A DNA stretch of 39,887 nt from positions 1-39,887 of IMG/VR virus record IMGVR_UViG_3300025168_000212; one strand, 5' to 3'. This DNA is from a virus. This document shows, piece by piece, positions 1 through 39,887 of the stretch. The notes under the pieces were generated by a model. That model made no database searches. It was not told the origin of the DNA and worked only from the letters and a program-made list of their open reading frames with translations. The position numbers and the translations under genes were made by a program. How positions within the stretch are numbered: the stretch's first letter is position 1; the number at the start of each line of letters is the position of its first letter.

Positions 1-36
1 TGAGTTGATTTCTTCTGTGAGCTCTTTGAGATTCAC
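1..36 (-). CDS. Start of a leftward gene cut by the window edge
   Basis: Reading leftward from 36, a GTG codon opens a frame (V/M-N-L-K-E-L-T-E-E-I-N-S) that runs off the window. An AGGGG Shine-Dalgarno sequence lies 6 bases upstream of the GTG, which is why this start is believable. It follows the capsid operon terminator, so it would begin the next late unit, where head-tail adaptor or tail genes are usual. Only 12 codons are visible, so no function can be assigned. Confidence 0.45.
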   Translation of the reverse strand, partial: MNLKELTEEINS

Positions 37-46
37 GACGTACCCC

Positions 47-89
47 TAAAAAAGAAAACGGCTGCTGAAGTAGTATACCCCAGCAGCCG
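47..89 (-). terminator. Intrinsic terminator of the capsid operon
   Basis: On the minus strand a perfect 9-bp stem (CGGCTGCTG with CAGCAGCCG, at 81-89 and 59-67) encloses a 13-base loop and is followed by TTTTCTTTTTT. It lies about 30 bases after the stop of the decoration-like gene. This is a textbook rho-independent terminator ending the leftward head operon. Confidence 0.9.
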
Positions 90-121
90 AGAATGGACCC
101 AGAGTCCGGTAGCGATTCTTA

Positions 122-565
122 TCAGCCGTAGAAACCGTGATCAAAGATCATGATTTCACCATCGGTGTAGTTGACGGTTGGGTCTGTAGTGAAAGCCTTC
201 GTGCAAATAGCAAAAGCTCGTGTCGTGACGTTTGCAGCACTAAGCACCGCAGGGGCAGAACCAGTTGAACACCCGAGGATAACTCCTGCGTTGACTGCTC
301 CACCAGCGATAGTATCAGCGTTCATGCCTGCGACCTGAACCTTAACTTCGTCACCAGAAGAGGCGGCTTCAACAGCAACACCAACGACCCTTGGGTCATC
401 AAGAGTTGTGTTGGCAATTACGTGCATACCAGCACCGTTTGTAGTGGTTCCGGTGTCAATCCTCACGATTTGACCTACAGTAATAGTTCCTGCTGCTGTC
501 AGCGTTACAAACTTCTTTGGAAAATGATTGACGCCATCGACGCCATCTATCTTATGAATTGCCAT
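122..565 (-). CDS. Small capsid-associated protein, probable head decoration protein
   Basis: This 147-residue protein is rich in Ala, Gly, Thr and Val with few charged residues, a composition typical of beta-rich virion surface proteins. It lies directly downstream of the major capsid gene and upstream of the operon terminator, the usual place for a decoration or head-stabilising protein. The start has a good AGGAG site 6 bases upstream. No catalytic motif is visible. The decoration role is inferred from position, size and composition; a small head-completion protein is the main alternative. Confidence 0.6.
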   Translation of the reverse strand: MAIHKIDGVDGVNHFPKKFVTLTAAGTITVGQIVRIDTGTTTNGAGMHVIANTTLDDPRVVGVAVEAASSGDEVKVQVAGMNADTIAGGAVNAGVILGCSTGSAPAVLSAANVTTRAFAICTKAFTTDPTVNYTDGEIMIFDHGFYG

Positions 566-639
566 TTTGTACTCCTACTCTCGATACATTGGCTATTAGA
601 AAGGGTGAGGGCCGACATGACCCTCACCCAAATGAGATC

Positions 640-1689
640 CTAGAACGTGTCCAGGTTAACTGCAAGACCTGAAGAACCAAGGTGCTTCGCGATCAGTTGA
701 CCACGAACCCGAAGCTTGGCTGCACGAACATCGTACTCACCAGACACGGTCTCAAAGTCACTGAGGTCGAAGTATCCCTTCGGGTCCCACAAGGTGTAGA
801 TATCGTTCATGTTCAAGAAGTAGAACGATGCTTCGTTAGTAACAGAACCACCCGACACGTCGTTTGGCATGTAGTACTCGACATCAATGGGCACACCTTG
901 GAAGGTTGTGCTCATCTTGCCGCCGTCCAGGCTCTTCTCGTCCATGTAACGCTCGGAAGCCTGCAGAGAACGCTTGAGGTTCTTGAAGCCAGCGCGAGAT
1001 GCGAGAATGACGTTGGGGTTGCCTTGAGCGCTTACAGCGTTGATTTCGACCATAAGGTCATAAAGACCAGCAAGACCGTTCGAGTTGAACGAGTCACTTC
1101 CATCAAAGTATTGGTTGTTCCAACCAGTCTTCGAAGAGAATGTGGACTTGCTTACGCCACCAACAGAAGCGTTTTGAGAGCCACTACCTGCAGCAGCGTT
1201 CTCAAGGAATCCGTTAGTACGGTCGATACCGTTGAGAGTGTTCCAGTCGTCCCAACCAGAAACGCCACCCTTAACCATGTGCTGTACGTACTCGCGCTTG
1301 AGTGCGTTAGCCACGGCAGTGACGCGGTTTTCAAGGATGGAAAGAACCGCCGCATCGCCTTGGTTGGTCATTTCTTCCTCTGCAGAGATTGCAATAGGAC
1401 GAACGACGTGTGCAAAGTCGTAAACAGCGGGCTGGAACACGTCCGAAACGCTTAGATCGATGCGCTCGTAACCAGTCTGAAGACGGGTAGTGTTGCTGTG
1501 CTCACCGAATCCAAGAGGTTGAACGATTCGTGTTCCACCGGCTTGGGTTGGGCTACCTTCACCGTGTACTCGAGTCTGTGCTTCGAGCATTGCGGTGCTA
1601 GTGTAAACGTTATCGCGCCACTCCTTCATTACGATATGCATCGTGGTCGAGAGTAGTTCGTTACCAATGGTAAGAGTTGTAGTTGCCAT
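640..1689 (-). CDS. Major capsid protein
   Basis: This 349-residue protein is expected to form the icosahedral shell. It follows a scaffold-like gene and the portal and terminase genes, as in most tailed phages. The sequence has the feel of an HK97-fold coat protein without a delta domain: an N-terminal segment on strand and helix (residues 1-60), a long helical middle (ISAEEEMTNQGDAAVLSILENR, written here as positions about 100-122), a Gly/Ser/Asn-rich loop near 165-205, and a C-terminal AAKLRVRGQLIAKHLGSSG stretch typical of the axial domain. No protease gene is seen next to it. The fold is inferred; the assignment by context is strong. Confidence 0.85.
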   Translation of the reverse strand: MATTTLTIGNELLSTTMHIVMKEWRDNVYTSTAMLEAQTRVHGEGSPTQAGGTRIVQPLGFGEHSNTTRLQTGYERIDLSVSDVFQPAVYDFAHVVRPIAISAEEEMTNQGDAAVLSILENRVTAVANALKREYVQHMVKGGVSGWDDWNTLNGIDRTNGFLENAAAGSGSQNASVGGVSKSTFSSKTGWNNQYFDGSDSFNSNGLAGLYDLMVEINAVSAQGNPNVILASRAGFKNLKRSLQASERYMDEKSLDGGKMSTTFQGVPIDVEYYMPNDVSGGSVTNEASFYFLNMNDIYTLWDPKGYFDLSDFETVSGEYDVRAAKLRVRGQLIAKHLGSSGLAVNLDTF

Positions 1690-1720
1690 TATTTTCTAAT
1701 GCTCCAAATAGGGGAAGGGT

Positions 1721-2641
1721 TTAACGGAATGATTGGGATAGTTTACGGGCTGCTTCGGGATTAGCTGCCAACCATTGTGAAATGGCATAGGCACCCTTCT
1801 TTTTGACTTCAGGGGGAAGCCCACCGCTAGATGGGTTCCCGCCCGAAACAGCACGACCAATACGCCGTGCAGACTGTTGACGAGCTCGTTGCTCTTGTGC
1901 GACCCGAGACTGTTGCTGGGCCATCACGCGACGGGCTTTGACAATTTGATATGCGTCTTGAGTAGAGAGCGGAATGCCGTCCTCTGCTCGAGACCGAACG
2001 AGACCTGCAACGTCCTTCTTGAAAGATGTATCCTTCATTTCTGGATGTTGACCTACGAAGTCAAGGTAGTTGCTCTCTCGGGCCTTAACGTCAGCAGCGT
2101 GCTTCATTGGCTCCAGAATCGCAGACATGCCCTTAGCGATGCCCCGCTGAATACGAGCCTCAACACCCTCTTCAGTGAAGATATCGGGCAACTCACCGTC
2201 TGGCTCTGTAAGAAGCCTCTGAACTTCTGGGTCTTCAACGAGGCTTGCAAACTCCGCTTGGCGTTTTGCAAACTCACGCTCCATATCTGAAAGACCAGAT
2301 TCGCGCTTTTCAATCTGAGTCTGCAAAGACTGCATCTGTGAAACATGCTTTTCTTCAGCAAGCTTCCGATCTACGCGGAAATTGTGAAGGATACGACGAG
2401 CAGTCGGGGGAAGATCCTTGATGTGATCCTCGGTAATTTTTTCGTAGAACCCATCATGCTGAAGTTCTTCAAGATCACCAAGTTCAGCGTCAAGAGCATT
2501 AAAGCTGCTTGGCTCTGGGGCGGCTTCTTGCTCGAATACCTCACCAGACGGTGCTGCATCGTCAGAAACCAACTCTGACAAATCACCAGTGTATGGCTGT
2601 TCGCCAACTTCCACCGCTTGAGTATCGTTCAATTCATCCAT
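1721..2641 (-). CDS. Probable scaffolding protein
   Basis: This 306-residue, strongly acidic protein lies immediately upstream of the major capsid gene. Its N-terminal 90 residues are acidic and low in hydrophobics. A charged coiled-coil segment spans about residues 90-130 and the C-terminal third is basic (RARQQSARRIGRA). An acidic helical body with a positively charged C-terminus that can touch the coat protein is the usual design of phage scaffolds. The start has GGAG 7 bases upstream. The function is inferred from position and composition, without a family-specific motif. Confidence 0.7.
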   Translation of the reverse strand: MDELNDTQAVEVGEQPYTGDLSELVSDDAAPSGEVFEQEAAPEPSSFNALDAELGDLEELQHDGFYEKITEDHIKDLPPTARRILHNFRVDRKLAEEKHVSQMQSLQTQIEKRESGLSDMEREFAKRQAEFASLVEDPEVQRLLTEPDGELPDIFTEEGVEARIQRGIAKGMSAILEPMKHAADVKARESNYLDFVGQHPEMKDTSFKKDVAGLVRSRAEDGIPLSTQDAYQIVKARRVMAQQQSRVAQEQRARQQSARRIGRAVSGGNPSSGGLPPEVKKKGAYAISQWLAANPEAARKLSQSFR

Positions 2642-2699
2642 GTAATATCTCCATCACATTTACGAGAAACTTTATCATTAAAGTAATAATGAAACAACC

Positions 2700-3356
2700 T
2701 TATGCCATATTACTAGCAAGTGCTTGTTCGTCTTCATCAAAAAATCCTGGTGAAGAAGGTTCGGCCATTTCTGGTTCCATTGCCTCTTCGCCTCCAACTG
2801 GTGCCTGCATCGCCTCAATAAGCTTCTTGTCTTTCGACATCTTCTTAAGGGTTGCTGTTACCTTACGAAGATCAGCATCAGTCATTAGCTCTTCTGGGCT
2901 AAAGCCGTACTTCTTTACGAAGTCCTCTCCAAGCATTCTCATGCTTTCAGAAATAGCTAGCAAGGTCAAGTACAACTCTTGGGGAAGGGGGCCTTCAAGC
3001 TTTGCGCCCTTAGAGGCCAACTCGGCTTCAATGTCAGGAATATCTTCGCCAGATAGCTTATCAAGGGTCTTGTTCAACTCTTTGAGTAAGGTCTTTACTG
3101 CATTTACCGAGTATGGCTTCTCAGGCATTGGAGCAGAAGGCATCTCCTGTTCCATCTCGCCCTCTGGGGCCATTTCACCCTCTGCAGCCATCTCTTCAGG
3201 ACCCTCATCACCAGGCATTTCTTCAGGAAGCGCGCCACCTTCAGCCATCCCCTGTTCTTCTTGGGCATACAATTCAGGGAATTGCGCCTTGGCTTCTTCG
3301 TAACCAGGCTCTCCCTTGTAGGGCAGTTGCATTCCAGTATTTGGTTCGACGGGCAT
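2700..3356 (-). CDS. Acidic Met/Glu/Pro-rich protein between portal and scaffold
   Basis: This 218-residue protein has a low-complexity acidic N-terminal third (repeated E, M, P, G around residues 30-75) followed by a helical region. It sits between the zinc-ribbon gene and the probable scaffold, with AAGGAG 7 bases before its ATG. It may be a second scaffold-like or portal-associated assembly factor. I do not recognise the family. Confidence is high that it is a gene and low on function. Confidence 0.75.
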   Translation of the reverse strand: MPVEPNTGMQLPYKGEPGYEEAKAQFPELYAQEEQGMAEGGALPEEMPGDEGPEEMAAEGEMAPEGEMEQEMPSAPMPEKPYSVNAVKTLLKELNKTLDKLSGEDIPDIEAELASKGAKLEGPLPQELYLTLLAISESMRMLGEDFVKKYGFSPEELMTDADLRKVTATLKKMSKDKKLIEAMQAPVGGEEAMEPEMAEPSSPGFFDEDEQALASNMA

Positions 3357-3366
3357 TAGGGACTCC

Positions 3367-3966
3367 TTAAAGGGTTACTTGGCCTTTATCAACAGCTTTC
3401 CTATACTCCAGGAATTCTGGCGCATTATCAAGTCTATCTACATAATCATTATATTCTTTTTCTTCTCTATCTCGTCTTTCGTCGAATTTAGAAAATACTT
3501 CATCTTCGTTTAAATCACCACCGACTGGCGTAAGTCCACGCTCTTTACAGACCTGGCGTCGGTGTTTTTTATTTTTCAACCATATTCCCAAGCCACGATC
3601 GAAGTATGGGAACTCTTCACTAAATCGATCAATACGAACAGATGGCTTCCAACTCGTTTCGGTTGAATTGCACTTAATGCAAGGCATTGCATCTTCTACA
3701 GATTCACCCTTACTGTGGTCAATGATTTTTTCGAAGACACAGTCGCAGTCCCGACACTTGAATTGGTGCATTGATAAGCCCCGCTTCTCTGTCGAATAGC
3801 TTGACATGTATCGAGCCGAGTTTGATTGATGCTTGGAAATCGACATTCGATACTTTGCAGACCCATCGCATTGGCCGCAATCGACCTCTGATGGACGATT
3901 TGATGCGCGAAAGACTTTGTCTTTTTCCCATCCACACTCACTACAATGAAAACTATACAGGGGCAC
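3367..3966 (-). CDS. Double zinc-ribbon protein with an FmdB-like N-terminus
   Basis: The 199-residue product carries two zinc ribbons. The first opens MPLYSFHCSECG with a second pair at CGQC (about residues 31-34), matching the FmdB-type regulatory zinc ribbon pattern (MP-x-Y-x-F-x-C-x-x-C). The second ribbon is CRDC (about 71-74) with CIKC (about 95-98). The start is GTG, chosen because GGAG lies 6 bases upstream; it overlaps the portal stop by 14 bases. The C-terminus is charged and helical. Similar proteins near phage portals have no established role that I know of. A shorter FmdB-like gene lies at 39505. Confidence 0.7.
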   Translation of the reverse strand: MPLYSFHCSECGWEKDKVFRASNRPSEVDCGQCDGSAKYRMSISKHQSNSARYMSSYSTEKRGLSMHQFKCRDCDCVFEKIIDHSKGESVEDAMPCIKCNSTETSWKPSVRIDRFSEEFPYFDRGLGIWLKNKKHRRQVCKERGLTPVGGDLNEDEVFSKFDERRDREEKEYNDYVDRLDNAPEFLEYRKAVDKGQVTL

Positions 3967-6178
3967 CCTGGTCTCCGGTAGACAGCATTTGAGTAATCAT
4001 CTGACTTTGTTGGTCGGGTGGAAGTGTTTCAAGTTGATCTAATACTGTCTGCATCTCTTGATCATTAGCAAATATATCACGCATTGCAACAATAGCTTGG
4101 TCTGGAGGCATATTTGCTAATTCATTAAGATCTGGGCCCTGATCTTCTTGTGCCTGTGGTTCGGCTGCCTGCTCGAGTTTCTCATCGTCTGGAGTTTTCT
4201 GTTCTTCGTCGTTTTCAGATTCCTCTGCAAACTTCGATTCCAACTCGTCAGGATGTAGATCTTTCGGAAGATTGAACTTCTCAGCCATCGCCTTCATATA
4301 AGTGCGAGCCATGAATCCACTTGGGCCACCCTGCTGCGCTGCCGCCCAAAGAGCACTGTAGGGTTCCAGCAAACCAAGAAGGTTCTGTTGCTGAACGGCC
4401 TCATCCATTGGGGCACCACCACCCTCCAAGAATGTCACTTGGAAATCAGCATCCAAATCTTCAACCGAAATGTCAACGAACTCTCGACGATCCCGAAGGA
4501 CAAGAATATCGGCTTCGACCTTGCCCTCTTCTACAGGGTCTTGCTCGTATCCCTGTATCGAGTCTTCAGAAACAAACGGCTGTTGCTCTGAATCGTCTTC
4601 TTGCTCTTCGGCGGCAGCAAGTTGTTCAGCGCCTTCAGCCAAGTCTTGTGGCTCAGAGTCACCTTCCACTTGCTGTTGTGTTTCAAGTTGCTCTTCGGAA
4701 ACGGCCCCAACCTCTGCCAGTGCGACATCTTGACCCTCAAATGCTCCAGCAGAATCACCGATATCCTGCATCGATGAAATCAACGCACGCAATACCACCT
4801 TGAGAATAGATGTAAGCCATTCATCCTTAATAGATGCATGCATACCAAACTCAGACTCTGTGTACTGCTGTACAGCCTGAACCTCGAAAGCGGTCGCCTT
4901 AGTCACAATTCCTCGGGCCGAGGGACTCATGCTGATGTTCCGATCCAGATCGTTCTCAACCAAAGCCATGTACTGATCAATATTAGAACTGATCGGAGTG
5001 TTTCCAAGTGGAACAATCGCATCACTAAGAGGACGGTCGTAATCCTGCTCCAGTTGTAGAATCAATCCGTCATGACCCTCGGTCAAATCCGTCATCTCAT
5101 CAGAACCAAAGGTCCCTTTTCGGGTGATATACTGCCGAGTGTCCTTGCGCGTAGCCATCGCCATGAACGAACGGTACGAGTTGAGCTCTTGAATCTGCGG
5201 CATGATTCGATCTGCATGAGCCATTCCACGCAACGGGTACTCTGGCTCATGGTTGAAAATCAATGGAACAATGTGCGAAAGAGGACGACCATCAACCTCT
5301 GCAAATGGCAAAGGACCAACGTACACAGGCTTGTGAGACTTCTTACCTTGACCCAGTACGTAGATTTCAAGACGACCCTGATACAAAATACCTGGGTTTT
5401 CTTTGTCTTCGTATGTGTCTTTCAAATTGCATACTTCAAGAACGCGAACAAAGTTTGAGTTGTCAGATGTTGCCTTGTCTTGCTTCGTGTACTTGCGACT
5501 AGCTCGAGTTTTTCCAGAATCGCCGTCGTAACCAACTCTAAGAAAATCATCGCGCTCAGTACCAGACAAATCAGTCAGGCCGTATTCTTCCTCGACTTCA
5601 ATCTTTGGTCGGTAGTAAACGTGACCACGGAATCGTTCGTCTTCAGCGTCACCAACGTCTGAGTCCAGAACCATCTCCCACCATGGAATGACACGCATCC
5701 AAACACGGTCGAGAGGGTTTCCACGGCCAGCGTAGTAGCCAATCTTTGCCCCAGACCCTGGATACAAAAGACCCTGACGAAGAGCAGTCATGATTCGATG
5801 GTGAATCCTGCTCGATTCCATAAATCGATTCAGCGCAAGCTCCGCTTTTGTAGAATCACCAACACCGTTAGGGTCTGGCATTACAATCGCGCGCTGAGAC
5901 CTTGGGTACAAAGCAGACAGATACGAAGCAATAATACCAAACAGACGGTTTACCTCAACATTGATCTCATTGTCTCGAGTCTGATGAGGCTTGCCAGTGT
6001 GGTTCCGGTTTCGAACGTGATTCCAGTAGTTCGTTGTATAGCAAGCCTTGGTCAAAGCCCACTGATTACGATTGTCCCGCATCTTCTTGTCATGGGCGCG
6101 CAACTGCTCATGAACAAACTTCGGGGGAATCTGATCGGTACTGTAATCTCTGTCTTGGTATTTTTCGTACTCAGCCAT
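3953..6178 (-). CDS. Portal protein
   Basis: This 741-residue protein should form the dodecameric ring at the capsid vertex through which DNA is packaged and ejected. Support comes from its place right after the large terminase (TAATG stop-start overlap), its size, and the layout typical of portals: an alpha/beta N-terminal region with an NEINVEVNRLFGIIASYLSA helix, a central part with many aromatic beta segments, and long Gln/Glu/Asp-rich helical stretches toward the C-terminus (about residues 490-560 and 670-740). The acidic low-complexity insert is unusual in length. I read it as a large podovirus-like or siphovirus-like portal; the subfamily is uncertain. Confidence 0.85.
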   Translation of the reverse strand: MAEYEKYQDRDYSTDQIPPKFVHEQLRAHDKKMRDNRNQWALTKACYTTNYWNHVRNRNHTGKPHQTRDNEINVEVNRLFGIIASYLSALYPRSQRAIVMPDPNGVGDSTKAELALNRFMESSRIHHRIMTALRQGLLYPGSGAKIGYYAGRGNPLDRVWMRVIPWWEMVLDSDVGDAEDERFRGHVYYRPKIEVEEEYGLTDLSGTERDDFLRVGYDGDSGKTRASRKYTKQDKATSDNSNFVRVLEVCNLKDTYEDKENPGILYQGRLEIYVLGQGKKSHKPVYVGPLPFAEVDGRPLSHIVPLIFNHEPEYPLRGMAHADRIMPQIQELNSYRSFMAMATRKDTRQYITRKGTFGSDEMTDLTEGHDGLILQLEQDYDRPLSDAIVPLGNTPISSNIDQYMALVENDLDRNISMSPSARGIVTKATAFEVQAVQQYTESEFGMHASIKDEWLTSILKVVLRALISSMQDIGDSAGAFEGQDVALAEVGAVSEEQLETQQQVEGDSEPQDLAEGAEQLAAAEEQEDDSEQQPFVSEDSIQGYEQDPVEEGKVEADILVLRDRREFVDISVEDLDADFQVTFLEGGGAPMDEAVQQQNLLGLLEPYSALWAAAQQGGPSGFMARTYMKAMAEKFNLPKDLHPDELESKFAEESENDEEQKTPDDEKLEQAAEPQAQEDQGPDLNELANMPPDQAIVAMRDIFANDQEMQTVLDQLETLPPDQQSQMITQMLSTGDQGAPV

Positions 6179-7752
6179 TACCGGAGCTCTCTTTTATTTA
6201 CGAATGGATTCTGGTGTGCAACGTAACGCCTTTTGTAATTTAAAGGCGGAAGCTTGGCGGTAGGCATCCCTCTACGACACCACTCAGCCAACATTAAAGC
6301 ATCTGCGTGATCATCATGGTAACCATCTTGACCTTCAATCTTACCGTTAGCCTCACGAACGTGCATCAACTCTTGAATCGTTGTGTCGTCATTTAATGTC
6401 AAACCATCACCATTGATGACTTGACGAAGGTGCGCGTAACCCTCTTCCTTCGAACCCCGAGATGTAGTCCAATAAGTAGGAGTATTGCTCGGCTTACGAC
6501 CTCGAGAAGATGGACGAGTCCACAAAGGAATATGATGCTTGTGGAACTCACGAATCACAACAGGGCCAGCACCACCAGGGTTGCTCTCGATCAACGTCTT
6601 GGCCTTGTTGTAATGAGCAGCCAACTCAGCTGCTTTCGTAGAAAACAGGATCTCACCACCTTTGTTCATCGATAACGTTGCCACCTGACGACCATCTGCA
6701 GAAAGTACCTGTGCAGTCGCGTAGTCGCCTCCGTTGCACCAAGAAGGGTCAACACCCATCGCATAGTTTATTCCAGGTTGAGGGCGCTCGTAGATACGCA
6801 ACTCACCATCGCGTGGAGAAATCGATGACAACACCTCGTTCAAATAATCCTGATCAAACCAAGACCCCTCAAACTCCGCAAACCCATCTTCAATCGTAAG
6901 TGGATACTCACGGCGAAACTTAGAAAGACCAATACCACTGACTCCGTTGATCCGTGAATGCCTCCAGTATATTTGCTCCATCGACAGACCATGGGTCTGG
7001 GCCAACTCCCATTCCTCATGGTCTGGCTCCCAACCATCAGGAACCAACGTAGAATATGCAGGGTGGTCACACCAACGGAAGAAACGGAACTGAACTGACT
7101 TGTCTCCCTGACGCTGGGCCTCTCGAGCCGCCAAAACCTTCTTGTGAAACAAGTTTCCAGGCCCGTTAGCTGTAGATAAAATAATGGTCTTTAAATGAGG
7201 ACCAGGATGCATTGTTGATGTAATCGATGCCCACACCTCTTCAGCGTTAGGCCAGAACGCGAGCTCATCTGCATGAAGACGCTGGTACGTCCAACCACGA
7301 CCGTGACCCTTACCGCCTGCAGTCATGCATCGGAATCCAGCTTGAGTATCGTCGAATATCAACTCTTTTTTGTTCGATCGGGCAACTGGTCTCTTCAATG
7401 ACTCTGGAAGCCCCCTGTAGAAGTGCTGAAGCTTTCCAAAGATCGAATCAGTAGTCTCGTAGATATTCGCGACGACAAGCGTCCGTACAGGGTCTGTAGC
7501 CCAATACGTGTAGTCGAAATTGTACGCAGACGCGACTGTGGTGTCACCAATCTGGCGGGGCTTGTAATGAACAATCGTCTCAGCTTCAGACATGAAGTCA
7601 TCCAATGCCAATACCTGCTCTGGAAAAGGAGTGTTGAACTGACGTTCCATACCCTTCTCGTCTACCAACTTCAGACGAGAGATAAACTCCCTCGGATCTT
7701 CAGCGATCACACCGAGCTTTCTGTTCAATACTTCTGTATGGTTTTTTGCCAC
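6178..7752 (-). CDS. terL: Large terminase subunit
   Basis: This 524-residue ATP-dependent DNA packaging motor and nuclease has a P-loop-like segment KPRQIGDTT (residues 64-72) and a Walker B segment RLHADELAF (158-166, D162-E163). The nuclease domain begins near MGVDPSW with its first acidic residue, and the C-terminal motif YHDDHADAL (about 478-486) supplies further metal ligands. The start is GTG within a TAGTG overlap with the small subunit stop, and the stop overlaps the portal start. Such tight coupling fits stoichiometric expression of packaging genes. Confidence 0.93.
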   Translation of the reverse strand: MAKNHTEVLNRKLGVIAEDPREFISRLKLVDEKGMERQFNTPFPEQVLALDDFMSEAETIVHYKPRQIGDTTVASAYNFDYTYWATDPVRTLVVANIYETTDSIFGKLQHFYRGLPESLKRPVARSNKKELIFDDTQAGFRCMTAGGKGHGRGWTYQRLHADELAFWPNAEEVWASITSTMHPGPHLKTIILSTANGPGNLFHKKVLAAREAQRQGDKSVQFRFFRWCDHPAYSTLVPDGWEPDHEEWELAQTHGLSMEQIYWRHSRINGVSGIGLSKFRREYPLTIEDGFAEFEGSWFDQDYLNEVLSSISPRDGELRIYERPQPGINYAMGVDPSWCNGGDYATAQVLSADGRQVATLSMNKGGEILFSTKAAELAAHYNKAKTLIESNPGGAGPVVIREFHKHHIPLWTRPSSRGRKPSNTPTYWTTSRGSKEEGYAHLRQVINGDGLTLNDDTTIQELMHVREANGKIEGQDGYHDDHADALMLAEWCRRGMPTAKLPPLNYKRRYVAHQNPFVNKRELR

Positions 7753-8255
7753 TACGCCTCTGGAGCATTGATATGCCAGGCACCACCCTCGCTGCCGCCG
7801 CCCAAGAAGTCAGAGAGTTCTTTGTTCTCTGCTCTCTGTTGTTCAACCTTGCGAGCCTCAAAACGAACCTTAGCAAACGCACGGAATGCCCATTCCTCTC
7901 CTTCGTCCATTGCGTCAAGAACACCGCGCCACCACTTATGCTCTACCATCTGCAGTTCTTGCTCAGTGATGGGTTCGGACTCTGGGAAGTCCTCGAAAAA
8001 CCAAACCATGAATCCTTTTTTCTGTGACCACTTCTTGAATTCACTCGGCGCAACTGGGTGACCCTTGAACGCTTCAGCCTCTGACCTGGCGCTCGCACGA
8101 TACCAATCGGCTTTAAAATACTTTCCACTCAAAACACAGTTGCGTACACATCGACGAAACGCAGATTGACGATCAGTAGGCGTGTAGTCCAACAGTTCTG
8201 GATCAATCCAAGGCGTCAATTCTGTCTTACCGGACCTACCATTGTTTCGACCCAT
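7752..8255 (-). CDS. Probable small terminase subunit
   Basis: This 167-residue protein is encoded immediately before terL and overlaps its start, the standard position of the DNA-recognition subunit. The N-terminal half contains a possible helix-turn-helix-like segment (AFRRCVRNCVLSGKYFKADWY, about residues 33-53). The middle is Trp/Phe-rich and the C-terminus is charged and helical. The ATG has AGAGG 7 bases upstream. The call is based on context, size and helix content; no diagnostic motif is visible. Confidence 0.65.
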   Translation of the reverse strand: MGRNNGRSGKTELTPWIDPELLDYTPTDRQSAFRRCVRNCVLSGKYFKADWYRASARSEAEAFKGHPVAPSEFKKWSQKKGFMVWFFEDFPESEPITEQELQMVEHKWWRGVLDAMDEGEEWAFRAFAKVRFEARKVEQQRAENKELSDFLGGGSEGGAWHINAPEA

Positions 8256-8327
8256 ACAAACCTCTCATGGATAATCGTATCATCTGATCATAATAAACAA
8301 TAACATCAAAAGACTCATAGGCGCCCG

Positions 8328-8612
8328 TTATCCCTTCTTGGCGCGCGCCTTGTTTGACTTAGTAGAGTTTTCACCTTGAGAAACGACTTTAAGATTGCTC
8401 ATCTTGTTGTTACATGGATTTCCATCTTTATGATCGACGGTTTGTTTCGACGTAAGAATCGCTTTTTTATGCTTTTTACGCCACTCATTCACTTTGCGAC
8501 GAGCTTGTGCTCTACACACACGGTCCTTCTTGTCATCCGATGGCTTGTGGTCGCGGTCATACTCTTTTTTGTAGTCACGCAAACGGCCTCTTGAATCGCG
8601 TTTGACGGTCAT
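8328..8612 (-). CDS. HNH endonuclease next to the terminase
   Basis: The 94-residue basic protein carries an HNH signature: VDHKDGNPCNN followed by MSNLKVVSQGEN (about residues 58-82), with D-H for catalysis and metal binding and the later N in the expected spacing. I chose the ATG at 8612 because it overlaps the upstream stop (ATGA); a TTG two codons earlier is less likely. HNH proteins encoded beside terminase are known to assist DNA packaging in HK97-like phages (HK97 gp74). Here it is separated from the small subunit by only 72 bases. A free-standing homing nuclease is the alternative. Confidence 0.8.
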   Translation of the reverse strand: MTVKRDSRGRLRDYKKEYDRDHKPSDDKKDRVCRAQARRKVNEWRKKHKKAILTSKQTVDHKDGNPCNNKMSNLKVVSQGENSTKSNKARAKKG

Positions 8613-10567
8613 CGCCAACCATCTGGAATGTTGCCGTCAAGGTCTCGGATACCAAGAGTCATGTCGTCTAAAACTTCGTCAGCATATTCATCAGCTTCAT
8701 CAGGACTGTTAAACTCTTTAAGTTTCCCACTCTTCGTTCTGATGGGCTTATCCGTCCTTGGGTCAAGAAGATAGTATTTTTGTTTTACGGGTTTTAGTGG
8801 GGGAATTGGGAGTTGGTCGGGAATGTCGATCTCTTCAAAACCACGCGCAGACCTTCCTGGGAAATCATCATACCCATAGGCGACGTACTCATCGCGCAAC
8901 TGACGCATTTCTGATTCATTCAAACCGTATTTACCTGCAGATCGTTCAAGCAGGTATCTGTCGTCGGGAAGAAGCGGACCCAAATCCTCTACAACATTGT
9001 GATGGCCTTGATTCGACAAACCAAACTTAGGTGACGACAACTCGGGTTCATAGACACCAAGCCCCTTAGACCTAAAGTATTCTTGTTTAGCAGCCTCATT
9101 TGTTTTGAACGAAGCTACTCCGCCACCGCCGCCTGGGGGCGGATTTCCAGTCGCCAGCGCCCGGGATAGTTCTTTGCTTCGGGCTCGATCAGCTTCGGAA
9201 TAGTCCGAATCAACATCATGACTTTTTCGCCGCAGCGCGTTTTTCTCAGCGACGATTGCTTTGCGGTCAATCCTTTGGATCTGTCGTTCAGTCAGAGCAG
9301 TAGGAATGTCCCGAGATGGAGGCTCTACCCTTGGAGTGCCTCTCATGTCCGTTGTGATGCCCTCGTAATAATCTTGTTGACGCTGCATCATCAGGTCTTC
9401 GGGGTCACTACCGCCTGGAGGCTTGCCGCCTGGGGCCTTCTCTCTAGCCTTTGCGATAATGTCGTAAGACTGCTGTTGAGACTTTCGAGTTTGTTCTGCA
9501 AACTCAGCCGCTTTATATTCAGCGGTAATAGCATCCTCGACTTCCTTAGCCTGTATCGAATTGATAGAGCCTGCGTCCAAGCCAGCCTCAAGGTCATCCA
9601 TCTTCTGAGCGGCATCTCGAGCAGCCTTACTGCCACCTCGCTGTGCTGCCTTCAGCATATCTGCAAACTCAGCCGCTTTATATTCAGCGGTAATAGCATC
9701 CTCGACTTCCTTAGCCTGTATCGAATTGATAGAGCCTGCATCCAAGCCAGCCTCAAGGTCATCCATCTTCTGAGCGGCATCTCGAGCAGCCTTACTGCCA
9801 CCTCGCTGTGCTGCCTTCAGCATATCTGCAAACTCAGCCGCTTTTTTATATTCAGCGGTAATAGCATCACCAACTTCCTTAGCCTGTATCGAATTGATAG
9901 AGCCTGCGTCCAAGCCAGCCTCAAGGTCAGTGATCTTCTGAGCGGCATCTTGAGCAGCCTTACTGCCACCTCGCTGTGCTGCCTTCAACATACCGAGAGA
10001 AATATACGGCGCCAAAACTGCTGCACCGTACATGCCAGCTTCAACGCTATCACCTCGCTCAAGAGCATCCAAAGACAAAACCGCATCGCCTCCGGTCGCA
10101 AAAGGCTCCACCATTGACTCAGATGCGCCTGTAGCAAACTTTCTAACTGCTTCACGATCACCAGACGCAACAGCACCCATAAACTCTTTTGAGCCCTCGG
10201 GATCAGTATACATGGCAGCTTTAGCCCGTGGAACAGTCAAGGCTGCGTCAACGGCAAATTCACCAACACCCTTAGCCATTCCAGGTAGAGGCGCAGCTTC
10301 CTTGAACATTTCCTTGCCGACTTCTTTTGCAGAACGACCAACACCCCTAAGCGGCTCTTTAATATAATCTTCTACTTGTCGAGGCAATTGACGTGCAGCT
10401 TTCGAGCGAAAGTTATCACGCTCATCAATCGCGGCCTTATAGCGCATTTCCTGTTCCGTAGTTTTAAAAACAGGCATTTGAAAACCACGATACATCTTGC
10501 GTTCTTCAGGCAAAACAAACTCGCGACTCGCGGGCATTCCATCCATCAATGTTTGGTCGTCACTCAT
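8609..10567 (-). CDS. Large protein with three near-identical 55-residue repeats
   Basis: This 652-residue product has an amphipathic N-terminal half (Pro/Gly/Ala-rich stretches near residues 75-140 and a hydrophobic AAVLAPYISLGMLKAA near 185). Three consecutive repeats of about 55 residues follow (LKAAQRGGSKAA..DAAQ..DLEAGLDAGSINSIQAKEV.DAITAEYK), then a charged, Pro-rich C-terminus. The repeats are encoded by 165/165/168-bp tandem units. Position in the late operon just before packaging genes suggests a virion or ejected internal protein, but I recognise no domain. The three-helix-like repeat could be a variable-length spacer. Confidence 0.8.
   Translation of the reverse strand: MSDDQTLMDGMPASREFVLPEERKMYRGFQMPVFKTTEQEMRYKAAIDERDNFRSKAARQLPRQVEDYIKEPLRGVGRSAKEVGKEMFKEAAPLPGMAKGVGEFAVDAALTVPRAKAAMYTDPEGSKEFMGAVASGDREAVRKFATGASESMVEPFATGGDAVLSLDALERGDSVEAGMYGAAVLAPYISLGMLKAAQRGGSKAAQDAAQKITDLEAGLDAGSINSIQAKEVGDAITAEYKKAAEFADMLKAAQRGGSKAARDAAQKMDDLEAGLDAGSINSIQAKEVEDAITAEYKAAEFADMLKAAQRGGSKAARDAAQKMDDLEAGLDAGSINSIQAKEVEDAITAEYKAAEFAEQTRKSQQQSYDIIAKAREKAPGGKPPGGSDPEDLMMQRQQDYYEGITTDMRGTPRVEPPSRDIPTALTERQIQRIDRKAIVAEKNALRRKSHDVDSDYSEADRARSKELSRALATGNPPPGGGGGVASFKTNEAAKQEYFRSKGLGVYEPELSSPKFGLSNQGHHNVVEDLGPLLPDDRYLLERSAGKYGLNESEMRQLRDEYVAYGYDDFPGRSARGFEEIDIPDQLPIPPLKPVKQKYYLLDPRTDKPIRTKSGKLKEFNSPDEADEYADEVLDDMTLGIRDLDGNIPDGWR
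9495..9992 (-). repeat. Three tandem 165-bp repeats inside the 652-residue gene
   Basis: Units start at 9495, 9660 and 9825. Units 1 and 2 differ at about one base (GCGTCC versus GCATCC). Unit 3 has a 3-base insertion near 9845 and scattered substitutions (for example ACCAACTT for CTCGACTT). The frame is kept throughout. The near-identity of two units implies a recent in-frame duplication. Confidence 0.95.
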
Positions 10568-10575
10568 TTCTTCTT

Positions 10576-10746
10576 CTACCTCAAGTTATTTTTTAAAGTA
10601 TCGTCGTCTTTTGCAGAATCATCAAAAGCCTTATTGGTCGGCGCACCTTTAGATCCAGCCTTCCTCATCTTCTCACCTGAGCCAGCCTTGATCCGCTTTT
10701 TCTTGGCGTGAATGTTTGCGTATAAACCTTTTTTCTTGCCAGGCAT
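10576..10746 (-). CDS. Small basic phage protein (MPGKKKGLYANIHAKKKRI...)
   Basis: This 56-residue gene starts with MPGKKKGLYANIHAKKKRI and is dominated by Lys, Ala and Gly with an acidic tail. Its ATG overlaps the stop of the preceding gene (TGATG), which confirms the start. I recognise the opening as very close to short proteins recurring in marine phages of several families, always uncharacterised and usually in late regions. A nucleic acid-binding or DNA-condensing virion role is only a guess from the charge. Confidence 0.8.
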   Translation of the reverse strand: MPGKKKGLYANIHAKKKRIKAGSGEKMRKAGSKGAPTNKAFDDSAKDDDTLKNNLR

Positions 10747-10997
10747 CAGTAACCGTCCATTGCGTAACCAGGGTTCTTGGTGCGCTTCATGTCCTTGGAC
10801 AGCTTCTCAACCGTCTTAGAATCCTTAGCGTGCATCTTAGAAGCCGCAGCCAACTGCTTAGACTGCTTGCCGTGCATCTTAGATGCTTTCTTCAGGTTCG
10901 ATGAAACTTTCTTCATCGCCTTCTTAGGGTCTTTCGGCTGACCCGCAGGGTTGTGAGCCAACGTCTTGTCGTCGTCGCTAAGTTTGTACTGTTTCAT
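10746..10997 (-). CDS. Small Lys-rich helical protein
   Basis: The 83-residue product is highly charged, with a repeating pattern KKASKMHGKQSKQLAAAS / KMHAKDSKTVEKLSKDM (about residues 36-70) that looks like a long amphipathic helix with an internal duplication around S/A-K-M-H. It is translationally coupled to the next gene by TGATG. The family is not recognised. Together with its neighbours it forms a run of short basic proteins likely to be packaged in or associated with virions. Confidence 0.7.
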   Translation of the reverse strand: MKQYKLSDDDKTLAHNPAGQPKDPKKAMKKVSSNLKKASKMHGKQSKQLAAASKMHAKDSKTVEKLSKDMKRTKNPGYAMDGY

Positions 10998-10998
10998 T

Positions 10999-11418
10999 CT
11001 AGTTTACTCTCCCAGCCCAAACTTTACAGACTCGAGCAGATGCACATTTAAAATCTAAAGCTTGGCAGTACCCTAACTCACCTGCGGCGACGGCCATTTC
11101 AGGGTCAGCCTCATCACCAATACCTTTTTCAATACACGCAAGAATAGGCTCTGATCTGTCAAAAAACGAACAGTTACCGCACCTCATCATCATGACGTTT
11201 TCGACCGTATCATTGAACAGGTCTGCGTACTCCTGCCAAAACTGCTGGTTACGTCCTGAGTCATCTAACTGCGGGTTAGCAGGACCGTACATCTTCGTGT
11301 CGATTGCGTCCTGCCTGTTCTCAAGATTCAATTCCAAGTCTTGAGTGGCTCGAGGACAACTGGATGCACCCTCGTCACCTCGCATCGCCTGTTGAAGCAT
11401 TTGATCAAATATCGACAT
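10999..11418 (-). CDS. Cysteine-rich protein, possible metal or Fe-S binding domain
   Basis: The 139-residue product has a plain N-terminal half and a C-terminal half with ordered cysteines: CGNC (about residues 80-83), then single Cys before IEKG, in GYCQALDFKC and in RVCKVWAG. The spacing (C-x2-C ... C ... G-x-C ... C ... C-x-x-W) recalls high-potential iron-sulfur protein-like proteins of marine phages, but I cannot confirm a cluster. It belongs to the late cluster and its function is unknown. Confidence 0.7.
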   Translation of the reverse strand: MSIFDQMLQQAMRGDEGASSCPRATQDLELNLENRQDAIDTKMYGPANPQLDDSGRNQQFWQEYADLFNDTVENVMMMRCGNCSFFDRSEPILACIEKGIGDEADPEMAVAAGELGYCQALDFKCASARVCKVWAGRVN

Positions 11419-11422
11419 ATAT

Positions 11423-11683
11423 TTACCACTTCTTGCATGACCAGTACTTGGCCATCAGTTTATCGTCCTCATCCAGCTTATCGCATCCGTGCCGAGCTCG
11501 AAAACTCTTACGGGCTTTTGGGTTGCTCTTCCTGATTTTCATGTTGGCATCGCCATACCGAATGGTCTTTTCTTTGTCGCCCTTCTTGGCACGTACAACG
11601 AACTTCTTTTTTCCGTAACCAGGCTCGCCCTTCTTGATGCGACGAGGAGTGTTGACCTTCGTTGGTGTGCCTTTACGTGCCAT
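11423..11683 (-). CDS. Small basic protein with RARHGC...KYWSCKKW ending
   Basis: This 86-residue, strongly basic protein has a core KTIRYGDANMKIRKSNP followed by KSFRARHGCD and a terminal AKYWSCKKW. I recognise this arrangement as a widely distributed uncharacterised family in marine phages and some large eukaryotic viruses. The two Cys and the His are conserved features of that group and could bind metal. Its position with the other short late genes suggests a virion-associated role. Confidence 0.8.
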   Translation of the reverse strand: MARKGTPTKVNTPRRIKKGEPGYGKKKFVVRAKKGDKEKTIRYGDANMKIRKSNPKARKSFRARHGCDKLDEDDKLMAKYWSCKKW

Positions 11684-11724
11684 TACTTACTCATACCTCC
11701 GATAAAGAAATCTATTTTCACGGA

Positions 11725-12327
11725 TCAACCACCCTTTGACGCTGGAGGATTCAACCTAAGAACATCACCAGGCATAAGATTGTTGATGTCTGCGTCTTCA
11801 AAAACAATGAACTCAGAGCCATTGTTAAAAGTAAACACATCGTATTCTTTATCACCAATAGTAAACGGAATGGCTTCATAGTCTTCATCATTCGCGTTCG
11901 CTAATTTGTTGAAATCTTGAATCGCTGCTGCTTGAGCAAATTCCGTCTGAGCTGCTTCGCTTTTTTGAAAACCTTTCAGAGATTTAGGTTGATTGTTTTT
12001 AAGATAATTTTCGCCAGATGCTTTGTAATCGGCGCGCATCTTATCCTCATGTTCCTCTAAGGTCTTACCCTTTGGTGGGTCGCCGCCATCGCCACCATCT
12101 GTACCAGAAGACCGGCCTATAGCGTTGCGGCGACGTGCAGCCTCCTGTCTCTTGAAAAACTCTGTAGGATCATAAAGTGTGCCGCGTTGGGGCTCAGGCT
12201 TTGCTTTAGATTCATCCAGCTTGATCGCATTCATCAATGCCTGATCATCAGATGACGTGCCCATAGGACTCATCGGTACACCACCGCCATACACTCTCTT
12301 TGCTTCGGATGTGTCTTTAAGTGCCAT
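11725..12327 (-). CDS. Unrecognised late protein (200 aa)
   Basis: The N-terminal half is low complexity and charged with a GGDGGDPPKGK linker (about residues 73-83). The C-terminal 70 residues look like a small beta-rich domain (YEAIPFTIGDKEYDVFTFNN) ending LMPGDVLRLNPPASKGG. The start overlaps the upstream stop (TAATG). The ending resembles domains that cap virion proteins, but this is an impression only. No function is assigned. Confidence 0.7.
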   Translation of the reverse strand: MALKDTSEAKRVYGGGVPMSPMGTSSDDQALMNAIKLDESKAKPEPQRGTLYDPTEFFKRQEAARRRNAIGRSSGTDGGDGGDPPKGKTLEEHEDKMRADYKASGENYLKNNQPKSLKGFQKSEAAQTEFAQAAAIQDFNKLANANDEDYEAIPFTIGDKEYDVFTFNNGSEFIVFEDADINNLMPGDVLRLNPPASKGG

Positions 12328-12980
12328 TACTTGCCACCATAAAGAGAGCCGGGAGTTTGATAAGCAGGGGTGTCAAGAGCCTCAAGCAACTCAGTATCCG
12401 TCTCTGGACCCAATCCTGGCTTCCTATACTTACCTAAGCCTTTTACATCAGCATAATTCTGACCAACTTTATACTTGTCTAACCTCGCCTGCTGACTTGC
12501 CGCTCGAGCATCCACCCTGGGCTGACGCCTTGCCGTCTTCTGGTTCAACTTCGTTTGCTGTGCAGCCATACGAATGTCTTCCTTACCCTTCAATCCAGCT
12601 GAACGGTCTTGCAGCTTGGACTGCTTTACTAAATTCCCGCGCGCGCCAGCCTTCTCAGCGCGCGCAGAAACCTGCTCGCTTTTTGAAGCATCTGGGGCAC
12701 CTGGGTCACCATCCATCTTAGTCGCAGCTAACGTCAGACCCTCAACAGCAATCGTCTTGATCGCATCCATGCGCTGCTGCTTGATCGCTGACTTAGTCTC
12801 TGCGTCCGCAATCCGAGACTTGTTCTGACGAGCCTTGTTGCGAGATATAGCCGACTTCCGATCTTCATCGAGCTCAGCATCCATCGCATCCTGAATCGAA
12901 CCCTCGTCAACAGCGCCACCCTGCTGATTGACGTTCCGACCAACTGCGGCCAACTCTTCCGGTCTCATTCCGTATGCCAT
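12327..12980 (-). CDS. Unrecognised Ala/Lys/Gln-rich helical late protein (217 aa)
   Basis: The sequence is almost entirely charged and helical (SRNKARQNKSRIADAETKSA and similar segments), with Ala, Gln, Arg and Lys dominating and almost no aromatic residues before residue 170, as in rod-like or internal virion proteins. AAGGAG precedes the ATG by 6 bases. It lies between two other unknown late genes. No motif points to an enzyme. Confidence 0.7.
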   Translation of the reverse strand: MAYGMRPEELAAVGRNVNQQGGAVDEGSIQDAMDAELDEDRKSAISRNKARQNKSRIADAETKSAIKQQRMDAIKTIAVEGLTLAATKMDGDPGAPDASKSEQVSARAEKAGARGNLVKQSKLQDRSAGLKGKEDIRMAAQQTKLNQKTARRQPRVDARAASQQARLDKYKVGQNYADVKGLGKYRKPGLGPETDTELLEALDTPAYQTPGSLYGGK

Positions 12981-12989
12981 AACAACTCC

Positions 12990-14429
12990 TTAAAATCTAC
13001 GACCAGGCAAACCAATTGCGGGCTCTGGCTCAGGCGCTGCAGGCTCAACCATCGGAAGAACAGTAGTGTCTCCGCCTCGAGCCTGACGAATCCTTGTAAT
13101 GATATCAAATGCTTCTGCAGACAACACACCATCAGAAAACAATTGCGAAGCCAACGGATAATCATCCTGTGCTAAACGAATACGAGTCGGTACATTGATG
13201 TCCCTAGAAGACAACGGCCTTTCGATCAACTCCGATGCCTTGCCAAGGGTAGTGGCCAATGGAATACCGAATGTCCCAGTACCAGGCTCTTGACCAATCT
13301 CTGTGCGGTACATCATCTCGAGTGGACCAGCCATTGCCAATAGAGCAAGATCAGTCGGGTCTGGAATGGCGCCCATTACAGCAGCGGCTGTAGATCCGGC
13401 TTTTTTTATACGAGACAAAGATAGTCCACTAGGACTAGGATCACGAACGGGCTGCTTAGTCATTAACTCTCGAGCAACAAATGATTCGTCCAAGTAACGA
13501 CGAGCATTGTCCAAGCCCTTCTCAATCTTTTGGCCAAACTCGTCAGAAGCCATCTTGCGGTACTCGTCTTCGAAACCGCCAAGCTCGACTGGTAGGTCAC
13601 CACTACGACGACCCGCAATAGCACCAGCTCTGTCAAGCGCACTGTGTTTACGATCAACCAAGTCTCTAACCCCTGGTGTTACCCTGAAGTTCGCTTCTCT
13701 AGCCGCTGCAGGTATTTGATTTCTTGAAAGATCCAATACGTCGTCGGTAACTTGCCTGTATTCAGGATCAAAATCTCTCAGCCGATCATAAGTAGACCTT
13801 TGACCAGCAACAACAGCCCGTGACGTGAATGGACTTCTGCCTGGATGGTCGATCTCTTCTATGACGTTCGCAATAGACCTTCTTCGGTCTTTCAATTTAG
13901 ACAACTGATTATCCATTTTCGAACGCTCTAAAGTGTTGAATATGTTGCCCGACTTGGCCCCTTCTATTTGATTGATCTGACGAGTCAGAATCTCCTCCTG
14001 TTCAAGCAAAGAAACCGTGCCTTCAGGAACATAATCAAACAATTTACCCTTGTTGGGGTTCGACATGCCAGGATTCTTCATGTAATCCCGAAATCGACTG
14101 CGACCCTCGTAGTCCAACGGCTGACGAGACCCGTCAAGTGCAATCTCAGGCACATACAAATCACGAGGATTCACAGCCTTGCGTACACCTCGAGCTCCAG
14201 CTGATGCCTCAGATGCAGCACGACGCTGCTCTGGACTACCAAAGCCACCCTCTACATCAGGAATCTCCACCGAATCACGCCCAATGAACGGAGACTCGTC
14301 AACCACGTCCAACATAGGAACACTCGACGGCTGCGACATAGCCTTAGCGCCGTAGTAACCAGCGGCACCCGCTGCACCACCTGCACCAAGCATCGCTGCT
14401 GCCAATTCTGAATCGAAATCTTCAGCCAT
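12990..14429 (-). CDS. Unrecognised late protein (479 aa), possible internal virion protein
   Basis: The N-terminus holds a Gly/Ala-rich hydrophobic helix (AMLGAGGAAGAAGYYGAKAM, residues about 10-29) and a second hydrophobic stretch lies near 335-365 (AAAVMGAIPDPTDLALLAMAG); the rest is charged. The ATG at 14429 overlaps the upstream stop (ATGA) and follows GGGGTGAGTG. Two buried hydrophobic helices in a charged protein of the late cluster fit an ejected or membrane-interacting virion protein. This is inference; no domain is recognised. Confidence 0.7.
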   Translation of the reverse strand: MAEDFDSELAAAMLGAGGAAGAAGYYGAKAMSQPSSVPMLDVVDESPFIGRDSVEIPDVEGGFGSPEQRRAASEASAGARGVRKAVNPRDLYVPEIALDGSRQPLDYEGRSRFRDYMKNPGMSNPNKGKLFDYVPEGTVSLLEQEEILTRQINQIEGAKSGNIFNTLERSKMDNQLSKLKDRRRSIANVIEEIDHPGRSPFTSRAVVAGQRSTYDRLRDFDPEYRQVTDDVLDLSRNQIPAAAREANFRVTPGVRDLVDRKHSALDRAGAIAGRRSGDLPVELGGFEDEYRKMASDEFGQKIEKGLDNARRYLDESFVARELMTKQPVRDPSPSGLSLSRIKKAGSTAAAVMGAIPDPTDLALLAMAGPLEMMYRTEIGQEPGTGTFGIPLATTLGKASELIERPLSSRDINVPTRIRLAQDDYPLASQLFSDGVLSAEAFDIITRIRQARGGDTTVLPMVEPAAPEPEPAIGLPGRRF

Positions 14430-15106
14430 CACTCACCCCGCATCACTCGGCCTTCGCCAGTTCTAGAATCATAAACATACCTCACGCGACCCAACTCAGG
14501 TGAATCAACAGAGAATGACACCACACCGTCTACCTCACCCTCCATTACAGCCATCGCATCTCGACCAAACTGCTCACTCAACGCCGCCTCTGCCTGCTCA
14601 GTCGTACTGCCTACACCCATCGATGATGATGAACCCATAGCTACACCCAAAATGTCATCTGCGTCCTGATCACTAATCTCGAATGAATGACCATTCATTT
14701 CACGGTCCAACTCCATCGCTACTGTATCACCACCAAACTTGCGATAATCACCATAATCCTGCTTGAAACTGGTCAATCCAGACGGCTCTACACCGTTTTT
14801 CATGCTATTTTGGCTCATCAATGACTGTAATTGTACAATTTCTTCCTCACTTGCACCCATCGCATTGAGGAAATCAGGCATACGATCTGCACTAAACAAC
14901 GAAGACTCGCTCTCATCATCCATGTGATCATACAAAATTACGTCCGTATCACGCACAATTCCACCGTCAGATGGACATTTATGGCCCCCAGGTGACGTAA
15001 TTTGCTCAGAATGACGAGCAATATCCCTCAATCGCTCATTCTCTGCTTCTTTCTCGCTCATCGGTGAAATATTGATCACCACCGTGCCGCTAGATGAACC
15101 GTGCAT
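14429..15106 (-). CDS. Unrecognised acidic late protein (225 aa)
   Basis: The start at 15106 is favoured because GGAGG lies 5 bases upstream; the in-frame TTG at 15118 lies within that ribosome binding site. The protein is acidic and Ser/Met-rich, with a C-terminal beta-rich segment (GVVSFSVDSPELGRVRYVYD). It is the first gene after the terminator at 15153 and so opens the late structural transcription unit. No function is assigned. Confidence 0.7.
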   Translation of the reverse strand: MHGSSSGTVVINISPMSEKEAENERLRDIARHSEQITSPGGHKCPSDGGIVRDTDVILYDHMDDESESSLFSADRMPDFLNAMGASEEEIVQLQSLMSQNSMKNGVEPSGLTSFKQDYGDYRKFGGDTVAMELDREMNGHSFEISDQDADDILGVAMGSSSSMGVGSTTEQAEAALSEQFGRDAMAVMEGEVDGVVSFSVDSPELGRVRYVYDSRTGEGRVMRGE

Positions 15107-15152
15107 ACTCGCCTCCAATCAAAAGCATACACTTCATCTAACACAAAAAAAA

Positions 15153-15184
15153 GCCCCCGACCGCACAGAGACACGACCGGAGGC
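15153..15184 (-). terminator. Intrinsic terminator after the RusA-like gene
   Basis: On the minus strand an 11-bp stem (three G-T pairs) joins 15174-15184 to 15153-15163 around a 10-base loop and is followed by eight T residues (15145-15152). It ends the methyltransferase-to-RusA unit and separates it from the structural genes. The 156-base gap 15119-15274 holds nothing else I can identify; a late promoter must lie between the T run and 15106 or readthrough must occur. Confidence 0.88.
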
Positions 15185-15274
15185 AAGAGAAACAACACTA
15201 ATGTGAAGGCTGAAATACTTTTATCGATAGATACGACACCACTCGTAATCTAACAGCACCCCAGCAAACTCAGA

Positions 15275-15721
15275 CTACTCCGATGGACCCTCACAGTCAA
15301 TAGATGTCAACACAACCTCTACACATGGACCCTCACTCTTAGACGCATACACGGACTTGGCTGATAACAATACAACCTGTGTGTCATCTCGAATCACACC
15401 ACCCATCACCAGAGAATCCAGAACACTCTTACATACATTGTCTATGTCTGGCTTAGAACCATGCCACAACCTATGCTCTGAATCCTTCTTCCGTAACAAT
15501 CTCTTCGGTCTAGGAAATACAGCAGTAATCATCGCACGACATAACGAGTCACTCGGTGCAGACATCCATGCATTACGCATGATCAATGCACTACTTCTCT
15601 CCCAATCTGCAGTACGCTTCGGTGTGTATAACTGTACATAGCCTCCCATCGTCGTTGCCCTAGGTCTACCCTTACCAATCGGTGGCCCAGGTATCACACA
15701 ATCAAACTTCCATTCCTGCAT
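15275..15721 (-). CDS. rusA: RusA-like Holliday junction resolvase
   Basis: This 148-residue protein should cut branched DNA during recombination and before packaging. It shows the RusA pattern: an N-terminal beta strand with PGPPIGKGRPRAT (residues 11-23), the catalytic KPDIDN motif (90-95, Asp92 and Asp94) and a following RDDTQV (111-116) with the third acidic position, all in the spacing of the family. The ATG at 15721 is chosen because GGAGG lies 7 bases upstream. It overlaps the preceding gene by 20 bases. It fits with RecT and YqaJ at the far right of the window. Confidence 0.92.
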   Translation of the reverse strand: MQEWKFDCVIPGPPIGKGRPRATTMGGYVQLYTPKRTADWERSSALIMRNAWMSAPSDSLCRAMITAVFPRPKRLLRKKDSEHRLWHGSKPDIDNVCKSVLDSLVMGGVIRDDTQVVLLSAKSVYASKSEGPCVEVVLTSIDCEGPSE

Positions 15722-16079
15722 TGCCAACCTCCTGTATCAATGTCTTCAATGAATCTCGCAACTCATTCATGCTCTTCGGATAATCAACACCATCATGACG
15801 ACCCATAGATAAACAAACATCGTCTACCTTCACCATCAATATGTTCAACATACCCGGCCTACGTACAGCATCACTCAATGACTCAAACGCCCAAGGCATG
15901 TCCAGTTGAGATGGAACACTCTTCATCCACCACTCACAGTCGTACAACCATGTGTCCGAACTCAACGCTAATCTCGATAACAAATGATACCAATCACTTA
16001 TCGCTAATCGAAGATGCCTCTCTACATGACGACAACAAGTCTCTACTTTTTTGTTTGAATCGTCAGTAGCTACTTCCAC
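15702..16079 (-). CDS. Unrecognised protein (125 aa) upstream of RusA
   Basis: It starts with GTG at 16079, supported by GGAGG 6 bases upstream, and overlaps both neighbours. The sequence is Trp/Cys/His-rich in its first half (CCRHVERHLRLAISDWYHLL) and helical throughout. It is co-transcribed with the methyltransferase and resolvase. No motif is recognised. Confidence 0.65.
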   Translation of the reverse strand: MEVATDDSNKKVETCCRHVERHLRLAISDWYHLLSRLALSSDTWLYDCEWWMKSVPSQLDMPWAFESLSDAVRRPGMLNILMVKVDDVCLSMGRHDGVDYPKSMNELRDSLKTLIQEVGNAGMEV

Positions 16080-16987
16080 ATCCTACCTCCATAACCCTTC
16101 TTGAATCGCTGGAACCTCACCGGTCCTCCACGCTTCCACTCAGGCCACCATATACAACTCAAGTACCAGTCCATCTCATCAGGACTCACCGCTACCCACC
16201 TTGCACAGAAATGATCTCTAATGTGTCTCACTGAGAATGGAACAGTCTGTCCATCATCAATCATCTTGAAACATCGATCCCAAAACTCCTGATGCTTCAG
16301 AGCTCTGTACTTGTACATCTGTATAATACGACCGCTACCTACTCGATTCTTCAATGCAACTCGACGCATGTAAATCGTCTCAGCATGTCGAACACACTTT
16401 AAGAACTGAACTGTGTTCATCTTCCCATCACAATGCTCCATTGCATATCTATGCATTGTCTTAAATGCACACCATGATGCTGCTACCCTATATGGCTTAC
16501 ATGCATGCACCTGATGAATCGGTAGCATCGGACACAACTGCTCCATCAAGATTGTGAACGAATCACCCCAGTGCTGTCTCGCTACCACTAACGCACGACC
16601 CTGTGGATCAATGATCGCAAGCATAGTCTTCCTACGATGTACCTTCCACTTGTGACCTTCGATAGCTTCACGTCTAGCTTGTTCAATCTCTTCTTCATAG
16701 ATCGATACATCAACCTTGTATGAAGAGTACACCCTGTCACGCATCGGTCGTAACAAATCACAACGATCCTCCGTCAATCCAATACGACGACAGATCACAT
16801 CTCCTGGTACAAACCATGTCTTTGCTTTACCACGTGACTTCATCACCTTCTTGAAGATGAACTCATCATTGAATGATGCACCAATCGCTGTACGATACTG
16901 ATCAACATCATCACCATATATCGGCTTCTCATCTACTCCATTAACTCCAGTCAATGGATAGAACTGCTCTAAGACCATGCATTCCAT
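16070..16987 (-). CDS. Unrecognised basic protein (305 aa)
   Basis: The start at 16987 (MECMVLEQF) is chosen because its ATG overlaps the preceding stop (TAATG) and GGGAG lies 8 bases upstream; a longer frame to 17083 would overlap the upstream gene needlessly. The protein is basic, rich in Arg, His, Trp and Cys in the second half, ending KRGGPVRFQRFKKGYGGRMWK. A segment KTMLAIIDPQGRALVVARQH (about 145-164) looks like a beta hairpin core. It could bind nucleic acid. No family is recognised. Confidence 0.7.
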   Translation of the reverse strand: MECMVLEQFYPLTGVNGVDEKPIYGDDVDQYRTAIGASFNDEFIFKKVMKSRGKAKTWFVPGDVICRRIGLTEDRCDLLRPMRDRVYSSYKVDVSIYEEEIEQARREAIEGHKWKVHRRKTMLAIIDPQGRALVVARQHWGDSFTILMEQLCPMLPIHQVHACKPYRVAASWCAFKTMHRYAMEHCDGKMNTVQFLKCVRHAETIYMRRVALKNRVGSGRIIQMYKYRALKHQEFWDRCFKMIDDGQTVPFSVRHIRDHFCARWVAVSPDEMDWYLSCIWWPEWKRGGPVRFQRFKKGYGGRMWK

Positions 16988-17274
16988 TAGTTGTACTCCC
17001 CATCCTTCCATACCCAGTGAAATGGTGAGAACGTCATGAACCTTAACCACATGACACTCTCTCCAAAGTCGAACCTCGCCCATACTCCAAGATGTCCATC
17101 GTCATCCTCCGATGCCATTGCCTCACCTAGTGTAACAGATGGATGCTTGTCATCTAAGTATGCTGCCAATGCCAACCATGCTCCTTCAAAATACCATTCA
17201 GTATCTACAGAGAAGTCTATGCCTTCTACTGGAAACAACCCCAGTTCTTCTTCATCCTCTGTATCCACCATCAT
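16987..17274 (-). CDS. Unrecognised small acidic protein (95 aa)
   Basis: The ATG at 17274 overlaps the methyltransferase stop (ATGA), which decides this start over the upstream in-frame ATG at 17328. The protein is acidic and aromatic (EWYFEGAWLALAAYLDD, MTFSPFHWVWKDG). Its stop overlaps the next start. A small partner protein of the methyltransferase is possible but unsupported. Confidence 0.65.
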   Translation of the reverse strand: MMVDTEDEEELGLFPVEGIDFSVDTEWYFEGAWLALAAYLDDKHPSVTLGEAMASEDDDGHLGVWARFDFGESVMWLRFMTFSPFHWVWKDGEYN

Positions 17275-18230
17275 GAATCCATCGCCGTCATCACGCATCG
17301 ACCCAGTACCTCCGATACTATTGGACATACCGCATTACCAGCTTGCTTGTAGAAACTTGATTGTGTCTTACCTTGAAATGGATGATCATCTGGAAAGCCT
17401 TGAAGCTTTGCACACTCACGCCATGTAAGTCTACGACTGTCCTCATCAACAATGAATGGACCAGCATTACCTATCTGTATTGCAGCTACTGTTGTGCTTG
17501 GTTCGTTAGTAATGTCTCTGTATGTACGCTTACCTTCTGGCTCCCTTGGATTAGTACCACCACCTATGATTGTAGTGTTGATACCAAGAGCTGTACCTAT
17601 GCTGACCCATGGCTCCATAGATGCACCAAACATTCTCTGTTGATTTACTTTGTCTTTAGAGCAATGAGTCTTCTGTGGCCATGGTATTGGTCTCGGTCCT
17701 GCTACTAAGAACACTCTCTTCCTATGCTGTGCTACACCGAAGTCTGCAGCATTCAGCATCACAGTACCTAACCATTTAAACCTCTTCTTAAACTGTGGCT
17801 GTATCCATCCTTCCCAGTAACAACCTGCACAAGAGAATATGTCTGTTCGATCACAGTCAATATTATGGTACGTCATCCCTGGTACATTCTCACAGATGAC
17901 GTACTCTGGCCCCATGCCTCTACTGTGTAGATGATCAATGACATCGAGTGTCCATGGCCAACCATTACGATCATCCAATGCACCTTGTCTTTTACCTGCA
18001 TGACTGAATGCCTGGCATGGTGGTGATGCCCACATCAAGTCTACATGATTGAGATTGTCGTAGTGAATGAAGTGCCTGACATCACCATGAATACCTGGCA
18101 GTCCTGCTGCTACCAACGTAGATGCTGCATCCTCGTCCCACTCTACACAGAGATCATGATGAAACCCAGCATTGCGTAGACCAATAGATGCACCGCCTGC
18201 ACCTGCAAATAAGTCAATGGTTGTTCTCAT
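17271..18230 (-). CDS. C5 cytosine DNA methyltransferase
   Basis: From MRTTIDLFAGAGG the 319-residue enzyme shows the ordered motifs of m5C methyltransferases: I (DLFAGAGG, 6-13, S-adenosylmethionine binding), IV (SPPCQAF, catalytic Cys72), VI (ENVPG, 114-118), VIII (QHRKRVF, 168-174), and C-terminal IX/X (RRLTWRECAKLQGFP ... QAGNAV). The target-recognition region lies between VIII and IX. The start at 18230 places motif I at the normal distance; an ATG at 18254 is possible. The frame extends to 18482, but that part translates tandem repeats. It probably protects phage DNA from host restriction; no restriction enzyme is adjacent. Confidence 0.93.
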   Translation of the reverse strand: MRTTIDLFAGAGGASIGLRNAGFHHDLCVEWDEDAASTLVAAGLPGIHGDVRHFIHYDNLNHVDLMWASPPCQAFSHAGKRQGALDDRNGWPWTLDVIDHLHSRGMGPEYVICENVPGMTYHNIDCDRTDIFSCAGCYWEGWIQPQFKKRFKWLGTVMLNAADFGVAQHRKRVFLVAGPRPIPWPQKTHCSKDKVNQQRMFGASMEPWVSIGTALGINTTIIGGGTNPREPEGKRTYRDITNEPSTTVAAIQIGNAGPFIVDEDSRRLTWRECAKLQGFPDDHPFQGKTQSSFYKQAGNAVCPIVSEVLGRCVMTAMDS

Positions 18231-18270
18231 ACTGAACACAATATTGCACGACATCTTGATTTGCAACAAT

Positions 18271-18288
18271 GCCCTATCATTAGCAGGG
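18271..18288 (+). repeat. Isolated copy of the GCCCTATCA...GGG core
   Basis: GCCCTATCATTAGCAGGG matches the core of the intergenic elements at 19.3-22.7 kb (CCCT pairing with AGGG around an ATCA-containing loop), but it lacks the upstream hairpin and the CG tract. It lies upstream of the methyltransferase start, inside the divergent control region. Confidence 0.5.
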
Positions 18289-18370
18289 TACATCCCAAGA
18301 CTGAATCGGAAAGAAGGTCCGTAGGACTCCATTGTATTCCGCTGCACCCCTCCACCACCGATGGGACCGC

Positions 18371-18434
18371 TTGGGTCGTTGGGTCGTTGGGTGGTTGGGT
18401 TGTTGGGTGGCTGGGTTGTTGGGTGGTTGGGTCT
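18371..18434 (+). repeat. Eight tandem 8-bp repeats, consensus TTGGGTNG
   Basis: Eight adjacent units, each carrying GGG at the same place, give a run of eight G3 tracts separated by five bases on the plus strand. It lies in the 375-base gap between the divergent methyltransferase (18230) and the first rightward gene (18606). The pattern is compatible with initiator iterons or with G-quadruplex formation. Translation of the minus strand here gives only a Pro/Thr/Asn repeat with no similarity to methyltransferases. Confidence 0.95.
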
Positions 18435-18449
18435 GATAGGGAAACCGGT

Positions 18450-18485
18450 GGAGATGGGTTCCAATATGGAGATGGGAGTCAATAT
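18450..18485 (+). repeat. Two tandem 18-bp repeats in the divergent region
   Basis: GGAGATGGGTTCCAATAT (18450-18467) is followed at once by GGAGATGGGAGTCAATAT (18468-18485), identical at 15 of 18 positions. Together with the eight 8-bp repeats just upstream they form a repeat array between divergent transcription units, the usual architecture of a replication origin or regulator-binding region. Confidence 0.85.
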
Positions 18486-18546
18486 CGATATGTGTGTTCT
18501 CTTGACATTTCTCTGACATCCTGTTCACCCTGGAGCCTACAGAACG

Positions 18547-18555
18547 TGGTATAAA
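18547..18555 (+). promoter_or_regulatory. Extended -10 promoter for the first rightward gene
   Basis: TGGTATAAA fits an extended -10 element (TGnTATAAT). A weak -35-like TTCACC lies 20 bases upstream and a consensus TTGACA lies at 18502-18507, too far away for the same promoter. Transcription from here would start near 18562, after the GTG at 18561, which supports the downstream ATG. Confidence 0.4.
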
Positions 18556-18605
18556 TAGAAGTGCCGGGAACCAAACAAACAAACCCCGGCCACATGGAGA
18601 AACAA

Positions 18606-18827
18606 ATGGACAAAAAGCCAACCACAAAACCAGTGCAGCAACGAACAAACGGGGGGACCACCTACCAGCTATTCGAATGCGGAGAACTTTGGACTACTGG
18701 CGAATATGGGTATCATTGCGGATATGTGAGTAACCCCGAGAACATAGATTACGCGATTGACGTACATGAGGAAGAGATGAGAGTCCTCATGGCTCAAACG
18801 GCTGAAGAGGTTTTGTACTGCGAATAG
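18606..18827 (+). CDS. Unrecognised early protein (73 aa)
   Basis: The start at 18606 is preferred because GGAG lies 6 bases upstream; ATG 18594 and GTG 18561 are alternatives. The product has a Lys/Thr-rich N-terminus and an acidic C-terminus, with a central aromatic/Cys segment (FECGELWTTGEYGYHCGYV). As the first gene rightward of the repeat array it is likely among the earliest expressed. No function is assigned. Confidence 0.65.
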   Translation: MDKKPTTKPVQQRTNGGTTYQLFECGELWTTGEYGYHCGYVSNPENIDYAIDVHEEEMRVLMAQTAEEVLYCE

Positions 18828-18900
18828 GAAGGAACACGGTTTCGGGTCTCCGTTCAAAGGGCCCACTTTCAAACCACAAACAAAAAATGGAGAAACCACG

Positions 18901-19338
18901 ATGGGAAACTTTGAAGAACGATTCAATAAACTGGAGAAGATGGTATCGGAACTCTGCACCGCTGCAGAAGAACCGTCCTGGGATGAGTCAGACCAGGATC
19001 ACCAGCGTATTGAATACGAGCGAAGACAATCAGAAAGCTCGGACTATCCAACGTCCGATGAACTTCGGAAGACTGAACAGGTGTTCAATGCATGGAGCAA
19101 CGCACTTCTCACCGCGCCGACCGACAAAGAAGGCATCCGCCTAACGGAAGATACGATGAGTCTTCAGGACTATGAGTTTGAGATTGATGTCGAAGGTACA
19201 ACCGTCTACATCACAAGAGACATTGAGGCTGACAACGCATCCGCTGTCCTACAGTACACCGATGTAGTTCATTGCATGTCGGAGATTGAACTTCGACGAT
19301 TGCTGAAGTGGGTCGAATATAGCCTCTCGAAGAAATAG
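18901..19338 (+). CDS. Unrecognised acidic early protein (145 aa)
   Basis: The protein has an N-terminal coiled-coil-like helix (FEERFNKLEKMVSELCTAAEE), a charged linker and a C-terminal part with beta strands (YEFEIDVEGTTVYITRDIEA). GGAG lies 8 bases before the ATG in the leader type shared by this region. Small acidic early proteins of phages often bind host proteins or mimic DNA, but nothing here proves that. Confidence 0.7.
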   Translation: MGNFEERFNKLEKMVSELCTAAEEPSWDESDQDHQRIEYERRQSESSDYPTSDELRKTEQVFNAWSNALLTAPTDKEGIRLTEDTMSLQDYEFEIDVEGTTVYITRDIEADNASAVLQYTDVVHCMSEIELRRLLKWVEYSLSKK

Positions 19339-19348
19339 CCAAACAACC

Positions 19349-19420
19349 GACCGCCACCCTTCGGGGTGGCGGTCCCCTGGAGCCCTATCACAGAAGGGAG
19401 CGCACGCGCACGCGCACGCA
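19349..19420 (+). repeat. Intergenic hairpin/CG-tract element, copy 1
   Basis: A perfect 11-bp stem capped by TTCG (19349-19374) is followed by GCCCTATCA at 19382, a CCCT/AGGG mini-hairpin, GAGCGCACGCGC and further CG/CA steps to 19420. There is no T tract, so it is not a standard terminator. It separates the 145-aa gene from the next promoter. Confidence 0.85.
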
Positions 19421-19438
19421 TAATCACACACAAAAACG

Positions 19439-19467
19439 TTGACACGCAGCAAACAGTAGACTAAGTA
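19439..19467 (+). promoter_or_regulatory. Possible sigma70-like promoter for the 214-aa gene
   Basis: TTGACA at 19439-19444 is a perfect -35 box. The hexamer at 17-base spacing (TAAGTA) is poor; a better -10-like TAGACT occurs twice at 12- and 21-base spacing. The second TAGACT is followed by ACAG exactly as in the promoter at 25602. The box assignment is therefore uncertain. Confidence 0.4.
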
Positions 19468-19506
19468 GACTACAGGTGAATCAACCCCGCAAAATGGAAA
19501 AACCAC

Positions 19507-20151
19507 ATGACCACCAAAACCAAACAACTCACAAACTCGGTAGACAATGCCCACGGGCGATTTGCCCACATTCACGGATACATCGACAAAACGGGCAAGC
19601 GTTCAAAGATTGTAGAGATTCGAGTCGGGGCTTCTCACGGCTATCAACTGGAGCAGGCGATAGCCCGCGCGGATATGCTGAACGAAGAAGCTATGGCAGA
19701 AAAGTATGGCATCAATATCACAGAGGCACAGAAGGCGATAGCCCGCAAAATGGAATCATGGAACCGTAGCCTCGAAGGCACACAGAAAAAACGCGCGGAC
19801 CACACAACGACACTCGGAGCAACGAAGACAGGTATCGGGGTCGTCAAGTTAGACAAACATCAAACCAGTATCATCATATCCGGCTACAAGTTGTGGGTGA
19901 AGTATGACGAAGAGACCCTACCCGTCAACGATAGTGCGGACGGACACAAGCGGTTCAAGCGTCACCTTGACAGCTACGTCGCATATCGGAACTACACCCT
20001 GAACCCGTTCGGTGCTGCAGTCAATGCCCCCGATACAGGTATTGGACCCGTGCAATACGGTCCGAACTTCGAGAAGGTATCCATCCAAGGTCTAACCTTG
20101 AACCCTTTGGACATATTCTCCATGCTGGAAGAGCTACGCACAGCAGCGTAA
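19507..20151 (+). CDS. Unrecognised early protein (214 aa)
   Basis: The product is basic in its first half, with two related helices (QLEQAIARADMLNEE near 48-62 and TEAQKAIARKMESWN near 72-86), and becomes beta-rich after residue 110. The ATG lies in the ACCAC leader shared by neighbouring genes. It is followed directly by an intrinsic terminator at 20162, so it forms a single-gene unit. No family is recognised. Confidence 0.7.
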   Translation: MTTKTKQLTNSVDNAHGRFAHIHGYIDKTGKRSKIVEIRVGASHGYQLEQAIARADMLNEEAMAEKYGINITEAQKAIARKMESWNRSLEGTQKKRADHTTTLGATKTGIGVVKLDKHQTSIIISGYKLWVKYDEETLPVNDSADGHKRFKRHLDSYVAYRNYTLNPFGAAVNAPDTGIGPVQYGPNFEKVSIQGLTLNPLDIFSMLEELRTAA

Positions 20152-20161
20152 ATATCCAGTC

Positions 20162-20198
20162 GGGTCGGTGGTGGTGGTTTGCCACCGGCCCATTTTTT
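20162..20198 (+). terminator. Intrinsic terminator after the 214-aa gene
   Basis: A 10-bp stem (GGGTCGGTGG at 20162-20171 with CCACCGGCCC at 20182-20191, one G-T pair) encloses a 10-base loop and is followed by ATTTTTT. It lies 11 bases after the stop codon. The T run merges directly into the leader of the next gene with no visible promoter between, so it may act as an attenuator. Confidence 0.85.
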
Positions 20199-20224
20199 AC
20201 ACCACAAACAAGAGAGCACTACAA

Positions 20225-20629
20225 ATGAACACTTTACACGAAATGATATCTACAATCGGAACCGATGCCATGAGTCGATACGATTTCAGCCAAACCAGGA
20301 CCCGAGACGATGGTTCTAAAATAGACGACTACTTCACTATGGAGGGTAGCCGATACACCTTCGACGGGCTTTTATCTTCAGTTGAAGGCTGGGAACAATT
20401 CGATACAAATCAAGACAGACACGGCATCTTTGGGATTTGGATTAATCGAGATAAGTCCATGACTGTTACCTATGTTGAGGGTGAGCTACAAGTCAAGTAT
20501 GAGATACCAGACATGGATATAGAATATCAATCACTTGTCGATTACCATGGACCTCCACCGCCTGCATTTACTGTCTACGATGCAGACGGGACCGTAACAG
20601 AGCACTACTCGAGACCACTCCATGGATAG
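20225..20629 (+). CDS. Unrecognised acidic early protein (134 aa)
   Basis: The ATG at 20225 follows a leader (CACCACAAACAAGAGAGC) shared with other early genes; a longer in-frame start at 20168 lies inside the terminator stem and is rejected. The protein is acidic, with alternating short strands and turns (YDFSQTRTRDDGSK, DGLLSSVEGWEQFDT, FTVYDADGTVTEHY). No motif is recognised. Its stop lies inside the start of the next small gene. Confidence 0.65.
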   Translation: MNTLHEMISTIGTDAMSRYDFSQTRTRDDGSKIDDYFTMEGSRYTFDGLLSSVEGWEQFDTNQDRHGIFGIWINRDKSMTVTYVEGELQVKYEIPDMDIEYQSLVDYHGPPPPAFTVYDADGTVTEHYSRPLHG

Positions 20630-20750
20630 ATTCATCATCGAACTGTCAACCGTCATCAATGGGCCCATGGGCCTGCTATGGATAATGGCTTGCACGTATA
20701 TCATCATAGGATGCTGCAGCATGCGAGCTCGCAAGTATCGTCACCCGTAA
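20622..20750 (+). CDS. Small single-pass membrane protein (42 aa)
   Basis: The ATG overlaps the end of the previous gene by 8 bases. The 42-residue product has a short polar N-terminus, one hydrophobic segment with Cys residues (GLLWIMACTYIIIGCCSM, about residues 17-34) and a basic C-terminus (RARKYRHP), a layout for N-out/C-in insertion. Tight coupling to its neighbour and the plausible membrane topology favour a real gene; a membrane-directed early function such as superinfection exclusion is a guess. Confidence 0.5.
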   Translation: MDRFIIELSTVINGPMGLLWIMACTYIIIGCCSMRARKYRHP

Positions 20751-20804
20751 AGGGTGGCGGTAGCCTGCAGCCCTATCAATGACAGGAGCGCACGCGCGCG
20801 CGCA
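20739..20804 (+). repeat. Intergenic hairpin/CG-tract element, copy 2
   Basis: An 8-bp stem with one G-T pair (20739-20746 with 20752-20759) and a GTAAA loop is followed by GCCCTATCA (20770), a CCT/AGG mini-hairpin and GAGCGCACGCGCGCGCGCAC. The stem starts within the last codons of the 42-aa gene. Confidence 0.85.
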
Positions 20805-20847
20805 CACCGATGGGCACTAAAATAAACACAAAAAAACACACCACACC

Positions 20848-20872
20848 GTTAACCTACGTGTTAACATACAGT
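20848..20872 (+). promoter_or_regulatory. Double GTTAAC site with -10-like TACAGT
   Basis: GTTAAC occurs at 20848-20853 and 20860-20865, followed one base later by TACAGT (20867-20872). GTTAAC also lies inside the -35/-10 spacer of the promoters at 21515 and 32812. No good -35 box is seen at 17 bases, so this may be a regulated promoter. It precedes the gene at 20912. Confidence 0.35.
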
Positions 20873-20911
20873 AACCCGCAAAGGGTTCAAACAACCAAGA
20901 GAACACCACAA

Positions 20912-21259
20912 ATGAAAGTATCACGCAAAACGATTGACCTTAAACTATCCATGCGACCGGGTGAGGATGACAAAACAGTCAAGGCATACCATGTGCTACC
21001 TGGACTATATGCCCACAAGGGCGGGTTTAATGACAGAGCATGGATGCTGACCCACCATAGCGGGTTGAGTGCATCATGCTGCTCATATAAACTCAAAGAG
21101 TGTAGACGAATAGCCGCGATAGTACAGGACATGCATCCTATCGACTGGACCCAAGAGGCGGGAAGCATCGATACAGCCATAGGCGGACTATGGGTCAAGG
21201 CATACATGGCGATAGAAAACGGGTACCCGTTGGACCGCACCGCCCTTGGGATGATGTAA
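20912..21259 (+). CDS. Unrecognised early protein (115 aa)
   Basis: The ATG at 20912 is preceded by an AAGAGAACACCACAA leader; an in-frame ATG at 20813 lies at the end of the CG tract and is rejected. The protein is rather hydrophobic for this region, with conserved-looking segments YHVLPGLYAHKGG and DTAIGGLWVKAYMAIENG. A Cys pair (SCCSYKLKEC) could bind metal. No family is recognised. Confidence 0.65.
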   Translation: MKVSRKTIDLKLSMRPGEDDKTVKAYHVLPGLYAHKGGFNDRAWMLTHHSGLSASCCSYKLKECRRIAAIVQDMHPIDWTQEAGSIDTAIGGLWVKAYMAIENGYPLDRTALGMM

Positions 21260-21402
21260 TGGAACGCGACAACGCTGAACTTATAGAGTTCCAACTATCC
21301 AGCCTACTGCTACTGACCTGGATAACTATCACGTCGATAGGCGAAGAGAATATCTACTTTACGACATGCGATGGCGCTCGCGGCTTTGTGAAGGTTCTAT
21401 GA
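21259..21402 (+). CDS. Small protein with a hydrophobic segment (47 aa)
   Basis: The ATG overlaps the preceding stop (TAATG). A short acidic N-terminus is followed by a hydrophobic stretch (LSSLLLLTWITITSIG, about residues 13-28) and a mixed C-terminus (NIYFTTCDGARGFVKVL). It may be membrane-associated. Evidence for the gene is the stop-start coupling and its intact frame up to the next repeat element. Confidence 0.5.
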   Translation: MERDNAELIEFQLSSLLLLTWITITSIGEENIYFTTCDGARGFVKVL

Positions 21403-21406
21403 AGCA

Positions 21407-21452
21407 GGCCCTTCGGGGCCCTATCAACGATGGGAGCGAACGCGCGCGCGCA
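21407..21452 (+). repeat. Intergenic hairpin/CG-tract element, copy 3
   Basis: GGCCC-TTCG-GGGCC (21407-21420) merges into GCCCTATCAACGATGGG (core at 21418), then AGCGAACGCGCGCGCGCAC. The tetraloop hairpin and the core share bases, so only one of the two hairpins can form at a time. Confidence 0.85.
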
Positions 21453-21514
21453 CCGATGCCAACCGCCCCAAAAACGGGGAGATCGGACCACACAAGATAA
21501 TCGAACAAAAATAC

Positions 21515-21543
21515 TTGACCCCGTTAACCTGACGCACTACACT
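21515..21543 (+). promoter_or_regulatory. Sigma70-like promoter for the Gp88-like gene
   Basis: TTGACC (21515-21520), a 17-base spacer containing GTTAAC, and TACACT (21538-21543). The expected transcript starts just before the ACACCACAAACAGAGAGAGC leader and the ATG at 21583. Confidence 0.65.
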
Positions 21544-21582
21544 GTATAAAGTTAATACACCACAAACAGAGAGAGCACCACA

Positions 21583-22212
21583 ATGAAACTTAAAGACGCA
21601 CGAACTGTCACCGGCCACAAATCCGGTCTCGGTAAACCTTCAAAGATGCCCGGCTATTCCACATCGATACCCGCGCAAGCGTGCAAGGTGGGCGCAAAGC
21701 TTGCAAAGGTGGCCGGGTCAGTATGCTCATCCTGCTATGCCATGAAGGGACACTATATGTTCCCAAGCGTCAAGGCAGGACTGCAACGAAGGCTTGACGC
21801 CTTGCACAACCCGCAATGGGTTGAAGGCATGACCACACTAGTGGGCCACTATACAGACCCGTCCGACCCATACTTCCGTATCCATGACAGCGGCGACTTC
21901 CAAAGCGTAGAACACTTGCTCAACTGGGTAGCCGTTGCGCGTGCGCTTCCATGGGTCAAGTTCTGGGCGCCATCTCGCGAGGTGGCCATGGTCAAGATGG
22001 CGCGCGCTATGGCGGGTGACTGGCCTTCAAACCTTGTTGTCCGGGTATCGGCGCCAATGATTGGCAAACCATTGGAGGTGTCCGGTCCAACGTCAAGCGT
22101 TGACGTTGACGGGGGCAATCAATGCCCAGCGCCTACGCAGGGCAACGAGTGCGGCGACTGTCGCGCGTGTTGGAACCCGACCGTTACCCGTGTCAACTAC
22201 CACAAACATTAA
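21583..22212 (+). CDS. Gp88-like phage protein
   Basis: This 209-residue protein matches my memory of the phage gene product 88 family: an N-terminal region with a Cys cluster (CSSCYAMKGHYMFPSVK, about residues 48-64, preceded by CKVG), a central RIHDSGDFQS motif (about 99-108) followed by an aromatic helix (LLNWVAVARALPWVKFW), and C-terminal cysteines (QCPAPTQGNECGDCRACW) that look like a zinc or iron-sulfur site. The biochemical function of the family is unknown to me. It has its own promoter and the shared early leader. A Cys-rich cluster plus an invariant H-D-S-G-D suggests an enzyme. Confidence 0.8.
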   Translation: MKLKDARTVTGHKSGLGKPSKMPGYSTSIPAQACKVGAKLAKVAGSVCSSCYAMKGHYMFPSVKAGLQRRLDALHNPQWVEGMTTLVGHYTDPSDPYFRIHDSGDFQSVEHLLNWVAVARALPWVKFWAPSREVAMVKMARAMAGDWPSNLVVRVSAPMIGKPLEVSGPTSSVDVDGGNQCPAPTQGNECGDCRACWNPTVTRVNYHKH

Positions 22213-22293
22213 CAACAAACGGGGGGGGCAACCCCCCACAGAGTACGCCACTAACTGGCGCAACCAAGTCTATAAATATTCAGGAGGTGCATA

Positions 22294-22542
22294 ATGCGCA
22301 AGATCCACTACACACACACCATCACACGAACGATAGAAATAGAGGTCGAGTGTGTTCTTTACCCGGACTATGGCGAAGCCGAAATACTCAAGGCCATTGA
22401 CTGTGAGACCGGTAAACCTATCGAGCTCGAAGACCACGAAGAGGAAGAGTGTGTCAACGATGGCGCCGCTGAGCACATGCAAGGCATGGCAGACGACGAA
22501 GCAGACCGCCGATACGAAGACCGCAAACTTGGAGATGACTGA
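22294..22542 (+). CDS. Unrecognised small acidic protein (82 aa)
   Basis: The ATG has a near-perfect AGGAGGT ribosome binding site 6 bases upstream. The first 40 residues look like two or three beta strands (HYTHTITRTIEIEVECVLYP) and the remainder is acidic (LEDHEEEECVNDGAAEHM). It sits between the Gp88-like gene and the fourth repeat element. No function is assigned. Confidence 0.7.
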   Translation: MRKIHYTHTITRTIEIEVECVLYPDYGEAEILKAIDCETGKPIELEDHEEEECVNDGAAEHMQGMADDEADRRYEDRKLGDD

Positions 22543-22614
22543 TAATGGGAATGGGCTGTACAGTCCTGGCGGCTGGGGGTTCGAATGTGGTGTTCTCCCC
22601 CCAGTCGCCTCTAC

Positions 22615-22677
22615 CCCCGAGCGAAAGCTCGGGGCGAATGGGCCCTATCAACAGACGGGCGCGCGCGCGCACGCGCC
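22615..22677 (+). repeat. Intergenic hairpin/CG-tract element, copy 4
   Basis: A perfect 8-bp stem with a GAAA tetraloop (22615-22634) is followed by GCCCTATCAACAGACGGGC (core at 22642) and alternating CG to 22677. Here the mini-hairpin is GCCC/GGGC rather than CCCT/AGGG, so the pairing shape is kept while the sequence changes. Confidence 0.85.
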
Positions 22678-22767
22678 AACACATGTCCACGAAAACAAAT
22701 CCAATCGTTCTGTACAATGAACGCCCAACTCGACAGGCCGGGTCGAGCAACCAACTAAGGAGACTAA

Positions 22768-23097
22768 GTGAGATCAATATCACTTGAACATTCAATGCAA
22801 ACATTGCAGATCATCGACACACCAATCGAAGGGTACATCATCGGAATCGTTGAGCTCAGGGAATCGCTTCCAACGGGTACGCCCTGCGAAAGCGAAGACT
22901 GGACACACGTACATTCGGCTGGCGGGTTCGGAACGCAAGACATGCTTCTCAATCTCTTCGCCCAAGTAAGCTCACACATCGGTGAGATTTGGGGAAGCGA
23001 TGACGCGAAGAAGCAGGCCATCGAAGAACTGCTCGGGAACGTGAGGCAAGACCTCACCGACGAACGACAAGTTGTTCTCGCCAAACAAACGGCGTAG
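22768..23097 (+). CDS. Unrecognised early protein (109 aa)
   Basis: The GTG start at 22768 has AGGAG 5 bases upstream, a stronger signal than the internal ATG. The product has an N-terminal beta-rich part (QTLQIIDTPIEGYIIGIVEL) and a C-terminal amphipathic helix pair. A TACAAT -10-like hexamer lies at 22712 without a clear -35. No family is recognised. Confidence 0.65.
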   Translation: MRSISLEHSMQTLQIIDTPIEGYIIGIVELRESLPTGTPCESEDWTHVHSAGGFGTQDMLLNLFAQVSSHIGEIWGSDDAKKQAIEELLGNVRQDLTDERQVVLAKQTA

Positions 23098-23441
23098 ACA
23101 CACATAGAGATGGGGGCTGGGTTCGCTCAACTGGCCTCAGTCCCCTCTCTCTCTACTCTTGGCCCGTTGCCTTGCAGCCCTACGCACCCGGCTGCGCTTG
23201 GGGACGCTGCCTGTTTTCGGGTTGTCGGAGCGCCTTTCAACCATGGCCTGCTCCATATGGTAGGTTCTATCTACAAAATGGGCGCGTCCACTTAAAGCTT
23301 GCATCCATACGGCCGGAGTGGCACTCGATATGATCGCCCGCACTAATCGTCCACCATGGGCATCCAGGTCATCAATCCACTCGTCAGCCCTTTGATTGTT
23401 GAGATATCGAGATATGCTGAAAAACTCATTAGGGAGAGAAA

Positions 23442-23897
23442 ATGTCTGATCATTACAGTGACGCGCCTCGTTCTTTACGTTGGAGTCGTTTGATATCAAA
23501 GAATCGTGAGATGCTTCGGGAGGTACCTGTTGGTAGTCTTGAGTCATTTGGTTCTCAGTTGGATGATCATTTAACTGGCCGTTGGATACGTAGCGAGGTT
23601 CAGGCTGGTGCTCTTCGTTTGTACTTACTTTATCGTGAGGTGGAGACATCATGTAATCGTTCTGGAGATTTGGCATCATTTTCGCGCGCTGTTTGTGAGG
23701 AGTCATTCATGGTGTTCAACTATTTGCGTGGAGGTAGTGGAAGGTCGCGGTACACATCTGATCAGTTGCATGGCTGGAGTTGTTTGCTCACCAAGAAGTG
23801 GTTGTCGGATGGTTACCAGGCGCATGTGATTCTTCATCCGAACGGTTCAATCGAGCCGATCGTATCCTCTATTGAGGTGGGGACACCTGATAAGTGA
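23442..23897 (+). CDS. Unrecognised protein (151 aa) with T-rich third codon positions
   Basis: AGGGAGAG lies just before the ATG. The product is basic and helical at the N-terminus (RSLRWSRLISKNREMLREV), with HGWSCLLTKKWLSDGYQAHVILHPNG near the end. Codon use favours CGT, GGT, TTG and TCT, unlike the C-ending codons of the genes on its left, so it may have been acquired separately. The 340 bases before it (23098-23441) hold no rightward gene; a leftward frame covers that stretch but has no credible start. Confidence 0.6.
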   Translation: MSDHYSDAPRSLRWSRLISKNREMLREVPVGSLESFGSQLDDHLTGRWIRSEVQAGALRLYLLYREVETSCNRSGDLASFSRAVCEESFMVFNYLRGGSGRSRYTSDQLHGWSCLLTKKWLSDGYQAHVILHPNGSIEPIVSSIEVGTPDK

Positions 23898-24128
23898 GGT
23901 TCAATGGGTCTTTTTTGGATCTAAAAATCTGCTGTCCCCCCTGGCCCCCTCTTCCCCTATAGAGTACCTTCATATCCATATTCTCTATTTCCATATTATC
24001 TATCTACTCTCTCTCCCATACATACTAAATAAGGTAGGGACAGTAGGGACATTAGAGCAGCACAGCGTTTTACCCGTCCCACAAGGGAGGCCAACCGTCC
24101 CCCTTAGCATCCCACAAAAGTCCTTGAA

Positions 24129-24147
24129 TCGGACAGAATATGTCCGA
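24129..24147 (+). promoter_or_regulatory. Palindromic operator TCGGACA-GAATA-TGTCCGA
   Basis: Perfect 7-bp arms around 5 bases. The inner GGACA-N5-TGTCC is identical in arms and spacing to the site at 36902-36916, which overlaps the promoter of a helix-turn-helix gene. It is centred 29 bases upstream of the TTGACA of the next promoter. There is no T tract, so a terminator is unlikely. Confidence 0.65.
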
Positions 24148-24166
24148 AAATACTTCAATGTTTACC

Positions 24167-24196
24167 TTGACACCAACGATTGAGTAGTTAGATAAT
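24167..24196 (+). promoter_or_regulatory. Sigma70-like promoter for the 24.3-kb cluster
   Basis: TTGACA (24167-24172), an 18-base spacer and GATAAT (24191-24196). It would drive the coupled small-gene cluster starting at 24274, with a leader of about 70 bases ending in AAAGAGAGAAACACC before the ATG. Confidence 0.6.
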
Positions 24197-24273
24197 GGTG
24201 GTAGGCACAGAGACTTATAACCCCCAAAAACACAAGATGTAGTGGAAACTATAAAAGCAAAGAGAGAAACACC

Positions 24274-24948
24274 ATGAGAAAACCAACACAAATCTACATC
24301 GACGACGGTGGCAAGGTCCACGTTTCCTACCCATGCGACTCATGCAGTGAGTGGGTCAACACAGAAGACTTCTGCGGGTATGGCGAGGACTACCTTTGCT
24401 GTGACTGCTTCGTCCCTGCGACCTTACCCGAGGATGACGAGGTGTGCCGAAAGATGGAAGCACGCGAGAAACTTGAAGAGATGTACATCCACGACTGGCT
24501 GATTATGCTCGTGGACTTCGACTGGACGCGAGACGTAAGAGTCGCCATCCACAAGGACGTGATCAATCCAGAACACTCCTGTGACGTGGATCACTCATCA
24601 CCGGACCCTGAAGATGACATCTCTCGGTTTGGTCCAGGCACCTGTGCCATGTCAATGCAAGAGATTAACGCTCTTCACCATGACGTGAACTCGGTATATT
24701 GCTTGGTCGATAGCGGAGTCATCGACGGCAAGAAGGCACACCTGATCTTCCAAGCACCTGACTTGCTGACTCAACCGAAGCTAATGGTTGAGTTGATGGA
24801 ATCGTTGGGCGAGTGCCTGCACGCTATCAAGATCATCCTTCGCAAAGATGGAAGTGATGAAGGATTTGATTTTCTCGACTTCATGCGTGGTGCTGCCAAG
24901 GTTGCCGAAGATAGGCTTGAAACTGCCGAACGACAAGGAGGTGAGTGA
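24274..24948 (+). CDS. Unrecognised protein (224 aa) with an N-terminal zinc-finger-like Cys cluster
   Basis: Residues 21-45 contain CDSC, then C34, then CCDC, a plausible zinc-binding knuckle. The rest is acidic and helical. The gene opens a cluster of overlapping small genes and ends with GGE-stop, a junction reused by its neighbours. The leader before the ATG matches that of the helicase gene at 28721. No function is known; regulation of host or phage gene expression is possible. Confidence 0.7.
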   Translation: MRKPTQIYIDDGGKVHVSYPCDSCSEWVNTEDFCGYGEDYLCCDCFVPATLPEDDEVCRKMEAREKLEEMYIHDWLIMLVDFDWTRDVRVAIHKDVINPEHSCDVDHSSPDPEDDISRFGPGTCAMSMQEINALHHDVNSVYCLVDSGVIDGKKAHLIFQAPDLLTQPKLMVELMESLGECLHAIKIILRKDGSDEGFDFLDFMRGAAKVAEDRLETAERQGGE

Positions 24949-25319
24949 TGCTTATCTATGTACTGGACGACGGAGAGACCTGGACACTAAGCGAGCCGAC
25001 CGCTGTGGCAATCACGCCAGAGCAACTGACCCGCATCGAAGGTGGAGAGAAGTTCTACCATGTCGTACCTGACTGGGACGAAAGGCCCGAGCCAACGTGC
25101 AACTGTGTGAAGTGTACGACTGCGAGGACTGCATCGAGGAAGATTGTCGAGGCCCAGAACAAAATGGAACCCAACGACTATGCGCTATGCGTTCACTGTG
25201 GCGCGTCACATCATATAGACGATGACCACCAGTGCGAAGAATGCGAAGAAGATGACTTCTTCATCAACGCGGGCATCGCTGCTCGGGAATCATTGAAAGC
25301 AAAGAGAGGTGAGGAATGA
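24948..25319 (+). CDS. Unrecognised zinc-ribbon protein (123 aa)
   Basis: The ATG overlaps the previous stop (TGATG) with GGAGGTGAG just upstream. The product has a beta-rich start (MLIYVLDDGETWTLSEP) and two cysteine pairs: C-N-C-V-K-C near 50-55, and CVHC with CEEC near 81-98, the latter spaced like a zinc ribbon with His residues between. The family is unknown. Confidence 0.65.
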   Translation: MLIYVLDDGETWTLSEPTAVAITPEQLTRIEGGEKFYHVVPDWDERPEPTCNCVKCTTARTASRKIVEAQNKMEPNDYALCVHCGASHHIDDDHQCEECEEDDFFINAGIAARESLKAKRGEE

Positions 25320-25549
25320 ATATGGATAAACTGGATAAAATACAAATCGACCCAAACAAAGCCAAGGATCTTTGGTACGCATTGTTCGGCTTATGCCATG
25401 CAGTTGAGCACTTTGGTCACACTGATGAGGTCAACACGCTCATCGACAAGACCACAGAGATGGGAGCTCAGGAGTTTGCTCGCAAGATCATATTCGAATC
25501 AATCGTCGATGAGGGTGAATCGCCTGACGATGGCGAGTGCGAAGAGTAA
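25316..25549 (+). CDS. Unrecognised small protein (77 aa)
   Basis: It overlaps the preceding gene by 4 bases (ATGA). The product is helical and acidic, with a central hydrophobic segment (AKDLWYALFGLCHAVEHFGH). It is the last gene before the promoter at 25579. No motif is recognised. Confidence 0.65.
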   Translation: MNMDKLDKIQIDPNKAKDLWYALFGLCHAVEHFGHTDEVNTLIDKTTEMGAQEFARKIIFESIVDEGESPDDGECEE

Positions 25550-25578
25550 TGGAACACGATGAAGCGCTGGATAACGCC

Positions 25579-25607
25579 TTGACCTATTATCGTTAATCAC
25601 TTAGACT
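25579..25607 (+). promoter_or_regulatory. Sigma70-like promoter for the 25.6-kb genes
   Basis: TTGACC (25579-25584), a 17-base spacer containing GTTAAT, and TAGACT (25602-25607), followed by ACAGTACACCAAACACAGAGG and the ATG at 25635. The arrangement matches those at 21515 and 32812. Confidence 0.6.
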
Positions 25608-25634
25608 ACAGTACACCAAACACAGAGGATTACT

Positions 25635-26024
25635 ATGCCAATACGGACACTGGTGCTGCCACCTGAGATCGCCTTCACGGTCGATTGCGGTGGAGAAACA
25701 ATACCTATTTACCACTGCTATGAAGATGATGTCTTTGATGAACGCTGCGAGTACGTGTACACAGCAGACATCAAAGAGGGGATCAGGAATGGCGACACTG
25801 ATGCGTCATCGAGAAATAACTACTGGATAGACATAAGAGAAGTGTATGACATGGTTGAGCACTTGCTATCAGACTTTGAAAAAGAGCGTGTTGAGTTGTC
25901 ATTGTACTGGACCCCAAAGACTCATTCTTTAGTTTTGAGTCTTGCCATACAGAATGGTCTTGTTTCGTTTGATGACGAGGGACGGGTAACCATCCATGAA
26001 ATAAAGGAGGTATCCAATGGTTGA
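25635..26024 (+). CDS. Unrecognised protein (129 aa)
   Basis: The first half is beta-rich (IPIYHCYEDDVFDERCEYVYTADI) and the second half has a helix (VYDMVEHLLSDFEKERVELS) and a short winged segment (LVSFDDEGRVTIHEIKEV). It starts a coupled series after its own promoter. No family is recognised. Confidence 0.65.
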   Translation: MPIRTLVLPPEIAFTVDCGGETIPIYHCYEDDVFDERCEYVYTADIKEGIRNGDTDASSRNNYWIDIREVYDMVEHLLSDFEKERVELSLYWTPKTHSLVLSLAIQNGLVSFDDEGRVTIHEIKEVSNG

Positions 26025-26211
26025 TTTGTGGACACAGTTTCTTGAGTATGTAGACCAGAAAGACATACCGATGGCAGACGGTGACTGGTGCGAAGAGGCG
26101 CTGTCCTTTGCCGGTGGCAACATTACGGTTGCTTGCGCTCTGTTGAGCATGGTGAAGACAAGCAAGGCTGTTGACTCTCTGGTCAAGAGTTCTGTGCCTG
26201 GGGAGGCGTGA
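26017..26211 (+). CDS. Unrecognised small helical protein (64 aa)
   Basis: It overlaps the previous gene by 8 bases and has AAGGAGG before its ATG. Residues 20-55 form a helix-rich core (EEALSFAGGNITVACALLSMVK) that recalls a small helical bundle. Its stop overlaps the next start. No function is assigned. Confidence 0.6.
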   Translation: MVDLWTQFLEYVDQKDIPMADGDWCEEALSFAGGNITVACALLSMVKTSKAVDSLVKSSVPGEA

Positions 26212-26435
26212 TGCGACAAGTCACTAAAACATTCGAGCAGCAACTGGACGAACGCGAAGAAGCTAACCAACGGTTTGCTTTGGGCGACGATGGCTACCGC
26301 TTGTACAAGTCTGCACCTGACTTGTTGGATGCGTTGAAGTCCTTGCTTGCTGCATTCGACTCTGACTTCCATGACTTGGTGCTTGCAAAGATGAAAGCTC
26401 AAGCTGCCATCGCCAAGGCCAAAGGGGGTGAGTGA
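26211..26435 (+). CDS. Small phage protein with a YKSAPDLLDAL motif (74 aa)
   Basis: The ATG lies in a TGATG overlap. The segment LYKSAPDLLDALKSLLAAF with a C-terminal AAIAKAKGG closely resembles short proteins found in many phages and prophages ('AAPDLLEAL...AAIAKA'), all without known function. It ends with the GGE-stop junction used repeatedly in this cluster. Confidence 0.7.
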   Translation: MRQVTKTFEQQLDEREEANQRFALGDDGYRLYKSAPDLLDALKSLLAAFDSDFHDLVLAKMKAQAAIAKAKGGE

Positions 26436-26611
26436 TGCTCGGACCAGATTGGGAACGTGAGGTCGAGTACGAACCGGGCAAGGCCCATCGGTTCACAGAT
26501 ATGTGGGACCGCTGGTGTACTGAGTGTGCAGCGTCGAACGCTTCTATGCCCATAGATGAATACATTCGACGCGAGAAAAACGGATGGCCCGAAGACGAAG
26601 GAGGTGAGTGA
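26435..26611 (+). CDS. Unrecognised small protein (58 aa)
   Basis: It starts at an ATG in a TGATG overlap preceded by GGGGGTGAG. The product begins MLGPDWEREVEYEPGKAHRF, contains a Trp/Cys segment (MWDRWCTECAAS) and ends EDEGGE-stop; the stop overlaps the next start. Its intact frame and the same coupling sequence on both sides support a real gene. No function is assigned. Confidence 0.6.
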   Translation: MLGPDWEREVEYEPGKAHRFTDMWDRWCTECAASNASMPIDEYIRREKNGWPEDEGGE

Positions 26612-27093
26612 TGAACATATTTATATTAGATGAAAACCCGGTTCGTGCTGCCCGTATGCAGTGTGACCGGCATGTAGTCAAGATGACCCTTGAGACCGCT
26701 CAGATGCTATCTACAGTTATCAATGAGTTGGGTGGCCAGTCCCCTTACAAGACTGCCCATGTAAACCATCCATGCTCCGTATGGGCTCGGCAATCTGTCG
26801 AAAACTTCCGATGGCTGTACCGACACGGCATGGCTCTATCGCTTGAGTACACCAAGAGATATGGAAAGATACACAAGTCCGAGGCCGTCATACGGCAGAG
26901 CCTCGACGCCTTGCCAACTGTTTCAATGACATCCGGCGAGCGTACACCTTTTCCATTGTGTATGCCTGACAAGTACAAGAGTGACGATGCCGTTGAGTCT
27001 TACCGTAGATTCTACATAGGTGAGAAGTCACGGTTTGCCCAGTGGAACAAAACAACAGCGCCTCCTGCATGGTGGTCACAGGGAGTTGAGTGA
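26611..27093 (+). CDS. Conserved phage protein of the NIFxLDxNPxxAA...CDxHVVKM type (160 aa)
   Basis: I recognise the opening (MNIFILDENPVRAARMQCD followed by RHVVKMTLETAQMLST) and the central NHPCSVWARQS ... NFRWLY as a family common in cyanophages and other aquatic phages. Invariant-looking residues are Asp7, Cys19, Asp20, His22, His53, Cys55 and Trp58. The Cys/His/Asp pattern suggests metal binding or catalysis. I know of no demonstrated function. The ATG sits in a TGATG overlap after GGAGGTGAG. Confidence 0.75.
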   Translation: MNIFILDENPVRAARMQCDRHVVKMTLETAQMLSTVINELGGQSPYKTAHVNHPCSVWARQSVENFRWLYRHGMALSLEYTKRYGKIHKSEAVIRQSLDALPTVSMTSGERTPFPLCMPDKYKSDDAVESYRRFYIGEKSRFAQWNKTTAPPAWWSQGVE

Positions 27094-27497
27094 TGACCTG
27101 GACTGACATCATGCCATCGCTGGCACAGTTGGACGTTGTGATCGGTACTCCGGTTCGCATCCGTCCAGGGCATGAGCCCGCCGGTTGGGTGAGTAAGAAC
27201 AACCAGACCCTCACGGTTCGTCCGTGGGGTGATGAGCATCCGACTCACTGCATGATCATCGACAACACAGGTACGAGCATGCCGGTGACATGGAAGTGCT
27301 TGACCGTGGACCTTGATCATCCACTGGGGTTCGCTGCAGGATTGATTTTGCTCAATAGGATTCATCCATCTAATAATGGATTTAGTACACTAACCAGGCT
27401 GCGAAATGCTTGGTTGTTTCAAACCAACGATGAGGACAAGCGCATGCTCGCTGCGTCATTGGTCAAACACTTGAACACTACACACAGGGAGGTGTGA
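27093..27497 (+). CDS. Unrecognised protein (134 aa)
   Basis: The ATG lies in a TGATG overlap. The first half has a beta-barrel-like pattern (VIGTPVRIRPGHEPAGWVSK, TLTVRPWGDE, MPVTWKCLTVDL) and the second a helical pair (FSTLTRLRNAWLFQTNDEDK). No family is recognised. Confidence 0.6.
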   Translation: MTWTDIMPSLAQLDVVIGTPVRIRPGHEPAGWVSKNNQTLTVRPWGDEHPTHCMIIDNTGTSMPVTWKCLTVDLDHPLGFAAGLILLNRIHPSNNGFSTLTRLRNAWLFQTNDEDKRMLAASLVKHLNTTHREV

Positions 27498-27498
27498 C

Positions 27499-28590
27499 AT
27501 GCCGAATAATAATACGGCAAAAATCAAGATGGCGATGGGACTACGTAGTGTATTCCTTGCAGCCAAACTGGATAAGAATCTCGTTGGGAGGTTCTCACAT
27601 ATGTCGGGTCAGTTCTTACTGGACCGAGATGGTACACAAGCGACGAAGCGAGCTCTCGCTGATGTCATGGTCTACATGGCAGGCAAGTATGAGAAGTTGT
27701 TGAGTGCGGAAGAGATAGAGATGGGTCTACTGGCAGCGTCCCATGAGTACGGTGAACTGGAGAGCCAGAATATTGACGAGGTTCCAGAGCCACAATCACA
27801 AGTTGAGCCAACTTCGTTTCTGGATGATGAGCCAGAGGAAGAGGCTGTTGTCACGATGGAGTCTAACGATACAGAAGATGACTTCTTTACTGAGGACTTT
27901 GAATCTAAGTCTCCGCCTAAACCGCAACGTCGTGGGCGACCTGGGGTCAAGCCAAACGATGTGATGATCAATGCGATGCTCAACTCGGATGATTGCCTGA
28001 CTCCTGAAGACGTTGGCATCTCAACATTAGACGTTGCGTTGAGGTACTACAACTTCATTGAAAACGAGTTGGCAGTGCCAGAGTCTGATGATCATGTAAG
28101 TCACAAGGTAAAGCTTGCGATTGGTTCTACGATGAAGGCCCTTGGTTGGAAGAAGCGCATGCGTTCAGGCAAGTGGGGTTGGCACCCGACTGACGACTTC
28201 TCCTTTGGAGATACGCATGCACCACTCATTGATCCTGACGATGTTGTTCTTCGCAAGCGTGACCAGTTGGTGTTGGACCCGGAAGAAGAAGAGCCGGAAG
28301 ACATTACTCAAGGTCTTCCACGTCTATCCAAAGCGATTGAAAAAGACGTGAAGGATGAACTTGCTTTTCCGAATACGTCTGATGGGTTCACAGACGGCTT
28401 GCCAGAGAGAAAGGAAGCGTCTGTGAAGTTTGTTGATCACAGTGAGGGAACGGAAGATGTTGTCGTAAAAGAGCTCGTCTATGACAAGACGATGACTTTC
28501 TTTGAAGATGAAGACGGACACAAGAGGATGCTTGAGTGGGATGCGGAAGAAGAGATTTGGACGTACCACGTCGATAAGGAAGCGATTTAG
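27499..28590 (+). CDS. Unrecognised acidic protein (363 aa) with an AT-hook-like motif
   Basis: The N-terminal 85 residues form a helical domain (LRSVFLAAKLDKNLVGRF). An acidic linker (about 90-135) is followed by QRRGRPGVKP (about 143-152), whose RGRP core resembles an AT-hook, then a compact domain ending GWKKRMRSGKWGWHP (about 215-230) and a long acidic C-terminus. The middle part may bind DNA as a winged-helix-like domain. It lies just upstream of the helicase. No specific function is assigned. Confidence 0.7.
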   Translation: MPNNNTAKIKMAMGLRSVFLAAKLDKNLVGRFSHMSGQFLLDRDGTQATKRALADVMVYMAGKYEKLLSAEEIEMGLLAASHEYGELESQNIDEVPEPQSQVEPTSFLDDEPEEEAVVTMESNDTEDDFFTEDFESKSPPKPQRRGRPGVKPNDVMINAMLNSDDCLTPEDVGISTLDVALRYYNFIENELAVPESDDHVSHKVKLAIGSTMKALGWKKRMRSGKWGWHPTDDFSFGDTHAPLIDPDDVVLRKRDQLVLDPEEEEPEDITQGLPRLSKAIEKDVKDELAFPNTSDGFTDGLPERKEASVKFVDHSEGTEDVVVKELVYDKTMTFFEDEDGHKRMLEWDAEEEIWTYHVDKEAI

Positions 28591-28640
28591 ACTATAGGGG
28601 CCAAGCCTGGTCCCTCCTGTAGCCGAGCAGGGAGGCATGT
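28591..28640 (+). other. Two hairpins without a T tract after the 363-aa gene
   Basis: GGGGCCA pairs with TGGTCCC (about 28597-28613, one G-T pair), and CCTCC with GGAGG a little further on (about 28614-28635). No U-run follows, so these are more likely RNA stability or processing structures than intrinsic terminators. Confidence 0.5.
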
Positions 28641-28720
28641 CGGTAGTTGAATAGATGCCTCACTCACACCACAACAATGTTACTCTACATTTAGAGAACA
28701 GAACCACAGAGAGAAACACC

Positions 28721-30154
28721 ATGCCAGACAACCGATGCGTGACGAGCGGCGGATATTACATACCGATCAATAGCCCAGCATTCGATTCTATTAAACAGAG
28801 ATACAAGTGCAAGAACCCGGCGTTTGTTCAGGCTCACGCTCTACACGCCAAGGGTAAGTATGTTTCGATTCCTGATGAGCATGTCTACGCATGCCAGACG
28901 ATCCCTCTGTGGCATCAGTGGGGCGGAGGTCTGATGATTCCACGGGGGATCAACCTGAGTGAGTACGGACTAAAGCACATTGACAAGAAATCATTTCCAC
29001 CATTGAGGACTGGCGATGAGCGTCTGAAGTTCAATGGAGACATTGACTTGAGGGATTACCAGGCAGAGGGTGTGGATGCTTTGGTTGAGCATGGAGAAGG
29101 GGTGATCGTTGCCCCATGCGGCGCCGGTAAGACCATGATGGGCATTGGCGCCATGCTTCGGTACAAGACTCGTACTGTGATCTTGCTGCACACCAAAGAC
29201 TTGGCAGAGCAGTGGAAGTCACGCATTCAATCTCAGGTCGTCACGTACACTGGTGGTGTTCCTAAAGTAACAATGTATGGAGGGTCTAAGAAAGACGATA
29301 CGGGTCAGATAGTGATTGCCACGTTCCAAACGCTTGCTAAGATGCGCTTCGATGATTTGCTGGAGTTTGGTAAGCAGTTCGGTGTATGCATCGTTGACGA
29401 GGCTCACCATGTACCAGCCGCGACATTCAGTGCAGTGATGATGGCCATGCCTGCAAAGATAAGGCTTGCACTGACGGCCACACCAGATCGTCCTGATGGT
29501 TTGAGCGACATTTTGTATTGGCACTTTGGCGATACCCTGAAGAGGATTACCACCCCTGAGTTGATAGAGAGGGGAAGTGTTTTGGCTCCTGTGGTCGAGT
29601 TCACTCCGACGTACTGGAAGCCAAGCAAGAAGCAGGACTGGATGAAGATGATCAACGAGATGTGTTCTGACAATGGACGCAACGAACAGATACTGAGCAT
29701 GGTTGAGAGTATGGTTAGTCAGGGGCGCCAGGTCTTGGTGTTGTCTGGTCGCGTTCAACACTGCGTAGACATGGCAGAGGAAACAGCAAACCGTGGTATC
29801 AGTGCGGCTACCTTGGTCGGAAAGATGACGAAGAAGCAGAGGGCAGAAGTGCTTGAGCTCGCTGATAGTCGTGAGATCAAAGCGTTGTTTGCTACGACTG
29901 TAGCCGATGAGGGTCTTGACCTACCGGGTCTCGACACGTTGATACTGACTACTCCGACCAAGTCTATGGGTCGTATTCAACAGCGCATCGGTCGAATCAT
30001 GCGGAGAGCGGACAATAAGAAAGAACCGATTGTTATTGATTTGGTAGACGCTGCATCAGCCCTGTATCACATGCACAATAAACGTTCTCGTTTCTACAGT
30101 GGCATGGGTTGCAAGGTTAAGACTATCGCGGAGGTTGCGGGCTATGATGTGTAG
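28721..30154 (+). CDS. SF2 DNA helicase of the UvsW/XPB type
   Basis: The 477-residue protein starts at 28721 after a GAGAGAAACACC leader. Helicase motifs in order: a Q-like RDYQ (111-114), Walker A PCGAGKT (132-138), DEAH (226-229), TATP (252-255) and motif VI QRIGRIMRR (421-429). The overall shape matches phage T4 UvsW-like and archaeal or eukaryotic XPB-like helicases that remodel branched DNA. With RecT, YqaJ and RusA it makes a complete recombination set. A frame extending to 28655 gives a His/Asn-rich leader and is not favoured. Confidence 0.92.
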   Translation: MPDNRCVTSGGYYIPINSPAFDSIKQRYKCKNPAFVQAHALHAKGKYVSIPDEHVYACQTIPLWHQWGGGLMIPRGINLSEYGLKHIDKKSFPPLRTGDERLKFNGDIDLRDYQAEGVDALVEHGEGVIVAPCGAGKTMMGIGAMLRYKTRTVILLHTKDLAEQWKSRIQSQVVTYTGGVPKVTMYGGSKKDDTGQIVIATFQTLAKMRFDDLLEFGKQFGVCIVDEAHHVPAATFSAVMMAMPAKIRLALTATPDRPDGLSDILYWHFGDTLKRITTPELIERGSVLAPVVEFTPTYWKPSKKQDWMKMINEMCSDNGRNEQILSMVESMVSQGRQVLVLSGRVQHCVDMAEETANRGISAATLVGKMTKKQRAEVLELADSREIKALFATTVADEGLDLPGLDTLILTTPTKSMGRIQQRIGRIMRRADNKKEPIVIDLVDAASALYHMHNKRSRFYSGMGCKVKTIAEVAGYDV

Positions 30155-30404
30155 TCGGTGTGGACATAAGACAATGGTGGTAGGGACAAGGAGTCCATCG
30201 AAACCCGGTAAGGGTGCAGAAGTTAAGAAGGCTTCAAAGATAGTGGATTGGTACACTTCGGATTTCACTGTGCGTTTACGCAAGTGTACAGGCTGTAAAG
30301 ACACATTCCTAACAGCAGAACTATTGCTGGATGACGTTCATGCGATGATCGAGGAATCAGCCGTTGGCCACGCGCCAACTGATCTGCTGCAGGGTAAGAA
30401 ATGA
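30144..30404 (+). CDS. NrdR-like zinc-ribbon protein without an ATP-cone (86 aa)
   Basis: The N-terminal MMCSRCGHKTMVVGTRSPS followed by VRLRKCTGCKDTFLTAELLLDDV matches the zinc-ribbon of the ribonucleotide reductase repressor NrdR (C-x2-C ... RR-x-C-x2-C-x3-F-x-T-x-E). The ATP-cone domain of full NrdR is missing, and no reductase gene is in the window. The ATG at 30144 has GGAGG 9 bases upstream and overlaps the helicase stop. It may act as a DNA-binding regulator. Confidence 0.7.
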   Translation: MMCSRCGHKTMVVGTRSPSKPGKGAEVKKASKIVDWYTSDFTVRLRKCTGCKDTFLTAELLLDDVHAMIEESAVGHAPTDLLQGKK

Positions 30405-30431
30405 GAATCAAATTTCAACAGAGAAAAGAAG

Positions 30432-30463
30432 AGGTCTTCAAATCGGAAGATCTCGATCTTTTT
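30432..30463 (+). terminator. Possible attenuator before ssb
   Basis: AGGTCTTC (30432-30439) pairs with GAAGATCT (30446-30453), one G-T pair, and is followed after four bases by CTTTTT. The stem is AT-rich and the U-run is displaced, so any terminator would be weak. It would uncouple ssb from the helicase unit. Confidence 0.35.
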
Positions 30464-30483
30464 CAATCAACAGAGGAGCAATC

Positions 30484-30876
30484 ATGAATTGTGTCATCAT
30501 CAGTGGGAACCTGGGGCGAAAGCCCGAGATACGTAAAGCAAACAGTGGTACTGAAGTATGCAACTTTAGCATCGCCACAAACGATAAAACGAAGAAAGGA
30601 GATGAGTGGGTAGACGATACACAGTGGCACAACATTGTAGTCTTCGGTAAGCAGGCCGAGAACTGCGAGAAATACCTCGACAAAGGATCTAAGGTGCTTG
30701 TTGAGGGTAAGATCCGCACACGCTCTTGGGAGGACAAGGAAGGCAAACCTCGCAAGACTACGGAGATCATTGCCAAAAACGTTGAGTTCTTAAACAAGGT
30801 AGAGAGTGGAGCAAGCCAACAGCAATCTCGCCCTGCTGCGAATACCGACTACGGTAACGAAGATATCCCGTTTTAA
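30484..30876 (+). CDS. ssb: Single-stranded DNA-binding protein
   Basis: This 130-residue OB-fold protein opens MNCVIISGNLGRKPEIR and contains FSIATND, WVDDTQWHNIVVFGKQAENC and KVLVEGKIRTRSW, the canonical bacterial SSB pattern. The C-terminus is a Ser/Gln/Pro-rich tail ending NEDIPF, the acidic tip that recruits partner proteins. The ATG at 30484 has AGAGGAG 6 bases upstream. It coats single-stranded DNA for the primase/helicase and RecT genes nearby. Confidence 0.97.
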   Translation: MNCVIISGNLGRKPEIRKANSGTEVCNFSIATNDKTKKGDEWVDDTQWHNIVVFGKQAENCEKYLDKGSKVLVEGKIRTRSWEDKEGKPRKTTEIIAKNVEFLNKVESGASQQQSRPAANTDYGNEDIPF

Positions 30877-30890
30877 GCATTGAATAAGGT

Positions 30891-30963
30891 TGGGGTGTAG
30901 TTCAATTGGCAGAACGCCTGGTTGTTACCCAGGAGGTTGGTGGTTCGAGTCCATTCGCCCCAG
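30891..30963 (+). tRNA. tRNA-Asn (anticodon GTT)
   Basis: A full cloverleaf folds: acceptor TGGGGTG with CGCCCCA, D stem GTTC/GAAC, anticodon stem CCTGG/CCAGG with loop TTGTTAC, T stem GGTGG/CCATT (two G-T pairs) with TTCGAGT loop, discriminator G. It has 73 bases and no encoded CCA. It lies 14 bases after ssb and ends 2 bases before the stop of a convergent gene. Confidence 0.95.
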
Positions 30964-30965
30964 TT

Positions 30966-31271
30966 TTACCTCAAGGCATCAATCTTGAGCTTGAGGATTT
31001 CATTTTCGCGTTTCACGTATCCGACTTCGACTTTTAGCCCCGCGACTTCGGTCATCAACTCAATAATCTGTTCAAGGTGTTCGTCCCGTTCCTGCTCCAA
31101 TCTCTCGACTCTCTTAATGAGATCATCGCGATACAGGGCTTGCTCGGCCTTCTCTTCCTGTTTTACCTCTCTTTTCTGCCTCGATAAAAACTCATAGAAC
31201 TTAAACGCACCCGCACTGAACACGCCTGTAACGGCGGCTACGATTGCGGCAGTGGCGGTCGGTTTATCCAC
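30966..31271 (-). CDS. Membrane-anchored coiled-coil protein, possible spanin-like or holin-associated
   Basis: This 101-residue protein starts at a GTG with AAGGA 6 bases upstream. Residues 5-25 form one hydrophobic segment (ATAAIVAAVTGVFSAGAFKF) followed by a long charged coiled coil (residues 33-100). A signal-anchor plus periplasmic coiled coil is the layout of an inner-membrane spanin. It is encoded on the late strand, overlapping a multi-pass membrane gene by 8 bases, so the pair could be a lysis cassette. No endolysin is visible nearby, so this stays an inference. Confidence 0.65.
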   Translation of the reverse strand: MDKPTATAAIVAAVTGVFSAGAFKFYEFLSRQKREVKQEEKAEQALYRDDLIKRVERLEQERDEHLEQIIELMTEVAGLKVEVGYVKRENEILKLKIDALR

Positions 31272-31683
31272 GAAGATCCTTATGCATTACTTCCACACGC
31301 ATTTTAACGTATATCCAAACCCACAGGCTAAAGTAGACTGCGGTTACTATAAGACTTCGGCCAACGTCACCGAAGGCAAACTCAGGGTCAGCCATCACGC
31401 TCAGGACGAACTTGGTGGTGGAGAAGACGTACAGCATCAGATACACGCCCACGAAGCGGGCGCAGGACCGGATGTTGGGCAGACTGAACAGCATACCCAA
31501 GGCAACAACAAAGTACAGTGCGTACTGAAAGTAGGCCCACTCGTTGCCCCCGTCCACGGCTTCACCATAGCTCATCCAAAGTACGCGATTGTTGGCCAGG
31601 TCAGAGATGTTCCAGAACAGCAGAAGGGGTCCATAGTCGTGGTAGACCAGGATGTCCTTGTAGGCTTTGAAGAAGCTTTTCAT
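31264..31683 (-). CDS. Multi-pass membrane protein
   Basis: The 139-residue product (start MKSFFKAYKD at 31683; a GTG at 31698 is an alternative) has about three hydrophobic helices: AYFQYALYFVVALGMLF, FVGVYLMLYVFSTTKFVL and GRSLIVTAVYFSLWVWIY. It is rich in aromatics. Paired with the coiled-coil membrane protein downstream, it could be a holin, but its length and aromatic content are also compatible with a superinfection or transport function. The rightward promoter at 31658-31686 overlaps its 5-prime end. Confidence 0.65.
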   Translation of the reverse strand: MKSFFKAYKDILVYHDYGPLLLFWNISDLANNRVLWMSYGEAVDGGNEWAYFQYALYFVVALGMLFSLPNIRSCARFVGVYLMLYVFSTTKFVLSVMADPEFAFGDVGRSLIVTAVYFSLWVWIYVKMRVEVMHKDLRG

Positions 31684-31686
31684 AAT
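31658..31686 (+). promoter_or_regulatory. Sigma70-like promoter for the 86-aa gene
   Basis: TTGTAG (31658-31663), a 17-base spacer and CATAAT (31681-31686), followed by CTCACACCACAACAAAGGAG and the ATG at 31722. It lies inside the start of the leftward membrane gene, so the two units may interfere with each other. Confidence 0.5.
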
Positions 31687-31721
31687 CAATAATCTCACAC
31701 CACAACAAAGGAGAAAACAAC

Positions 31722-31982
31722 ATGTTCACTACTACCGTAAAAAAATCATCTATGCGTGGAGTGGTTCTTTCTTACGTGCTTTCGGAGCCGGGAGAAGAAA
31801 CTATCCGCACGATCTATGAAGATCTATACAATGGACTTGGCACAAAAAAGAGAGTTTTTAATGCTGTTTTAGATGCTGCAGACAATCTTCACCAACGAGG
31901 ATTGATTCGATATGGTGAAGGTAAAAACCGGACGAACCAGAAACTGCATGCAGTTGATGGAGCGGCAGACTGCTTGATTTGA
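31722..31982 (+). CDS. Small winged-helix-like protein (86 aa)
   Basis: The product has a segment EETIRTIYEDLYNGLGTKKRVFNAVLDAADNLHQRGLIRY (in two parts: residues about 25-45 and 46-64) that reads as the helix-turn-helix and wing start of a small transcription regulator. It has AAGGAG upstream and its own promoter, and it is flanked on both sides by leftward genes. A regulator of those late-strand genes is possible but unproven. Confidence 0.6.
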   Translation: MFTTTVKKSSMRGVVLSYVLSEPGEETIRTIYEDLYNGLGTKKRVFNAVLDAADNLHQRGLIRYGEGKNRTNQKLHAVDGAADCLI

Positions 31983-32351
31983 TTACTGGGCAGTGATTCC
32001 AATCTTAACGGTCACATCACTCGTCGGGCTGATTTGGCTGTTAACGGCGCCAGGTAGTGTGGAACTATAGAACTCAAGTCCAGTAGCAAGAGCTACAGAC
32101 TTTGGTATATAGAAATAGCACGTCGTGCTTGCAGGGCAGTACAGCTGTATGTAGTGCTGAGTCGTTGCACTTGAACCACTCGCCGCTGTTATAAGCTTAG
32201 TGTATACAGCCGATGTATTCGGATTTGTGATTTCAACAAAGTACAAATATTGAGCGGCACCGGCAGCTGTTTCAACAGTAATGTCTGAATCAGTATCAGT
32301 GATAATCGTGGTGATAAGAGGACCAGACGCGGTGGTTGTAGTGACGGCCAT
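31983..32351 (-). CDS. Beta-rich virion-type protein A (122 aa), paralogue of the next gene
   Basis: The Thr/Ser/Ala-rich sequence has about eight short beta segments, few charges and no enzyme motif, like a capsid decoration or fibre domain. It shares with its neighbour the landmarks D-x-D-S-D near residue 20, ETA, VEITN, YTK, a central Pro-x-S-T, STLP and a final TSDVTVKI. It is read leftward like the structural genes. GAGG lies before the ATG. The stop abuts the end of the rightward 86-aa gene. Confidence 0.65.
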   Translation of the reverse strand: MAVTTTTASGPLITTIITDTDSDITVETAAGAAQYLYFVEITNPNTSAVYTKLITAASGSSATTQHYIQLYCPASTTCYFYIPKSVALATGLEFYSSTLPGAVNSQISPTSDVTVKIGITAQ

Positions 32352-32358
32352 TTCAACC

Positions 32359-32724
32359 TCAAGTGCAGAGAATAGTTACAGTTGTTGAGTTAGGAGCGGC
32401 AGCATTTGACGTGGCAGGAAGAATGGTAGTCCAAAAGCTTAGTTGATCAAATGACAAACCGTTTGGAAACTCGTAGGTTTGTGATGTGCTTGGACCAGCA
32501 ACCAACATCATATCTGGCTCTGTGGTTCCAGGGGTCACTGTTCCAGAAGTAAGCTTAAACTTAGTGTACGAAGTGTTTGTGCCTGCACCGTTAGTGATTT
32601 CAATTTGGTAGATTGTTCCAGAACTGCCAGTCACATTAGTCTCTGCGTTTTCATCAGAGTCAGCATCGTTGACGAGTTTGTACGTCGCAGTGGAGCTCGA
32701 AAAACCAGATACTTTCAGTGTCAT
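32359..32724 (-). CDS. Beta-rich virion-type protein B (121 aa), paralogue of A
   Basis: It is the same length and layout as protein A: D-x-D-S-D, ET, IYQIEITN, YTK, GPST, WTTILP and NSTTVTI occur in the same order. The two genes lie 7 bases apart and so probably arose by tandem duplication with strong divergence. GGAG precedes the ATG by 6 bases. The best guess is a pair of capsid or tail surface proteins expressed late, placed here as a movable cassette. Confidence 0.65.
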   Translation of the reverse strand: MTLKVSGFSSSTATYKLVNDADSDENAETNVTGSSGTIYQIEITNGAGTNTSYTKFKLTSGTVTPGTTEPDMMLVAGPSTSQTYEFPNGLSFDQLSFWTTILPATSNAAAPNSTTVTILCT

Positions 32725-32811
32725 GCCTACTCCAAAAAATGGATTATTCTATTGTATCAAAGTCTATATCATTCGCTTAGTCATTGCACTCTCTAAATAT
32801 AGATAACCTCT

Positions 32812-32840
32812 TTGACACGGAGCCGCGCGTTAACTACTGT
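32812..32840 (+). promoter_or_regulatory. Sigma70-like promoter for the helix-turn-helix gene and primase unit
   Basis: TTGACA (32812-32817), a 17-base spacer ending in GTTAAC, and TACTGT (32835-32840), then a GACTACACCAACAAGGAG leader and the ATG at 32866. It likely drives the genes through primase and helicase. Confidence 0.65.
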
Positions 32841-32865
32841 GACTACACCAACAAGGAGACAACAC

Positions 32866-33147
32866 ATGTCAGTCAATCAGAATGATCATGGTGACAAGTT
32901 CATCATCGACACCAACCCAGCACTACAAGCTTTATACAATGAAATCGGAGGCTCATACCGAGAAGTTGGTCGCGTGTTCGGAGTATCACATACGCATCTA
33001 TGGCATGCTCTAAAGGGAGATAGAGACCCGATATCAGTCAATACGTTGGTGAAATATGCCCAACGGACTCGAGAGAACGAAGGCATTTCTATGCAACTGT
33101 TCATCACTGCGGACGCGAAGATCAAGTACAAGATTGAGAGAGAATGA
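32866..33147 (+). CDS. Cro/C1-type helix-turn-helix protein (93 aa)
   Basis: Residues about 22-58 (NEIGGSYREVGRVFGVSHT, then HLWHALKGDRDPISVNTL) form a five-helix XRE-type DNA-binding domain, with the recognition helix at VSHTHLWHAL. The ATG at 32866 has AAGGAG 8 bases upstream; an in-frame start at 32812 lies in the promoter. It is the first gene of the primase unit and may control it. It is distinct from the leftward regulator at 36629. Confidence 0.75.
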   Translation: MSVNQNDHGDKFIIDTNPALQALYNEIGGSYREVGRVFGVSHTHLWHALKGDRDPISVNTLVKYAQRTRENEGISMQLFITADAKIKYKIERE

Positions 33148-33213
33148 TCGTACCCACATCTGTGGCACACTCATCACCCTTCCCCCAATATTTGTATAGA
33201 TGGAGCTCTCGCC

Positions 33214-34218
33214 GTGTGGTTGCAGCAAGCAGAGAAAATAGCAGTATCAGAAATAGCAAACCGACTTGGCCTACAGTCACGTAAGAACAATTCATTTGCG
33301 CCATGTCCAGGCTGTGGTTCCGTTACCCGTGGATCAAAGGACACCCGTGGGCCGATAGGTATTCGAGGTGATGACAAAGGTTGGAAGTGTCATCGATGCG
33401 GTATTGGTGGTTCCGGTATCGACATGGTCAGTGTTCGGCTCTGTGGCACTAAGTTTTCAGAAGCGGACTCCTTCAATAAGAAGAGAGTAGAGACTTGGTT
33501 TGATATCAAAATAGAACAGGGTGTACCAATCAACGATACACCTAAACGTATTCGAGGTAAGCGCCCGCCAAGAAATGAAGTTCATCATCTTTGGAAGTCA
33601 TCGTTAAAACTGAATGAACTCGACCATGATGACGAGGCACTTCAGTTTTTGAAGAGCAGGCACCTTAATCTTGAAGCACTCTCTAAATCTGGTGTAGTTC
33701 GCATTACGCCTGATAGAAAGAACATTTCGTGGCCAGTGTGGTGGCCTGCTGGTCGAAGCCCGATGTGGCGGGTGATCGCCCCGGCGTTCAATGAGAATGG
33801 TGAGTTTGTCAGTCTTCATGGCAGGGCTGTTGGAATACCAAAGGCGGGACCTAAGACGCTATGGCCCAAGGGTTTCGAAGCGAAAGGTCTCTTCATGCCG
33901 AATCGTTATGCAGTCAAGATGATTCGTGGTGAAGAAGCAGACATCGATGGTGTTCTTTTTGTCGAAGGCATCACTGATTTCATGAAATGTTCTGCTGAAG
34001 TCGAGGACCAAAATCTAAAAATTGCAGTTTTGGGGGGGACATCTGGCTCTTTCGGGATCGTTTCGAAGTTGAAAATATCTAAAAAAACTAAAATATACAT
34101 TGGCACTGACCCAGATGAGAAGGGGAGGGAGTACGCTTCAACGATTAAATTGCAACTCGGTGATCGAATCTCTTACAGGATTCCTTTAGAAGACTTAGTG
34201 GGAGATAGCGATGCTTGA
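33214..34218 (+). CDS. DNA primase (zinc ribbon plus TOPRIM)
   Basis: This 334-residue protein makes RNA primers for lagging-strand synthesis. It has an N-terminal zinc ribbon CPGC (31-34) and CHRC (59-62), as in CHC2-type and T7-like primases, a linker, then a TOPRIM domain with FVEGITD (249-255, catalytic Glu251) and GTDPDEKG (297-304, Asp299 and Asp301). The GTG start has GGAG 9 bases upstream; no earlier ATG is in frame. The next gene, an ATPase, overlaps its end by 8 bases, so the two form a primase-helicase pair. Confidence 0.92.
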   Translation: MWLQQAEKIAVSEIANRLGLQSRKNNSFAPCPGCGSVTRGSKDTRGPIGIRGDDKGWKCHRCGIGGSGIDMVSVRLCGTKFSEADSFNKKRVETWFDIKIEQGVPINDTPKRIRGKRPPRNEVHHLWKSSLKLNELDHDDEALQFLKSRHLNLEALSKSGVVRITPDRKNISWPVWWPAGRSPMWRVIAPAFNENGEFVSLHGRAVGIPKAGPKTLWPKGFEAKGLFMPNRYAVKMIRGEEADIDGVLFVEGITDFMKCSAEVEDQNLKIAVLGGTSGSFGIVSKLKISKKTKIYIGTDPDEKGREYASTIKLQLGDRISYRIPLEDLVGDSDA

Positions 34219-35551
34219 TATAGATGAAGTAATAGACGGCAAACCTGGCTCACCACGTCTTTCTGATCTACTTGCCATGGCTGAACAGGGTCACGAACAA
34301 AAAGGCGACCAAGGCATAGATTCTAAGGTCATTAGCCATCTGGAGATGCAGACGAGCAAGGATGGCGTCCAGAAGATTAAGCCTACTGTGCCAAACATGC
34401 TTGTCATCATGGAGAAGGACAAGCGTTGGAAGAAGAAGATTTGGCTTAACGAGTTTAGTAATGCAATTTATTTAGACGAAAAGCCTTTAAAAGACACAGA
34501 TTACACTCGAGTCAAGCGTTGGATGCACAGTCAATACAGCGTTCATTTCAGCACTGACGCTATTGTGGAGGCGACTAACTTCATTGCAGAACAGAACGGC
34601 AAGAATCCGTTAGTAGATTGGCTGAACGATGTGGTTTGGGATGGCGTCCCACGCATGGACGAATGGCTGATCCGTGGTTGTGGGGCGGAAGATACCAAAC
34701 TCACAAGAGAGATTGGGCGAAGGTGGCTTGTTCAGTGCATCGCAAGAGCCATGGAGCCCGGCTGTAAGGCCGATTGTGTACTCATCCTTGTCGGGCCACA
34801 GGGTGCGCGTAAAAGTACGACGTTCCGCATCATGGGGTCACCTGAGTACTTCTGCGACACACCAATGGATATTGGATCAAGCAACGCCTACATGCAGATT
34901 CATCGCGCATGGATCTACGAGGTAGCAGAGCTCGACTCTATTCGTAGGGCGAGAAACTCCAGCACCAAGGCTTTCCTTTCTGCACAAGAAGATACTTTCC
35001 GACTTCCATACGCTCGCCAGACCGTGACGCTGAAGAGGCACACAGTATTCTGTGGAACCACCAACAAGGCTGAGTTCATCACAGATGAGACCGGTTCACG
35101 TCGCTACTGGCCGATTCAAGTCGGCAAGATGGATACTGACTGGACGGAACACAACAGGGGTCAGTTGTGGGCTGAAGCCTGTGTGGCTTACAAAAATGGT
35201 GAGAAGTGGTATCTCAAAGATGAGATTCAAGAAGAGTTGGACTCGCAGTCATCTGATTTCAGGCAGTTCGACCCGTGGCACGAAATCATTGAGAGATACA
35301 TCAAACAAAACGGTATCAACTTATCTACGACTGATCTTATGGATCAAGCGTTGAAGCTCGACAAGTATCAGATGACTCGGGCGTCTGAGATGAGAGTTGG
35401 AGATATCATGCGACAACTGGGATTTGAACGCGCTCGACGACGTGTTTATGGCGATCGAAAATATGTATGGATCGAAGCCAGTAAAGACAACGTAATTTCA
35501 ATTGAAAAACCAGCAGTAGTAGTAGACAATGAAGACAGTAGAGGAAACTGA
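34211..35551 (+). CDS. VirE-family (D5-like) helicase/ATPase
   Basis: This 446-residue protein matches the virulence-associated E family, which includes phage and plasmid replicative helicases. Residues about 130-190 hold the typical NPLVDWLNDVVWDGVPRMDEW block. Walker A is GPQGARKST (195-203) and Walker B is WIYEVAELD (234-242). Downstream VFCGTTNKAEFITDETGSRR carries the sensor and arginine-finger region. It follows the primase and would act as its partner at the replication fork. Confidence 0.9.
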   Translation: MLDIDEVIDGKPGSPRLSDLLAMAEQGHEQKGDQGIDSKVISHLEMQTSKDGVQKIKPTVPNMLVIMEKDKRWKKKIWLNEFSNAIYLDEKPLKDTDYTRVKRWMHSQYSVHFSTDAIVEATNFIAEQNGKNPLVDWLNDVVWDGVPRMDEWLIRGCGAEDTKLTREIGRRWLVQCIARAMEPGCKADCVLILVGPQGARKSTTFRIMGSPEYFCDTPMDIGSSNAYMQIHRAWIYEVAELDSIRRARNSSTKAFLSAQEDTFRLPYARQTVTLKRHTVFCGTTNKAEFITDETGSRRYWPIQVGKMDTDWTEHNRGQLWAEACVAYKNGEKWYLKDEIQEELDSQSSDFRQFDPWHEIIERYIKQNGINLSTTDLMDQALKLDKYQMTRASEMRVGDIMRQLGFERARRRVYGDRKYVWIEASKDNVISIEKPAVVVDNEDSRGN

Positions 35552-36137
35552 AGTGCGACAAGCAGAAAATGCAGACATTCAAAAAATCATAGATCAGTAC
35601 CTTACCGAAGAAGACAAAGATTTGATCTGCTCTAAACGTTCAATAAGTAGTGTTCGCGCCTTTCCAGGTAGTGAATTGTTTCATCTGTATGCAGAAGCAA
35701 ACAGCGTGAAGGCGTTTTGTGACAACGGACATCTCGTAAACGTGAAAGGGTTTGGAATCGACTACCTAATCAACAGAGATTTTTCTAATCAATGGATTGA
35801 TTTCGAAACCTCTGTTTTTACCGAGAGCATGACTACAGAAATAATCATGGACCACATTGATGATGGATACATCTTCGATGATGACCAACTGGATAAAATC
35901 TACGCTTGGACTGCGATGAGCCCTTACGTAGCAATGTCGATCACGGAGCCGATCCGCAACCAACTGTGCAGAACAGTGGAGCTTCTTTGGGACTTGTGTG
36001 TGATGAAGAGTAAGGCGTTCTCAACACAATCGAACGAAACCGCCCAAACAATGATGAGAGATATCATCAATCATTGGTCAGAAACAGTTATCATTCCACA
36101 CAGAGGCATTGGAAGAAGAAACCTACTGGATGAATAG
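35529..36137 (+). CDS. Unrecognised protein (202 aa) in the replication unit
   Basis: It overlaps the helicase end by 23 bases if the ATG at 35529 is used. A GTG at 35553 with GAGG 8 bases upstream, just after the helicase stop, is an attractive alternative. The product is acidic and helical, with RSISSVRAFPGSELFHLYAE near residues 38-57. No family is recognised; its position suggests a replication accessory factor. Confidence 0.65.
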   Translation: MKTVEETEVRQAENADIQKIIDQYLTEEDKDLICSKRSISSVRAFPGSELFHLYAEANSVKAFCDNGHLVNVKGFGIDYLINRDFSNQWIDFETSVFTESMTTEIIMDHIDDGYIFDDDQLDKIYAWTAMSPYVAMSITEPIRNQLCRTVELLWDLCVMKSKAFSTQSNETAQTMMRDIINHWSETVIIPHRGIGRRNLLDE

Positions 36138-36362
36138 ATGACAATACCAGCTGCAATCCGTGAACAATGGCAAAAGCCTGTTCAGTGGAAAGTTTCAAAA
36201 GAAGACGATTCGATAGAAATATCGGACGAAGATGGTGACTTCGTCGTTAGCTCTATGAAGCACGACTACGTAGATGAAACAATTCAAGAGCACGTAAAGA
36301 AGGTACAGACGGCAGCAACATTAGAGTTGCTACTGTCTATTTCCGACAAGCACGAAGCCTAA
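36138..36362 (+). CDS. Unrecognised small acidic protein (74 aa)
   Basis: It starts immediately after the previous stop. The N-terminal half is beta-like (PVQWKVSKEDDSIEISDEDGDFVVSS), resembling the swapped-hairpin AbrB/SpoVT fold, and the C-terminal half is helical. That resemblance is weak. The stop overlaps the end of the leftward PAPK gene. Confidence 0.55.
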   Translation: MTIPAAIREQWQKPVQWKVSKEDDSIEISDEDGDFVVSSMKHDYVDETIQEHVKKVQTAATLELLLSISDKHEA

Positions 36363-36616
36363 TACTTCTTCTTAGCGGGCGCTTTCTTCTTGGCTGGTGC
36401 AGTCTTTGGTGCAGTCTTTGGTGCAGTCTTTGGTGCAGTCTTTGGTGCAGGCTTCGGTGCAGGCTTCGGTGCAGGCTTCGGTGCAGCCAGTTTCGCTTCA
36501 AGCTCCCCAATGTATGCGTATAAAGCTGGCACTACCTGTGTCATCTCATACCCATGATGACACGCCTTAGTACTCAAAACGATTCGCATAGCATTTACTT
36601 GATCTTTCAAACTCAT
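36359..36616 (-). CDS. Small protein with a histone H1-like PAPK repeat tail (85 aa)
   Basis: A normal helical N-terminus (MSLKDQVNAMRIVLSTKACHHG, residues 1-22, through ALYAYIGELEAKLAA) is followed by seven or more Ala-Pro-Lys-Pro/Thr repeats and a final AKKKAPAKKKY. The tail resembles the Lys/Ala/Pro tails of histone H1 and of bacterial Hc1-like proteins that bind DNA non-specifically. The start is ATG 36616 with GGAG 6-7 bases upstream. It is in an operon after the regulator at 36629. Confidence 0.75.
   Translation of the reverse strand: MSLKDQVNAMRIVLSTKACHHGYEMTQVVPALYAYIGELEAKLAAPKPAPKPAPKPAPKTAPKTAPKTAPKTAPAKKKAPAKKKY
36396..36479 (-). repeat. Seven tandem 12-bp repeats encoding the PAPK tail
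   Basis: Four GGTGCAGTCTTT units (36396-36443) and three GGTGCAGGCTTC units (36444-36479), as read on the plus strand, each encode Ala-Pro-Lys-Pro/Thr on the minus strand. Exact repetition of 12 bases within each group implies recent expansion and likely length variation between relatives. Confidence 0.95.
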
Positions 36617-36628
36617 TTGGGACTCCAA

Positions 36629-36868
36629 TTATAAACGTAGGCGAGGGGAAAGCCCAGGCCATTCTCTTACAGAAACAATACCACCAGTAGCGCGCTCAAT
36701 GCTAATCGCCAGTGGAAGTGAAGGTGTTTTTCGGCCATACTCAAGGTCTCTTAAATATCCAATGCTTATCTTCATTTCGAAACGAACCAACTCGCCATTG
36801 AGCCATTGAATAAATGAGACCCTAGTGCTTCGACCTGGCAAGCTTTTTCGATACTCAGCGATGATCAT
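36629..36868 (-). CDS. Small Cro/CI-like repressor (79 aa)
   Basis: The start is MIIAEYRKSL at 36868, with an AGGTG-type site 7 bases upstream; a longer frame would run through the divergent promoters. The sequence (SIGYLRDLEYGRKTPSLPLAISIERATGG) matches an XRE-type helix-turn-helix ending typical of Cro- or YdaS-like regulators, where the last helix segment is preceded by an R-K-x-P-S turn. Its promoter overlaps a GGACA-N5-TGTCC palindrome, also found at 24129, so it probably regulates itself and two rightward promoters. That binding is inferred. Confidence 0.75.
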   Translation of the reverse strand: MIIAEYRKSLPGRSTRVSFIQWLNGELVRFEMKISIGYLRDLEYGRKTPSLPLAISIERATGGIVSVREWPGLSPRLRL

Positions 36869-36888
36869 TAGACACACCTTTGATTGAT

Positions 36889-36917
36889 ACAATATCGAAG
36901 CGGACACTATTTGTCCA
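36889..36917 (-). promoter_or_regulatory. Leftward promoter of the Cro/CI-like gene
   Basis: On the minus strand TGGACA (36917-36912), a 17-base spacer and TATTGT (36894-36889). The -35 box lies on one half of the palindrome at 36902-36916, so a bound repressor would block polymerase. Confidence 0.55.
36902..36916 (+). promoter_or_regulatory. Palindromic operator GGACA-CTATT-TGTCC
   Basis: The arms and the 5-base spacing are identical to the core of the site at 24129-24147. It overlaps the leftward regulator promoter and is centred 26 bases upstream of the TTGACA of the rightward promoter at 36935. Confidence 0.65.
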
Positions 36918-36934
36918 TCTTTGGGTGTGGCTCC

Positions 36935-36963
36935 TTGACACACTTTGTGATAGATAGTACTCT
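36935..36963 (+). promoter_or_regulatory. Sigma70-like promoter for the YqaJ-RecT unit
   Basis: TTGACA (36935-36940), a 17-base spacer and TACTCT (36958-36963), followed by CACCAACAAGAGAGG and the ATG at 36984, so the transcript has a very short leader. The palindromic operator lies just upstream. Confidence 0.7.
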
Positions 36964-36983
36964 CACCAACAAGAGAGGAACCA

Positions 36984-37940
36984 ATGAACCAACAAGAAAG
37001 AGATGCTTGGCTTAAAGAGCGCAAGAAAGGTCTCGGCGGAACCGATATCGCTTGCATTATGATGGCTGGAGCAGAACTTTCAGAAAAAATTGGTTCATTC
37101 GAGGGAAGCCAATTCAAGCTCTGGTCTGAAAAAACAGGGCTTTACGATACTGATGATTATGACGATGCAATTTTGATGCGTGGCCGAGTAATGGAAAAGT
37201 ATGTCTGTGAGTTTTATGAGCTCCACCTAGGGGAAGGGTGTACGCTTTGGGAAGAGGGACTGACATGGCACCCATCTCGGCCACGCATCTTTGGAACACC
37301 AGATAGGCTTGTAGAGCAAAATGGTGTTCGATTCGGAATGGATGCAAAGACTCGTAGATATAGGCGAGGGTGGGGCGAGTCTGGAACAACAGACGTTCCA
37401 CTAGATGTAGAGATCCAAATGCGTGTCTACATGGAAATATTCGATGCTCAATATTGGGACATCGCTACGCTTTTTAGTCTTGATGATTTCAGGGTCTATA
37501 GAATCGAACGAGACAAAGATCTTGGAAAGTCTATACTTGATGTAGCTGAGTCTTGGTGGGAGAAGCATGTTGATGGAGAGGTCCCGCCAGATGTAGACGC
37601 AACAGACGCATGCATGAAAGTGCTCGGATCATTAAACGCTCGGGTCAAGAGTGAAGAGTTGAGAGTTGCCACTACAGCCGAAAAAGACCTTCACGAAAAG
37701 ATTATTTCTGCTCGAATGGAATTGAAAGAGGCCGAGCAAAAGAAAAAAGAACTCGAGAACCTCTTGCGCGCCAAGATAGGTGACTCACTTGGAATATCAG
37801 GTGTTGCAACTTGGAAGGTTGGAAAACCACGAAAGGTATTCGACAAGATTTCTTTTAGAGAAAAGCATCCAGACATGTACAAAAAGTTTGTTAATGAAGT
37901 ACCAAGCACCAGAATTCTTCGCATCACAGAGGCAAAATGA
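36984..37940 (+). CDS. YqaJ-like viral exonuclease
   Basis: This 318-residue enzyme should resect DNA ends 5-prime to 3-prime to make single strands for RecT. It carries the lambda-exonuclease/YqaJ nuclease pattern: KKGLGGTDIACIM (14-26), RGRVMEKY with Glu71, FGTPDRL with Asp107, the MDAKT motif (Asp120, Lys122) and VEIQMRVYM with Gln145. A C-terminal coiled coil (about 225-265) is an addition. The stop overlaps the recT start by 4 bases. It has its own promoter at 36935. Confidence 0.93.
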   Translation: MNQQERDAWLKERKKGLGGTDIACIMMAGAELSEKIGSFEGSQFKLWSEKTGLYDTDDYDDAILMRGRVMEKYVCEFYELHLGEGCTLWEEGLTWHPSRPRIFGTPDRLVEQNGVRFGMDAKTRRYRRGWGESGTTDVPLDVEIQMRVYMEIFDAQYWDIATLFSLDDFRVYRIERDKDLGKSILDVAESWWEKHVDGEVPPDVDATDACMKVLGSLNARVKSEELRVATTAEKDLHEKIISARMELKEAEQKKKELENLLRAKIGDSLGISGVATWKVGKPRKVFDKISFREKHPDMYKKFVNEVPSTRILRITEAK

Positions 37941-38824
37941 CAACAGCACTAAGCACTAGAGACAAGGTCACTCAACTGAATGAGTACCTTGAAGGCAAGA
38001 AAGGCAGCTTGATTAAGATTGCCCCACAGGGAACCGATGTCGATCGGATTATCCGTGTCGCAATGTTTGAGGCCGTGAAGAACGAACGGCTCGTACAGTG
38101 CAGTCCATCGTCTGTCTATATGGCACTGGCTAAAGCGTGCGAACTGGACTTGGTCGCAGGTGGAGTATTGCACCGCGCTTCTTTGGTTCCAATGTGGGAC
38201 AAGAAAAGCAAGGGCTACAATGCAGAGCTTTGGATCGAATACACTGGCCTAATGGACCTTGTGAAGCGTTCTGGAGAAGTGGCTCACTTTAAAGCAGAAG
38301 TAGTCCACGATAACGATGAGTTTGAGCATTCCTTTGATCTCGAGAGCGGAGAGGTTCTACGACACAAGAAATGCCACGACAATCCTGGCAACTTGCTGCT
38401 TGCCTATGCAGTCTGCTTTTTCAAGGACGGACAACGCCAAGTAGAAGTCATGCGAAAGGATCAGATCAACAAGATCCGAAAGAGCTCTCGCAGCCCTGAT
38501 TCTGGCCCATGGTCACAGCACACAGAGGAAATGTGGCGCAAGACCGTCATTCGGCGCATCTGCAAGTACCTTCCGCTTACACCGAAGACTACAGCCGTTC
38601 TGCAACACGACATTCAATCTGACTTTGGAAATGCGATTGACATTGATATCATCGAACCAAATAATGTTACCGAACAGGACAACACAGAACAGCCAAATAA
38701 TGTTATTGATGTACAAGCAACCGAATCCAAGCCGAAGCCAAAGCGGAGTTCTAAGGTTAAGGATTTAGTTGAAAAAGCGAAGGCAAATAACCTTCCTGAA
38801 CCTGAAGAAGATTTCACCTCATAG
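37937..38824 (+). CDS. recT: RecT single-strand annealing protein
   Basis: The 295-residue protein shows the RecT pattern: CSPSSVYMALAKACELDL (about 55-72), a GGVLHRASLVPMWD segment, AELWIEYTGLMDLVKRSG (about 95-112), and ends its core with MWRKTVIRRICKYLPLTP (about 199-216). The C-terminal 70 residues are a disordered, acidic then basic tail. It anneals complementary strands exposed by the YqaJ exonuclease, the classical phage recombination pair, with SSB and RusA elsewhere in the window. Confidence 0.95.
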   Translation: MTTALSTRDKVTQLNEYLEGKKGSLIKIAPQGTDVDRIIRVAMFEAVKNERLVQCSPSSVYMALAKACELDLVAGGVLHRASLVPMWDKKSKGYNAELWIEYTGLMDLVKRSGEVAHFKAEVVHDNDEFEHSFDLESGEVLRHKKCHDNPGNLLLAYAVCFFKDGQRQVEVMRKDQINKIRKSSRSPDSGPWSQHTEEMWRKTVIRRICKYLPLTPKTTAVLQHDIQSDFGNAIDIDIIEPNNVTEQDNTEQPNNVIDVQATESKPKPKRSSKVKDLVEKAKANNLPEPEEDFTS

Positions 38825-38835
38825 GAGCATAAACC

Positions 38836-39498
38836 ATGTCCTTGCTTGATCAAGCCGCAAAAAACGTATCCTCTTACAAGTTAATGATGCAGGAAACTGC
38901 CAGCAAAACAGTTGAAGATCAATACATTGTTCAGCCAAACGTATTGCTGGACATTTTGAATGATGAGATGACAACAAGAGTTATCGACAAGAAGGGTAAG
39001 AAGCAGTTTACTGGGTTTCGAACTCGACTCAAGACTGCTGAGTGGCGTCTCGCAGGAATGCTCAATTATGTCGATGAAGATATTTATCGTGAGCAAATCG
39101 ACAAGACCATTCAGTCGATGCTCAAGCACATCAAACTGGTTCAACCAAATGGCGAGTGGGTTCTCATGGAATATGAGGCCGACATCAGACCTAATAAGGG
39201 TGGAGAGCAGTCAGTCATGCTTGCTGCAAACTTCGTAGATGCAAAGAACGAAAAAGACATGCATTACCAAAACGGTGTGCCCATGGTCGATGTGAAGGTC
39301 GATGTTTCAGGAAGCAACAGAGAGTTGATTGATGCTATCCAGGCTCAAAGTTCTGGCTCAAACGATAGCGAGCTCAAGGACTTGATGAAGCAATTTATTG
39401 CTGCTGTTGCAACCAATGGCGTGGCAAACAAAGACAATACGCCGGAAGTGAAAGACGAGGCCGTACTTAAGGAAGTGCCTGCAGACTTTAGTGAGTGA
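38836..39498 (+). CDS. Unrecognised protein (220 aa) downstream of recT
   Basis: It starts 11 bases after recT with AGGAG upstream. The first 180 residues form a mixed alpha/beta domain (KTAEWRLAGMLNYVDEDIY, PNGEWVLMEYEADIRPN, SVMLAANFVDAKN) and the C-terminus is an acidic tail ending EVPADFSE. Genes in this slot are often recombination or replication accessory factors. No family is recognised. Confidence 0.7.
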   Translation: MSLLDQAAKNVSSYKLMMQETASKTVEDQYIVQPNVLLDILNDEMTTRVIDKKGKKQFTGFRTRLKTAEWRLAGMLNYVDEDIYREQIDKTIQSMLKHIKLVQPNGEWVLMEYEADIRPNKGGEQSVMLAANFVDAKNEKDMHYQNGVPMVDVKVDVSGSNRELIDAIQAQSSGSNDSELKDLMKQFIAAVATNGVANKDNTPEVKDEAVLKEVPADFSE

Positions 39499-39504
39499 TA
39501 GGGC

Positions 39505-39690
39505 GTGCCGATTTACATATTCGAATGTAACGCTTGTGGCCGAATAGCTGAAGTAATTCAGAAGTTTGGCGACAAATGGCCAGACTGTTCCGAGTGCCAG
39601 AAGCAAATGAAAAAGAAGCCCGCGCTTACTAGCTTTAGCCTTAAGGGTGATGGCTGGGCCAAGGACAATTACGGGCTAAAGAATGGCTGA
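39505..39690 (+). CDS. FmdB-like zinc-ribbon protein (61 aa)
   Basis: MPIYIFECNACGR opens the protein and CSEC follows at about 29-32, giving the FmdB-type ribbon. The C-terminus SFSLKGDGWAKDNYG is also typical of the family (GxGWxxxxY). The start is GTG at 39505 with a weak ribosome site. It is a short relative of the first ribbon of the protein at 3367. Confidence 0.75.
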   Translation: MPIYIFECNACGRIAEVIQKFGDKWPDCSECQKQMKKKPALTSFSLKGDGWAKDNYGLKNG

Positions 39691-39887
39691 ACATTCGTTA
39701 GACGATATTGTTCACTCGATTCAGTCTGCTGTGCTCGCGGCTACTGACATCGCAGAGCGACATGAGCTTGACTCAATTATGAACCAGGAGTTTTGGGAAC
39801 TCCAGGTGGATGATGATGGGAACCCGGTCAAGGACGATAACGGTCGAGATGTCTACACACCCCGCATGGTGACAATGCGAATACCCC
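39683..39887 (+). CDS. Start of a gene cut by the right edge
   Basis: The ATG overlaps the end of the zinc-ribbon gene by 8 bases. About 68 codons are visible: MAEHSLDDIVHSIQSAVLAA, a helix ending ERHELDSIMNQEFWEL, then a DDDGNPVKDDNGRDVYTPRM beta hairpin leading into VTMRIP. The helix plus strand order loosely recalls DUF2589-type proteins, which I cannot confirm. It continues beyond the window. Confidence 0.6.
   Translation, partial: MAEHSLDDIVHSIQSAVLAATDIAERHELDSIMNQEFWELQVDDDGNPVKDDNGRDVYTPRMVTMRIP

Follow-up and report, generated by a model that had tools for sequence, protein, structure and literature searches.

In T4-type phages, promoter early stem-loop (PeSL) cassettes place a stem-loop terminator and an early promoter between small early genes (Arbiol 2010 and Comeau 2014, as cited in PMC4503421). 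The gain and loss of small early genes by phages, with expression left intact, is still poorly understood, and the element described here bears on it. The element was analysed in a 39,887-base record of an uncultured virus, the whole of which is called the window below. It is like the T4 cassettes, as far as these are portrayed in that account, in that a stem-loop terminator and an early promoter are repeated between small early genes, and in that the genes found there vary among relatives. It is unlike them in that an invariant 9-mer and a G+C tract are added between terminator and promoter, in that the virus is probably of another type, and in that its junctions were not preferred breakpoints in a gene-adjacency control. 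The terminase of this virus is about 25-26% identical to the best phage matches and its capsid has remote matches only; the records are perhaps fragments.

Stoperators are short repeated sites in transcription regulation, and they offer a model for a boundary site that is bound by a repressor. The likeness of the present element to them is one of general description, and its repressor would be a candidate. The 13-bp stoperators of L5 and other cluster A mycobacteriophages are named in PMC3203893, which also deals with the start-associated sequences (SAS/ESAS) of cluster K mycobacteriophages; the SAS is GGGATAGGAGCCC and is proposed to act at the translation start. Like our element, SAS/ESAS are short conserved repeats, mostly in one orientation, beside many small genes, and their function is putative (PMC3203893). 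The SAS itself was rejected as an identity for the element, with 0 matches in the window when up to 2 mismatches were allowed.

Organization of the boundary element

The boundary signal between early gene units in this group of uncultured bacterial viruses is real, and it appears to be undescribed. From 5' to 3' it consists of a terminator hairpin, the sequence GCCCTATCA, a spacer of 3-13 nt that usually ends in GGG, and a mostly alternating G+C tract, 3' of which there is usually a sigma-70-type promoter and then the next early gene. The initial annotation had placed four copies of hairpin, core and CG/CA tract in the window, all of which were confirmed by direct reading, and all four cores lie on the + strand:

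19349..19374, + strand: copy 1 terminator-type hairpin, 11-bp stem, UUCG loop, 3' of gene 18901-19338; z -4.0
19382..19390, + strand: copy 1 core GCCCTATCA, invariant
19400..19422, + strand: copy 1 alternating CG/CA tract
19439..19444, + strand: TTGACA, probable -35 for gene 19507-20151, the next unit
20622..20750, + strand: small hydrophobic ORF of 42 amino acids ending in YRHP, with its stop codon inside the copy 2 hairpin loop
20737..20761, + strand: copy 2 hairpin, GUAAA loop; z -3.1
20770..20778, + strand: copy 2 core GCCCTATCA, invariant
20788..20807, + strand: copy 2 alternating tract
21407..21420, + strand: copy 3 short hairpin GGCCC-UUCG-GGGCC, its 3' arm overlapping the core; z 0.7 in a 50-nt fold, not significant
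21418..21426, + strand: copy 3 core GCCCTATCA, invariant
21440..21453, + strand: copy 3 alternating tract
21515..21543, + strand: copy 3 promoter TTGACC-17-TACACT, 5' of gene 21583-22212 (GP88 family)
22615..22634, + strand: copy 4 hairpin, GAAA loop; z -3.5
22642..22650, + strand: copy 4 core GCCCTATCA, invariant
22659..22676, + strand: copy 4 alternating tract

The -10 of the copy 1 promoter is weak in the window and better in a relative (L178:6981), and the product of the gene behind it (19507-20151) gave no match as a protein query. Copy 4 has a second, larger hairpin directly upstream (about 22571-22609). Between genes 19507-20151 and 20225-20629 there is a terminator of classical form, its T6 run included (20162-20191), without a core and with scant room for a promoter, which is possibly a partial terminator within an operon.

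Conservation and distribution of the element

The four window copies are part of a conserved set: 38 clear copies were found in 11 related uncultured virus contigs, and a profile search added one that is cut by a contig end (L174:14258-14289). The relatives were reached independently by a DNA pattern and by the DEAD-box helicase encoded at 28655-30154; L160, L161, L164 and L169 were added by further DNA patterns, and L073 by another search. The helicase-derived contigs form a sample that was not selected by the element, and all four of those reaching far enough upstream (L130, L135, L137 and L139) carry it. A copy at L178:14002 was left out of the 38, as it lies inside an apparent coding frame; this element-like sequence (L178:14000-14034) may be due to chance, or may be an element absorbed by a gene.

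The nine bases of GCCCTATCA are identical in 37/37 aligned copies, an invariance that should be read in the light of the eight-base core used for the copy search. Searching the same contigs with one mismatch in the core produced no convincing diverged copy. The related contigs contain 29 alternating tracts that are rich in G+C and 12 nt or longer. Of these, 26 are located at a core, and the three others include a copy truncated at a contig end and a tract immediately 5' of a core. The tract alternates in most copies, although not strictly so in every one (L176, L177 and L178).

A pattern with 20 specified bases was run against IMG/VR, and every match was an element-carrying contig. Reversed control patterns gave 0 matches in all related virus records, and their sole match was in a bacterial genome. 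Because of these pattern matches, the reversed controls and the number of tracts at a core, the element is not a product of chance. Four bacterial-genome matches, which look like coding sequence in unrelated contexts, were taken as chance, as were L181-L183, of which L182 lies within a CRISPR-like array. The final two viral scans yielded no new true member, and no phage record matched in a nucleotide search with window positions 15000-27000.

The conserved boundary, made up of a terminator, an invariant site and usually a promoter, is well supported by these data, and the idea that one element recurs in the gaps between transcription units is thus borne out. No consensus RNA pairing was detected in the core and tract of the 37 aligned copies, and because core and tract share no RNA structure, we consider that the separate invariant site formed by GCCCTATCA, the spacer and the G+C tract probably acts as DNA. 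The short second hairpin and its RNA covariation, proposed in the initial annotation, did not hold up, since the same alignment contained no consensus pair. In our preferred reading, to which we assign a probability of about 0.5, the element is a transcription-unit boundary that combines a terminator, a protein-binding or insulating DNA site and a promoter, the function of the core being inferred.

The upstream hairpin

The upstream hairpins are stronger than those of shuffled sequences, with a mean z of -2.5 and a z below -2 in 25 of 37 copies. It had been noted that no U-run follows them; this is correct for the window (+ strand) but not for several relatives, in which a run is present, and T-runs follow the hairpins of several L170, L172 and L179 copies (for instance, CCATTTTTTGCGCG 5' of the core). 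Differences between the stems of the four window copies had been taken as covariation, a view that fails because these hairpins are not orthologues of one another. Where hairpins of relatives are orthologous, compensatory changes do occur: C-G to U-A before gene family F07, G-U to U-G before F12 and, for the YRHP hairpin, A-U to G-C. Because relatives show U-runs and compensatory stem changes, the hairpin can be assigned to the upstream gene, and it is most simply, and with good support, read as the intrinsic terminator of that gene. As the well-supported first step of the mechanism that we propose, the hairpin would thus terminate the upstream gene, whose stop codon can fall inside the loop, an arrangement seen for the small hydrophobic ORF of copy 2 and also in L001 and L002/L178.

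The same structures raise the alternative that the whole element works as RNA, with the hairpin and a single-stranded CCCUAUCA serving as a signal for 3'-end stability, processing or antitermination. The constant orientation with respect to transcription, the position always 3' of a gene and the compensatory selection on the hairpin agree with this alternative, but core and tract have no common fold, no Rfam family matches the element (the only match being a tRNA at 30891-30963), inverted cores occur upstream of leftward genes, and a clear hairpin is missing in some copies. We therefore regard an RNA element as very unlikely. A clear promoter is likewise missing from some copies. It may be added that L174:11453-11525 contains two core-plus-tract units in direct tandem, a second hairpin being absent.

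Downstream promoters and the divergent control region

A strong sigma-70 promoter match is present downstream of 39% of the copies; shuffled sequences reach 1.5%, and randomly chosen places 2.6%. With hairpins of z below -2 in 25/37 copies and strong promoters at 39% versus 1.5-2.6%, the layout of a PeSL cassette is found here. According to the second and third steps of the proposed mechanism, GCCCTATCA, the spacer and the G+C tract form a separate, invariant site, as the sequences show, which probably works as DNA, and a host-type sigma-70 promoter would start the next unit, as is supported for many copies. The distance from core to -35 varies from 54 to about 100 nt and shows no helical phase, which argues against a fixed-position activator site; a fixed-phase activator site was rejected on this ground. 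Inspection also led us to reject a T7-like or N4-like phage promoter, given the variable spacing and variable hairpins, and an IHF site, as the second half of the consensus is absent. In L170, L172 and L179, the promoters are followed by different early genes with a similar promoter and leader; an inverted repeat, GTCC...GGAC, and CAGACGGA precede the start in this common leader. Start regions of the GGTGAGTGATG type are repeated at later genes of the window (24926, 26413 and 26589).

The array of units sits to the right of a divergent control region, and two features on either side of it may concern its regulation:

18434..18441, - strand: inverted core of the divergent control region (reads CCCTATCA on the - strand), CG tract absent
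23442..23897, + strand: conserved gene to the right of the array; a lambda-repressor-like fold is predicted for its product

Inverted cores are present in the divergent control region of six of the seven contigs covering it (the window and five relatives), and the CG tract is absent from them. The gene at 23442-23897 borders the array, beyond a convergent gene, in 10/10 contigs covering the place. The model of its product has a pLDDT of 73.6, and residues 46-142 of this model resemble many XRE/lambda-repressor-type helix-turn-helix structures with Z of 5-6; the best Foldseek E was 0.3, so that the regulator fold is modest. The product is therefore a candidate binder of the core in a suggestive sense only.

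These observations could mean that the core is nothing but a transcription operator, at which a virus regulator represses or activates the early promoters, the hairpin being an unrelated terminator. An operator would agree with the strong downstream promoters, the repressor-like neighbouring gene and the inverted cores found at the divergent control region; it would not agree with the variable, unphased distance to the -35, and the tract would be left unexplained. Moreover, the last element in L170, L172, L179, L173 and L174 lies 5' of the convergent gene without a clear promoter, and the common factor is therefore a unit boundary. An operator alone is thus an unlikely explanation. In the boundary reading that we prefer, a DNA-binding protein, probably virus-encoded and with the repressor-like gene 23442-23897 as its best candidate, would bind the core both at every boundary and in the divergent control region (step four). 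The G+C tract beside the core, being hard to melt or Z-prone, might then act as an insulator; each early unit would in this way be shielded from its neighbour, and the whole set could be switched together.

Some further features of the divergent region and of the window are worth recording. A tandem (TTGGGTGG)n array at 18363-18440, G-quadruplex-prone on the + strand, adjoins the inverted core, and a similar G-rich stretch adjoins that of L172 near 10238. In the divergent region of L175 (about 15450-15585), iteron-like 14-mer repeats resembling ATCTACTGAAGGGT adjoin the inverted core. The leftward genes next to the region include one for a C5-cytosine methylase (17271-18482, - strand). The cumulative GC skew of the window has its minimum at about 21-23 kb, which may be explained by gene orientation alone.

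Possible exchange of units between viruses

The initial annotation drew an analogy with the T4 cassettes, and the same element does connect different genes from one virus to another. The copy at L178:6981 is a mosaic: its upstream flank is that of window copy 2, its downstream flank that of window copy 1. What precedes the F07 gene likewise differs between L173, L174, L175 and the L170/L172/L179 group; one-sided flank homology is seen at many element pairs. The suggestion that the junctions are special recombination joints was not upheld: adjacency was lost at 18/50 element gaps versus 57/215 elsewhere (p = 0.22), and in a comparison of gene order the next neighbour differed at 39/71 elements versus 205/363 other places (p = 0.90). 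It should be noted that this adjacency control is based on automatic ORF calls and a small sample of non-independent relatives, because of which a modest rearrangement excess could be missed. Units do appear to be exchanged at the elements, with no preference for these sites in the control. Since preferred shuffling was tested for and not found, we do not class the element as a PeSL, in spite of its layout.

Similarity of spacer plus tract is higher within a virus (13.0) than between viruses (8.5), a difference reached by 0/5000 label shuffles; this within-virus likeness would fit either gene conversion or a shared trans-acting factor. Contig ends fall within 300 bp of an element in 5/10 contigs, compared with 0.6 expected (p = 5e-5), although they may reflect only the poor assembly of G+C hairpins. 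RecT was found in 12/12 records, and in the window its gene is part of an adjacent pair that is a possible means of exchange:

36984..38824, + strand: RecE-like exonuclease and RecT-like annealing protein genes

Taken together, the mosaic and one-sided flanks, the homogenised copies within a virus, the RecT of all 12 records and the contig ends might indicate a dedicated joint for cassette exchange, whose core and Z-prone CG tract would act as short homologies or breakage hotspots and whose main function would be PeSL-like, RecT-type shuffling. However, elements do not exceed other gaps in lost adjacency, the contig ends may be an assembly effect, and the common stretch is short, making a dedicated joint rather unlikely.

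In integron attC arrays, gene units follow one another head to tail, with a hairpin and a core that does not vary. A site-specific recombination site of this or of the REP type, served by an integrase or transposase so far unrecognised, would account for the head-to-tail units, the invariant core and the element that closes the array on its right side even without a promoter. Unlike in integrons, no integrase was found, tyrosine recombinases, serine recombinases and Y1 (RAYT) transposases each being found in 0/12 records, which are possibly incomplete, and most units here seem to have their own promoter; the 37 aligned copies have no conserved arms flanking the core. A site of this kind is extremely unlikely.

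Returning to the boundary reading, the fifth step of the mechanism would be an exchange of units between viruses by RecT-type homologous recombination, in which expression would be kept because all units end alike. In its furthest form, GCCCTATCA and the CG tract would represent a new class of phage genome punctuation, that is, a protein-bound site that insulates units and standardises their ends for plugging genes in and out, and that is conserved across an uncultured lineage; we put this forward as a tentative possibility, on the doubtful side. Both insulation and exchange are directly testable through the element, which is a compact, searchable signal: its invariant 9-mer shows where units end in an uncultured lineage, and it provides a handle for the annotation of early genes in environmental viruses.
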